Source: Acarospora socialis (lineage: Eukaryota; Ascomycota; Lecanoromycetes; Acarosporales; Acarosporaceae). Taken from it: a stretch of 64,000 nt of DNA. Positions 1 through 64,000 of this stretch are shown here, in pieces. Made by a program: the position numbers and the translations under genes. Every line of letters starts with the position of its first letter. Position 1 is the stretch's first letter. Where the stretch lies: the NCBI GenBank assembly GCA_025617375.2, contig JAMYGW020000012.1, forward strand, positions 372,001-436,000, read 5' to 3'. The notes under the pieces are model-generated. The model worked only from the letters and a program-made list of their open reading frames with translations, was not told where the DNA came from and made no database searches.

Positions 1-236
1 GAGCAGTCTAGGCCAGTTTATTCACTTCATGGGATGAGCATGTTAGGCGTGCTTCGGCAAACGTGCCTCCGTGCTAACAATCACGGGGCTATGTTGTGAA
101 TAGATCCGCTTCCATTTGGAAAGGTGTTTACAGCTGGACGCGTTCACGGTAGGTCCTTGCACATCGCACACAGGAAAAGCTTGACTTGCTCATCAATACC
201 TTCAAGTCGGAACACAAGCCAAGGACAGCGATCGAA

Positions 237-1373
237 ATGGAGTTCGCACAGGTTAATTCCCAAGATCGTATGCTTTCTACCACCCAGACACCTTCCAGCG
301 AAATGCACAATGAAGAACATAGCTCTAGCTCGAGCTTTATCACCATTGACGATCAAGGCGATGTCATCCTGGTCGCAGGCTCAAAACACCTCCGAGTGTC
401 TTCGAATGTCATGAGAATTGCTAGCCCAGTGTTCCGTGCTATGCTTCAACCAGGATGCTTCCTCGAAGGTCAAACTTACCGGGACAGCGACAAGCCGTTT
501 ACTGTCAAGCTCGAAGACGATGACCCTGATGTCCTGACTGTACTCTGCAGCATCCTCCACTTCAAGAAGGTCTCATTTCTCCCCGACATTACGCGTCTTG
601 TTGCTTTCGCAGACCTCTGTGACAAGTACCAATGTGCTCGCGCCGCTTTGTATCACATCATCCACTGGCTGTCTTTGTTTAAAGATACTGTGAAGACAAA
701 CCCAGAGCGCATTCAGTTGCTGTGGGTCACATACGCCTTTGGTATCGAGGATGAGTTCAATCTGGTATCATGTGAACTCATAAAACGCCTGAACGCGGTT
801 GAGCTTGGAACCTTACACATTCATGATGGACTGCCAGACTCAGTAAGAGGTTCGTAGTCTCAGTCAGAGTATCGATCCACTCAGTGAGCCTTACTGACCT
901 CTCGCACAGATAGAATCGTCGTTCTGCGTGCAACGATCATAGACCGGATCCTCAGCGTCGTGCAATACTGCGTCAAGAGAGTCCAAGAAGCTGCACCTTA
1001 TCACATGACCGATCAGAAACGCTGCATGGACTGTGACGAGATCCGAAACACCATGAGCCGGACTTGTCCCAAATGCGGGAGTACCACGTTCCTGACCATC
1101 TTGACCAGCAACTCGACGCGAACCAGGAAGCTCACCAGGTGGCTAAGGGAGGAAATGCTCCTCTGGCCGTTGGATGAGTCAGAGCGTCGAAGCCCTGTCG
1201 AGATTCTAGACAAGCTCTCTGCGGCCAATCTCGAATCGCCCTACCACAGGTGTGAGGCACCGTACGAGGATCCGGTGGAGTCTGCCAAGGGGATGATCGA
1301 AATGGAAGTCGCGAGGCAGCTCGAAGAGGAGGCACCTGGTTTGGTGCTTGAGGATCATCGGGTACTGACTTGA
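237..1373 (+). CDS. BTB/POZ domain protein with C-terminal Cys4 motif
   Basis: Two exons, 237-849 and 910-1373, give about 358 residues. The start is the first ATG before the conserved domain. Residues about 35-130 form a fungal-type BTB/POZ fold: a GDVILVAG strand, RVSSNVM, then ASPVFRAML and a following DPDVLTVLCSILHF stretch. Such proteins mediate dimerisation or act as Cullin-3 adaptors; no partner domain (kelch, MATH) is present. The C-terminal part has CMDC and CPKC pairs near 1025-1075, which look like a small zinc-binding knuckle. The intron uses a GTTCGT donor at 850 and ends CACAG at 909; a GTAAGA at 843 is a competing donor but breaks the frame. Target unknown. BTB call firm, exact donor less so. 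Confidence 0.8.
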
Positions 1374-2258
1374 GCGGTTCCCACGACCAGCTCTTCCTCG
1401 TCCGTGTGAATTTGGTCTAGGAGCTTGGGGATGGGGGGAAAGGAATCTCGGGCTCATGATCAGGAATACTCAGGTTGTTCAACTCTTGTGTTCGGGTTGG
1501 GAGGAATCTGGTCTAACATCGAAGGGAACCTCAGACACTAGATCTTAGTATGCTGGCGTATGTACGATGATATGGATCATTGTACGTTAGCTACCTTAGG
1601 GAACAACGTCGGCGTTGTAACTTGCAGTTCGTTTACACCTTCCCATTGCACACCACGCTCGAGACGTACTTGGATTTACGCGGATCAGATCATTTCACAT
1701 TTCCTCATTACATTCCACCCTCCAGAACCAAGCCCTATCAACGATTTACACCCTCAGCCCTCCCCTGTGCTTTTCCGACCAAATTTTTTTCCCTCGCCAA
1801 GCACAGCACAAGAATAGTACCCCACTCATATGCACACACACACTCGCCCAATCCAGAAGAACCTCCCCTCCGCGCCGATGCTGTTTGTCCGTATGCCCAT
1901 CTGGTTTGTGAGTAGAAAGGAAAACTCGCTGATGCAGAACGAATCACTCAAAATAACCTAGCCAAGAGCCATAACATGGGAACGTAAAGAAAGTCCACCT
2001 AAGATCGCACAGACGAAGGGAACGCTATGCACCGTATATGACATGCATTTCCACAAAAGACAAAAAAATAGAGATGGGCAGAAGGCGGATTAGGTGTGAG
2101 CGTATATGTCCAGGACATCTGAGTCCGAGGTGCAAGCCCTCATGTATCGAAGATCAAGGGCGCATGTATCCTAGATGAGGATAATGTAGTTGTCCGGAGC
2201 ACGTGTAGATGGCAACGGAGAATAGACATCAACTCGGTTGATCCCCCCTCTCCCAAAT
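1374..2258. other. Intergenic between convergent genes
   Basis: The 3' flanks of the BTB gene (+) and the RhoGEF-like gene (-). Short open frames here lack codon bias or recognisable motifs. No repeat or RNA gene seen. Confidence 0.6.
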
Positions 2259-5200
2259 CTAATAGCGCAACTTCCCCACAATGGAGAAAGTATACGCCGT
2301 CTCGGCCTCGGACTTCATCTGTGACAAAATCAGCCATCCACTCACCCTCGTACCATCAAACCACCCCCCTTCCAAACAGAACCCAGCCGAAAAGATAAAA
2401 GCTCACCTGAATCATAAACACCCTGGCCCTCGTCCCGCCCACGCCGCCAACAGCCCCTACGGTCCCAACCACCCCGCCAGGCCCCACAACCTCCTCCCAC
2501 ACACTCAACGCGATGCCCGTTCTCGCCACGCGCTCGAAACAGCTCTCGCCGAGACAGACGTCCAATAGGACCTCGCCCTTCGTCTTGCCACGCACAAGGA
2601 TGCGCTTTTCATCTCCCGTGTGCAAGCCACGCGCCTTCGACAGCCCGCCATTCCCACTCGTACCAGGCGGCGAGCCCCCAACACCAGCAGCAGCAGCAGA
2701 AGGAGGGGGATGAGCGGCGTTGAGGGGCCGCATGATAGTTAGACGGGCGGCGCCCATATCGCGCCACTTGGAGGCCGTCTCGCGCGCGTAGAGGCGGATC
2801 TTAGCGTTATTGATGCCGAGCGGGGAGCCCTTCTCGAGATCGACTGCGGCGAAGGGCGAGGGTGAGCTGGTGCCAGAGCTGGAGTCGGTGGAGTAGATGC
2901 TGTTGGAGCGGCTGCCGTTGCGGGACGTGATGGTCGAGCGGGCGATGTTGAACATGCGGCCGCTGGAGCCGAAGCGCTTGAGGGCGGAGAAGGCCGTCGT
3001 CATGGTGCCGATGCTGCTTTCGGAGGCGGCGATGCTGGGCGTCGGCGCGGACGAGGCGCGGTAGCTCGATTTCCCGCTGCTGCCCCAGCCGAACCAGCTG
3101 CGTGCGCTTCCGGCGCGCGTGCTGGAGCGCCGGTTGAGGGTGGCGTGGTAGGACTCGCTGTAGGGCCCGCGGGCGTTTTGCAGGGCGATGTAGGTGGGGT
3201 TGTTGATGCGCGAGTGGTTGAAGTGGGCGTAGAGGGTTTCGCATTCTTCGGGGTTGCGCGAGCGGAACATGATGTTGCTGCTTGAGGTGATTTTCGAGCT
3301 CGGGGTAGGTGGTGAGCGTACGCTGATGTCGAGAGCGGTGCCGCGGCGGAGAGGGACCAGCGGAGTCAACTCGATGGCTATCAGAGGCTTTTCGTCTTCG
3401 TGCGATATCGAGGAGAGCTCCGAGTCGGTCTCGGATCGCTCTGTGACATTGGTTGGCTTGGAATGTGCGGCGCTCATCTCGAAGACCTCGATCAAACCCG
3501 GTGTGATGACAACGCTACACTCGTCTGGGTGTAGACTCTCCCATGTCCCTTTATCTGACCAAGAGAACATTGATGCGATGGCCTTCGTTGCTTTGCTTGG
3601 CTGTGCGGGTACTGTCTTGTAGGGAGCCTGGGACGCTGATTGCGACGGTGTGAGGGTGCCGTTAGGCAAGGAGTACAGCGAACCTTGCGGAGATACTTTT
3701 GCGATGCGCGGAAGGGTACCCAGTGGAAGTAACGGGGTCGGAGCATCACCGTCTTCGAGCTCTTCCTCCGATGATGAGTCTGACACCGATGTTACTTCGT
3801 GACGTTCCACGGTTGACGCATCAGAGTCTGAAGACGATTCTGAGGCCGTCGATGGCTCATATTCGTGCTTCAGAGGGGACGAGGATCGCCGTTTAGTGTT
3901 TGGTGCAGAGGTCGGAGATCCCAAACTTGGTGTAATTGATCCCTTTAGCTGAATTGGACTCGGTGATCGATGAACAGGGGGAGAAGGTGGTTCTTCACGT
4001 ATTGATAGGGATTCCTTGTCTTGCTTGTCAGACCGCTCCTTACGTAGCTTTGCAGGACTACGTGCGCTTGGCTCATTCGGACTGGGAGTGTCTGGCCAAT
4101 CTGGCTCCTCTTCTGGAGAGAACAAAGGTGTTGTTGGAGGACTGTCTTTTCGGATCTTGGGAATGATGGGTAGCTCTAGAGAGGGTACCGATGACCGTCG
4201 CCGATGATACGATGGACGAGTAGCCTTGGGACTATCCTTCAAAGTCGAACTGTCATTCGTCGACCTAGCACTAGATCGACGCTCGGGACTTTTGTGTCTA
4301 CTAGTCCCATGCGATGTTCTCCCTGCACTTGGGGCTACATCAGTCTTGCCAAGTTCTTGGATGGGTTGTGAAGGAGTTGGTGGCTCTTGATCGAGATACA
4401 GAGACTTTGGTGATCGTGGGCTTGTTGGGGATTCGTGGCGTGATCGTCTATTCGCTTTTGCTCTCCTTAGCCCCGAGCTGGACCCAGATTCAGCGAGCCT
4501 CAGTGCTTCATCAATGCTACCCGGCGTAGGTATTGCCGCCGAGTACCTGTCCGCTTGCTTCGCAGCTTGACTGGATGGCGTCCTTGGAGCTTCCAAATCC
4601 AGTTGGAAGGGAGAGGTAGACCGGCGAGAGGCTGCTACACCTTTGGGGCTCTTCTGTAATCTTGCTCTCTCCTTTGATCGTATCGGTAAAGGCGATTGTA
4701 TTTCCTCGTTCCCCGGCGACTTTTCGCGAGTTGGTGTCCATCTTTTAGATGCACGCCTGGCTTGTTCTCCGATCGGGACCTCTATCTCTCTAGGACTTGG
4801 TGTTCTACTTTTGACAGGCGTTGTAGGCGCACTTTGTGCCACGGTTAGCGAAGTCGATGCGCTCACCGACTTATATTTTTCCTGTCGGTCGACAAAGCTC
4901 TGTGTCCTTGTGATTTGAGGAGGCACGGGAGTTAGGCCTAACATCTGCACCCATTCGAAGCCTATGGCCTCTTCGTCCGTGCGAAGCGCCATAATTTCTT
5001 GCCACTCTTTGCCCTGGCTGTGAAGCCCCCTTACCATGGCCACAATTTCACCTTTCAAATCTCCATTTCGTGCAGACACGCGACCCCGTTGAATTGGAGG
5101 AAACAATAACCATCGACCAGTACTGTCAACTTCGCAAATGAGTAGGTCACCACTGGTCCCTTTCTCAGGTGCGTCATCTCGTAGCAGCAACTCGACTCTG

Positions 5201-7815
5201 CAGTCCACGCACTGACCGCTTGAGTGTTGCAAAGCCAAGTTGAAGTAGTCCCTGGCCCGGACTCGCCGCGTTCGATCAATAGTGACACCGATTAGAGGCG
5301 CAAGAGTCCTAGGGTCTCGTGCTCGCGTAGGGTCAATATTAGATGCCGCCTCATCCTCTAGTCTAGCTTGCTCTTCGTTCAACCGGCGTCTGGCGTCGAT
5401 GACCAAGTTCTGGTACCTCTTGGCTAGATTATCAGCTTCGGGAGAGGGCATGATGAAATTGACGCCTTTGAGCGTCTTTGACAGGTATTTGAGCCTGACG
5501 AGGGGTCTTTTCAGTAGGAATGCAACGTCCACTCTCTCCCCATCACCATTAACTACGTCTCCATCCTTGTTTCTCGGTAACACATCTTCCAGAATAGCGT
5601 CCTGCGCATTTGGGGCTTTTGGAGGCGCACTATCATCCTCCTGAGCGGGCGCGAGATTGACAACAACATCCTGAAACCCCAGTCGCCATGCTTTGATGTA
5701 CTCAGCATACACTCTTTGTGCACCTTGTGCCCAGGTAAGCAGCGCTCGGGAATCCTGGTGTGGGATGCGCTTATGAAGTGTTTTAAGACGCTCCAATGCA
5801 ATGCCCATGTCCACGATTGGTCGAGTAATGCTTGGATCATTGCTCACATTCGCTGAGGGATTGAAGAGACCAGCTGCTACTGCAGAGTCGGATTTGGAAA
5901 GGACACATGTCAGCAACACGGGAATGACCCCATCTACCAGTGTGTTTAGTTCGCGAATATACTTGCTCTCATCTGACGACAGCTCCTTCATCAGGTCGCC
6001 AATCGTGGCGGTCGCCAATCTACTCCGGTTTGTGCGTATGCTTCGTGCGGACTGGATGCTCTTGCTACCTCGCCTTGGAACTGACAGAACAGAGATGAGA
6101 TCCGCATGAGTAGTGAGACGTCTCTTAAGACTTGTGCTTCTTTCCGGTATTGAACTTGGATCGAAGGTGTCGCCCGCCTCAGAGTCCAGAATGGAATCCA
6201 TCGGTTGCGTGAGTAGAGGAGGAGCTCTGCTGGTATCAGAGGATGCCACCGCGTTTGTCTCTTTGCTTTGAAAAGTCTCGACAGATGCAATGGTCGATAA
6301 TCTATGTACACCAGTTGACGGGAATGGTCGCTTGCGATTCAGCCCTGGAGGTCTTGCTAACGATCTAGGCTTACACGGCTCGACGGATGATATAGTACTT
6401 GAGGATGTAATGGTTGAGGCCTGGCTTCTCTCAATGCCTTCAGGTTGTGGTGGTGCAGAAACGCTTTCTTGAAGTAGGTCGACCAGCTTCGCGGCTGAGG
6501 ATGTCTTCGGACTATCCAGTGGTGGTTCTGTGGCTAGATCTGCTGGAAATGGATTGTCCTCGTACAGCGCTGAGCTGCGGACACGCCTCCGCCGTCGGCT
6601 ATAACTTCTATCGCCACTGCCATTCCCAGACTCGTCAGGACCCAAAGCATCCCATATTTTATTCGGATCTTCATGGATAACCTCTTCCCGTGGAACCTTC
6701 GTCTCGGTGAAGCTGATCGAGGAAGGAGTATGATTTGCTATTGGCGGCGTCTCACCGTCGATAAATGGATCAGGCGTTTCGCTCAACCAGGCCTCTATGG
6801 TCGGTATCCTAGGCGGTTGGATCGGTAAAGGTTCTGGTTTCGAAAAGAGCTTCTTCGGCTCATCAAAAACTTGACTAAGTATACTCACCTTATGTGGCTT
6901 GATACTGTGTCGTCTTTCTGAGTGACCACGATGAGCGACCTTGGGCGATTTCTCCGGGGAAGCATCCTTTGTATGAGTGCTTTTCCGCCTTCTTGACTCT
7001 TCCTTAGGCGCAGGCGAACCAGTCTTGGGTTCTCTGTCCTCTTCCCATCTGACATGCGCAGCTCTGCCGGGTGGAGAAGGCGATGCACCAGGACTTGCCT
7101 TCTCTCCATCACTATTGTCTCTATTCCTGCCTCCAAAGTCTCCATCATCTCTTGACACCCGGTGCTCCGATCGTCTCCGTGGTTCAGGCGGCGTTGCATA
7201 CACCCTTATGCCATCATCGACCTTTGGCCTCCTCCTCCGTTTTGCACTCTCAACCCCTTCCCTTTCGGTCTGGATATCCCGGTCCCCATCAGGTATGGCT
7301 CTAACCCGGATGCCATCATCAGGTAATACTTTGGTTGGTTTTGAAGACACAGAATCCACACCCGGCCGATCCGTCGCCACGCGTCTTGGCGGACTTCTCT
7401 TCTTTCGCCAATGTCCGTCGCTCATAACTCTCTTCCTAGGCGCGCTACCACTCCTATCTCTGTCCTCAACCTCATCCGGGACCTTGCTTTTCCGGCGACC
7501 GGTCCGTTTCCTCGAGGTGCTAGCGTTGTTGTCATCAGTGTTGGCATCAGCTAACTTCGAAGGAGTATTTCGTTCCGTATCCACGCTCTTCTTGACAGTT
7601 GTTGGAATCGGCTCGTCATCCTCAGCGTCCACTACGATGTCGGATGCCGTGATCACTCCTCCACCTTGTGCTTGCCACTGGCGAACTCGATCACGCACGG
7701 AGTTAGTATCATATGGTCCTAAAGGTACTCCGACATCGACTGGCTTTGCCTTTGCCGATTTGTCTTTCTTATCGCGATGTTGTGAGGTCCGTCGAGCGGC
7801 AGAAGGGGAGGGCAT
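2259..7815 (-). CDS. Large Dbl-homology (RhoGEF-like) protein
   Basis: Two exons, 7815-2407 and 2318-2259, with an 88-nt intron, give about 1,822 residues. The first 600 residues are disordered, Arg/Ser/Pro-rich. Residues about 605-800 look like a DH domain: MKELSSDESKYIRELNTLV at its start and KRPLVRLKYLSKTL, the usual membrane-proximal helix. A PH-like stretch follows to about 965, then another disordered Ser/Pro region, a second PH-like segment near 1420-1535, and a conserved-looking tail. The family would activate a Rho-type GTPase at the cortex for polarity or septation; the specific GTPase is unknown. The last exon adds 19 residues ending in a short hydrophobic KLRY tail; without it the frame reads into intron. 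Similar fungal proteins are often mislabelled SRm160/300 splicing coactivator because of the RS-rich parts. Confidence 0.75.
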
Positions 7816-8864
7816 CACCTTTTGTGCACCCTGTCAGCAGGTTCAGAGAGAATCCACAGGTTAGAGGTCGTAGGATCTGTAAGCACCAGGAAGAGTTGCC
7901 GTCAATAATAGCATCGGAGGTTGGAACAGCGCACGGCAAAGAGACCGCATCAATGGTGAATGTTCGTTCCGGAGCTCGTAATATCATGAGATAGATTGTG
8001 AGAGTTGGACGATCAGAGATGGCACGAATTATTTCAGACGACCACGGTATCTAGATAGGCTGCGTTGATTTGGTCCTTGGGGAATCCCAGCAACAGATTT
8101 TCGGAGTCGTAAAGATCTGTGAGTTATTCGTAGATCGAACCAGTTAGCGAAGCTTGTTTTTGGGCAGATCGCCCATGGCAACAGACCCGGAGATTCACAT
8201 GCAGGAGGCGCTAGCGGCTCCACGATTGTGTTGGCGGGCTATCATTATTACCTTGTGAACCTCAAAATAGAATCGGATGCTTCAGATCTACGGCGCTACA
8301 GAGAAAGGCAAAGCTTTGAGTGGTCGATGATAGAGAAGTATCCAGTTTTGAGGGAGACTGTTGTTGCTGAGAGGGTTGCCACAAGTTTGGTTTGCCTCAC
8401 GCAAGGAACCGGACTACGAACGGAGGAGGCCGTAGCGACTTCATCTCGAATGAATCCAACGACATACCAGTAGCAACCGTCAATGCGATGAAAGGTAGAG
8501 AGGGGACCGGATCATTGGTCTAATGATGGGTCTTGTTCAGCCCGGCCGTGTCCAATGGTTTTGAGAACGGGGCAATTTAGACGAAGCATCAACGAGGCAG
8601 GTACTTTACGAATTGCTCAGTCTTCCAAACGCCTCCTTGGGTGGTAAATACATGCGTTGCTCTCTCTTGACATCAAACTTTTTCAAGTTTGGGATTTCTA
8701 TGGTATATAAGGCGACAAGACGCGAGATAAGCGGCTGAACGACGATAGAAGATAGTAAGCTAGCAAGCCAGCACTTGAGGCAGTATTGACGAGCTCGGCG
8801 AGACAGGTACGTGGAATATCTTTTCGCATCGAGGTGTCGGACATGATGTTCGCTTCATCAAGCT
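7816..8864. other. Intergenic, promoter side of the RhoGEF-like gene
   Basis: About 1 kb between the start of the RhoGEF-like gene and the stop of the EBP-like gene, both on the minus strand. A TATATAAGG string lies at 8703-8711 on plus but serves no gene I can see. Nothing else recognised. Confidence 0.5.
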
Positions 8865-9848
8865 TTAGTTGGACTTCTTGACGTGACCGTTCCCTTGCAG
8901 GCTCTTGGACATCTTGTCCAGCGCTTTGAAAGCTTTCCCGGTAGCATCGATGCTTTGGTAAAGCAGGTCTAGCGGAGATGTTATATTAGTTCACAGCTGG
9001 GTGGTTGACTGTCCGCACGATCAGACAAATAACTTACATCCAGGGATGACAATCCATATAAAATTCATGAAGAAGTAGTAGCACCAGAAGTAGTAACCTT
9101 CAGGCCTGCAATAGGTCAACCCCTTGTGATAATGATCGAACATGCTCGTCGCATAGTATAGAATGTCGCCGTAAATCTGTCCGATAGATACCAGTGCCTG
9201 AAGCGGGTATCTCAGAGGATGTTCTTTGGTGATGAACCAGGCCACAATGAAGGAGAGCGGGCCCCAAAGGAACTAAATCGAGTTGGAATGTCAGTCGACA
9301 TTCAAGCTTGAGAGCCGCGGTATCCAATAAGGGCAGGATTTCTTACAGCAGTAACCGTCTCCATGCATAGTACGAATGGATCAGAGGTCAAGTACCGAGA
9401 ATCGGACAGCGAGTATTCTTTCCATAGTTGCCCGAAAAGATCCTGTGCTCCTCCCATGCGCGTATGATTGAGGGAGAAGTATCCTGCTACTACTGAGCTG
9501 CTGATTCGAGATGATGGTGTGACGCGCAGGGATCCCTACCTTCGAAGAATAGGTGAATCGTACCAGCTAGCCAAAATTCTCAGCGTCAACCACCAAGGAG
9601 TCAACAAACTGGTGAAACTTACACAACACGAACCACAGTATGGCAGCTTTCTCGCGAGAGGGCAGACTCGGATTATGGCTTTTCACGAGCAATGAAGTGA
9701 TTCCAAGGATAACTGCCCATCCTGCAGCGAAGACCCCAAGCAAAGTCGGGACAGACCACTCGTTCGCCAGGTACCCCACAATCTCGGCTTCTATGGGGTA
9801 GAAAGGGTGAGGGATCTTTGTGGCGTTCATACCACTCAAGGTGTCCAT
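8865..9848 (-). CDS. EBP/EXPERA-domain membrane protein (sterol isomerase-like)
   Basis: Five exons: 9848-9623, 9566-9540, 9483-9347, 9272-9038 and 8968-8865, giving 242 residues, close to the 230 of human EBP. The protein has several membrane segments. Residues aligning with the EBP active site are present: IHLFFEGYF (His and Glu of H-x3-E), LWKEYSLSDSRY, and FMNFIWIVIPG with Asn and Trp. EBP proteins isomerise the delta8 sterol double bond in the ER; fungi normally do this with ERG2, so the substrate of this fungal paralogue is open. Exon 2 is only 27 nt and carries the catalytic His and the first base of the following Gly codon, so skipping it would destroy the site. The C-terminus is lysine-rich (HVKKSN), compatible with ER retrieval. 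Confidence 0.85.
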
Positions 9849-10661
9849 GGCGAAGAGCTTGAATCCACTTGGACTGTCGGTGAAGTGGGCTCAGATGAGG
9901 AAGTTTGGAGTTTGGAGGACAACGTGGACGGATATTGTGGCCGTGCAGGTGTGGGCGTTTTGGTTACGTACAGCACTTGTGTAGTTTCGGTGCGTCGTCC
10001 GTACCTGTTTTTGTATCAAGAGGAAAGTCAATTAAGGGTTCTAGAAGCGGGTCGATCGATCTAAGAGGCTACTGCGAAAGAGATCCCGTAGTTGTAAAAG
10101 ATTTGAGGAGCGAAACTCGAAGCTACTCTACTCAGGGTTGATGTTGACAGGTAGCCAAAGCTTGTTGCCCGTGTGGGACAGGGTCTGAAAAAGTTGGGGA
10201 AACTGGTATGCGGGTTCTGGTTTATATACTGTATTTAAGGTTAGATGTGCGTCTGCAATGCAAACAACATTATTCCGAAAAGGTCGATTCATCGTCGTCA
10301 TGGAAAGAGCCCTTTCGAAAGCATCCTGCCCGGTTTCCTGGGTTATTCCTCTATGGAATTCGCTACACCTGCTGTGGGGCTAAGGCAAGTAAAGTACAAA
10401 CATGTCTACAAAATACCTTACGCTTTAATGTGCGAAATATAACATCGTCAAGCTCAATTTCATCGGTATTCTTCATAACTGTTCCTCCATATCATCATGC
10501 AGTGGACAGTGTAAACGATCGAATGGGAAGGCCAGAAAAGTAATAGGATTGGATGTCTGAACCTTGAGAGCATCTTAGGTGATCATGTTGATCAAGCTAA
10601 TCTTAATGTCTGTTTCCTTTTAAGGTACAGATACCTTACAGCTTAACCTGTGGTAGTAGTT
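9849..10661. other. Intergenic, promoter side of the EBP-like gene
   Basis: About 0.8 kb upstream of the minus-strand EBP-like gene. The small open frames here show no family motif. Nothing else recognised. Confidence 0.5.
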
Positions 10662-11050
10662 TCAGCTATTCAGAAAAAACATATCGGTGAGTCTGAGAAT
10701 CAAGCCATTGTCTCCCGAACTATAGCCCGTACAGTCTACGTCTCTCACACCCTCGTCGAGAAAGGCCCAAGATCCTGGGCGAGCACTGTGGATCGTCACT
10801 TCCACCCGTGACGAGCAGCTGGCATTATCGACAACGCAAAGCCTTTGCGCGTCGAATTCCAACATGAGTTTGTTGGCCAGTGGGACCTCTTGCCAGCTAT
10901 CGAGAGGCTTATACGTTGCGATCGGGTAGGCACAATGGTAGCTAAGTTCTGTGAATGATGTGTAAAGTTAGGTTAGGTCAAAGCCCTTGCCCAGAATTCG
11001 TTTGTCAAGAAGCCTTAGCAAGGTTACCTAGCTTGAACAAAATGAAGCAT
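10662..11050 (-). CDS. Possible small two-exon orphan gene
   Basis: A weak candidate. Exons 11050-11028 (ATG, seven codons and two bases) and 10941-10662 join in frame to 100 residues when a GTAACC donor and a CTTAG acceptor are used; the intron is 86 nt. The second exon is open for 93 codons with mixed polar and hydrophobic residues, four cysteines and no low complexity. I recognise no family. An acceptor at CACAG a few bases upstream is also usable but gives no good start. It may be a species-specific protein or a relic of a larger gene. Confidence 0.25.
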
Positions 11051-11784
11051 CCCGTTATATTTATGCTGTAGGAGCCTCGTTCTGAGAATGCGCTTCGCAA
11101 CTTTCTCCTAAATCAAGAAATACACAAAGCAAAGTAGCCGAAGGCAAAGAGCGTACAAGTAGTGCGTGTATAATAGTCAGTATCTCATGGAAGGAAAAGC
11201 TCGCAGTAGGGGAAAATGTCTGGGTCCCAGTTGTCTGTCATTGCAGAATAATGATGCTTGCGTGTCTCAACCAATGACGAGGAAAGAATGTCAGAACATT
11301 GTCTGTTTTACTGGTGAGATTACCTCAGGAGTACGGGATAACGGGAGTCCGCTCAAGCACCCACTGACCGGCCTTATAGGTAAATTTTGAAAACTGTCCG
11401 TCACACGTGCACACTAAACCCCGGATCAAGACCGGCATCATCTGATAAGATAACGATTACTTCAACATGACATAAGTTAAACTTCAGCCAATCAACGCTC
11501 TAAACGTGGGTGAAGCTTCTCGATGTTGTGAGAACTCGGAAGAATCCGCACGCAGTTGCCATGAAGAGCGCTCTAAGGCAGTGTTCGTCATCTCGATTTA
11601 AATTCACAGTAAGTTAACATCACTGAGTTTGAAAAGGAAATATTCAAAGTCCCGAAATTGCTTCACTTCGACACTCTACAGTACGCTTATCGGAAGACTG
11701 CTGTCAGCGGTATTGCTACATCAGTTGACTTACGGAGACTGCTCCGAGACTTGAAAGCACTCGCGAGAACAGACAGTCGCAACA
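11051..11784. other. HSP104 upstream region
   Basis: About 0.7 kb before the HSP104 start. It includes the putative heat-shock element listed separately. No gene seen. Confidence 0.5.
11512..11524 (+). promoter_or_regulatory. Putative heat-shock element upstream of HSP104
   Basis: GAAGCTTCTCGAT fits alternating nGAAn/nTTCn units (GAA gc TTC tc GAt; the last unit is 2 of 3). A GAAGAA run follows about 15 bases later. It lies about 260 bp before the HSP104 ATG, where Hsf1 sites are expected. Confidence 0.45.
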
Positions 11785-14577
11785 ATGACTTCCGGCATGA
11801 ACTTCACGGACCGGGCGCAGAAGGCCCTCTCAGACGCCCATGAACTAGCTCAACAATACGCTCACTCACAGATACTACCCCTCCACCTCGCCGTCTCCTT
11901 ACTCGACCCACCGATCGACGAGTCTAAAGACCAACAAGTGAAAGTCGATGCTTCACATGCACACGGCTCTGCTCCGCTCTTCCGACAAGTCGTCGAACGA
12001 GCTCATGGAGACCCTCAGCTGCTCGATCGCGCCATGAAGAAAGCTCTGGTCCGATTACCGAGTCAGGACCCACCACCGGAGCATGTATCTCTCTCACCCC
12101 AGTTCATGAAGGTTTTGAGATCAGCCAATGAGCTGCAAAAGACACAGAAAGACAGCTTCGTAGCTGTGGACCACTTGATCACAGCATTGGCGCAGGACTC
12201 GAGCATTCAACGATGTCTTGCTGATGCAAACATCCCGAACAACAAACTCATCGACAACGCTATCCAGCAAATCCGAGGTACCAAGAGAGTGGACTCGAAA
12301 ACAGCCGATGCCGAAGAGGAGAATGAGAACTTGAAGAAGTTCACAATTGATATGACATCGTTGGCAAGGGAGGGCAAGATCGATCCAGTCATTGGGCGAG
12401 AGGAGGAGATTAGAAGGGTCATTCGAATCTTATCGCGGCGAACGAAGAACAATCCAGTACTCATCGGTGAACCCGGAGTAGGGAAGACCACGGTAGTCGA
12501 AGGCCTTGCGCAACGCATCGTCAATGCAGACGTTCCCGCAAACCTCGCGGCGTGTAAGCTTCTCTCACTCGATGTGGGCTCCCTAGTGGCAGGGAGCAAA
12601 TACCGTGGAGAATTTGAGGAGCGGATGAAGGGCGTTTTGAAGGAGATTGAGAGTTCGAAGGAGATGATTGTGCTCTTTGTGGATGAGATTCATCTACTGA
12701 TGGGAGCCGGATCAAGTGGCGAAGGAGGCATGGACGCCGCGAATTTGCTGAAGCCAATGCTGGCAAGAGGACAATTACACTGTATCGGCGCAACCACTCT
12801 TGCTGAGTACCGCAAATATATCGAGAAAGACGCCGCATTCGAGAGGCGATTCCAACAAGTCTTGGTCAAGGAGCCTTCAATCCCGGAAACTATCTCAATC
12901 CTGCGAGGCTTAAAGGAAAGGTACGAGGTACATCACGGAGTCAATATTCTTGACGGAGCGATTGTCGCGGCCGCCACGCTTGCGGCAAGATACCTCACCG
13001 CGCGTAGACTGCCTGACTCGGCCGTTGACCTGATCGACGAAGCCGCTGCTGCGGTCAGAGTTGCCCGAGAGTCTCAACCCGAAGCGCTCGACACCATGGA
13101 ACGCAAGGTACGACAGCTGCAAATTGAGATCCATGCCCTTGAGAGAGAGAAGGACGAAGCTTCACAAGCCCGCCTCGCCACGGCGAAAGCGGAGGCTGCA
13201 AACGTGGAGGAAGAATTGAAACCCTTGCGCGAAAAGTATGAAAGCGAGAAGGAGCGGAGCAAAGAAATCCAAGAAGCGAGGTTGAAGCTCGACTCGCTCA
13301 AGATCAAACAAGAAGAGGCGGAACGAACCAAAGATCTCCAAACAGCTTCTGACCTTCTGTACTACGCTATCCCCGACGTTAAAGCACGAATTGAACAGCT
13401 TGAGGCGGAGAGGACCAAGGCTGATGCGGATATGTATGCACGACGGGGATCTACAGGCGGAGAGCCTCTAATAACAGACTCGGTCGGACCAGAGCAGATT
13501 CAAGAGATTGTGGCTCGTTGGACCGGTATACCTGTTACTAGGCTGAAGACATCGGAGAAAGACAAGCTTCTGACGATGGAGGCTCACTTAGGAAAGATCG
13601 TTGTTGGGCAGAAAGAAGCTGTGACCTCAGTATCTAACGCTATCCGCTTGCAACGCTCCGGTCTCAGTAACCCAAATCAACCACCCAGCTTCCTGTTCTG
13701 CGGTCCTTCAGGCACAGGAAAAACCCTTCTCACGAAGGCACTGGCTGAGTTTCTCTTCGATGATTCAAAGGCTATGATTCGATTCGACATGTCCGAGTAT
13801 CAAGAGAGGCATTCTCTGAGTAGAATGATCGGAGCACCTCCCGGGTACGTTGGCCACGACGCCGGTGGGCAGTTAACAGAGGCTCTACGGCGCAGGCCGT
13901 TTTCGATCCTACTCTTCGACGAGGTTGAGAAAGCGGCCAAGGAAGTGCTGACTGTTTTATTGCAACTGATGGACGACGGGCGCATCACTGATGGTCAAGG
14001 AAGAATCGTCGACGCAAGGAACAGCATTGTGGTCATGACATCTAACCTTGGCGCGGAGTATCTGGCGAGAGACAACGCCCGCGATGGGCGCATTGACCCA
14101 ACGACAAGGGAGATGGTCATGACAGCACTTCGCAACTACTTCCTTCCCGAGTTTCTCAATCGGATTTCGAGCATCGTCATCTTCAACCGTCTTACTCGGA
14201 GAGAAATACGCAAGATTGTTGACCTCCGACTGGACGAGATACAGAAACGTCTCGCTGCAAACGACCGGAAAGTCAGGATTGAGTGCACAAATGAGGTCAA
14301 GGATTACCTCGGTAGTGCTGGATACTCTCCGGCGTACGGTGCTCGTCCGTTGGCAAGGCTCATTGAGAAAGAGGTGCTGAACCGACTGGCGGTGCTGATC
14401 TTGAGAGGTAGTATCAAGGATGGGGAGACTGCACGTGTAATGATGGAGGACGGCCGGATCACGGTGCTGCCCAACCACCAAGATAGTGATCTGGAAGATG
14501 ATGAAGATATGGTTGATGAGGACGAGGCACTGGCAGAATTGGAAGACAATAACGCCGATATGGATCTTTACGATTAG
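11785..14577 (+). CDS. HSP104: Hsp104/ClpB-type disaggregase
   Basis: One exon, 930 residues, near the 908 of yeast Hsp104. Order: Clp N-domain (about 1-150), first AAA+ module with Walker A GEPGVGKT near residue 228 and Walker B VLFVDEIH, a coiled-coil middle domain rich in Glu/Lys/Arg (about 410-540), second AAA+ module with GPSGTGKT near 640 and LLFDEVEKA, then a C-terminal domain. The pore loop [11 protein letters not shown] follows the first Walker A. The acidic C-terminal tail ([15 protein letters not shown]) is typical of cytosolic Hsp104 rather than mitochondrial Hsp78, and no transit peptide is present. It extracts polypeptides from aggregates with Hsp70/Hsp40. Intronless structure and a putative HSE suit a heat-induced gene. 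Confidence 0.97.
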
Positions 14578-14911
14578 TTTTGATAATGTTTTCTTTACTT
14601 GGCTTTTGTCAACAGCGGAATAGCGTGTCAGGTGATGTAGATAGAGCAGGATTCCTCTACCCAATAGAGATTACAAGATTCCAAAACACTCCAGAAACTG
14701 TGTCTTGTTGACGCCTAATGTTTTGTAGTCCAATAATGTAGACGAATGCCGACACCTTGAACAGCCATATCGGCCGAGCTTAAGTGACAGACTACATCAC
14801 GTGATTACGTGTCGCCGCACTTGCATTTATAGCGCGTTCAACCTTCTGAAGTCCACGACTAAGAAGGTTTTAACGAGACGGGAACGAGACGGTTGCTGGC
14901 CCATCAACGAT
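14578..14911. other. Spacer between HSP104 and RDH54
   Basis: Tandem genes on plus with 334 bp between them. It holds a CACGTGATTACGTG string near 14797-14810; nothing else noted. Confidence 0.5.
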
Positions 14912-17748
14912 ATGTTTAGACCCTTTCAGCCACCTCTTCTCAAGTATCCTCCCCCTTCTCAGCAAAGGCAAGCTCCTCCAGCCAAGCGTAGACGCTTAGA
15001 CGATGAAGATTTCAGCATCGCCAGGAGCGATGAGCCTACCAGAACCGAACAGCTCGATATACCACGCAAGCCATTACTGGCGGTCACGAATCCGGCTGCT
15101 GTTGCTGCTACCACAAAGGACACCAAGCCTCAAGATGGTAGCATGGAAGGCTACTATACCGTCCTTTGGTGCTTGCACCCATCCTCTCATTTTCGGTGTC
15201 AGCTCCTGACTGACTCTGTTCTCCCAGGCGCAAACCCACGAATAAGAAGCACAAGACATGGGATGGTGATGGCGTAATCTCCGTCGTTGGCGGCTACGCC
15301 TACCTCCAAGATATTTCGGGCCGAGATATGGGGAAGGCAGCATGCAATTCACCGCTCTTGCCGGGATCGACCCTGTCAATAGGTGGGAAGGATATTGAGG
15401 TCGACTGTGTTACCACAAAGCTTGACTTTCTCTCTCGCAAATTGACTCTGCCCGCAAGCTCGGTCAAAAGGATACCAAGCAGCGAGGAGTCAGTCGTTAC
15501 CAAGCAGATAACGGTTTCGAGTGCGCGCAAGGAGGTAGAGCCACAGGATCTGAGGAAAAGACTTAATGTTGCGGCTCCGAGGAGCACGGCTTCAAAGGCA
15601 GGATACAGAAATCCTATGCTAGCGAAAACGGTGCCGGTGAAGAAGGAAGGCAACAAGCCGGTAGCGCGGCACGATCCAGATGCGCCGGGGGCGCTGGTCA
15701 TGAAAAGACCACAGAGTGTGCCTCCAGGTAAGGAGATTGTGGATGTAGTCTTGGATCCGATCCTTGGTCAGCATCTACGTGAGCACCAGCGGGAAGGAGT
15801 CAAGTTTTTGTATGAGTGCGTGATGGGCATGCGGAACTTTGACGGTCAAGGCGCCATCTTGGCCGATGAGATGGGGTTGGGAAAGACGTTACAAACAATT
15901 GCGTTGCTGTGGACTTTACTGAAGCAAAATCCAACACATGAGGAGCCGCCGGTGATCAAGAAGGCTCTGATTGTCTGTCCGGTCACACTCATCAACAATT
16001 GGCGCAAGGAATTTCGCAAATGGCTAGGGAACGAAAGGATAGGGGTCTTTGTTGCGGACGGGACGAAGACACGCTTGACGGACTTTACGATGGGCAAAAT
16101 CTACAATATTATGATTATCGGCTACGAGAAGCTGCGAACGGTACAGGAGGAGCTAAAGAAGGGCCCCGGAATAGATATCGTAATCGCGGACGAAGGACAC
16201 CGTTTGAAAACAGCGCAAAACAAGAGCGCACAGGCGATCAAGGCTTTGAACACGCCGAGAAGAATCATTCTATCCGGAACGCCGATACAGAATGACCTCA
16301 GTGAGTTCTTTATGATGGTCGACTTCGTCAACCCGGGTCTTTTGGGCACCTTTAAGACTTTCATGAAAGACTTTGAAGGGCCAATTGTGAGAAGCAGGCA
16401 GCCTGGAGCTCCGCGGAAGGACGTCGGAAGGGGCGAAGCGCAAAGCGCGGAGTTGGCGGAGTTGACGGCACCATTCATTCTTCGTCGGACTGCCGAGATT
16501 CTGTCCAAATATCTTCCACCAAAAACAGAATACGTTCTCTTCTGCAAGCCAACTAAAGTACAGACTTCCGTCTACCGTCATGTTCTCGCGTCCTCCGCTT
16601 TCCAATCGGCTCTCGGCAATTCAGAAGCGTCCTTGCAACTCATAACGGTTCTGAAGAAAGTCTGCAACAGCCCTTCACTCCTGAATCCTAAGACGTCGGA
16701 AGAAACCCCTAGTAGCCCTACCATCAAGGCTCTTCTCTCCGCCATCCCGCCCTCTCTTCTCCAATCCGCCGCTGGTAGCGGCAAACTCCGCGTCCTCGAC
16801 CAGCTCCTGCACAACCTCCACACCACCACCTCCGAGAAGGTCGTCATCATATCCAACTACACCTCCACCCTAGACCTAATCGGTGTCCTGCTCACCTCGC
16901 TCTCCTACCCTTTCCTCCGCCTCGACGGCTCCACCCCTTCCTCGAAACGGCAGTCCCTCGTCGACCAATTCAACCGCACCCCGGCCAGCACGTGCTTCGC
17001 CTTCCTGCTGTCCGCCAAATGCGGGGGCACGGGCCTGAACCTGATCGGCGCCAGTCGCCTCGTCCTCTTCGACGTCGACTGGAACCCCAGCACGGACCTG
17101 CAGGCCATGGCGCGCATCCACCGCGACGGCCAGCGCCGCGAATGCCGCATCTACCGCCTCCTAACTCAGGGTGCCCTCGACGAGAAGATCTTTCAGCGCC
17201 AGGTTACGAAGCTGGGCCTTGCAGACAGCGTCATGGATAGCAAGGCGTCGGTGGCGAGTTTCACGAGGGAGGAGCTGAAGGACCTCTTCAGACTAGATGA
17301 GGAGGCGAGATGCCAGACGCACGAGCTGCTAGGTTGTCTGTGTCGCGGACGCGGCGTGCCTGTCGCCGACGAGACGAAGGGCTCTCGACGTATCGGCAAC
17401 GATGAGGACGAGGACGGGAACGAAGACGATGATGATGATGATGACGACCTGCCGGATCTCCCGACCCTAGTCCAGGCCTCGCAGCTCGACATGGACGCCC
17501 AGGAACGACGAATCCGGGGAACGGCAATGGCGAGCAGACGGAAGGCCGGGGCGTCGAAGATGCAGTCGCTGATGCAGTATCTGCATATCGACACTTCAGG
17601 TTTGGCGGCGCAAGAAGGGGCCGCTGTTGATGCTGATGGTAATGGGGATGGGGAGTTGGACGCGTTGGTTGATGACGAGGTGTTGTTGAGTCTGTTGAAA
17701 GGCGAGGGATGTGGGGTGCGGTTTCTGTTAGCGAAGACGAGCTCATAA
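14912..17748 (+). CDS. RDH54: SWI2/SNF2 DNA translocase Rdh54/Tid1
   Basis: Two exons, 14912-15168 and 15228-17748, give 925 residues (yeast Rdh54 has 958). The N-terminus MFRPFQPPLLK and the spliced YYTVLWRKP junction match the Rad54/Rdh54 pattern, with a Rad51-binding basic region. Helicase motifs: I DEMGLGKT near residue 298, II DEGH near 407, III LSGTPIQND, and VI with RIHRDGQ near 714. Snf2 translocases of this class remodel Rad51 filaments and drive homologous recombination, Rdh54 with a bias to interhomologue and meiotic events. Rad54 itself is the alternative identity; the N-terminus favours Rdh54. The C-terminus has an acidic Asp run (17425-17450) and an unstructured tail. The intron donor GTGCTT is weak but the only one that keeps the conserved junction. 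Confidence 0.9.
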
Positions 17749-19772
17749 GGTGCGGAGGTGTTCGCTGCTTGGGCCTACTTGTGCTTGCCATTGGCGTTCG
17801 TGGGATAGATGGGGAGCTTAGGAGCTTGGGAGCGTTAGGCCCCTCGGTGGAGGGTGGCGGCTGCTTGGTGCGACGAGGGATTGGGCGCTGGGGTACAAAG
17901 TGGGATGGGGACCGTGGCCGTGATAGAGAGCTATAGATCACCACACTGTGCATACAAACGCATGTTTGCAATTGTACCATTATAAACTTCGAGACTGAGT
18001 CACAGAATATAGCCCTAATCGGCCGTGAAGTTGTTTTTAACTCGTCTATATGGCTTGGTTATACATAAGGTGACCGGAAGGAGGTACTCTGACCCCAAAT
18101 AGTCACCCAGATAGGTAAGAGTGGCCCTTCAGGGTGTGACTCCCTAACATGCTCAGTTGATCAGATGCTACATAAAGTAGTTTAATCAGAGGGGCAACCA
18201 CAGCTTACTCTACCATCCAACTACTGAATCTCAAGCACTTCCTTCACAATTATTGACCCATAACCTCTCAAGTTTCCTCCGCCAGCCTAAGATCAGCGTG
18301 TATGTATTGTTTTCCATCGGGCATGCGGGTCCCTGAGGAGGCTTGATTTCTGGGTAGGTTGTCTCCAGACTGCCTGAAATGCCATGTCCTTACGATCCCT
18401 GCTTGTAGAATGTTAGCCCTAATCTCTCGCCCCACATTGGGGTGATTACGTGATGGTGGAGCAGTTATATACGCTAGTTTAGAAGAGATAAGGTCAGCAC
18501 TAGTCATGGACCATAGGTAAGGCAACGCAGTTGATTGGCCGGTGTGGTGCTACGCCTGTACTCAAGTATTCGCACACGAGGCTAAGACCAAACAATAATG
18601 GCCCCTCGAACGAAATCATGTTCATTAAGGTACCTCTTCAGCGATCGATTGTAGCAGCCTTGGTATCAGTCTTGATCATGAAGAGACTATGAGTACCGAA
18701 GATACTTACCTACCTATCTGAGTCACCATCGCTCGTTCGGTCGTGCCTCTGATGCAGGGCCTGCCCTACCACGTGTTTCCATCTCGCATCTCGCATCCTG
18801 CATCCTGCATATCAAAAAACATGCCTTCCGATCACGCAGAGATCCTCAGAACCGTCTGATTACATATTAAGCATGTTTGCCTTTTCTTACCTCTCCTCCT
18901 ACAACTAGTCTTCGGCCGAACATGTATGCCTTGGACGTCCCGTCGTGACTGTTCCTTTTCAAGGCGAGCTGAACTACAAGGATTTCACGGGAACCTGCAG
19001 AACATTGCTTCCCGGGTAAGATGCGGCGTAAGGCGACTGCTTACGTGGGACAACCTGACTTGTTTTTCTTTTCTCATCCGTGGCTGGGCTAAAGTTCTGA
19101 CCAGGAATCCTTGATTGCGTGTAGAAGAATGAAGGAACCTTGGAAAGATTTTTACAACCATGTGAGACGGCCAATCATGATCAAGTCATCACACCGGAGT
19201 AGTTCGTGGCAGACATACCTTCATTTCAGGCTCTTATTTGGTCGAGTCTCGTTTAACTCTATTGAGTAGCCTGAAAACCCATCAGGCCATAACCTCTGCC
19301 GCGCTAGAGTTGGCTATGGGGCTTGTGCTGACAATGACTCCATGTCTAATTCCTGATCCGGCGAATACTGGACATTGAAGCGTCATGGAAGGGTTCCAGA
19401 CGACCAGTGCCGTCAGCTTGGGGCCATCGTCCCGTTCCGGCCACCAGGAGCAGCGTCGGACCCCCATGGTTGGTTGGATCTGCGAGCGAAGCACATGTCT
19501 CCAAAATGCCCCGAACGTCGTGTGAAGAGCTGATGCGGCGCCGCACAACGCCGAAACATGTCTGGATAATCACAAGTGTATCTTGGTGGAGTGATATACT
19601 CTAGTCAACAGAACAATCGTATAGTCCTCCATCCGCGTCAGAGTCAGCACCAAGAGCGTGGCTTCCTGCAGCTATCCCTTAGCAGTCGATCCTCCGTGCC
19701 TGGGCCTCAAGGACAAAGTACGATGAGGGGCCGAGTCAATTCAAGCCTTGCCTTGGGGTTTGGAAAAGTCCC
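17749..19772. other. Gene-free accessory region
   Basis: About 2 kb after RDH54 with no convincing gene. Stops are frequent in all frames and small open frames match no family. A heptanucleotide tandem repeat (listed) lies at 18780-18812. The right end runs into the GMC oxidoreductase relic; its 5' half may be eroded beyond recognition here. Confidence 0.5.
18780..18812 (+). repeat. Tandem 7-bp repeat (GCATCYY type)
   Basis: Four and a fraction units: two read ATCTCGC, two read ATCCTGC, ending in AT. A short minisatellite in non-coding DNA. Confidence 0.7.
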
Positions 19773-20130
19773 GTCATCGAGCCCAAGTGGCTCACCCACC
19801 CCACTGACCTAGCCGTCGCCGTCGCCGGATACAAGCGCGTGCGGCAGCTCTTCAACACTACCGTCATGCAGCCCGTGCTGATCGGAGGCGATACTTCCCC
19901 GGTACGGACACGGTTGACACTGACGACCACATCCTGGACATGATCAAGAAGTTGTTCAACACCGTGTACCATGCGTCGTCGACGTGTGCGATGGGCAAGG
20001 AGGGGATCGGAATGCGGTCGTAGATTCCAAGGCGAGAGTCTTTGGCGTCAAGGGACTGAGGGTCGTCGATGCCTCGGCGTTTCCCTCCCTACCGCCTAGA
20101 CATCCGGTGGCGAACGGTCTGTACGTACTT
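19773..20130 (+). pseudogene. GMC oxidoreductase C-terminal relic
   Basis: Fragments of the C-terminal domain of a fungal GMC (glucose-methanol-choline) FAD oxidoreductase are readable in three frames: IEPKWLTHPTDL with VAVAGYKRVRQLF at 19773-19870, then DTDDHILDMIKK and the active-site region YHASSTCAMGK near 19915-20000, then NAVVDSKARVFGVKGLRVV at about 20010-20070 and ASAFPSLPPRHP to 20105. At least two frame changes and the absence of the FAD-binding N-terminal half mark it as dead. The His of HASSTCAMGK is the family's active-site segment. It sits 0.9 kb from the laccase, so it may be a lost member of the same cluster. Confidence 0.8.
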
Positions 20131-21036
20131 CCTCTCCGTATTCAAGTTCTCTATCGTCCAAGGTATTCCGCAAATCATAATGCTGACGAGACTGTGTGGG
20201 TGCGCTCGCGGAGAAGATTGCCAGCGACATCGAGGGCGATTGTTGACCGTTACTTATCAATCATTGAGATCTTCAGTTGTAGAGGGTTATATTCCATTGG
20301 GTTTTCTTGTTTTCACTTCTGCAGACTTCTGTCTTAATCTCAGCCTGTGTGCAATATAGTCAACAGAGACGGACACGGCCCAGGCCACTTGTCAGATTTC
20401 GTGGCGCATAGTAGCAAAGTATATGCGGCATATTACTCTACACAATCTTCAAGCTTTTTGGCATTTAAAGAGTATATAAGTATTCTGCAAAACTCAGAAC
20501 ACCTGAGGGCGAGAGACCAGTGTCGAGTAGGTGAATTATCCATGAGTAAATAAACAAGCCATATTTGAAGATGTCTAAGTTGTTATATGGGCCGAATGTG
20601 AACCGAAAAGGAAAGCTATGCAAGCTTACGTGCATTGAGATTGCCTTATGGGACCCTTGCCTCGCGGGACAGGGTTTCACGTGCAGAACCCGGGGACTAC
20701 CTTAGTGTTGCAAGGATATGCCGTGTTGTGGTTGTCAGAATCTTGTTCGTGTAACCTGATCTTGTCAAACATAAACCTCAGCCCTTAGGTACGTACTGAG
20801 AGCACAGGTAGTGGGAGGTGGAAAGATGTGGAGCAACACGGAAAAAATGAGATGCCTCAAAAAGCCCCAAGCTGAAATTCGATGATTATAAATGACTGAC
20901 TATTTTTTATATGGGTCCACATATACACCGCATCCAAATCCAGCCCCAATTTGCCACCTAAGTACATGGAAATTAAATGTGCTTGCCAACTGACCGCCTA
21001 CTCATACATCCACACTGCTTTTTCGTCTCTTCCCCT
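20131..21036. other. Intergenic, 3' of the laccase
   Basis: About 0.9 kb between the GMC relic and the laccase stop. No gene or repeat recognised. Confidence 0.5.
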
Positions 21037-23352
21037 CTAAACACCACTGTCGATCTGGTCAACCACATGCGATTGGCTCCACGCATCCCAGTCTTTGCAC
21101 GTCTGCGCCATGACGTATGGAATCTCCATTTGGGTGATCTCCGTCGGCCGCTCCAGGATGTTCATCGTGTAACCCATACTGGCGTGCCAGGCGATATGGC
21201 AGTGGTATGGCCACACGCCGGGATTGTCCGCGTTGATCTGGACCACGAGGTGTCCGTACCGGCGGAGCATGTGCGTGTCCCGCCGTATCGGATTGGAGGG
21301 ATTGATCAGAGTGCGGCCGTCCCAGTAACCGGGTCCTTCAGCTAAGACGAACTGCAATCCTCGTGCGTCAGTATCGATGCTGAATTGCAGAACACGGATG
21401 TAGCAACGAGGGCTGCTTACCATGTTGTGGCCATGAAAGTGCATCGGATGAGCGGATTGGTACTTGTTGTTCATTACGATGCGGATCGTCTTGTTGCTGC
21501 CGACGTTGAAGACGTTCCATTCCGGGTCAGGGTAGGAGAAGTTCTTCTGGTTGGCGAGCAGCAGGATCGGATTGTTGTAGTTGGCTCGTTGGGTTTGATT
21601 GTTCATGATCCAGACGTGATGGCCAGTGCTGTTGGTCAACAGGTCAATCTCGATCGTCTCGGTCGTGTCCGGGCTTGGATCTGCTGCGATAGGGAAGGCG
21701 GGGATGGTCTGCTCTAAATCATCCTAGAAAAAAGTGAGCTCGTCGGTGACTCGATCCGGAGACTTCTGCTCGTGGAGAGGTCTTCTCAAAGATTCTCAGG
21801 ATCATGGAACTTACATTTTTGCAGAGGTTAGCCTTTTGGTCGGCCGCGATGACGGCTGCGCTGCTTGTACTGTTTGGCTGCGCATAGTCGCCAGCTTTCT
21901 CGTAAAGAATAACTCCTAGACCTTTAGGTGATGTCGTAACGGAGCAGTTAAGGGAGATTGTCGACCGCATCCAAAAAGAATCTGCAGGTTTCCCGGTGGC
22001 TTTGACCAAGACATCGGTCCGCTGGCCCACGCCTAAGGTTATCACCTCCGTATCGTAAGGCTTTACAGGTGTGAAGTCGTTTGCAATGACTTGTAGAGAA
22101 TGCCCGTCGATGCTGAAGTGAACCAGGGCTGCGGCGCCCGCATTGATCAAGCGTAGACGGTGCTTCTTCCCACTTGTGAACCGAAATTTGGAGAGACCGG
22201 CGTTCGAAACGCATGTACTATTGCGAGCAGCCATGGAGCAATTGTAATTGTTCTTGCCGTTAATCAAGCTGTTGTCAGAAGCTGGAACATACACGTTGAA
22301 GTCTGGACTAGGTCCAGCAACATCTTCCAGGACGTCGCGATAGTTCCTATGATAATAGTCTCCAAGGATGACAGGGCCCAAGTCAATATCATATGGAGCA
22401 TGCTTCGGTCCGTGGATGATAATAGCACCAAACACGCCGGCGGTATATTGCGCAGAGTAGTGTGAGTGGTACCAGGAAGTCCCGTACATGTCGGCCTTGA
22501 AGCGGTAGGTGAAAGAGGCACCGGGAGCTATAGGGCACTGTGAGATGCTCGGGATACCGTCGAACCATTGTGTCCCTTTTTGGAGAATGCCATGCCAGTG
22601 CATAGACGTTCCATCTTCCGGTCCAGTTATGTTATTGTGAACGGTGACTTGGATTGTGTCTCCCCAGTTGGCTTCGATCATAGGTCCGGGAAATTGTCCG
22701 TTTATGAATATGCCGCTCTTCGCTGTTCTGAAATGAGCGTCTTGAGTATGTGGACAGTGGGAAAAAGGTAGCTCATACCATAACCATCAGGAGCCAAAAC
22801 CCCTCGGGCTACGGTGAAGTCATAATATCGCGTTACCCCTGTAGAGGGTACGTCTGTATACGGATTGCAGTTTTCCACATTCCGCCGCCCCCAGGGAGAG
22901 CCATCAGGTAGAGGCTAATCAAATCAGCTTGGGTTGTTCAAATGGGAGGCATAAATGCTTAAGGCAAGCACAAGGAGACAACACTCACATTTGTGGTAAG
23001 AAACTCCGGTAGAGCTGGGTGGTCCAACGTGCCCAAGACTGATAGTCTAATCGTAATGATAGAGGTCAGCTTTCTGGTATGCCAAACGGCCGCGAAGAAT
23101 TGAATCTTTAAGACCTCGAGGCATAAGTAATAAGAGTAACAGCAACGCAGCATGGGATTAGAAGAGATGCCCTGCAAAGAGAGTACGGATCTATATAAAC
23201 TTGAACATACCCATTTGTCTGCTTTTGTGAAAGAGCCGATATGATCCTATAGAGCACATGATGAGACTTTGTGATGCAGTATACCGACTCGTCAAGGGAG
23301 CAACGTACCTTGCCAACCCCAACACAACGGTGAAGTTCTTGAGGAACACCAT
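21037..23352 (-). CDS. Secreted laccase-type multicopper oxidase
   Basis: Seven exons: 23352-23309, 23246-23211, 23046-22989, 22914-22779, 22722-21815, 21723-21421, 21351-21037; 599 residues. The N-terminus MVFLKNFTVVLGLARIISA is a signal peptide. All four copper signatures are present: HWHG near residue 133, WYHSHYSAQY near 175, HPMHFHGHN near 486 and HCHIAWHASMG near 545. The mature region begins near the NPYTD.P.TG motif, followed by YYDFTVARG. The last residues DSGV match the C-terminal plug of ascomycete laccases. It oxidises phenols with reduction of O2 to water. By eye the T1 axial position (10 after the Cys) is Tyr instead of the usual Leu, Phe or Met. Its neighbour is an isocyanide synthase on the same strand, suggesting phenol coupling in a pathway, but lignin, pigment or melanin roles are possible. 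Confidence 0.92.
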
Positions 23353-24550
23353 GATGAGTCAGCTTGAGGTTATACAAGCACTAGCGCGATCTCCGACTTA
23401 CAGGAAAGCAGGTCCCATCTGACCGCTGCATATATATATGTAACCCGACATTAAGATCTGGCTTCAAGAACGCCTCCGCTTGCAGCGGGAATATGTGATG
23501 CCAACGTGGGCGTCGACAGTCCTCCGATCGCCGTTTTTAGCAACAAATGCAATTACATGTCCGCTGAGCTCTGCCGTCCTTCAGCGCATCGTGTCTCTCA
23601 CCTCATCATGTCTTGGCGTCCATGTGTCTCATAACCACCGGTCTGGGCCCGAGGCTACTTTGTGACTGGTATGCCTTGAAGCTGAAGCCAGGAACATTAA
23701 TATCCCAGTCGACACGAGGAAGGACTGCCTTGCCGCATCTATAACACGGACCAGCCCTACTGCACACTCGGCAAAGAGGCTGCATTGCATGCAAACACGG
23801 CAGAAAGCGACGGTGCATATACGGCAAGAGTGCTGCGTTGTTTTTACGTTCTAATTACACGAACGAGGGCCGCAATGCATACACGGCTGAAAGGCTTGCC
23901 AAGACCATACGGCCCCCAAGTACGAGCAAAACATTCTGCCTGCTCCAGTCACCTGCCCTTGTTCCTGGTCGTCGCTAAGGTGAGGGTCAGGAGTGAAATG
24001 GCTGTGCTGATGGGTATTCGCTCTGACATACCTATTCGGTCCAAGTGGTCGAACCCTATAAGTGGCGATTGACGGCGTTGCCTGTACCCCTGATGATCAT
24101 CGGGAGAAGCTTTCCACGTGTTCGTATTCAATTTAGGGCATCCCGCAACGACTCCGTTCTAGACGGGCCTGCGAGGCAACCACGATGAGGTCGCGATCTC
24201 AGCCTCGGAGAACCTCCTCCTACCCTTTGGCGTGCCACGCGGAGCACAGCATTAGGAGGCAGGGGAGGTGGCAGGGGAGCTTCAGGGCAAAGCTGATCTT
24301 TCGTTTTACGTACTGGAAGCTCAACCTCGTTCTAGATCTATACTCATTGGCTCTTGCGTGATTTCGATATGTGGAGAGGTTTTCTCTATTATGCAAAAAA
24401 CAAAGTCTGATTCTAAGCTACTTCAACGTCTTAATAGATACAATCTATAGTGGTGAATCTGCTAAAATTATGTTGGCTTCAATCGAATTGACTTTGCTCC
24501 TCCGACGCCCGCATTCCGATGGGGTCTACTGAGTACGAGTGCTTCTGCCG
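23353..24550. other. Laccase upstream region
   Basis: About 1.2 kb between the laccase start and the stop of the isocyanide synthase, both on minus. It contains four spaced copies of a CGGC-centred motif (listed). GGAGCACA at 24241-24248 matches 7 of 8 bases of the reverse of the copper-regulator site TGTGCTCA, which is weak. No gene seen. Confidence 0.5.
23761..23895 (+). repeat. Four imperfect 20-bp CGGC motif repeats
   Basis: Copies start at 23761 (TGCACACTCGGCAAAGAGGC), 23790 (TGCAAACACGGCAGAAAGC), 23814 (TGCATATACGGCAAGAGTGC) and 23876 (TGCATACACGGCTGAAAGGC). Shared core TGCA, then CGGC, then a purine-rich tail. All four are on the same strand, 24-62 bp apart, 410-540 bp upstream of the laccase ATG. 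They could bind a Zn2Cys6 factor (CGG core) or be decayed tandem copies. Confidence 0.6.
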
Positions 24551-26485
24551 CTACGCTGACGCCGCCAAGACAGCGTTCGCAGAATCTGCAAAACCTCGAA
24601 CATTGACAGGTTGGAGTTGAGCGAGCTGCCGCAATTTGTCTAGTTGATCTGGGGTTAAGACCTGGAGTCCCTCAGTACTGGCTCGAGGCCGAACAAGCAC
24701 TCCGCTCGGGTACTGGGGCTCGAATACTACGTTAGCGTCTTCCCAGTCCCACAGCTCCGATTTCTCGCGATAGTAGTATGGTCGATCGTTGTGGTAGATG
24801 AGGTTGTGCGTATCGCGGACGTCCTTGACATGGACCATCCGGTAAGCCCCGTCGATGCCCACCGCGATTGTGCAGTGCCATGGGGTTCGGGGGAATACAC
24901 CATTCTCCTGGGGAATCAGCGGAATGGAAAGTTTGACGCCGCCGCTTGATGGATGAATGGAGAGGCGAACGTAGGCACTACACTTTGCCTGGATGAGTTT
25001 GGTGAAGGACTGTAATCGCTCAAGTTAGTGTGCTGCTGTAAAACCATACGATGTTGGATGCTCATGGTAAAGATGGTACACAACTGGGTCTGCTATGCGT
25101 AGACATCTCACGCAACCTACCTCTGCCCGGATCATCATCCCCATAGCAACTTTCTTTACGCACTTTCTGAACTGTTGACCGCTCTGAGCCTTCTTCACAA
25201 CGGGGCTATACCTATCGTTCACAAAGTGAGTCTCGAATATTTTGTTCGGCGCGGGAAGCCTTACTTGAGATCTGTTTCCAAGAAGCGAATGAATCCGCGG
25301 TAGGTCAACAAGGTATCTTCATCAGATTGGATCATCTCCCGGACTTCGTCTTCGGACCTGCCGTATTGTTCCAATAGAGCCTTGCGAGAATCGGCTGTCA
25401 TTGACATATACATATCTTTCGTCATCGTTTCGCCAGCTGTCAACCCCATGAGGTCCATGAGTCGAAGCAACTTGATGTTGGTTGAGCCTTCCCGGGCTGC
25501 CATCTTCATCAAGCACTCGCTGTAGGCCCAGGTGTCTTCGTCCGGGATACCCACAAGGTCTGTGTAATTGCGTTAGAAGGCTATCGTTGGTTCTGCATTG
25601 TCTGGAGACTTACCATCAAACACCAGTCCATCGGTCGCGATGGTCAGTTCGGCTCCCTTTGGATATACCTTCTCAATATCCTTGCAGAGACTATTGAGCC
25701 TCGCTAAGGCCAATTCTTCGCCCAGGTCAGGCAGACAGCCATTGACTTTCTCCGTCCTATTTATCTGTCTGAAATTCAGCGCAACGATCATGGAAGAGCT
25801 AGTGACGATCTTACGCTTTTCCATGGGAAAGAGGGCATGATCATCTTGATGGGCTCATCGAGCTCCACTTGCTTCTCAACCCTTGCAACGAACATGGCTT
25901 TCCCAACCCAGGCCCCGCTGCTTGCTGTGTCTGGTCCAGCATGGAGATGCTGCCCGTATCGTTGAATTACATCCAGGATGTCATGTGCAAGTCGTGTTGC
26001 TGGCTTTTCCGAGACCGGTGAAAGCTCCAGTGGAATCTCTGAGATTAACGACTGTAAGTGAGTTGTATAGACTCGGCTATCACGCAGTGATATATGGGGA
26101 GGTTCATACCTTTGACCTCGACCACCGGTGCTTTGGGCTCTGCCACATGGAGAGACAAGATCTCCTTCGCCGGTTCTAGAGATTCCACGGGTTCTGTTGG
26201 CGGCGTCGACGGTATGGGCGTGGCTGGGGCGGTCAGCTCCGCTGAGGCCTCGAGCTTGACCGGCAATCCATCCTTTTGCTTGGTGTCTTGGTAGGTCGCC
26301 TCGTGACCGTAGAGCTCGTGGATTGCAGCTGAAGCCACAGTCGACAAAGACCCAATGCTTTGCTGCCATTTGAGAAGAGCATGAAGGTGACGCTCGAGGA
26401 TGGATAGTCGGGCCTCGAGCGCTGAATTGTAGGAGAGGCTAGCCATGTCTCGAGAAGCACGGTTGACAGCAATGTCGTCAAGCAT
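24551..26485 (-). CDS. Dit1/PvcA-family isocyanide synthase
   Basis: Six exons: 26485-26110, 26038-25815, 25764-25614, 25559-25265, 25211-25121, 25009-24551; 531 residues. The start chosen is the first ATG (MLDDIAV). Residues 1-125 are an unusual extension, part coiled-coil, part Pro/Glu/Thr-rich. The rest matches the pyoverdine/dityrosine family (PF05141): IMPSFPWKS, CLPDLGEELALARL, ATDGLVFDDLVGIPDEDTW, YRGFIRFLETDL, then KVAMGMMIRAE, KLSIPLIP and TPWHC. Enzymes of this family convert the amine of an amino acid (often Tyr or Trp) to an isocyanide using ribulose-5-phosphate as carbon donor; yeast Dit1 makes the formyl-tyrosine precursor of dityrosine. No P450 (the usual Dit2 partner) or dioxygenase is fused or adjacent. 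Neighbours are a laccase and a divergent MFS exporter. The first acceptor (TCTCAG) is chosen because it alone keeps the frame. Confidence 0.88.
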
Positions 26486-27309
26486 GGCGAGTAACACTTG
26501 AGTGTGTGTATGTAACGAGTCCGAGCAGGCAAGGCAATAGAGGCTCGCTATTTAAGGAAGAGGTGCTACATGGTGGCTAGGGCAAAGGTAACGCCAAGAA
26601 GATACCGTGTTCTCGCTGAAGGACATTTCCATGGTCTCAGCCGCAAGAAAGAGACTCGGACACAGCCGATCAATGAAACACGGAAAAGAAACGGTGAAAG
26701 TCAGGGGCATAATCTTAGCCCTAGTTCTCACTAGGTAAGCAATTCGAGAAGAAAGCCCACTCCACCACCGAAAGGGGAGATTGTACGCGAATCAAATCGA
26801 ACTGCTCGTTCACTAACTTTCGTGTTCGGCAGGCTGACAGAATTACGACGAGGCTTTCCGCATCCTGCAAGTAACCCCTAGTCTTTGATGCGCGCTCCAC
26901 ATCTGCAGAGATCAAGCACGGGTTGTTCATAACAAAGTTCGATATTCAGCGTACTCGGTTACATGTAGCGAAATCTTGCTTTTATTTTTATCTTACCGTT
27001 TGATTTACCGCATCGTGCGCGTGGCGTGCAGCGTCAGATATCAGCACTTGAGAATGACTCTTCGATATCTTGGTGGAGCTGATTTGACCCTTCTTATATC
27101 GGAGGACTCGGGAGATCTTGCCAACGTGGCACAGAGAGCTGCATGGAAGTCTCGCATCCGGTGGAGGTGCGCTCAGAATAAGTCACCCACCTCAATTAGA
27201 AGCCAGTGCTACGCCCATTCTTGATCCTTACAACTGCTAAATGTCATGAGTCTTGCTTGAAGCCGCTGTTTCCATCGAAATCCCTCAAATATTGTTAGAA
27301 AATACAAGT
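26486..27309. other. Bidirectional promoter of isocyanide synthase and MFS gene
   Basis: 824 bp between divergent starts, the usual arrangement of co-regulated cluster genes. No binding site could be assigned with confidence. Confidence 0.55.
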
Positions 27310-28759
27310 ATGTCGTTCCCGTTACAAGGAGGCCGGCGAGTCTCGAAAGAGAGTGATGAAGTTGAGATCTTCAACAATGTGATTGAAGTCACCGAGCCTG
27401 CGCCTGACGGTGGACTGATTGCCTGGTCTCAAGTGCTTGTCAGTCATCTGCTTGTTGTGAATGGGTTTGGCTATCTCTCTTCTTTCGGTCTCTTCGAGTC
27501 GTATTGGATCACTGAACTGGATCGTTCTGCGTCCGCCGTCTCCTGGGTCGGTTCCATGCAGATGTTCCTTCTTTTCTTCGTCGGTACACTCTCTGGTCGA
27601 GCCATGGACGCCGGATTCTTTCGCTCCCTCATCTACGCCGGATGTGCGCTGCAACTACTGGGCACTTTTACGACTTCCGTTTGCAAGCAATACTGGCAGC
27701 TTTTCCTCTCTCAAGGGATCGTGCAAGGTTTTGGAAATGGCCTCCTGTTCACCCCAGCAGTGGCACTGGTCTCGACGTACTTTGCGAGAAAGAGGGCATT
27801 TGCGTTGGGGTTTGCCGCGTGCGGTGCACCCGTCGGAGGAATGATCTTTCCTGTTGTACGTTCAAGCTCAACACTCCCTTGGCAGCTCCGAACATGTTCT
27901 CCTTCTCGAGTGGACACTCTGTATCTCGGAGGCCAAGCTGACAAGTCTGGGAGGTTAGATTGCGCGCCAACTCGCGCCTACCGTTGGGTTTGCTTGGGCA
28001 ACGCGCGTGATGGGGTTTGTGATGTTGTTCAATACTGGTATCATCATCGCGCTCGCTCGACCACGTCCTGCGTCGAGGATCAGAGGACCTATCATGGAGT
28101 GGAGCGCCTTCCGTGAATTACCTTATTCGTTATTTGCAATTGGCATTTTCCTCACACTCTGGGGTGTCTATTTCGCTTACTATTATGTACGTACGGCTCT
28201 CTCCGATATTGTGGAGCAGGGCCGGAATTAAGAAGGCTGACATTCAGCGATGTAACCACAGGTCACAACTTTCGGAAACGAAGTTATCCATGTCTCTTCG
28301 TCAACCTCACTCACACTCTTGATGATCTTGAATGGCGTCGGCATTCCGGGACGACTTATTCCAGCCTTCGTTGCGGATAAGTATTTTGGTCCATTCAACA
28401 CGCTGATTCCATTCGTCACGTTCGCTGCCATCCTCCTCCTCTGCTGGATTAGAATCTCGAGCTTTGGAGGTTTTATAGCCTTTGTGATCGTGTATGGAAT
28501 CTGCTCCAACGCCGTCCAAACGCTCTTTCCATCCACCTTATCCAGTCTCACGACGGACTTGACAAAGATGGGCACCCGCGTCGGGATGGTGTTTACAATC
28601 GTCAGCGTTGCGTGCCTGACAGGCCCGCCGATCGCGGGAGCACTGATCGACTTGAAGAGAGGAGATTTCCTCTATGCACAGATCTTTGGCGGCGTGACGG
28701 TACTACTGGGAGCGGCAACGTTATTGGCAGCTCGTATCGTACAGCTACGTAAGTCTTAA
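27310..28759 (+). CDS. MFS transporter, monocarboxylate (MCT/SLC16) type
   Basis: Three exons, 27310-27855, 27959-28186 and 28262-28759; 423 residues with about 12 membrane segments. The N-terminal PDGGLIAWSQVLVSHLL matches the fungal MCT signature (PDGGWGWVV type), followed by NGFGYLSSFGLFESYW and GTLSGRAMDAGFFR. The central loop is short and the second half starts with FGNEVIHVSSSTSLTLLMILN and GIPGRLIPAFVADKYFG. Such fungal proteins move monocarboxylates or, in clusters, export metabolites. It diverges from the isocyanide synthase, so export of its product is a reasonable guess. Both introns use GTACGT donors. Confidence 0.9.
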
Positions 28760-30104
28760 AGCTTGCGGTCGCTTTTGAGAGGAGAGGATGAAAAGTAAGA
28801 TGTTGGCAGTACGAGTACGAGTAGAACAGATTCGTGTTAGGTAGTGAAAATAAACTTTCTTTAGCTTCCGTGACTACTAAGAATGGAACCACTTAAGCGC
28901 GCGAAACGTGCGGGGGCTTCGGGCCAGCCCGTATTCAGGTTTCGACTAGTGTGGGGATGGGGTGAACTTTCTCTTACCTAAGTAATAGGGTTCAATCCTG
29001 GTATATACCCTAACCCCGTACCTTACCGTACCTTCCCTTAGCCTATGAGGCTCATCAATGTCTCGGAGGGAAGGGAATCAGATCCTTCGAACATCTCGAA
29101 TGTTGTACATTATGCAGGTTACCACGAAAGTATTCATTCATCGCAAGGGTCCGCATGAGCTCTATTCAGCCCATTAGCCCGCGACCGAGGACTTGGTTGG
29201 CTAATGGACCCCAAACGCCGACCCGTCCCGGCAGCGCATCAACGGTGTCACTCGAAATGGGGGATGGTATTCACAGTTAGTTCAAGCCTTCGTCTTACTC
29301 AGCTCTATTTAAACAGGCTACTCGTGTAACACCTGACTCCAATCAGAGGCTCGAATCCTGACACAACCCTAGCGTTGCCGTAGGGCTGTGAATCCTACTC
29401 TGATGAAAAAATCTGACACTCGTAAGCTACGGATCGTTGTTTCAACTCTTACCAGTCATCATTCACTTCTACGTACGTGCTGCTCATATCCACTGACATT
29501 AGTGTTCAGTGTACGCCAACTCCACAGCCATCCTCTCCCGCATTGTGACGCAGAGCGTCGGAGCGGTGCCGACTGTGTTTAGCAAAGGTACAGTTGTCAT
29601 CTGTGTTCTTGTTCGTCGACTGATTGAGGCCGGCTACCTAGCTGAATGCTTTGGCTCTTCTTAGCACCTCTTGTATTACGGCGCAATCATCGGAGATGAA
29701 AAACACATAGCGGCGAGGCGTTGCCGGCAGCATAGGAGATGTTCGAGTGAAGGCGGGACACTTACCAACTATGTCCTTGTTCATCGATTAAGGCTGAAGG
29801 CGGCGTCGCAGGATCACTCGTGCGCAGCGGCGGCTTCTTACTAATTCATCTCTTGAGGCGCCGAATCGAAGAATAACGGCCGAACAGCGATGGAGTATTG
29901 CAGCAAGATGGGCAAGTCAAGGGGCTCCCTGTCACCAGTGCCACTGTCGAGAAGCGCCAAATCGGAGATGAATGACCGACAGCGGTGGGCCATTGTGGCA
30001 AGCATGGACAGGCGAAGAAGCAGGACGACATAAAGCTCTTCCACATATCGCTCACTTCCACTTGCTTGTAACGTCCGGTTTAGCTATCGGATTACAAACC
30101 CAAC
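28760..30104. other. Intergenic between MFS and SMP-30-like gene
   Basis: About 1.3 kb on plus. The last 0.45 kb holds a degenerate, roughly 90-bp periodic repeat (listed). No intact gene seen. Confidence 0.5.
29680..30015. repeat. Degenerate repeat with about 90-bp period
   Basis: Three related segments of about 60 bp start at 29680, 29858 and 29954. Each has a GCGCMRAATC start, a GGAGATGAA- or GAAGAATAA-like block, an AGCGR(T/C)GG block, and then TTGYRGCAAG- or GGCAGCAT-like sequence. Spacing is 178 and 96 bp, as if one unit between the first two had decayed. They may be relics of a coding repeat (for example ankyrin, read on minus) or an old minisatellite. Confidence 0.4.
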
Positions 30105-31486
30105 ATGGCCATACCTTCATTGCTTCTTGGACTTTTATACTGCTTTTTCACGAGGATTGTTTGTTCCAACAGCACCGCTACGACCCCGGTAGCTGCCGTC
30201 TGTGGACCTTCAACAGCGAACATTGTCTGCATCAATCGTTACGGCTCTTTGCTCCCACCGTCCTACTCACGAGACCCAGACCCATTGGTCGGCTATGCCG
30301 GTACAGTCGTGCCGGACGACCCATCGTGGGGTTTAGTCTCCAAAGCCGATTTTGTCGTGTTCGACCGCCAACGAGGCCTGGATCTTCTAGGCGGAGCACC
30401 GCGAATCCAGCACAAATATGTACCCATACTCAACGTCATTCATGAAGCGCCCATCTACGTGCCACACTTGAACAAGCTCTTCGTGACCCAGGATGGACCT
30501 CCGGGAAACCTGACCAATCTTGTCATCGATCTCCATGAGGATCCACCGACCGCGAAGTCTTTCGTGACCGATCCGCCCATCTACCAGCCTACCGGAGGAA
30601 TCCTGCACGACGGCATGATATACTGGGCTGTCCAGGGGAACAACGTGTCCTTATCCGATGGCCTCAAACAGCGCCCTGGAATCGTTCGGGTGGATCCCGC
30701 AACCCTGAAAGCGGAATGGCTGATGAACAGCTACTACGGCTTTTGGTACGCGGGCCTCAACGACCTGACCGTCGACTCCCTCGGTGACGTCTGGTTCACC
30801 GACAGCGGTACGTACCCATTCCACCGCTCTTCAAGACCCAAACTCATGGTCTCAACTAATCGCCCGATACAGACTACTCCTACGGCCTCGGCCTTTCGGA
30901 CCACTTCCCCCAAAACCAACTCGCCACCTACCGCCTCCGCCCCTCCACCGGCGAAGTTGTCATGGTCGAAAACACGGCCCAGCGCCCCAACGGCATCACC
31001 TTCTCTCGCGACGGCAAAACCCTCTACCTGTGCGACAGCGGCCTCGAGACGGCGGGGTCCATCGCCAGCCAAGGCAAAAACGATTCCTACGCCTACCCGA
31101 TCCGCATCGACTTCACGTCGACCAACAAGCGCAACATCTACGCCTTCGACGTCAACCGGCCCGCGGGAGCGCCTGGCAGAAGTGGAAGCGGAAACCCCTA
31201 CCTCACCAATAAACGCACCCTCTTCCAGTCCCTCGAGGGCAGCCCCGACGGCATCAAGCTCGCTGCGAACGGGTACCTGGTTGTTGCAACGGCCCTCTCG
31301 AACGGTGTCGATATTCTAGATCCCTATGGCTCGCCGATCGCCCGCATCCAGGCTACCCATCCCGTCGAGAACATTGCGTTTACAGGACCGGAGCTCAGGA
31401 CGCTGTTTCTTGTGGGCATTGGTGGTATCACGAGGGTGCAGTGGGATCTTGCGGGCCCGGATCCGGATAAGTTTTTTGTCGGGTGA
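30105..31486 (+). CDS. Secreted SMP-30/gluconolactonase-like protein
   Basis: Two exons, 30105-30807 and 30873-31486; 438 residues. The N-terminal MAIPSLLLGLLYCFFTRIVCS is a signal peptide. The mature part is a six-bladed beta-propeller of the SMP-30/gluconolactonase/LRE type: GLNDLTVDSLGDVWFTDS near residue 220-235, RPNGITFSRDGKTLYLCDS near 270, and SPDGIKLAANGYLVVA near 350. In the family these positions supply Asn and Asp metal ligands. Members hydrolyse lactones or related esters with a divalent metal. The substrate is not deducible. It is next in line after the MFS gene and may belong to the same cluster. Several N-glycosylation sequons (NLT, NVS) suit secretion. Confidence 0.85.
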
Positions 31487-32639
31487 AGCGAAGTCTGGTG
31501 TAGGGAAGTTGGGGTTTCGGTAGGAAGGAAGGGGAAATGGTTTTTTTTTTCGGCGGAGTGGAGTTATTAGATGCGCGCCGGGAGATATGAATGGTGTAGA
31601 GTAGTCGCTGAAATACATAGGCGGAGAGCGTGCAAGTTGCTTTCGTACCGTTAGACCACTTCATAGGTGGAACTGTGCGTTCCGTCTGGGAACACAGACT
31701 TTGTGTCGGTAAAAGTCGAAGAGAACTGGGCTTAACTCGAACATTCATTGTCAAGCACTCAAGACACAGACTAGCCAAATGGATGCCCTATAAATGCCCT
31801 ACGCTATAAACCTACTATATCAATGCGGCCGATCCTTACATAAGCCCATGGGCCCTTGCTAGGTAATAAGTTCCCGCAGGGGAAACCCTAATTGTGGGGA
31901 ATTGTGATCCACCGACTTCGTACCGTAACGAGTAACCATCGATCCTGTTGGTCGAAGGGTACCCTCCATACTCCCTGAAAACAGATTCTATGCTGCATTT
32001 CCAGAGTATGGATGCTACGAGCATGACCGGTCGAGCTACACTCGTACGAGAGAGTGAGAAGCCGTTTCAAGGATTCAGCCCTGTCAGGTACGGACGTAGT
32101 CCGCAGGGATGTGAATATCGGGAATCATGCTTACACGACCATATCTCATCTTGTGTGATCTCCAGGTTACAAATGCCAGCAGATATTGTGCCGTGTCTTG
32201 TATGAATCCAGAAAATGATGTTTTTCCTCAGTGATACCTTGTGCTTCCTTTCTTTACCGTTAAAAGCGCGAGTTTCCTTTCTGCGTGGTTTGCCCTTCTT
32301 CTCTTCACGGTCTCCAATCTCCTAGGTCGACATCATCTCTCACCGTCAAAATCTTTCTTTTGATTCTTGAGACCCTCCCCTGCGGTCAACATCTTGCGTC
32401 CACTTTCAAGATGTCTGGTCCAATCTTCTCAGGTGCTTGACATGGAGCACTCCGACAAGATTACTAACCCTACCTTTAAGCGGCTGCTCTCTCAGACAAA
32501 CCCATTCGTCTATTCAGAAAGCCAAGTACCCCATTCCCAAGAAGATATAGCCTCACCTAGGAAGGTCCAGGGCTTTTCTGTACAGTTCTCCACCACTCTT
32601 CTTCGGTCACGAGCAGAACTGACTGGCATCCTTAGTGGT
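31487..32639. other. Intergenic before the broken MFS gene
   Basis: About 1.1 kb. Any 5' part of the broken transporter upstream of 32640 is not recognisable. No other feature seen. Confidence 0.45.
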
Positions 32640-34660
32640 TCCTCGTTGTCGTTGGGATTTTATCCTCCATTTCCCTTTATTCACTCGAAATACAATAGTG
32701 GCAGATACCATTCCGGTGTGTTAGTCCCTATGAGGGCTCATTCAGCACCACACTGATGACTGTTTAGCCCATCGTCCATGACTTCCAAAGTGTTGACAAC
32801 ATTGGATGGCTATCAGTCGGGTGAGTTGCTCCTTCGTGAACACTGGCCTTGGTTACAGCAAAGGTCCACTGAGAACTCTCTATATTCTGCTCTTTCTTCG
32901 AGCTCAGCACGACTCGAGCGAGGATATACCTCGGAGCTGGCGCTCACACTACTCATGCAATAATGGAAAGCTGTCATATCTCTGTGATGAGGTCTTTAAT
33001 GCTTTTGTATGCGAAGATCCACTTCGTCTCTTGATTTGATATGCGCCCAATGCTGATCTGAGATCTCTAGCTTTGTTATTGGAGGCGTAGCTGTGATCAT
33101 GCCGCTCTGAAAAGCATATGGCTTGCTCAACGCAAAGTGGCTGTATATTGAATCAGTGGTCATCTTCCTGGCAGCGTCAGCGCTTTGCGGCGCGGCCCAT
33201 AACATTCAAGCTGAGATTGTGGGTCGTTTGTTTGCCGGCGCATCTGGTATCGGGATGTATATTGGCGTAATGACTCTCCTCTCGGTCAATACCTTAGAAT
33301 TTTGCGCCCTACTTATCTCTGTCTCGTGTAAGTCAGCTTTCGGCCATGCTCATCATACTACTTGACGACAACTAGAATATTTAACTCCTTGTAGTACATG
33401 AGACAAAGAACTAACGTGCTGTAGAGGTCTAATATGGGGAATTGGCATCGTCTTAGGACCGGTCGTCGGTGGTGCTTTCGAACGGGTGACCTGGCGATGG
33501 GCCTTTTATATCAACATCATCATCGGCGCCGTTTTCGCTCCGGTATACATCTTCCTGCTGCCTTTTCAACCCTTCGCCCGGCAAACCTCTCTCGCAAAGG
33601 TTCGGTGGGGTTGACTATGTTGGGGCCATCCTCAGCATCGCCGCACTTATCACCATCGTCATGGCCATCAACTTTGGTGGTACGCTCTATGCTTGGAACA
33701 GCGGCCAGATTGTTGCTCTCTTCGTCGTCAGCAAAACTTTTCTTTCTTGACGACGCCTATCAATCGCATGTCCCCGATGCATTTTCGCGAAAACAAGGAA
33801 GCAATCCTTCTATTCGTCCTGGTGGCCGCTGGCAACACGCAGCCCTTCATCCCAATCTATTACCTTCCCAATCCACTTTCAGTTCACCCGCGGCGACTCC
33901 GCCCTCGAATCGGCAGTCCGTCTGCTCCCATTGATCTTCCTTTGAGCGCGACGATCCTTGTGAATGGCTTTCCGATGTCCAAGCTCGGTTACTACCAGCC
34001 GTGGTACATGGCCGGCGCCGCCTTGGCTCTCGTGGCCACCGCTTTGCTGTGTGAGTTCACCCCCTCTCCCACCGAAGCGAACACACTGACCTTCTCCTTC
34101 GACAGCACGAATCGACTCCGAGACATCGATCGCCAACATCTACGGTTTCGAGGTTCTGCTCGGTATCGGAACCGGAGCCTTCGTCCAATCCGGCTACACG
34201 GTAATTCAAGCCGTCGTCGACCCACTCGCCATGTGTACACCATCAGCTTCATGATGATCGTAGGCACCGCCTCCTCCAACCCTTCCCGAGACGAATTCGC
34301 TATTGACGAAGCTTCTTCCCAGCGCAAATCGGCGGCATCACCCTCGGCCTCGCCATCGCCAGCGCCGTCTTCATCAACGGCGCCAGGAACGACCTGCAAG
34401 CCCTCCTCCCCGACGTCCCTCGCTCCATCATTCAACAAGCCATCTCCGGCACGAGCAGCACGTTTATGAATTCGTTGTCCGCTGCCACGAAGGAGAGGGC
34501 GCTGGATATCATCGCCAATAACACGCGCAAGGTGTAAGTTCCGAACTTGTTGAGGCCCGCTTCACGGTCCGGGGACTGATCGGACGTGGCTGACTGAGAT
34601 GACTATAGGTTGATCCCTGCCTACGTCGCTGCGGCCGCGGCGCTTGTCGGGTCGGAGTTT
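32640..34660 (+). pseudogene. Broken drug-efflux-type MFS transporter (DHA family)
   Basis: Pieces of a 12-14-segment MFS efflux pump of the fungal toxin-efflux type are readable in order but in shifting frames: RNTIVADTIP near 32687, PIVHDFQSVDNIGWLSVG at about 32768-32820, LNAKWLYIESVVIFLAASA near 33124-33180, GRLFAGASGIGMYIG, then GIGIVLGPVVGGAF and WRWAFYINIIIGA near 33440-33540, VDYVGAILSIAALITIVM, ENKEAILLFVLVAAGNTQPF, and a C-terminal part with GVGTGAF-like and IANIYGFEVLLGIG stretches to about 34660. At least four frame changes and internal stops make it non-functional, although some GT-AG introns are probably still visible (for example 33330-33424). It is the right edge of the island and likely a lost second exporter. 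Confidence 0.8.
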
Positions 34661-35154
34661 CGACGGATATGTCTTTTCTATTCGTCAAATGTGTGCGTGT
34701 TCCTGTGACGCGAGTGATGCTGACGCTTGCAATCCCACAGAGAAAGTGTGCCTTTCTCCCGACTGGGGCTGGGGCTTGAGTTTGGCGGATCGTGGCGCGA
34801 GACGGACGGGACTGGAAAACGGCCAACGGACTTTCTGTTGGGTGGCTTTAGACTCCGGTGCATGGACTGTTGATGGCGGAGTTCAGACGGGTCTCTTCAT
34901 GGTGGACGATTGTAGACCGCTATATTTGCATTGCATTGCATCGCTCAGATAACCTGTCGGCGTGAGAAAGGGCTACATTGACGCCCACTGCTGCACCGCG
35001 ATTTCTTAGGGCTGAGGCAGAAGGACGGAATCGTAGCTGGTTGTGAGCTAGAAATCTCTCACCGCCTTGACAAATCTGCAATTGTTCTGCGTTTCAAACC
35101 TGAAGAGTTTGCGAATTCTTAACTCCATACACTTGAACCGACAAGAACAAGAGG
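34661..35154. other. Spacer between broken MFS gene and NRDE2
   Basis: About 0.5 kb, 3' flanks of two convergent units. Nothing recognised. Confidence 0.5.
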
Positions 35155-38100
35155 TTATGATGCTTCATCACCACTGCCATCATCCGGCAACCGAACCATC
35201 CTCCCAGTTCCCCCTGCCATCGCCCTCCGCTCATCATACCTCTCAAACACGTCCTCGAGATCCACATGAACCCTCAGCCCCTTCTCCCCCAACACGTCAT
35301 AAACCTTCCTCAGCTCCTCAAACCCGAGAACATCCCTCAAGTGCGTAAACGCAAGCAAATAGAACTCCTTCGCCCACGGACACGCCCGCATCCCACGAAA
35401 GAACACGTCCGTAGCACGCCGCATCTCGCTCCGCCCACGCTCAAAGAGGACATACAGTTTCCACAGCGCGGGATTTGAGCCGCCGCTACGGCTGGCGACG
35501 GCGTTTTCGAAGTTGGCGCGGACGGAGTGGGTGTTGGAGCCGAGGTGGATGCTGCGGTGAAGCTCGGTCCAGATGGAGAATAGCCAGGCTGTGATGGTAG
35601 GTTGCGTGGCGTTGGTGTTGGTGCTGTTGTTGTTGAGGACGAGGGTTTGCATGATGGAGCGGACGCGGTCGTCGATGCGGAAGCGGGCTTCGTTGAGGGC
35701 GTAGAGGGAGAGGAAGATGGTGTTGGTGGGGAAGAGGCGGATGCTCTGGGCGAGTTCAGAGCGGATGAGGGCGGGTTTGAAGAAGTGGGTGTGCGTCATG
35801 TGGTGGTGCAATAGTCTTGCTTTGGCTTGGTGGAGGAGCTCGTGTGTTGGGGAGGTGGTGAGGTTGCGGGCGGCGAGGGTCGATGAGGCTTGTTGAAAGG
35901 TGTCTAGCGCGGCTGAAAGATCACTATCTTGCGTGAGGTATATGAAGAGAGCTAGACACTCCGCATATAGCATTGCATGATCAGTGCGACCAGCTGAGAG
36001 CATGTGTTCACGGCCATCTGTGAGGGCCTAGTAGATCGTTAGGACATTTCAGTATGGAGATTAGGCACGCTTACCCTTTTCACCCTGAGCAACGCCGCCG
36101 CACTTGGATTAGCGGGACTTGTCGCACCACCATGTGTAAGTGAATGGGATTCGTGGCTCGTTGTGCTTTCGGGCAAAGTCAGTAAGTGGTGCATGGCTGA
36201 TTCAAGATCTCCTTTTGCAAGACATTCCCACACCCATGTGCGCCAAAGCAAAATGTTGTCCTGCTGTGCCTCTTGGATAAATGTCTTGCTCATACTAATA
36301 GCAGTACCGATGACATGATCTACTCCGGTCTTGTTCCCGGTTCGAGCTTCGAGAAGAGCATATGCGTTGTAAAGTCGAAGACTTGTTGTATGTTTCTTTA
36401 GCAGACTTTTGGCAAGCTTCCTGGTGCCGTCGGGATCGTTTGCTAACTCAAGGGCAAGATAGTACTCTGCCAAATCCTCACCACCAATCCCAATACTGAC
36501 GAGCATTCTCAGAGCGCGCCGTATCAAAGCCTGCTCAACGGGCCCCTTGTCACCCTCGTATCTAGCGGTCCATGCGTCAAACACGGAGAACCATCTGCCT
36601 TGTTCTGCGAAGAGACTGTCTGGTGATATTAGAAGATGGCGCCCTGGAAAATCGAACGGACTCTTCTTGCGAGCGTTAGCACTCTGTGCGGTGTCTGTGT
36701 CCTGAATCCCGGTATTGGAGCCCCGAGCAGCATCTACACGACTGGTGCGCAATTCCCAGCGACCGAGGAAGAAATCAGATTCTTCCAAAGCATCGTTCAT
36801 GATCAAGGGATCTGTTCGCCAACCTAATCCTGAGCTGGTCGCTGATTCTGATAAGAAAGCGGGCAGGCGACAGAAAGCTAGAAAAGCGTTCAACAGCTCA
36901 GATCGGAGCTTTGAGCTCGCAGTATGAAACAGGCAATCCTGTACGTCTAGAAATAACACAACCCTGAATGGATCATCCTCTTGAATGTCATCAACAGTAC
37001 GCGCTGGACTGCGTGACTCAAGTGCGTTTAGGCTCTCAGAGTGCACCCAGCTGTCAAAGATTCTTTCATCATTGACTGGAATATTGGGTGAATCTGTTCT
37101 AGGAGCTGCTGTAACTCCACCAGTCAGGGTCCATGACTCCCATCCCTTCGCATCTTCTTCTCCGATACGCGGTACTTCACTCTCCCAAAACTCTTCGAAG
37201 GAAGACAAGCAGTCTCTGCGTGTTGTGAGGTCTTGAGCATCACTCATTGACCGGCTAAACTGCTTCGGCATGAAAAAGTTGAACTCGAGTAACGCTTGCC
37301 ATAATCCCACTGCATGCTCCGTATATCCAGACTCGCGCATGAAAAGGGTTAGTCGAAGGACTATATAAATCCGGACCATATCTATGTCATGACCGGAGAG
37401 TGACGACCTAACTTTAGTCAAGGTGGCCGATTTCAGGACTCGGAAGCAGTCGAGAAAAGTTGACCGACAGTCTTCGTACTCAAAGGTCATAAAGCTGGTT
37501 TGCTTGAAGTCAAGGTACTTGGTCCACAGTCCAATGAACCCAGGATACTCCTCCAGTACGCTATTCCATCGGTTGCCCAGCTTTTTGGTGTCCCAGATTT
37601 TCGATCCTTCTTCCATCATGCCAAGGACCACACGTTCCAAGCAATCTTTTTTGGCAACTTTCTCCAAAGCTTTTTCGTACATTGACAGCTTGACCTCTGC
37701 AATGCTCCTTTCCTCTGCGTTAGTTAATTTGTGTCGTCCTCCACGAGTACTGGCACTAAGAAGGCGATCTTGATGACTGATAAGGTCAAACCAAGCATCG
37801 ACATTTGTAGGATGACTATCCACGCGCCGTGACAACTCAATGCTATGCTGTCGGGTGGTTTCATCAATAGAAACCATTCGATGCGCTCCATGTTCAGAGG
37901 TAGCAGTGTCCATGACATACTCTAAGTCTTCATCGGCAGGCCTCTCTCGAGATTTGGCTTTCCCCTCAATCGACCTATAATGGTTCCCATGCTCTTCGTC
38001 GGAAGATTCAGATACTGAGGATGATTGGCTTCTTTCGCCAAGCTCGCGTTTTCGTTTCCTTGACTGAGATAGTGGAACGAAGTCACTTCCACATTTCAGG

Positions 38101-38772
38101 CCTGGATCAGGAGACCCAATCCGTCGTATGCGCAACTCTTTTGTAAGACCCAGCTCGCTCTTTGACAAGAGATGTCGTTCACGCCTACCAGTTCGATTCG
38201 AATCACGGTTGCTGACGACTAAACCATTGTCATTGCTCGCCGTCCTATCGATCTTGTTGTCTTGGGAAAGTCCAATAATGCTACCAGCGCCGGTCCGAAG
38301 GTAAGGAGGAATAACATAACGGTGGATCGTTCCGTACGTGATATTGTGCGGGTCACCCAGCCTGTCCGTAACATACAAATTTCGTGTAGTGTTCCGATCT
38401 TTCACCGGCGTTTCCTCGTGTGACTTTGATTGAATGGATGAGCGGTGTCTATGCTCTTTGCGCCGTGAGCTGTCATGACCAGGGCGTCTCGAATATTTGC
38501 TGCTTCGTCGCTCTTGGTAGTGAGCGGTTTTCTCCGGCCCCTCTCGGGACCCCCTCGATGCAAGTGAGAGCTCATCGTCATTAGTACCTTTCAAGACCTG
38601 GTTCTTCTCGGGTATGCCGTTACTGTGAGGAAGTAAGTTCGCCTTTGGTCGGAAGCTGGCAAACTTTGGCACAGTAGCCTTTCTTGTCTGCTCAAAGCTC
38701 GTTTAGCTAGAGCATCGCAGACCACAAATAAAAACCTATAATCGTTCGTACCTGTAAGCCGTCTTCTTCCAT
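35155..38772 (-). CDS. NRDE-2 family RNA-processing/silencing protein
   Basis: Three exons: 38772-38752 (21 nt, MEEDGLQ), 38687-36075 and 36027-35155; 1,168 residues. The tiny first exon supplies the only in-frame ATG; without it the frame opens at a GTG. After a basic, disordered N-terminus (with SR-like RRS and KEHRHRS stretches) comes the NRDE-2 core beginning near VDAWFDLISHQD (about residue 306), followed by HAT/TPR-like helical repeats to the C-terminus. The family links nuclear RNAi, heterochromatin and the exosome (NRDE-2 in worms, Nrl1 in fission yeast with Mtl1, NRDE2 in human). It diverges from UTP10 over 239 bp. Confidence 0.9.
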
Positions 38773-39011
38773 CCCCAGTTCAGTATCTTTGGACGAAGGT
38801 AAGTCCGGGAAGCTTGGTCCAAGCTCACAACCAAGAGCGTTAGATGTGGCAAGTTGAGGCGAGAAAGCCTCGCGAAAAATAGCCCGTACCTACCGCACAT
38901 AGCCGCAACTTTACGCATTTTGCCATAGACAAACCCAAGCTTGACCTCAACGCTGTGCGAGGAACCAGAGAGTCATCCCGATATCCTGGGATGATTCTCT
39001 GAAAACTCAAT
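38773..39011. promoter_or_regulatory. Shared NRDE2/UTP10 bidirectional promoter
   Basis: Only 239 bp separate the two start codons, so both promoters and 5' UTRs must lie here or overlap. No TATA box seen. Confidence 0.7.
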
Positions 39012-42000
39012 ATGTCTACGTCTCTCGCAGCACAGCTCCAACAGATCGCTACCAAATCTTCAAACTCGCTGAACCTCAAGGCGCAAAGAACAGCGCACGC
39101 CCAATCCTTGATCTTCGAACCAAAGCTTGCCGCTACACAAGATTTCGACACAATATTTCAGATCTGTCAGGAAGGATTTCAGGAGTTATGTCTACTAGAT
39201 CCGAGGTTCGTGGGCTTCGGACGAAGCATCTTCAGCGAGCAAAGCAAGACACAAGACAGAACGCAGATGACAGCTGCAGAAAACGAAGTTCTTAATGAGG
39301 CTCTTGAGGACTTCATGGGCTTGGTTGGTGGAAGGCTGTTGTTGAAGCCCGCAGTGAGGGCGATGGACTGGCTGGTCCGAAGGTTTAGGTAAATCATCTA
39401 TTACACATGCGGGCAGATTTCTTTGATCCCAAACTGCGCCTTGAAGGCTAACAGAAAACTCCTCATAGGGTTCATGAACATAATATCTCGTCTCTGTTGC
39501 TTACATTTCTGCCTTACCATGCCACTCCGATCTTTCCTACGGTTCTCTCGATTCTACCTCCAAACATCCCTTTAGCCTTCAAATATCTCCACCCGTACAT
39601 TAAGTCTCTGGTCAGCCCGCCCCGGCATACCATAGTGTACTCAGCAACAAACAATTCGGAGTTCTTCGCTGCACTGAACGCACATGTGATAAGGGTCAGC
39701 AAGGCTCGGTTCCATTATCGTGCTTTATTGTCTTTCTGGGCTGGAATCGTGACCGAAGCGGTTGCGGGTATGATAGACAACACACGTTCAGGACGAAGTT
39801 CGAAGCAACGGCAAAATCAGCAGGATGTTTTGTTACACGTATTGCCCGTACTAAACGAAGCATTGGCCATTGAGAAGGTCCCAGACTTAAGGATTGGGTG
39901 TTACATGCTCATGACTGTACTCGCTTCCAAGGGTAGCTTAGAAGATACCGTTCTGGTGAAAATGATGGAGGCTGTTACGGCGGCATGGACGAACGACACA
40001 AAGAGGCCTGCCTTGACTTGTCTCTCCATAATGGCCCAGGAACGGGAATTTACGAAGCTACCCAAGCCTGTTTTCAAAGCGATCATGAGTATTGACGACG
40101 TGGAGGATGAACTTCTCACCCTCAGTCTGCAGTGCAGAGTGGACAGACTTACGCTTGGACTGATGCTCAGCTGCATTCGCCAACTAGGAAGGACACAAGA
40201 CAGTCAAGGGCTACGCTTCGTCAAAAAAATGCTTGACTGCTCCATATTGGATGAGTCACAACTATCTACTGCCGTCGAAGCAATTCTCCGATCAGCGCAA
40301 GATCTCGACATTACCCTCTCGAACGGAAAGGAGTTACAGAGCCAACTTGCAGATTTGCTTGCACGCCTGACAGACTCTAGAGCAATCAGTGGCATTACAG
40401 AGAAAGTCATAAAGGGTTCCGGCATCGATGTTGAGAACCTAGAGGCAAGGCTGCAAATGGTCCTAAGCGCTCCAGACCGGTCTGCTGTTGAGCCAGCAGA
40501 GGATGATGACATATCTGATCCACCGTCCAAAGCGAAGGACGGGAGTTTTGAAACGGCCATTGCATCGATTCCCACACGCACCGCATACGAAGTGTCATTC
40601 TTGTCTCATTCTAAGTCTTACGTCTTCGGTAGTTTGTCTTATGCATTCATCGTGTCTGCAGTCTCCATATCGCATCTGGAGACATTCACAGAGCTCCCGG
40701 TGCTACGTAAGGGACTTGCATTGAGCGAGCCGCTATACTTTACATTTTTTATACGAATGTGGTGCGGCCGGTACCCAGTACTTGCGCGTACTGCTGCATT
40801 GCAGGTTGTCTCGGACTACTTTTCGAACGTGGATAACTTCACAGTGGACGTCCAAGCCTTACTTCCTTATATACTTGTGGCTCTGGCAGACTCGTCGGCG
40901 AAGGTGAGACGCGCTGCGTCAGACTTACTGTTACAGCTGGGGCGGTTATATAAGACGTTAATGCAAAAAGAGTCCAAAGAGATCAAGATCTGGGGCGCTG
41001 AGGACATCTACGGCCAAGGGGAGGAAGTTAAAAACGTCAAATGGCTGTCAGTGAAAGAGACGGGCAGGATTATTGAGAAGGTGCTTCTTCCAGGCCTAGA
41101 AGAGTTCGTTCTCGATAGTGAACACATTTCGCGTTCCGTGGAATATGCATTGGGTAGCATTACGCATGCAAGGCAATCTGGGTCAAAGGCAACGACTACA
41201 GAAATGAAGACAGCCCTGCGAGTCGCTTTCCTTACGTTTCTTGGCAGCCACATCGTTACAACACCGTTTTATACTGTAAAACTGCGCCTGCTAAAATTCC
41301 TGAAACGAGTCGAGAAGGTCGGAACGAGCTCTCGGACGAAGGTGTTACTACCGCTTTTGCATTCTTGGCTCTCTCCAGACGGTGTTGGTTTAGATGAGAG
41401 TTGCAAAACTGAAAGCATCGATCGCGAGGAGATGGACAAAGCAATCGTCGCAATTGTGTTACCCTCTGACAGAGATGGTGTACATACATTGCGGTCGATC
41501 ATAAAGGGCGAGGCTGGAACGACATCACCGAGTCTGATCAAAGCGGCGACCGAACGCATTTCTACTATCTGGCCGAGAATGAAACCAGACATACAAATGG
41601 CCTGCGTCGAAACCCTCCTTGAGCTATCCCTGACTTCCTCCCCTGACCCGGCTTCCCCACAAACCCAAAATCTTGCAACGGACACGCTGAGGAGCATACA
41701 GCTCCCGACCAATATACTTCTTACATTGATTGAACACCTCCCTACTGCAGCAGCAATTGCAGGAGACGAGCCTCGGCCGACGAAGCGTCGCCGTGTGAGC
41801 AATGGCCAAACGGCAGCTGTGACTTTGCACGGGTCTAAGGAGCTCACGACTGCTCTCCGGAAGATGACGTTTGTTCTTGAGCTCGTAGAAAGCTCACAGC
41901 CTGAAAAGCACCCGCAATTATTGCCGAACCTTTTCCGCGTTCTTGGCGAACTTCCACTGCTCAAATCGCAGCTAAATTCGGAACTTGCGTATCTTCAGAA

Positions 42001-44945
42001 CCTTGTCTTGGGGAGCTTGCTTGCTTTAGTGGGGGGCTTCAAGGTATGTGTTTTATCACCCTGAGTCTCGCCTCGTCAATGTACGCCGACTAACAGATGG
42101 ATTCAGAGTGGAGCTGCTCAGGCACTCGATCGTGCGGCGGTCCGGGTAGATCTACTAGTGGACTGCGTTCGGGCTACTGCAAATCCACAAGTACAGCAAA
42201 CAGCTCTACTGCTGATCGCAGACCTGGCCAGAGTGGCCCCTGAGCTCATACTCCACAGTATCATGCCCATATTCACATATATGGGTGCAAGTGTATTGCG
42301 CCAAGACGATGAGTACTCTGCCTATGTCATAAGCCGGGTACGAATTCTTCAACCATAATCCGCAGATTCCGCACTAACTATATCCTTCTAGACAATCAAT
42401 GAAGTTGTTCCGCCACTTGTGGAAGCCATGAAGAAGCACAAAAAAGACGCGTTAGCAGGATCTTCTGAGTTGCTTCTCAGCTTTGCGGCTGCCTTCGAGC
42501 ACATACCATGGCATCGACGCTATCCGCTGTTTGAGTCTCTTGTAAACAGACTCGGCCCGGAAGACTTTCTCTTTGCGTTACTGGGCCTTCTAGCCGATAG
42601 GTATGCTGCAAAGAAGGACGTTCAAGACTTTGCTCTGGGACTCGCAGCACGCTTCAACGCTAGAGTACAGCTTGTGGTACGGCATACAGCCTCATATCAA
42701 TGCCAACCATACTGACACGTTTTTAGACAGTGCAGAAGTACCTCGAACTTGTTTTTGACGCGCTGAGGCCTAAGAGAACCGTTTCTGAGTTACTTTTAAA
42801 CTTTGGCTCAGACCAAGGAAGAAGCCCGACGGAAGTAGCGCACGAGCTGCTGAAATTAGTACCACATCTTCTTGGCGCAAAGCATCTCGTTTCCGCAGTT
42901 TCCAAAAGCCTGCAGCAGAATGACAATGATGCGGCTGATATACGAGTCTTGTATGCAAGCATACTGCAGCAGACGTTGAGCCTTGCTCAGCAGATTCGCG
43001 ACCAGAAGCAATGTGAGATCCCCTATTTTTGTTGGCAGGGAAAAGGCTACAGTATACTAAGTCACATAGTGTCCCTGACTTGCGGTGTCATTCTGGAGAC
43101 ACTGCTTGCGCTCTTGTCTACGTCCGAATTCCTTGACTCGACTAACAAATTGCTCCATAGTTCTGATTCAGAGGTTAGTTCTGTTCCTCAGCTTCCATAA
43201 CATGACAAGAATACTAAGGGACGGTAGCTTCGCCGCAAGTTTTTGAGATCATTGGAGATACGGATTAGATCTGACAAAGCAATCCATCCAACATCACGAG
43301 ATGCACTTTTGCAATTCCTACCAGAGCTCACAAAAATTCTTGAGGAAGCTCCAGAAGTGCTTCTCAAGCTTGCAGCCCTGGAGTGTGTGGACCATATCTC
43401 AGAGAGATTTGGCAAGAAAGACAAAGGAGCCATCGCCGAAGCTGCTAGAGTAATCTCAGGCGCCCAATGCTTGGGTCACGATGACACTCGGTTGTCCACG
43501 CTCGCTTTACTATGTCTCGCTTCTTTGGTCGAAATTCTAGATCAAGATATCATACCCATCCTCCCGGAGGCGCTTCCAAGGGCATATGAGCAGTTACGGA
43601 AGAGTACCAAGGAGGGTACCGAGGACGAACGCTTACACAACGCTGTTTATACGTTCATTGGCGCACTGCTGGTCCATGTACCATGGATCATAACCGGAGG
43701 CAATCTAGACAGGATACTTGAGCTCTCATATGAGTCGTCTAACGCAGACATGGAGCAGTCATGTGATTACAGCCGTAAAGAATCCCTCGAACTTCTTGCG
43801 AAGCAGACAAACGCCAAAGACCTGTTCGTCGCTCTAGAAAGGAGCTGGGGCGCGGCCATCTCTGAGGGTCTTCAGGTTTGTATCTTTACTCTGTTCAAAT
43901 AATGGTGATTACTGATTATTTTTAGGCGGTAAAGGAATGCCTCGATGTTCTCAGCGTTGCTATAGAGAAGCAGCCAAAATCTATCATCGTCAGGAACTCC
44001 TCCGTATTGAGGGGTATTTTTACGAAAGCGTTCGACATACGGCGCATCATAACCTCAACCCAAACAGACGAGAACTACGATGATGAGGAGATCCAAGAGG
44101 TGGAGACCCTGACTGGTGAAGTAGCAATCAAGATGATATACAAACTCAACGATGCTACTTTCCGACCTCTGTTCACGAATCTGCTCGAGTGGGCATCAAG
44201 CGGGCTACCCAAGAGCGACAAGCAGGGTAAAAGACTACGTTTGACAAGCTTCTTCACATTCCTGCAGATCTTCTTCAATAGCTTGAAGGTATGTGTGCCC
44301 TCACTCTGCTTCCAATACGGTTGTTGACTGACATGCCTCACAGTCAATCGTGACAAGTTACGCCAGCCATGTTATCGAGATAGCCGTAGAGGCGCTCCGA
44401 GATGTTGACTTGAAGAACTTGGATTCAGTAGCATTATCAAGAGTTGTCTTGCGTACCCTTCGTGCAGCTTTCGAGCATGATCAAGATGGTAAGATCACCG
44501 TCTTCGTATCCTAGTACATATTGCTGATGCCTGAGGATGTCTAGATTTCTGGCAGTCACCGTCACACTTCAAAGCAATCTCCGACCCTCTCCTATCTCAA
44601 CTCCGTCACGCGTCCTCCGTCACTGCGCTGGGGTCAGAGGTCATTCCCGCTATAACCGAGCTCGCTGCTGCCGCCGACTCCGGAGACAACCAGAAGGAAA
44701 TGAATGCCACGATAATGAAGCAGATGCGCTCCGACGAGGCACCAGTGAGGTTGGCGGCCGTCAAGTGTGAGCAAAGCTTGACGGCCCGTTTGGGTGAGGA
44801 GTGGCTGGCGTTACTTCCCGAGATGCTACCCTTCATCAGTGAACTGCAAGAGGATGATGATGAAGTGGTGGAAAGGGAAACGAATCGGTGGATTGTTCAG
44901 ATCGAGAGCATCCTGGGGGAGAGTTTGGATTCCATGTTACAGTAA
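39012..44945 (+). CDS. UTP10: U3 snoRNP component Utp10 (HEAT-repeat protein)
   Basis: Ten exons: 39012-39388, 39469-42043, 42107-42337, 42392-42676, 42727-43012, 43070-43173, 43228-43875, 43926-44288, 44344-44488, 44545-44945; 1,804 residues, close to yeast Utp10 (1,769). Starts MSTSLAAQLQQIATKSSNSL, a typical Utp10 N-terminus. The rest is HEAT-like helices; the later part holds the BP28CT domain, including LRRKFLRSLEIRI at 43228 and PEMLPFISELQEDDDEVV near the end. Utp10 belongs to the t-UTP complex of the 90S preribosome, needed for early 18S processing and rDNA transcription. Intron five (43013-43069) is 57 nt, in frame and stop-free, so retention would add 19 residues. Confidence 0.95.
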
Positions 44946-46191
44946 ATAGAGCACGATGTTCCAAGTTGCTTCTCAAGCAAGCATTGAACGGCGTTGGAGC
45001 GTTTTGGCCAATTGAACACCTCTCGAACCCGAGAGTTGCCTGACCGCTCTACTCTATTGTCCTCCAGTCAATGCGAGTGATCTGTGCTCGAGCCGCCGAC
45101 AAGTCGACATATCACGTGCAGGCTGTCGTACGCTTGGATGGATTGGTAAGCGTACCATAGTCTGCACGTGATATGTCGACTTGTCACTAACGCCAGATCG
45201 ATCTACCCGTAGCGCACCCACCATACGGCGCTAGGTCCCTGGGAGCCCGGGGAGTATGCGGCCTAAGCTTAATTCATCCTCTCAAGGCATCGGCACTATG
45301 GACTCCAGCCAACCCGGCAGAACGCATACCTGCAAAGAGCTGTGAGGAGGCTAACTGAGGTCGTTTGTGAACTGAAACTTGTTTCTACCTTATGACCTAC
45401 CTAGGGCGGGGCAGTTGTGGAATAGCTACTAACCCATGCCGTGTTTAGGGGTTTCCGGAAAATAGTGCGGGGGGCTAATATGCTAAAACGATGAGGTCAG
45501 TATGATGTTCGTTCCAACGTCGTGTCTACCTATAACATCATTTCCAACTTGACCGTGGCCTTAACACGCTGATTCTATTGGTTTTTTGGTGTCCGTGTCC
45601 GCTGCATGGAGTAGCCATCCCTACCGAGTCTGACGACAATGGTCAAGAGAAGCGAAGGAAACAAGTGTTCAATCAATTGCGAAACGCTTGTAGTTCAGCC
45701 AAAAAGTTGGAGTTAGGAAGTGCGGCACGTCAAGCCATCAGAAAAGACGAAGCCTGAGTCTCGTAGCAGTCGGGAAGTTGTAAGCGGTCGTCACAGGAGG
45801 AAGAGAAAGTGGGGAGGGCCTAGGGTTGGGCAGCGGACTGGACCCCGCCCTCTAATTGAGCTCTCCATCATCTGGAGAAACTTTCGTACCAATGAGACAC
45901 AAAGGCCAAGCTTCGTATCATGGTTCTGACGAGGAGTCTGGCTGTGGCTGTTCATCGGATTTTACGTAAAACGCCCCGTTCCAGGTTTTGCCTAGCCTCG
46001 ACTGACCAAGAATTGAGAAAGCACCTGAGCTCTGCATGAACGTCACAATGGGCCCATGAGGAGTATAAGTCATGATGTTAACATGACGCTCTGTGGGGCA
46101 CAGCTCACAGCATATATTACTACGTGAATCCTGCTGCTGCTAATCATCACACGAAGCATTGAACACGTCGAAAACGTCTCAATATTTCAAC
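44946..46191. other. Intergenic with foldback
   Basis: About 1.2 kb between UTP10 and the ferritin-like gene. Apart from the foldback at 45098-45185 I see no gene. Confidence 0.5.
45098..45185. repeat. 88-bp foldback inverted repeat
   Basis: Two 38-nt arms around a 12-nt loop (45136-45147). The outer 23 bases of each arm (45098-45120 and 45163-45185) pair perfectly and contain GTCGACATATCACGTG; the inner 15 have 3 mismatches. No clear target-site duplication flanks it. It starts 153 bp after the UTP10 stop. It could be a tiny foldback/MITE-like element, a cruciform-forming site, or an RNA hairpin in the UTP10 3' UTR. Confidence 0.8.
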
Positions 46192-46993
46192 ATGTCCAAT
46201 ACCGACAAGGTTCAGAAGGCTCTTGAGGAGCATTCCTCTGGTAACATCGACGAGTATATCCATACGAGCAGTTTCAACAACAAACTCGAAGAGGTAAGCA
46301 TCCCGTCCAGATAAGAGATAGCGTTATTGTAGTATTAATCGATGTCCAGGCCATCCGGGGACACATTGCCCTCGAATATAAGAGCTGGGTCTTCTTTCGC
46401 AAGCTTGGTGCCGATTGCGCTCGTGCCAATGTAGCACTGCACGGCTTCTCCATGTCCGTACCCCGATCCCAATTCCAGCCTCTGCCAGCTCCAAACGACT
46501 GACAGCCTTTAGGCTCTGGAAACGGGCTGCAGCGGAGTGCTACGTCGACGCCCAGTGGCTCGAGGCCTATCTTGTCCACCGTGGTGGCCGCTCCCAACCC
46601 AGCGATATCCCTGCCCCCAAAATCTCCTGGCCTGACGACCCGGTCGACCCTATCCAGCCCGTTCACGAGGCTCTCCAGGTCGAGAAGAGCCTTCTGGAGG
46701 ACCTCATTCGCCTGTGCAAATCGGCCGACGAGCATGATGACTATCCGTTAGAAGATCAGATCGAGTCGAGATTTTTGAAGAAGCAGACGAAGCATGTCAA
46801 GGATCTCGGAGACCTGTTGCAACAATGCGTTAGGGTTTCCAAGCAGCCGGGTCATGGCCTCTACCATCTCGATAAGGAGTTGCGAGCTACGACCGGTATC
46901 ACGCCGTGGGGGAGGGCTAACAACCCGGACAATATCGATGACTTGCTCGCAAAAGCTACGTCGGACTTGAAGGATTCTTCTCTGTTCCCATGA
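46192..46993 (+). CDS. Ferritin-like four-helix protein
   Basis: Three exons, 46192-46293, 46350-46453 and 46513-46993; 228 residues. Recognisable in order: helix A HIALEYKSWVFF (Glu of the ferroxidase site), NVALHGFSMLW, helix B ending in HRGGR, helix C with ALQVEKSLLEDLIRL, helix D KKQTKHVKDLGDLL, the ferritin LGD signature. By eye against human FTH1, Glu27, Glu61, Glu107 and Gln141 are kept, but Glu62 aligns with Cys and His65 with Asp, so the ferroxidase centre is altered. No signal peptide. Typical role is iron storage or detoxification in a 24-mer shell; activity here is uncertain. The second intron uses a GTCCGT donor and TTTAG acceptor, which keep the frame across helix B. Confidence 0.75.
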
Positions 46994-47604
46994 TTTGACC
47001 GAGTCGGATGATCCAGGGTCTAAGTGACTACCTGAGAGTGGAAACGTTATAAGCGCAGTAGGAAAAAGTTGACTAGCAATAATGAAAATCTTTGCAACTA
47101 CCTCGTCAGAAGTTAATGTATCTCGAACTTGCTATGTTTGCAGCTCCAAACAATCCATCTTAACCACTCTACAACATACTCTACAGCAACATATAGAGAC
47201 ACTTACAGTAAACCACCCACAGGTCTTAGGTTGCAGTGTCTGACGATGATACGCGATGGGACGTCCGATCACTAAATACTAGTTCCTTCGTAGAATAGGA
47301 AACATAGTTGATGCCTATAAAGATCATCTTTTTATACTTTTCTCCATCCATATAGTGAGGTATCGATCATAGAGATATATCTGGTAGTAGGATTGCCTTC
47401 GCTGCCGCTATAGAACGTCTGGACACCAGAGACTACGGAGCTAGCTTCTACGCAGATCGTGGAGTTGCGGGGAGACCTACTTACCGAGCTAACAGGAAGC
47501 ACGACCGCACAGCAAATTAAAAGCGGCGGACTAGGAGCCATACCCGAAAGGGGAGGGAGCCTGAACCGCGGGTTTCCCGGCAACAGCTACATCTCAAAGA
47601 TGCG
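46994..47604. other. Spacer before the DUF4484 gene
   Basis: About 0.6 kb. No gene, repeat or RNA recognised. Confidence 0.5.
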
Positions 47605-49675
47605 ATGACCAGACAGGACATGTCGACAGCAAGACTACGGGATCAATCGCTAAAGATCCATGTGCCAGATGGAGCTGCGCCGAGTCGACCACCGACGGCG
47701 GCAGTGTTTCTTATATACTTTGATCCCAAAGCTGGGTAGGGTGGGCCCTCAGCACGCAAAGCGTTGTCCCACTTGCTGATACCTGGTGATCACATAGGTA
47801 TACGATAGCCTGGTCGCGATCAATACAAGGTGGTCAGTGAGCGTTTCAGAATGGTTAAAACTATTTAAAGCCCAAGCGCTGACGGTGGATGCAGTCGATC
47901 TCGAGGGAGTGGTCGAGTTCAAGTCCCTCCCGTCAGGGCTACATAACGTCAAGGAAGATCTGATGTAAGGACTTACTCAAGAATCAGCTAAGGCGGATGC
48001 TCATCTTGCCATAGATACTTCGTTTACGAGCAATATGCCGGCCTCAGTGCCTTCATCAACGAAGCAGCCGACGCTTCCGAGCGCAATGCGCTGATGCTCG
48101 CCGTCGGCGTACTAGTGCCGCTGAGCTATGGAAGGCTAGGGAGGAGCTGGCGGCACGCACAGGACCTGAAGGAATTGGCGAGGTATGGAGTACTTCCAAA
48201 AGACAAGATACGCATTTGCTAACTAGCGCCTTGTTCAGTTTGCTTGCCCAGGACACGACCAACACTCAGCCTCTTGAAGACTACTGGGAATCGTATCGCC
48301 TGCCTGACGATGATCCTTCAATACAGCAGGATTCACCGATAGCTTCGCCTTCGAGTCTCAAGCCGAAACCTATGCAAAGACAATTCAGCAACGGGCATGC
48401 ACGCAACCGTACCATTTCCGACGCAACTGCCCTGGAGCCACCGGGTCAGACATTGTCGCCATTCCATCCAGCCCTATCTCTCCCCGAATTCATGGACGCC
48501 TTCGGACCCTTGATATTTCCTTTATACAGAGCGGCCCTGTTAAGGAAACGTATCCTTCTTATCGGGCAGGCTCCAGTGGAGTTGAATTGTAACTATGGTG
48601 AGTCGCACATTGTTCGTTCAAGGACCAATTGAACCGAAGCTCATCACAGCGTTTTCAAACAGTATACGATCTTTCAATTATTTCGAACATTCCAATCCCG
48701 GTTCAAAATCTACTTTCGATAGAGGCGTTTTCTGTTCGGTTACGCCCCTTGTTCGCAATCGGTGTTCATGATATACCATTGTTAGAGCAAAAAGCGCGCA
48801 GCAACGACAGCAACGAGGCAGATGACGGTCTTATTAATGACGAGGTATCGGAGCTGGATGACCGTGGTTGGGTTGCATGTTCAACAGATGACGTCTTGGC
48901 GATGAAACCGACGCTATATGACGTCCTAGTCACGATGCCACCAGCGTACTCCAAGCAAGCGAAAGACATGGTCTGGCCCACCGTAGAGAGCCCTCAAGGA
49001 ACCGCGGTGAAAGCGACCCAGAGGGACTTGCGACGCTACAAAACCTTGCGAAGAGGCCTTAGACGCTACCAATCCAACGATAATCATGTGTCTCCCGAAG
49101 GGAACAACGGAAACGAAGATGTCTCTCTACTAGCCCCGAGACCCGAAGAGACTTTCGACGACGACTCATCCACAAGCGACGAAAGATTGATTGAACCAAT
49201 GTCCTGGCCCGCTCTAGCATATACCTCTTTCATGTGGTGGGCTTCAGCGGGCGAGAAGCGTGCAGATCTGGATGAAGAAATGGAGCGAGACGCTGCATTG
49301 CTGCATGATCACTGGGCGTCGAATGCCAGTCCCTCCGAGCGACCACGTCCGAGTCCCAAGTCAAATCTCGGGCCGAGTGAGGAAAGCTCCAACAACGTCA
49401 TGTCGGAAATGGCACTGATTGCGTACTTCCACCGCTTGACAACTTTGACTCTTTCCACGTTGGCAGATATTGTCGACTGTAGTAATGCGGACGAAGGACC
49501 AGAAGGCGAGGAAGAAGTACTCACGGTAAGTGGTGAGGACATGGTGAGAATGGGTCTAGATATCTGGAGTGATGGCGATCGCAAGTTCATTCGGGATCTG
49601 ATGGAGATGTACTTTGGAAGGAAAGCTGATGTACAAGGGGCGAAGGTTGAATGCTGTGGTGTACGAATATGTTGA
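47605..49675 (+). CDS. DUF4484/DENN-like (LCHN/Anr2 type) protein
   Basis: Six exons: 47605-47735, 47798-47829 (32 nt), 47895-47964, 48015-48182, 48239-48597, 48663-49675; 590 residues. The pattern is that of fungal proteins related to yeast Anr2 and human DENND11 (LCHN): VFLIYFDPKAGYTIAW, VVEFKSLPSGLHNV, ERNALMLAVGVLVPLSYGRLG, then ILLIGQAPVELNCNYVYDLSIISNIP, and the C-terminal VECCGVRIC. The longin-DENN fold usually acts as a Rab exchange factor or scaffold in vesicle traffic; this protein's GTPase is not known. The middle (about residues 300-430) is acidic and disordered. Two very short exons make automated models prone to miss the N-terminus. Confidence 0.85.
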
Positions 49676-50163
49676 AGTAAATACAGGTCAGGGTTATAAG
49701 TCAATTGCATGTGCCTTTGGTTGGCGTTTACATCTGTGCTTCTCTCAGTACCCTACATTTGAGGAACCGTACTCAGACCGTACAACTACCATGGTCAAGC
49801 GTCTACGAGAGAGACCGCAGATTCTGTAGTAAAGGTAGAAAATAGATTCAGCCTTATGGGACAGGTAAGCTTAGGTAGGTAGGTAGGTACAAATACCTAA
49901 AGGTAGTTGGCAATCAAAGAAGAACCATTCCGCTCTTGGTTAGTCCAGCCCGGCGCGACTTCCTGCCAAATGTCCTTTCCTTTACCGCAACGTCTATGGA
50001 TAACTCGTGGGCTCTTAGACCTTGCCATCTGTCCTTTTCGATGTATCGATAAAATATTTCAAGGTCGGCCTTGCCAATCTTCGCGTCTGCCGCCTAAAGT
50101 ATTCTCTCGAGCTATCCAATTCTTTCAACGACAGTGATCTTACTCTACCACTTAACCCACAGA
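49676..50163. other. LHS1 upstream region
   Basis: About 0.5 kb. Contains a short AGGT tandem run at 49870-49888. No gene seen. Confidence 0.5.
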
Positions 50164-53148
50164 ATGGCACCTCCTGGTCGACGGCGCCCTTCGGCCCTTG
50201 TCGTTATCATTTCCCTGTTATTTCTCTTCGCTTCCACAGCTTCCGCCGCATCTGCCGTTCTTGGTATCGATCTGGGCACGGAGTACTTGAAAGCCGTGCT
50301 CGTCAAACCCGGCATCCCCCTCGAGATCGTCCTCACTAAGGACTCGAAACGAAAGGAGACCGCCGCACTTGCTTTCAAGCCCTCCAACTCAAAATCGGCG
50401 GATTCTGATTCGTTTCCGGAAAGGGTGTACGGAGGCGATGCGATTGCGCTGGCCGCAAGGTTCCCAGGAGATGTCTATTCGAACCTGAAACCACTGCTAG
50501 GGAGAGTAGCGAAAGACTCACAAGTGGGAGAATACAAGGCAAGGCATCCTGGCCAGAGGGTTATAGAAGACAAGTTACGGGGGACGGTGGCGTTCAGAAG
50601 TGGTAGTTTTGGCAGGGAGGTGGATCCGTTCTCGGTGGAGGAGCTATTGGCCATGGAGCTTCGGAACCTACGAAGTAATGCCGAGGCGTTGGCTGGGAAG
50701 GGCTCTCTCGTACAGGATGCTGTTATCACGATTCCAACGTACTATACGGCTGAAGAACGGAGGGCTGTTGAACTTGCGGCGGACTTGGCCGGACTAAGGG
50801 TGCTGGCGTTGATTAGCGATGGATTGGCAGTTGGGTTGAATTATGCGACTTCAAGGACCTTCCCCAGTGTGAACGAGGGTGGAAGTGCGGAGTATCACCT
50901 CGTATATGATATGGGTGCTGGGTCTGCACGCGCTACCATTCTGCGATTTCAGGGAAGGACGGTCAAAGACGTGGGCAAATTCAACAAGACCGTACAAGAA
51001 GTAAACATCATGGGCGTGGGTTGGGACAGACAACTAGGCGGTGATGCGCTCAACGCAGTGATTGTGGACGATATGGTAAATCAGTTCATCGATACGAAAA
51101 AGATGATAGCGCTGGGAACCACGGCGGCGCATGTCAAAGAGCATGGAAGGACGATAGCGAAGCTGTCGAAAGAAGCCGAGAGGCTCCGACAAGTCCTGAG
51201 CGCCAATACTGAGACCTCTGCCAGCTTCGAGGGGCTATTCTACGAAGACGCCAACTTCAAGTACAAACTTTCCAGGGCCGACTTCGAAAAGCTTGCGAAC
51301 TCCTATGCGGATCGTGTCCAGGGACCAATAACACAAGCTCTAGCCGCAGCTAAGCTCACAATCACTGACCTTGAGTCGGTGATTCTACATGGCGGCGCCG
51401 TCCGTACGCCCTTTGTGCAGAAACAGCTGGAAACTATAGTGGGTGACCCTGGCAAGCTCAGAACCAATGTGAATGCCGACGAAGCAGCTGTATTCGGTGC
51501 TGCTTTCAAAGCAGCAGGCCTTAGTCCTAGCTTCAGGGTCAAGGATATAAGGGCGGGAGATTCGGCAGGGTATACAGTCGGATGGTCCATCGAAAACAAG
51601 GACCGAAACCAGATGCTTTTCACCCCGTTGTCACAGATTGGGGCTGAGAAGCAAGTTCCTTTCAAAAACGTCGAAGATTTCTCGTTTATCCTATACCAGC
51701 AAATATCCGACCAAGATCTGTATGAGGGCGTCAAACGACCCCTCCTTAAGGTCCAGACAGAGAACCTAACAGCTTCCGTCGCACAACTTTCCGAAAAGTT
51801 CGGGTGTGCAGCTGCCGACATCAACACCAAGTTTTCCATAAGACTTAGCCCCATTGACGGCTTGCCGGAAGTCATTGAAGGAAGCGTAAGCTGTGAAGCG
51901 GAAGGGCCAGAGAAGAAAGGCGGAGTTGTAGATGGCGTCAAAGGACTCTTTGGTTTTGGTTCGAAGAAAGGCGACCAAGAACCGTTGCAGGAAGGAAGCG
52001 AAACTCAGACTGCTACCCCTGCCTCATCAGCGGAGTCCTCCACAACATCATCTGCTGCTGAAAGTCAGACTGCGAGCCCTGAAGTGAAGTCTGGTGAGGA
52101 AACGAAACAACCTAAGAAGAGAACAGAGACTATCCATCTAAAATTCGCGACGGAGAGTCAGGGCATTACGCCGGTATCGAAGTCGGAGCTGAAACGCATA
52201 AAGGATCGGCTTGCCGCGTTTGATGCCTCAGACAGATCCCGTTTGCTACGAGAAGAAGCCTTCAACACACTTGAATCGTATACCTACCGGGCACGCGACT
52301 TGTTAAGCGAGGAATCATTTATAAGTGCGTCGACCGATGAATCAAGGAAGGAGATAGAGGAGAGGTTCCGCGCAGCCAGCGATTGGTTGTATGGGGCAGG
52401 AGCCGACGCTAATCGCGACGACCTCAAAGCTCGGTTGAAAGAGCTTCGGAGTCTAGTGGATCCGGTGCTGAAGAGAAAGGACGAGGCCGTCAAGCGCCCA
52501 GAGCAGATACGCTTGCTCAAAGAGGCTCTTGACCAGACACGAACGTTGATTGGAGCGGTGAAAGAGCAGAATGAGAAGGCCGCATCAGCCTCATCCGTAT
52601 CGTTCACATCATCATCACCCGAATCACATACAACGACCACTCCATCATTGTCGAGTGTCGACGACTTTGCCGAGCTTGAAGATGAGCCGTCAGCGACCAG
52701 CACAGCCACTCGAGCACCAAAGGTACCCGAAACGCCTCTTTACACCGCAGAGGACCTCGAAGTACTAACCGAAACCCACACGACGATCCACCACTGGCTC
52801 ACTACTAAGCTTGCCGAGCAAGAGAAGCTCGCACCATACGAAGACCCCGTCATGCTATCTGCAGAGATGGAGGCGAAAGCCAAACAACTGAATAGAGTAG
52901 TCATGGAGCTTCTTCAGAAGAAGATACGCATGCCGCCGAAGCCGAAACCGAGCAGTAAGCCGAAGACGGCGAAGAAAAATAAGAAGAGTAAGACGACATC
53001 GGCAAGTAAGGAGACGCCGACCGGGTCTGAGGACTTACCCAACATCAAAGCCGGAAAGGATAGAGATATGCCGACGGAGGAGGAGATCATAGAGATGATT
53101 GAGAAGAGGAAGGCGAAGGAGAAAGCGGAGGTGCATGATGAGTTGTAG
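50164..53148 (+). CDS. LHS1: ER lumenal Hsp70-like chaperone Lhs1/GRP170
   Basis: One exon, 994 residues. The start is the ATG of MAPPGRRR, leading a signal peptide with core ALVVIISLLFLFASTASA. The ATPase domain begins AVLGIDLGTEYLKAVLV and includes ITIPTYYTAEERRAVELAA and VYDMGAGSARATI; the substrate and helical domains follow from about residue 430 with a long acidic/Ser-rich loop (about 590-660). A Lys-rich segment precedes the C-terminal HDEL retrieval signal. Lhs1 is the nucleotide exchange factor of Kar2/BiP and aids translocation and folding. The size exceeds yeast Lhs1 (881) and matches GRP170-like members. Confidence 0.95.
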   Translation: MAPPGRRRPSALVVIISLLFLFASTASAASAVLGIDLGTEYLKAVLVKPGIPLEIVLTKDSKRKETAALAFKPSNSKSADSDSFPERVYGGDAIALAARFPGDVYSNLKPLLGRVAKDSQVGEYKARHPGQRVIEDKLRGTVAFRSGSFGREVDPFSVEELLAMELRNLRSNAEALAGKGSLVQDAVITIPTYYTAEERRAVELAADLAGLRVLALISDGLAVGLNYATSRTFPSVNEGGSAEYHLVYDMGAGSARATILRFQGRTVKDVGKFNKTVQEVNIMGVGWDRQLGGDALNAVIVDDMVNQFIDTKKMIALGTTAAHVKEHGRTIAKLSKEAERLRQVLSANTETSASFEGLFYEDANFKYKLSRADFEKLANSYADRVQGPITQALAAAKLTITDLESVILHGGAVRTPFVQKQLETIVGDPGKLRTNVNADEAAVFGAAFKAAGLSPSFRVKDIRAGDSAGYTVGWSIENKDRNQMLFTPLSQIGAEKQVPFKNVEDFSFILYQQISDQDLYEGVKRPLLKVQTENLTASVAQLSEKFGCAAADINTKFSIRLSPIDGLPEVIEGSVSCEAEGPEKKGGVVDGVKGLFGFGSKKGDQEPLQEGSETQTATPASSAESSTTSSAAESQTASPEVKSGEETKQPKKRTETIHLKFATESQGITPVSKSELKRIKDRLAAFDASDRSRLLREEAFNTLESYTYRARDLLSEESFISASTDESRKEIEERFRAASDWLYGAGADANRDDLKARLKELRSLVDPVLKRKDEAVKRPEQIRLLKEALDQTRTLIGAVKEQNEKAASASSVSFTSSSPESHTTTTPSLSSVDDFAELEDEPSATSTATRAPKVPETPLYTAEDLEVLTETHTTIHHWLTTKLAEQEKLAPYEDPVMLSAEMEAKAKQLNRVVMELLQKKIRMPPKPKPSSKPKTAKKNKKSKTTSASKETPTGSEDLPNIKAGKDRDMPTEEEIIEMIEKRKAKEKAEVHDEL

Positions 53149-53666
53149 ATATAGATACTTTGATTGTAGTAAAATAGATCGTTTTCGAGTGATAGAGCGA
53201 GGAGATTTGATAGGTTAGGATACGAAGGATTCTGGAGTATTAAGGTACCTAGTGTCACAGATTGCCCTGAGGGCCTCGAATGGACCATTGGGTTGGTTCT
53301 AACCGTGTTGGGAGTGCGGCGAGAGGTGGAAAGACAGAGACGTTCAACGATGGAACAGCAAACCTTACAAAATCGGGACGCTCTCTTCCCATTTAGGGTA
53401 GCTAAGCGAGAAAGCCAATCAAACGCGAAAGTGCAGGATCTGGGGAAGTTGGCGTTTTCGTGACGCGCCATTCCCGTCGAAGCTACCAGAGCCTGGTCGA
53501 ATCGCAAGGATGAGAAAGCGATTGGAATGATGAGACCACGTCAGCTGACATAAGGCACTGTTGTCTACAAGGACTATATCATGAGCATTGATCGGGTACT
53601 CAAGAGCTTAGCTATTTCTCCACCTCCTGCAACAGCGTATGCCTGCTCCAGCATTGTGTGCATTCG
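53149..53666. other. Upstream region of the RNR-inhibitor gene
   Basis: About 0.5 kb. At 53456-53467 TTTCGTGACGCG joins an SCB-like site (reverse CACGAAA) to an MCB-like ACGCG, about 200 bp before the next ATG. Confidence 0.45.
53456..53467. promoter_or_regulatory. Putative SCB/MCB-like G1/S element
   Basis: TTTCGTGACGCG reads as the reverse of CACGAAA overlapping ACGCG. It lies upstream of an RNR-inhibitor-like gene, where G1/S control would make sense. Short motifs, so weak. Confidence 0.3.
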
Positions 53667-54410
53667 ATGGCTACCTCAAACCAACAGACGAAGCGGCGCT
53701 TTCAGCCAAGCATCACCTCTTACTTTGCTCGCTCCGATAGGGGCACTTCACCTCCTTCAAGTGTAGCTTCACACGCCTCATCATTATTATTACCACCGCT
53801 GCCTACAACCATCCAATCATCGCTCCTCAACGTCGGTATGCGAGTGCGCAAGTCGGTACCAGAAGGCTACAAGACGACGTCCTGCAACACATCGAAACAG
53901 ACAAACCAAGCGCATAGGTCAAGCGCTTCAGTGATGACCGGAGGAACTCATAACAACAACCACCGAGGCGGCTTTGCAGAGCTCACCCCATATTGCGGCA
54001 TCCTCAAAGTCGGCGGCTACGATTCCCAACCGCTATCACGTACCACGGAGGCGATTGAGCCGCTACAAATCGGGAACGACGATTTTGACTTCGTGTCCAG
54101 CCAAGAGTCGACCAGCTCGACAGATACTGTGTCCACTGAACCTCCTCAAACCAACTCTCTAAGCAAGAAGCGCCGATTCCAAGACGAAGACATGTTCGGC
54201 AACGTCGCCGTATGGGAAGACGACGATATGCTACCAGCAACGGCGCGGTTCATGGCGGTACCGAAATCCAGGAGAAAATGGCCAGGTGCAACAGTATGGA
54301 AGGTTGGTGTCGGAGAGGGCCAGGAGAATATCGCGAATGATTTTGAGGAGGCGGATTTCTTGCGAGCGCCGGAATTGTTTGAAGAAGAGATGGAGATGGA
54401 TGGGCTTTAA
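53667..54410 (+). CDS. Ribonucleotide reductase inhibitor (Spd1-like) with PIP box
   Basis: One exon, 247 residues, mostly disordered. Residues 13-20 read QPSITSYF, a PIP box (Q-x-x-I-x-x-aromatic-aromatic) that can bind PCNA. Next comes VGMRVRKSVPEGYKT, the conserved segment of the RNR-inhibitor family (PF08591). The rest is Ser/Thr-rich with an acidic C-terminus (EEEMEMDGL). Fission yeast Spd1 has the same layout: it restrains ribonucleotide reductase and is destroyed in S phase by CRL4-Cdt2 on PCNA. Here the position-5 Thr is kept but the basic residue of a strict PIP degron is shifted by one. Start is the first ATG before the PIP box. Confidence 0.82.
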   Translation: MATSNQQTKRRFQPSITSYFARSDRGTSPPSSVASHASSLLLPPLPTTIQSSLLNVGMRVRKSVPEGYKTTSCNTSKQTNQAHRSSASVMTGGTHNNNHRGGFAELTPYCGILKVGGYDSQPLSRTTEAIEPLQIGNDDFDFVSSQESTSSTDTVSTEPPQTNSLSKKRRFQDEDMFGNVAVWEDDDMLPATARFMAVPKSRRKWPGATVWKVGVGEGQENIANDFEEADFLRAPELFEEEMEMDGL

Positions 54411-55065
54411 TTGATTCATCTGCTGGAGGTGGTTGGATGCTGTGCTGTTGCTCTTGGTATACTTTCGCCTGGCGGCCTTATTGCACGTTGGGTGTTGTAG
54501 GCGTGTTTGAAGGGAGATGTCTCGAAGATCTTGAACGCAGGAAATGGCTCAATGAATGGGGGTTGTGTAAGAGTGTACTCCGTATCTGTACGGTATTTGG
54601 GGGATATGCAGGCCGGTCACTGTTATATAAATGCGGACAAAGCTGAGAGGTGCATATAGAACGTAGCTGTGGCGTGCTTGTATTTATGGAATTGGTTCAA
54701 TCGTAACTGCTAACCTGGGTGTATATGTATTGAAACGTTAAGGAAATGAACACTGGTGGTTTCTCAGCTGCCTTTCCATGAGGTAAACATCAGCTGTCCT
54801 TTAAGAGGAAGTCCCAATCGACAATAGGGAAGTTGCGACTCTAACTCTCCTCTCTGTTGCGCCGTTGCCCGGTCCGACCGAAATTCGCTAGTGGCTAGCG
54901 TGCGAACTATTGTCAACACTGCGGGCCTCTGCTCCAAGACCCTCACAATTTCCTTTATCCTCCATCATCATCACCACCGTGAGCAACGGTCCTTCTCGCA
55001 TACTTGCAATCATCTCACATCCTCACATCTCCACGCATACTCAGCATTGGCACAATCCACAAATC
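54411..55065. other. Spacer before the coiled-coil gene
   Basis: About 0.65 kb of flanks between two plus-strand genes. Nothing recognised. Confidence 0.5.
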
Positions 55066-57123
55066 ATGGAACCTTTCAGAGGGTTCTCCACACCAGGCAT
55101 GCCACTCTTCGCCATCTCGCCCGAACGCGCCAACAGACAAGGTCGCACTCAGCACGCTCACCCGCACACACCCGTTGCCTACCCTCCGGCGTCTGACAAG
55201 AGCGACTTCCCCTACTCTTGGCACGAACGTCCGACGCCGAATCTCGATGATGACCCGGATGAGATCATGAGGGAGCAGCAGATTGGGTTGCGGAAGGCGA
55301 TGATGGGGTGGGAGGAGGCTGCGGGAGAGGCGAGAAAGGCTAAAGAGGAGGTGACGCAGTTGAAGAAGAAGGTGGAGGAGGGGAAGGAGAGGGAGAGGAT
55401 TGTTGGGGAGAGGTTGGATGGATTTATGGTACGGCAGACTGACGATTGTGCTTGCTGCGTGGCAGAGGCAGATTGTGTTATTGAATACATTACCAAACCT
55501 AAGAGCTAATAACATATCTAGGAGGAACTCCATCGTTCGAAAGAAACACATGCTCGTTCCCAGGCGCTTTACGAGAAGGAAGTGCGGCGGACGCGAAAAG
55601 AAGCGTTCAAGGCCTCGAGCACGGTGGTCAAACTGCAAGAAGAGTTGAAGAGTGCGAGGAGCGAGTTGAGTATCACGAGATCGGACTTGGATCTGCACAG
55701 GGTGAAAGTCAGTAAGCGCGAGCAAGAGACGTTCGAGGCGCAATACAAGCTTGTGGGGGCGCAGGAAGAAATTGAGAAGTTGAAGCAGGCGGTGAAAGTC
55801 GCGAATGAGGAGAGTTGTACCCAAAAGCAAGAAGTACTTGAGGTCAATACCAAGCTTGTCGGTGTCCAGGAAGAACTTGAGGAGGTTAAACGGCACCTCA
55901 AAGTTGTCGAAGAGGAGAGGGAGACCCTCAAGACGAGCTTAAAGGAAGAGGAAGTTGCCAGAATTGCGGCAGAGGGTAAAATCGCGCTGCCGGGCGCGGA
56001 AGTCCAAGATGAATTCTCGTCACCAAAGAAAACCAAGGCGCCCATCGAACAGCCGGTCGGAGAATCGAGCAAAGAGCACGCCGAAGTTGATTCGTCGCCT
56101 AAGAAAACAGAGCCGCTTGGTAAAAAGCGAGCCTGGGATGAAGACTATGACTCTGACAAGGAAGATGAGCTCACGAAGACACAGAAGGAGTTGGCCAGGG
56201 AGAGGAAGCTCAGAAAGAGATGGCATGATCAGATTGAGTACATGAAGATGGAGTGTCAGTTCAAAATGTGTTCGTGCAGACGCGCCGAAAAGAAAGGCGA
56301 GACGTATGTGCATGATAACAGCCTCGCGGATAAGATCGCGCACGAGCAGGCAAAGCTCCGTGAGTGGAGAGCGGAGCAAAAGGCACTGTTGGCGCATAAT
56401 GATGGCTTGACGGCCCAACAGCAGCCAACGGTGGAAGAGTTAGCAGTGGAGGAACCCCTCATTCAGTTCTCTCCAGTTACTGGCACTTTCAAGACCGTCA
56501 CCGAGGAAGAAAGACTCCAAACTGAAGTTGAACCAAAAGCTCAGAGTTCAACCGCCACCTCTACTGATGCTCGTCCAGAGCTAACGCACTCCGTCTCGGC
56601 GCCACTTCCGGAAGACCTTTCCCTCATGTCACTTCTCCACGCCCCTCACCTACCGGAGCCCACCACGACAGGTACCGCCAGTCACGCGGCACCCCGTCCA
56701 CTTCGTCGGCCAGTATCTCGCGAGGCCTTCGTGGCCGCCTTCCGCGCAGGCCAAGCACGTTCGCGCCCGTCCTCTCGAGAGGCGCACACTGCGCCGCGCC
56801 GCCCACTCCGTCCAACCGGGACCAACCGCCCACCTTCGCGCGATGCCCACAACACATCTACCCTAGGGCCTCGTCAATACCAACCCACAAAGGGCATCCG
56901 GGTCGTCAACACGACCACAACCACCACCGTCCCTCTGGCCAAAGTCTTCAGCCCCCCCACGATGACGCGCGAGGAAGCGTTGGAGCAAATCAGGCACAGG
57001 CGAGAGAGGGCCAGGAGCTTTACCGCGGGAACCTTGACTCCTAGGAGGCAGATGGTCGAGGGTGCCGCCAAGCGGGATATCAGCGCGCCTGCCGTTGCCA
57101 CTCAGAAGAAGACTGCGGAGTAA
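55066..57123 (+). CDS. Coiled-coil protein of unknown function
   Basis: Two exons, 55066-55428 and 55522-57123; 654 residues. After a short N-terminal region with FPYSWHERPTP and DPDEIMREQQIGL, residues about 70-310 are a long, Glu/Lys-rich coiled coil of heptads, with two related stretches (YKLVGAQEEIEKLKQAV and TKLVGVQEELEEVKRHL), an internal duplication. A nuclear-type PLGKKRAWDEDYDS follows and then a Cys cluster (MCSCRR). The C-terminal third is basic, Arg/Pro/Ser-rich and disordered, with three similar RPxSRE/D repeats near 56700-56845. I do not recognise the family; a structural or cytoskeletal role is possible but not shown. Confidence 0.8.
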
Positions 57124-58067
57124 AGCGAAAACTGCATGAAATGGCGAAGGGCGCATACAGAAGGCTTGCGAAGGGTTCTGGCACTGAGAGAGCGTGGATC
57201 ATTCTGAAACTGCATGCGATGGCGGAGCTTATCCAGGAAATTGCAGCTAAGGAGGGTGGTTGGTTATTCAGGTACATGGTAGCGTTAACAGGCATGCTTT
57301 TGTGGATTTGTACGTGTTGCTGTTGCTCGATTGAGCGGAATTGCTTCTGTATGAACGTGCTCGGATTGAGCTAGACTATCGTTGATGTTACAACTGATTA
57401 CCTGTACAACTAGCTACATACACATGGAGGTGGCTGATCCTCCAGTGCGGCCGGCAGGGTGTTAGGCATGCTAAAAGTGCATACACTACTAACGCATCCT
57501 ATATGAACTGAGCCCTCGTCCAATTTCAGTACTACAATTCTACCATACTAAATACCTTTCTTTCTTAGCCTAGAAATACCGGCGATCAAGGCGGTGCATC
57601 TGGGGATAGGTCAATGGATCACAAAGACCACCTCCTCACATTTCCACATGTATGAGTTATGCTTGATCCTCGACTGATAACCGGTGCCTGAATTGCCTCC
57701 TCGAGGCTGGGACCGATGCTCTGGGTCTATCCTATCGTTTTCTTTCCTGCTTGCTTTGCTCTTTGCTTCTGCTGCAGATCGCAGCCGACTGGAGACCGAG
57801 ATGACTTGCCGTCACATATGCAGAGCATGATAGGGGCTCATGTGGTCTGAGGCACGGCATGTGCGGAGAAGTGGTTCTTAGGCAAGATGTCGAACTTATC
57901 ATGATAGACCTTCGTGAGAGACAATTTCTTCTTCCTTTACCCAGTGTTTAATCGCACCTGGCTGACCGTCTCAATAAGGAAATCGGAGAGAAAGTAATCC
58001 GTTTCTCCTATCCTCCTCTCCGGGATTCGAGGCTGGGCTGACTCGAAAGTAACCGGACACAAAACAG
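57124..58067. other. Gene-free stretch before a methyltransferase remnant
   Basis: About 0.9 kb. The 5' part of the methyltransferase is not recognisable in it, and no other feature is seen. Confidence 0.5.
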
Positions 58068-58383
58068 AAAGAAGTCGGTGCCTTCGACAATGTCAACATC
58101 CTGGACGCGCTGCAGGCCGTCACGCTGGCGCTCTTCACACGCGCGCCGGGCTGGAAGGCGGAGGACGTTCAAGTTTTACTTGCGGACGTCTGGAAGGATT
58201 TGAGGAATCCGAATATTCATCCTTATTATGATTTGTGAGTTTGATTATTCTAGAATCCGGCATAGAGGACGTTGTGGGATGAGTGGATGGCTGAAGCGGT
58301 GGGTATTTCCTGTGCGTAGGCATATGGTGTACGGTCAGAGACCGGACGAGGAGGCGGGTGCTGGGACACAGGAGGGGGCGTGA
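58068..58383 (+). pseudogene. 3' remnant of a LaeA-like methyltransferase
   Basis: Two exon pieces, 58068-58234 and 58320-58383, read in one frame to a stop with a normal GTGAGT intron: GWKAEDVQVLLADVWKDL and RNPNIHPYYD, then HMVYGQRPDEE. This is the C-terminal end of fungal class I SAM methyltransferases of the LaeA/UMTA type, whose last blade has the LADVRxDLRN and YGQKP motifs. The SAM-binding domain is missing upstream, so this is a truncated relic, perhaps from a rearrangement. The intact frame and splice sites suggest a recent loss or an unrecognised chimeric exon. Confidence 0.65.
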
Positions 58384-58918
58384 AGGTATTGTTTGGAGGA
58401 TGGCTTGGCTTGGCTTGGCCCAGAGTGCGAATACGGAATCCGTGGGATGGTTCACAAACGTTGTATAGTCTACATTACAAAGCATACCACTCCTCCTCTC
58501 CGCTCTCTTACCATGATCGAAACGACCACAGTTCGCGGGAGCTCTGTGGGAGCTAGCGCGGGATGGATTTGACACTATCTATAGGAAATCTCTGTATGCT
58601 TCTTCTATCGTCGTATGGTTTTCTGTTTTGTGTCGATTGGAGGTGACGAAAGGTTAAGGACTGGATTTGGGAACCCGGATGAAAAGGCTGGGAGTAACAG
58701 TTTCTACTGAGTGGAGATGCCGAGTTTGAATCGGAATTGTGCGATGGAGCGATGACTGCCTGTCCATAGCGCCACATCATGCATAATGCTGGATCAACGT
58801 CTGTCGAACAGCTGATGTCCAGCAAACGTTTCAATGGTTCTTACATAGACACGGCCGTGCAGAACAGGCATACAGCAGCACCATAACCCATCCCAAATAA
58901 AGCTTCCCCTTCCCCGTT
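58384..58918. other. Spacer, 3' of RPS5
   Basis: About 0.5 kb. Holds three GGCTT units at 58403-58418. No gene. Confidence 0.5.
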
Positions 58919-59760
58919 TTACCGATTGCTCTTCGCCACACGCTCCAACTCGTCCTTCTTCTTGATCGCATAGCTATTACTGCTACCCTTAGCCGCATTG
59001 ATCAGCTCTTCCGCCAAACACTCCGCCACACTCTTCACGTTCCGGAACGCCGATTCCCTCGCGCCGATGGTGAGCAGCGCGATGGCCTGGTTGACGCGGC
59101 GGAGGGGGGAAACGTCGACGGCTTGACGTCGAACCGTACCGGCTGACCCGATACGTGTGGAGTCTTCGCGGGGGCCGCAGTTGACGATGGCGTCGACGGC
59201 AACTTGGATGGGGTTTTGGTCGGTCATGATGTGGATCTGTTCACATTTTAGCCTCTTTATTCTTGACGAAGTGGGGAGTATAAGGGATGAGAGTGCAGTG
59301 TCGTACGATTTCAAAGGAATGAGCGACGATCCGGACGGCCATGAGCTTTTTACCGTTGTTACGCCCGTTCATCATGAGCGAGTTCGTCAGCCGCTCGATG
59401 ATCGGACATTGTGCTTTTCGGAATCGCTTGATGGCGTATCGGCCGGCGGAGTGGGAGATGTAGACTGGTGAGCGGATCTGGATGTAGTCGCTGATACGAA
59501 AAGTTGATGTTAGCTTCCTTCTACATCAAGTGGCCTTCCAACTCTTCCAATAACATCGCTATCTCGCAAACCATATCCAGTGCGCAAATCCTATCATTTC
59601 TGATGCTGAAGACGTACGTCAAAGAAATATCCCTAATCTCAACATCCTCGTAACTCCACTTGTTGAACAGCTTAATGCTGCCAATCTCGTCCGTCACCTC
59701 TTTCGGCAGAACCTGGTATCCACTGGGGTTCTCCACTTCAACTTCGCCGTTCTCAGACAT
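58919..59760 (-). CDS. RPS5: 40S ribosomal protein S5 (uS7)
   Basis: Three exons, 59760-59618, 59490-59307 and 59236-58919; 214 residues. Diagnostic stretches: [21 protein letters not shown] at the first junction, then [18 protein letters not shown] and [17 protein letters not shown], then [18 protein letters not shown] and [17 protein letters not shown], ending in [14 protein letters not shown]. It lies in the head of the small subunit at the exit site and contacts mRNA and E-site tRNA. The start follows the family: short acidic N-terminus [12 protein letters not shown] further 5' UTR intron is possible. Confidence 0.97.
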
Positions 59761-60216
59761 CTTGGCGATTGACGGGCGTCTTGGTCAGTATGATTTGGCC
59801 GGGGTCGCTGTCGTTATAGAATCTCGAGTGTGGTCGTTGAGGTTGCGGCTCGAATTCCGCTAAGCGATTGTGGGCTGGCAGTCTTAGCGCAATTTTATCT
59901 CGCTTGAACCCTAAGCCTACAACAACCACATATATGAGAACCATACCAGTTTCGAAATGATCATCAACGGAGAAAAGACACTTGAAATGATATCGGTTCG
60001 GACTAGGTCATCACAGCCATGCCTATAGACTCACCCCGCATACCAGACATGCTGGCCCCTGCACTCTCTCCCTTAGTTTCGCCATATTCTGCTAGGACGC
60101 CTCCGTCAAGATATATACATAGAACTGTCAGACCAAGGACCAAGCTGCCAAGGGTAACCAGCTAAGTAGCAAGTTAAGAGAAACCTCTTAGGCCTCTTCC
60201 TAGTGCATGCCAACGC
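59761..60216. other. RPS5 upstream region
   Basis: About 0.45 kb between RPS5 and the peroxiredoxin-like gene; promoter and leader of RPS5. Nothing else recognised. Confidence 0.5.
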
Positions 60217-60880
60217 TCAAGGACCTTCCCTATACTCAACCCTTTTCAATCCTTCCTCAAAGTCTGGAATATCATCCGCACTTTGCGCAGGGTGACTCCA
60301 TTTCACTATGCCCTGCCCATCCACACCGAAGCTCCCTGCAGTCTACCATCTATTCCCGCTTTCTGTCAGTTTGTTCCAGATACTCTCTTCCCTTCCGAGC
60401 TTGAAGACGCTCAGCAGGCTCCATGGACTGAGCACATGCCAGAAGCTCGACACTCCTAGACCCCAGCGGGCGTATAGATCACGCTCCGCATCCACAATGA
60501 CATGTACAAGGCCCGCACCACCGACGGAGTCTATCCATTTGCTTGTAGCTTGCGCGTCGCTGTGCGAGGCTGCAACGAAATGCGTGGATGGGTGAGCAGC
60601 TGCCATTGCGCGGAAGGACATGAATGTTTTCTCTGCGACTGATTCAGGTTTTCAGCAAGGTGGCATATCAGTGTGCATTGAATGGAAAGCCGCGCGATCC
60701 TACAAGCTGCGTACATGGACAACCGCAATGCCTCAGGAACGTAATCATAGTTGGCTTCCCATTGGCATGCGGAAGAGGCAGCTTGTCGGATGAGGGTGCC
60801 TTTGCGCCCAGCCGTGGGACTGGAGCGGTGTCCAGATGCTTAGGCGACCACCATGACGCTGCCTCTTGCTGGAAAGTCAT
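60217..60880 (-). pseudogene. Peroxiredoxin-like (AhpC/TSA) gene with in-frame TAG
   Basis: Two exons, 60880-60715 and 60638-60217, form a 195-codon frame of the fungal thioredoxin-fold AhpC/TSA family. It starts MTFQQEAASWWSPKHLDTAP and has the CGCPF redox motif near residue 53 (split by the intron) and ERDLYARWGLG. Codon 154 (60345-60343) is TAG where relatives would be expected to have CAG (NRWQ.GSFGVD); the frame then runs on for about 40 family-like codons (GSFGVDGQGIVKW) to a TGA. One C-to-T change thus shortens the protein to 153 residues. The site lies after the redox core, so the truncated product might be partly active, or the gene may be freshly dead. Read-through or a sequence error cannot be excluded. 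Confidence 0.75.
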
Positions 60881-61456
60881 TGCTATAATGATGACACGAT
60901 GCCCGTGCTAAGTCGCTGCTTCTTGAGACATGACTTTGGAGATAAGAACAAAACGGAGTGGATGACGTCAACGCGGTCGAATGGAACGTGCTCAGAGTCT
61001 AGACCTCCCGTAGGTAAGATTTATCGAATTCGTAGCTTCACCTCCAGAAAACTTGATCTTATATACCCTGTGCGGACTAAGAACGGCGTCAGCTCAGTAT
61101 TACGTAGTGTTCGAAGCGACTTCTTAAGATTAGGAAAAAACGAAGATGTGAAGCCACTGTTATGATTGTGGACTTTAGAACCCATATCTCGTATTGTGCA
61201 GGGCTACCTTCCCAGGTCCCTGCGATGATAATTTAGCTGAGCAACCGCATTAGTACCTTATCATCCAAGATAATAACACTCTTTAGACGGAAACCATAGC
61301 TTATTACGACTTCTCGCCGTCGCTCAGGAGTGAGTAATCAGCGGAAAACTGAGACTCTTTCTCCTTAATTGTACCCGGTGACCAGCTTCTTGGCTGCACA
61401 CCAACAACTCCTGTATCATTGAATACAAGGGGATTCTGTGGGCTTGACCTAAGAAG
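60881..61456. other. Spacer before DML1
   Basis: About 0.6 kb between divergent genes. Nothing recognised. Confidence 0.5.
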
Positions 61457-63488
61457 ATGCATGAGATTATCACTTTGCAGCTTGGCCAGAGAAGCAATTA
61501 TCTAGCAACACACTTCTGGAATACTCAGGTAAGCTCTTTCGGCCTGACCTGCCTTCTCCCCTAACATGCCGTAGGAATCCTACTTTACGTATTTGGAAGA
61601 TGAAGTGTCACCAGTGGACCATGACATTCATTTCAGACCAGGCATTGGGGCCAATGGCACGGAAACATTTACCCCAAGAACTCTTATCTACGACCTCAAA
61701 GGGGGGTTTGGCTCCATGAGAAAGATCAATGCCCTGTATGAAATTCAGGAGGAGCAAGACGTGCACAAGGGGTTATGGTGAGCTGTCTCGTTTGTCCGGC
61801 AACTTACCTTCTGCCTGCGGGCAGGCTGACTTGAGCTCGGTAGCGTAGGGATGGCAATGTCGTCGTCCAGAAGCAGTCATCGATAGAACAGAATGAGTAT
61901 CAGAAGAGCTTGGACGAAGGGCTACCACCACCACCGTTAAGTACAAAGACAGTCAGATACTGGTCCGACTTCAATCGAGTTTACTACAATCCTAAATCGA
62001 TTGTCCAACTCAATGACTTTGAACTAAATTCTCAACTCCTGCCGTTTGAGAGATGGGATGTCGGGGAGGAGCTCTTTAGCAATCTCGACAGGGAGCATGA
62101 TCTTCTCGATCGTGACTTGAGGCCATTTGCTGAAGAGTGTGATCAACTGCAAGCTTTGCAGATTATGACAGCAGTGGACGATGCGTGGGGAGGTTTTGCT
62201 GCAAGGTACATTGACAGGATCAGAGACGAGTTCGGGAAGACAAGCGTCTGGGTATGGGCACTTGAAGATGGCAAGAGAGGGCAACGGGTAAGTCGCTCAA
62301 TCCGGAACAAGTTAAGACTGTTGTAGGGAAAGCTGCAGTTTTCCGTTCACTCGGTGTTCAATCCCGGCTTTAAACTGATATGTTGGATAGGAAAAACAGC
62401 TGCTAAGAGCTGTCAATGTCGCACATTCGATCCAGGAAGTTTCAGAACAAGCCTCTTTGTACACCCCACTACTAGATCCACCGGCTCAGCTGCCATCTTA
62501 CATTACACTTGACCCGCATTCTCAATGGCACAACTCGGCCATCTTATCGATGGCTCTTGAGTCGATGACGCTACCCTCACGATTCAAGCCTATCAATGGG
62601 CGACAGTCTATGCTGAGTCAGATGGAGGCGGTTCTGAACACTAATGGCCACCAGAAGATTGCAAAACTTCAATGTAGCATCACGGACCCTGAGACTGCGC
62701 AAAACCGATATGCACCCTCCGGAGGGGTGGCTACGAGGGATCAGAGGGATCAGAGGCTACCCACAACCGGGCAAGATATCGCGAATACGACCGACATGCC
62801 CAAAGAGGACCGGATGGAGCACCCTAACGCAGGTCTTCCCGCATTTGACATGGATCTGCTTCCTGAAGAAGATGAAATGTACGGAACCAAGGCCAGGAAG
62901 GCACACACTTTTGGACAAGTGGAAATCTTTCGAGGAGACCCGAAACCGAGAGAAGCGCAAGAGGACGATGAGCAAGGCCTTGTGAGGAAGCGAAGACGGA
63001 TTGCTGGATTGCCGATTATTGAAACGTAAGTAATCCGGGTCTCTTCGTGGATATACAATTACCTCCTGTCGTCATCTGCACGTGCCCTGCGCGAAGGTTG
63101 CTGCCTGCGAACACGTTGGGAGGAGTTTGTCGTCGCAAGGATCGGGGCCTGATAGTGCATTGATTCGGGACCGAGTCATCGGGCCAGTGATATTATTTCG
63201 CGCTAACAAAGTACTAGGTACCGCTGTCCGCTTCCATTTCCGCTTCTCGACAGCTTCCCGCATATTCTCAAGAACTGGCCAAGCCAGCCAGAATCCCTAG
63301 CGGTGCATACTTCACTGTCAACGACGGCCTCAGTCTCCGGTCGGATCAAAAGACTACGAGAGATTGTAAACAGAGCAGTGGGATTGGACGAGCGTGAAGC
63401 GCTATCCAACGGTCTTGGAGAAATTTGCGAAGCATATGAGGAGGGTTGGGAAAGTGGATCTGACGATGACGATGACGATGATGACTAA
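61457..63488 (+). CDS. DML1: Misato/DML1 tubulin-like mitochondrial inheritance protein
   Basis: Five exons: 61457-61528, 61575-61777, 61849-62287, 62391-63025, 63218-63488; 539 residues. The first exon, [20 protein letters not shown], is the conserved Misato start resembling tubulin's N-terminus; the second adds [16 protein letters not shown] and [11 protein letters not shown]. The central part has the Misato tubulin-like domain with [33 protein letters not shown] and [12 protein letters not shown]. The C-terminus ends in a run of aspartates. DML1 proteins act in mitochondrial distribution and morphology and mtDNA inheritance. Introns are short; exon 1 is only 24 codons. Confidence 0.93.
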
Positions 63489-64000
63489 ATCCCACATATC
63501 CCTCATCTCTTACCACTGTACGTTACCAGTTCTCACTTCCTTTTTCCGAGCTCCAGATATGAGATGACGATGAACGGAGTGGCTTTAGTGTAGAGGTATG
63601 CCTGGAGCGAGTCCGGAGTCGAGGAAGTCCTCGGACACGAGCGCCACTATCGCAGCGCTTGAGTTCGCGTCCTTACCATGGTAAGGGTGGCGTGTCGGAT
63701 GGTTCGGTTCGCATCGTTATCGCAAGTGTGGTCATTCTGGGTGGTTCCGCACGTTCTGTAACTTACATAGCCTACCAACGATACCTATGACTTGACCTCT
63801 TCGCTCAGGATAGAGAAAGGTTAGGTAAGGCATCCACCGGAGTTGCTGCATAGCGACCAGGAACTGACCCAATCATAATCGCTCGTGCGACAATTGTTGC
63901 CTTTCCACAGCCACGTATATGTACATGGCAGGACAGGTACTCGTATTTCCTTAGGTATCTACTCGCTCTCTTATGGAACCATGCTCCTCTTTGAAAGCGC
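63489..64000. other. Right end of window, no gene recognised
   Basis: About 0.5 kb of downstream sequence. A loosely tRNA-like stretch was examined and rejected. No other feature seen. Confidence 0.5.

What the first reader, a model, noticed from the sequence alone, without database searches (positions are those of the whole stretch)
19773..34660. Putative isocyanide biosynthetic island with laccase, lactonase-like enzyme and exporters
Seen: laccase (-), Dit1/PvcA-type isocyanide synthase (-), divergent MFS transporter (+), secreted SMP-30-like protein (+), with a decayed GMC oxidoreductase and a decayed efflux pump at the edges, all between housekeeping genes RDH54 and NRDE2. Known: fungal isocyanide synthases usually sit in clusters with a P450, a dioxygenase fusion or NRPS domains. 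Inference: this is a minimal or eroded cluster in which a laccase rather than a P450 tailors an isocyanide phenol. That pairing is not one I know to be described. Both copper oxidase and isocyanide (a copper ligand) suggest a copper link.
Basis: partly seen in the sequence, partly recalled or inferred. Interest (0 to 1): 0.8.

Follow-up and report, generated by a model that had tools for sequence, protein, structure and literature searches.

The report
Conserved fungal isocyanide–laccase gene cluster
Four neighbouring fungal genes – one that should make a reactive, copper-binding isocyanide, a transporter, and two enzymes that look secreted (a laccase and a lactonase-like propeller) – form a cluster whose three enzyme genes recur together in distantly related fungi, and I found no report of what it makes.

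Summary
In detail: intact isocyanide synthase (ICS), laccase, MFS transporter and SMP-30-like genes lie between housekeeping genes, with remnants of a GMC oxidoreductase and an MFS pump outside them. 'Minimal or eroded' does not hold. ICS, laccase and SMP-30 homologues recur together: 33 contigs carry at least two of the three, 11 all three. All 19 ICS-linked laccases and the window's fall in one 38-row clade, none among the other 83 rows. Where ordered locus tags exist on one contig, exactly one gene separates ICS from SMP-30 in 6 of 6 genomes, the place the MFS holds here; Vezdaea has the window's whole order. So the quartet looks like the unit, and only the edges are lost. The laccase clade has Tyr at the copper-axial position in 17 of 38 rows versus 0 of 83. 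Best reading: the monodomain ICS makes an amino-acid isonitrile (tyrosine most likely), the MFS exports it, the dedicated laccase oxidises it outside the cell, and SMP-30 acts on a product. Linkage and folds are shown; substrate, order and product are inferred. The copper link is undecided. Nickles et al. 2023 already list multicopper oxidases among core genes of individual ICS cluster families, so the pairing is not wholly new.

The parts
24551..26485 (-). Monodomain isocyanide synthase (531 aa; exons 26485-26110, 26038-25815, 25764-25614, 25559-25265, 25211-25121, 25009-24551)
   Evidence: PF05141 E 6.9e-92, no other domain; one locus in the genome; PDB relatives 9dhm, 9dh4, 3e59; 46 of 46 alignment-invariant residues kept; model of homologue P0001 matches PIsnA and PvcA, TM by target 0.88-0.91
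21037..23352 (-). Laccase (599 aa, 6 introns), hydrophobic N-terminus, C-terminus DSGV
   Evidence: Cu-oxidase, _2, _3; nearest solved 3sqr laccase; copper ligands kept and Tyr at Cys+10; in the ICS-linked clade
27310..28759 (+). MFS transporter (423 aa, 3 exons; 12 hydropathy peaks), divergent from ICS
   Evidence: Model; MFS_1 E 4.8e-26; hydropathy; conservation inferred from position only (locus tags); its homologues were not searched
30105..31486 (+). SMP-30/gluconolactonase-like beta-propeller (438 aa, 1 intron), hydrophobic N-terminus
   Evidence: SGL E 4e-22; model of homologue P0243 matches lactonases, DFPase, SMP30; E, N, N, D set present
26486..27309 (.). Divergent promoter region of ICS and MFS (824 bp)
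   Evidence: Gene models; no TGTGCTCA or TTTGCTCA
23761..23889 (+). Four copies of TGCANAYWCGGCWR upstream of the laccase
   Evidence: 23 matches in the whole genome, 4 of them here, 13 for the reversed control pattern. The pattern was derived from these copies
20005..20112 (+). Remnant of a GMC oxidoreductase C-terminal domain
   Evidence: PF05199 E 6.9e-11 on one piece, residues 28-63 of the frame from 19924
33402..34534 (+). Probable remnant of an MFS efflux-type transporter, broken across frames
   Evidence: One piece (33402-33611) hits MFS_1 at E 5.8e-8, just under the curated cut-off; the other 4 pieces, searched apart, give nothing over a cut-off

Best explanation
A conserved four-gene isocyanide cluster that works across the cell surface. 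Inferred steps: (1) the monodomain ICS joins an amino acid, most likely L-tyrosine, to a C1 unit from ribulose-5-phosphate and gives the alpha-carboxy isonitrile (no fused or linked dioxygenase was found to desaturate it); (2) the MFS protein exports it; (3) the dedicated laccase, which looks secreted, oxidises the phenol by one electron and couples it to itself or to wall or environmental phenols, the job proposed for a P450 (Dit2, XanG) in known fungal pathways; (4) the SMP-30-type enzyme hydrolyses or rearranges a lactone- or ester-like product. Shown: gene content, intactness, family or fold, metal-site residues, co-conservation of ICS, laccase and SMP-30, and a laccase clade of its own. 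Not shown: substrate, transport direction, enzyme order, product, expression.
For: 19 of 120 listed ICS relatives share a contig with one of 120 listed laccases; of 24 named organisms in both lists, 18 have them on one contig (counted). All 19 linked laccases plus the window's lie in one clade of 38, 0 in the other 83 (quick tree, SH-aLRT 100). SMP-30: 25 of 97 hits (21 of 35 named) lie on a contig with a listed ICS or laccase; 33 contigs hold at least 2 of 3 families, 11 all 3. Ordered locus tags on one contig: ICS and SMP-30 exactly two apart in 6 of 6 (Candelina, Letrouitia transgressa, Venustampulla, Vezdaea, Xylaria grammica, X. curta); ICS and laccase 1 to 5 apart in 6 of 6 (Diplodia seriata, Vezdaea, two Thermothelomyces, Letrouitia transgressa, Candelina). 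Matching trees: Mantel r 0.88 for 20 ICS-laccase pairs, 0.75 for 21 ICS-SMP-30 pairs; Polychaeton and Apiospora, of different classes (recalled), are sisters in both the ICS and the laccase tree. The ICS fold matches PIsnA, whose PDB titles name complexes with L-tyrosine and an isonitrile product. Laccase-clade residues near the copper motifs in sequence: Tyr482 38 of 38 versus 0 of 83, Arg526 97% versus 0. Hydrophobic N-termini on the window's laccase and SMP-30, not on its ICS.
Against: Substrate untested; a valine-type isonitrile (as from CrmA) would give the laccase no phenol. No expression data. MFS conservation rests on position, not on its sequence. Signal scores are crude: only 9 of 19 linked laccases and 19 of 25 linked SMP-30 pass my threshold, against 2 of 19 ICS. 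In 6 of 24 named organisms the two hits lie on different contigs; Cudoniella's laccase and SMP-30 tags (g5849, g13217) are far apart on short contigs. 0 of 16 listed Colletotrichum ICS are linked to a listed laccase. Linkage is read from equal contig lengths and only 10 of the 33 contigs are under 100 kb. The Mantel correlations would also follow from shared species descent. A review passage says an isocyanide inhibits a copper laccase, so a laccase is an odd partner. No word of 9 bases or more is shared by the three promoters.
Confidence: 0.5

Rival explanations
1. Copper scavenging: the isocyanide is a secreted chalkophore and the laccase is its client, or oxidises Cu(I) bound to it; the MFS moves the ligand or complex.
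For: Passages of PMC6514546 describe isocyanide chalkophores and propose that xanthocillins feed copper enzymes including laccases; crm and xan clusters respond to copper (PMC5974471 passages). Two copper-fist matches in the genome. Three 7-base MacA-like cores, of 24 in the window, lie between ICS and laccase.
Against: No TGTGCTCA or TTTGCTCA in any cluster promoter, and neither 7-base core upstream of ICS/MFS; no copper transporter or reductase among the island ORFs scanned; SMP-30 has no role in this reading. The Ctr control is mixed and does not settle which motif this fungus uses.
Confidence: 0.17
2. Self-protection: the isocyanide is a weapon against copper oxidases of rivals or hosts, and the clade's altered laccase is a tolerant stand-in or destroys the compound outside the cell; SMP-30 likewise detoxifies.
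For: Review passage (PMC6514546): rhabduscin, a bacterial isocyanide, inhibits an insect copper laccase. In the 121 rows compared, Tyr at the axial position occurs only in the ICS-linked laccase clade, 17 of 38.
Against: The genome has five other Cu-oxidase_3 loci that would stay unprotected; any clade has some residues of its own; 13 of the 38 clade members have the usual Leu; no tolerance data.
Confidence: 0.13
3. Wall or spore chemistry in the manner of yeast dityrosine: the product is a structural polymer laid down outside the cell, not a diffusible metabolite.
For: Two enzymes that look secreted, a transporter and a wide distribution would fit a structural role; Dit1 with the P450 Dit2 makes the yeast wall precursor (passages of PMC5974471; section of PMC10153163).
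Against: By similarity the ICS stands with fungal ICS-TauD proteins (36-45% identity) rather than with bacterial ones (24-27% for homologue P0001), whereas dit-type ICS are reported closer to bacterial ones. No Dit1 sequence was compared.
Confidence: 0.12
4. Neighbours by chance: the ICS is real and the other genes are unrelated.
For: No expression data and no long shared promoter word.
Against: Recurrence in many distant fungi with similar order.
Confidence: 0.03

Closest known systems
ICS cluster families with a multicopper-oxidase core gene (Nickles et al. 2023, PMC10153163)
   Same: ICS backbone with a multicopper oxidase as core gene; monodomain ICS families with a broad, discontinuous distribution are reported (sections read)
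   Different: Which family holds the oxidase is in a figure not held here; SMP-30 does not occur in the main text; no product or function given in the sections read. Equating this cluster with one of those families is my guess
xan cluster of Aspergillus fumigatus (xanthocillin)
   Same: ICS product with oxidative coupling proposed as the next step (passages)
   Different: There a P450 (XanG) is proposed to couple, and the ICS is of the two-domain ICS-TauD kind; here a monodomain ICS and a laccase
dit1/dit2 (yeast dityrosine)
   Same: Small pathway, ICS without dioxygenase fusion, oxidation, wall precursor
   Different: P450 Dit2 instead of laccase; probably a different ICS lineage
crm cluster (CrmA, valine isonitrile)
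   Same: Fungal isocyanide cluster
   Different: ICS-NRPS-like backbone with predicted copper and iron transporters; copper-starvation induced (passages)
Ascomycete laccases (e.g. 3sqr)
   Same: Copper ligands, three Cu-oxidase domains, DSG-type C-terminus
   Different: Axial Tyr in the window and in 17 of 38 of the clade; clade-specific residues near the copper motifs
SMP-30 / gluconolactonase / DFPase six-bladed propellers
   Same: Fold and the four metal-site residues
   Different: Homologue P0243 has 13-21% identity to the solved ones listed; 34 of 35 named hits are fungal, one bacterial at E 3.7e-4

Membership tests
Isocyanide synthase (PF05141) | DIT1_PvcA domain with conserved core | tested here: met
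   E 6.9e-92; 46 of 46 invariant residues; fold match of a homologue
Isocyanide synthase (PF05141) | Makes an isonitrile from an amino acid | not testable with these tools
   Needs an enzyme assay
Fungal monodomain ICS cluster | ICS without TauD or NRPS domain, with neighbouring genes conserved across genomes | tested here: met
   One domain only; linkage
Fungal monodomain ICS cluster | Co-regulation of the clustered genes | tested here: inconclusive
   Only promoter words compared, none of 9 bases or more shared; no expression data
dit superfamily | Co-localised dit2-type P450 | tested here: not met
   No P450 among the window ORFs scanned with Pfam; not every short ORF was scanned
dit superfamily | ICS in the dit clade | tested here: inconclusive
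   Similarity points to the other fungal clade; no Dit1 sequence was compared
xan-type cluster | ICS-TauD fusion plus P450 | tested here: not met
   none of the 13 TauD matches lies in the window
crm-type cluster | ICS-NRPS-like backbone | tested here: not met
ICS family with multicopper-oxidase core (Nickles 2023) | Same orthologous gene set | tested here: inconclusive
   Sections read; figures not held, journal version not held
Laccase | Copper-ligand motifs | tested here: met
   All kept in the window's protein, and in nearly all of the 121 rows
SMP-30-type lactonase | Six-bladed propeller with E, N, N, D metal site | tested here: met
   Fold of homologue; E116, N221, N276, D355 in the order of DFPase E21, N120, N175, D229 (mutants named), 55 residues between the two Asn in both, the last gap longer (79 versus 54); all four in the window's protein
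SMP-30-type lactonase | Lactone hydrolysis | not testable with these tools
   Needs an assay
MFS exporter | Exports the cluster's product | not testable with these tools
   MFS_1 and 12 hydropathy peaks only

The most novel reading that the evidence does not exclude
A deeply conserved, uncharacterised fungal pathway in which an isocyanide is finished outside the cell: a secreted laccase with a remodelled type-1 copper site, able to work on a compound class that poisons other copper oxidases, couples exported tyrosine isonitrile into a copper-binding, wall-linked isocyanide polymer or dimer, with a dedicated SMP-30 propeller as the last enzyme. As far as my searches show it would be the first isocyanide pathway tailored by a laccase, and the ICS-laccase pair would have passed between lineages as one block (Polychaeton and Apiospora are sisters in both trees).
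Probability: 0.2. Interest if true: 0.85.

Novelty: new variant of a known kind. Interest (0 to 1): 0.6.

Why it matters
Fungal isocyanide clusters are numerous (3,800 in 3,300 genomes in the abstract of PMC10153163) and few have known products. A four-gene unit kept in similar order in distant Ascomycota is small enough to express whole in a laboratory host, and it has a copper enzyme where known pathways have a P450, although at least one isocyanide is said to inhibit a copper laccase. That contradiction is directly testable and bears on how fungi handle isocyanides, copper and phenol coupling at the cell surface.

Tried and rejected
Copper motifs: TGTGCTCA (MacA site, confirmed in a passage of PMC6514546) and TTTGCTCA (recalled) are absent from the cluster promoters. 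A recalled AceA-like pattern, HTHNNGCTGD, has 56 matches in the window and 1, 2 and 2 in the ICS/MFS, laccase and SMP-30 promoters, close to what that density gives. Control on the genome's own three Ctr genes, about 1.5 kb each side: TGTGCTCA at none, TTTGCTCA twice at one, TGTGCTC twice at another, none of these at the third. So the test decides nothing. Shared promoter words: one 8-mer (and its complement) in all three promoters, no 9- or 10-mer. Rfam: nothing at gathering scores in the window. RIP or foreign composition: no RIP; only the SMP-30 gene is richer in G+C. Substrate from structure: no paper on PIsnA held and no coordinates available, so no pocket analysis. Limits of that route: lists cut at 120 of 229 ICS and 120 of 1814 laccase hits, so absence cannot be shown; 4 of the 33 contigs come from unnamed sources; tags counted as ordered exclude Cryphonectria (JGI protein numbers 220966, 266287, 15980 on one contig); the Thermothelomyces numbers (1091/1092, 4209/4210) may also be protein numbers. 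Geoglossum simile (7090, 5113) and Caeruleum (818, 3671) have tags for both ICS and laccase but on different contigs; their listed ICS is the TauD type. Rows left out or labelled by hand: the SMP-30 tree used only hits of 380 aa or more (59 rows with the window's of 98); one of the 13 rows labelled TauD fusion (P0103) has no TauD in its listed Pfam. Trees are quick searches with SH-aLRT only; the program warned of long branches. Papers: searches for ICS with laccase, multicopper oxidase, SMP-30 or lactonase turned up no study of this gene set in the titles, abstract openings and passages I saw; most listed papers were not opened. Passages of PMC11457142, PMC12711211 and PMC12113139 gave nothing on it.
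Full report
What is there. The window is part of contig C12 of a 31.1-Mb genome in 38 contigs; by its genes and their nearest named relatives it is from an ascomycete. Between an SNF2/Helicase_C gene (15214-17745) and NRDE-2 (36042-38702) lie four intact genes: laccase (minus, 23352-21037), ICS (minus, 26485-24551), MFS (plus, 27310-28759) and an SMP-30-like protein (plus, 30105-31486). The exon models translate without internal stops. Outside them are a GMC-oxidoreductase scrap and what looks like a broken MFS pump. G+C is ordinary apart from a richer SMP-30 gene, and there is no RIP signal.

Single proteins. The ICS has one PF05141 domain (E 6.9e-92), found at one locus in the genome. A homologue's model (P0001, mean pLDDT 80.8) matches PvcA and PIsnA (TM by target 0.88-0.91); the PDB titles state complexes of PIsnA with L-tyrosine and with an isonitrile product. 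All 46 residues invariant in a 36-protein alignment are present in the window's protein. A homologue of the SMP-30-like protein (P0243, pLDDT 87.5) has the lactonase/DFPase propeller fold. Its E116 and D355 are invariant in 44 sequences and N221 and N276 nearly so; they run in the order of the DFPase residues E21, N120, N175, D229 named in a PDB title, with 55 residues between the two Asn in both and a longer last gap (79 versus 54). The window's protein has all four. The laccase keeps its copper motifs, with DSGV at the end.

Recurrence elsewhere. Three database searches gave 229 ICS, 1814 laccase and 97 SMP-30 hits, of which 120, 120 and 97 were listed. Using equality of contig length, 19 of 120 ICS entries share a contig with a listed laccase. 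Of 24 named organisms present in both lists, 18 have the pair on one contig. The 6 exceptions are Penicillium olsonii, Xylaria grammica, Neofusicoccum parvum, Diplodia corticola, Geoglossum simile and Caeruleum heppii; the last two have the TauD-fused ICS in the list. With SMP-30 added, 33 contigs (4 from unnamed sources) carry at least two of the families and 11 all three; 25 of 97 SMP-30 entries, 21 of 35 named ones, have a listed partner on the contig. Ten of the 33 contigs are shorter than 100 kb, which bounds the distance there.

Gene order. Ordered locus tags sharpen this: Vezdaea has SMP-30 4223, one gene, ICS 4225, laccase 4226, the window's order. ICS and SMP-30 are two tags apart in 6 of 6 such cases; ICS and laccase are one to five apart in 6 of 6, four of them adjacent. 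These are cases on one contig; Cryphonectria (unordered JGI numbers), Geoglossum and Caeruleum (different contigs) are not in the count, and Cudoniella's laccase and SMP-30 tags are far apart. In the window the single gene between ICS and SMP-30 is the MFS; its conservation elsewhere is an inference from position, since no search was left for it.

Trees. In a quick tree of 121 laccases all 19 linked ones and the window's lie in a 38-row clade with SH-aLRT 100; none is among the other 83. In the ICS tree the linked rows and the rows labelled TauD fusion are cleanly separated. Tree distances agree (Mantel r 0.88 for 20 ICS-laccase pairs, 0.75 for 21 ICS-SMP-30 pairs). Shared species descent alone would give some of this, but Polychaeton and Apiospora, of different classes (recalled), are sisters in both trees, which fits transfer of the pair as a unit; both sit on rather long branches in the ICS tree. 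In the SMP-30 tree (59 rows) the linked rows are not more clustered than shuffles (93 of 500 as low). That would be expected if nearly the whole family is linked, but it is no support.

A changed laccase. Against the other 83 rows, the clade has Tyr at the position ten after the type-1 cysteine in 17 of 38 rows (Leu 13, Phe 5, Met 2, gap 1) versus 0 of 83 (Leu 74); among the 20 linked rows with the window's, 8 have Tyr. That this is the axial position is recalled from solved laccases. Other clade-specific residues lie near the copper motifs in sequence (Tyr482 38 of 38 versus 0; Arg526 97% versus 0) and elsewhere too. Any clade has some residues of its own, so this suggests a changed active site and does not prove one.

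Mechanism. From papers seen in part: monodomain, TauD-fused and NRPS-like ICS exist in about equal shares, MFS genes are in about 60% of ICS clusters and P450s in 34.6% (PMC10153163, sections read); a P450 is proposed for oxidative dimerisation in xan and dit (PMC5974471, passages); a tyrosine-related isonitrile was found in the culture of Phycomyces, a fungus with a Dit1-like protein, and called a stable natural product (PMC13005658, passages). From these I infer that the monodomain ICS gives an alpha-carboxy isonitrile that the MFS exports and the laccase oxidises, with SMP-30 acting on a product. Copper scavenging and self-protection are the main rivals; a review passage says that rhabduscin inhibits an insect copper laccase (PMC6514546), which makes the pairing a real puzzle. 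Promoter evidence decides nothing.

Verdict. That the cluster is real and conserved I put at about 0.93; the laccase-tailoring mechanism at about 0.5. It is a new variant of a known kind, fungal ICS clusters, partly foreshadowed by one phrase on multicopper oxidases in Nickles et al. 2023.

Noticed in passing
window 23761-23889: Four copies of a 14-base word, TGCANAYWCGGCWR, within 129 bases upstream of the laccase; the other 19 genome matches are scattered singly, and the reversed control pattern has 13. It may be a binding-site array; no ICS/MFS or SMP-30 promoter site is among the top 14 scores in the window.
   Followed up: partly
P0159/P0167 (laccases), P0031/P0088 (ICS): Polychaeton and Apiospora are sisters in both the ICS and laccase trees, suggesting that the pair moved together between distant fungi.
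   Followed up: partly
P0297-P0324: Most of these are 240-330-aa proteins from unnamed sources that match about half of the SMP-30 protein at 59-85% identity without a Pfam domain; probably single exons called as genes, so the family may be commoner in the environment than the named hits show.
   Followed up: no
laccase clade, position Cys+10: The axial residue varies among Tyr, Phe, Leu and Met inside one clade, while it is Leu in 74 of 83 other rows: a natural series for redox tuning.
   Followed up: partly
window 29587-30005: Two diverged direct repeats (45-nt and 33-nt copies, 71% and 76% alike) in the intergenic stretch before the SMP-30 gene.
   Followed up: no
window 53592-54407: A ribonucleotide-reductase-inhibitor domain protein (RNR_inhib, E 5.9e-23) next to an Hsp70-like protein; ordinary neighbours, not examined.
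   Followed up: no
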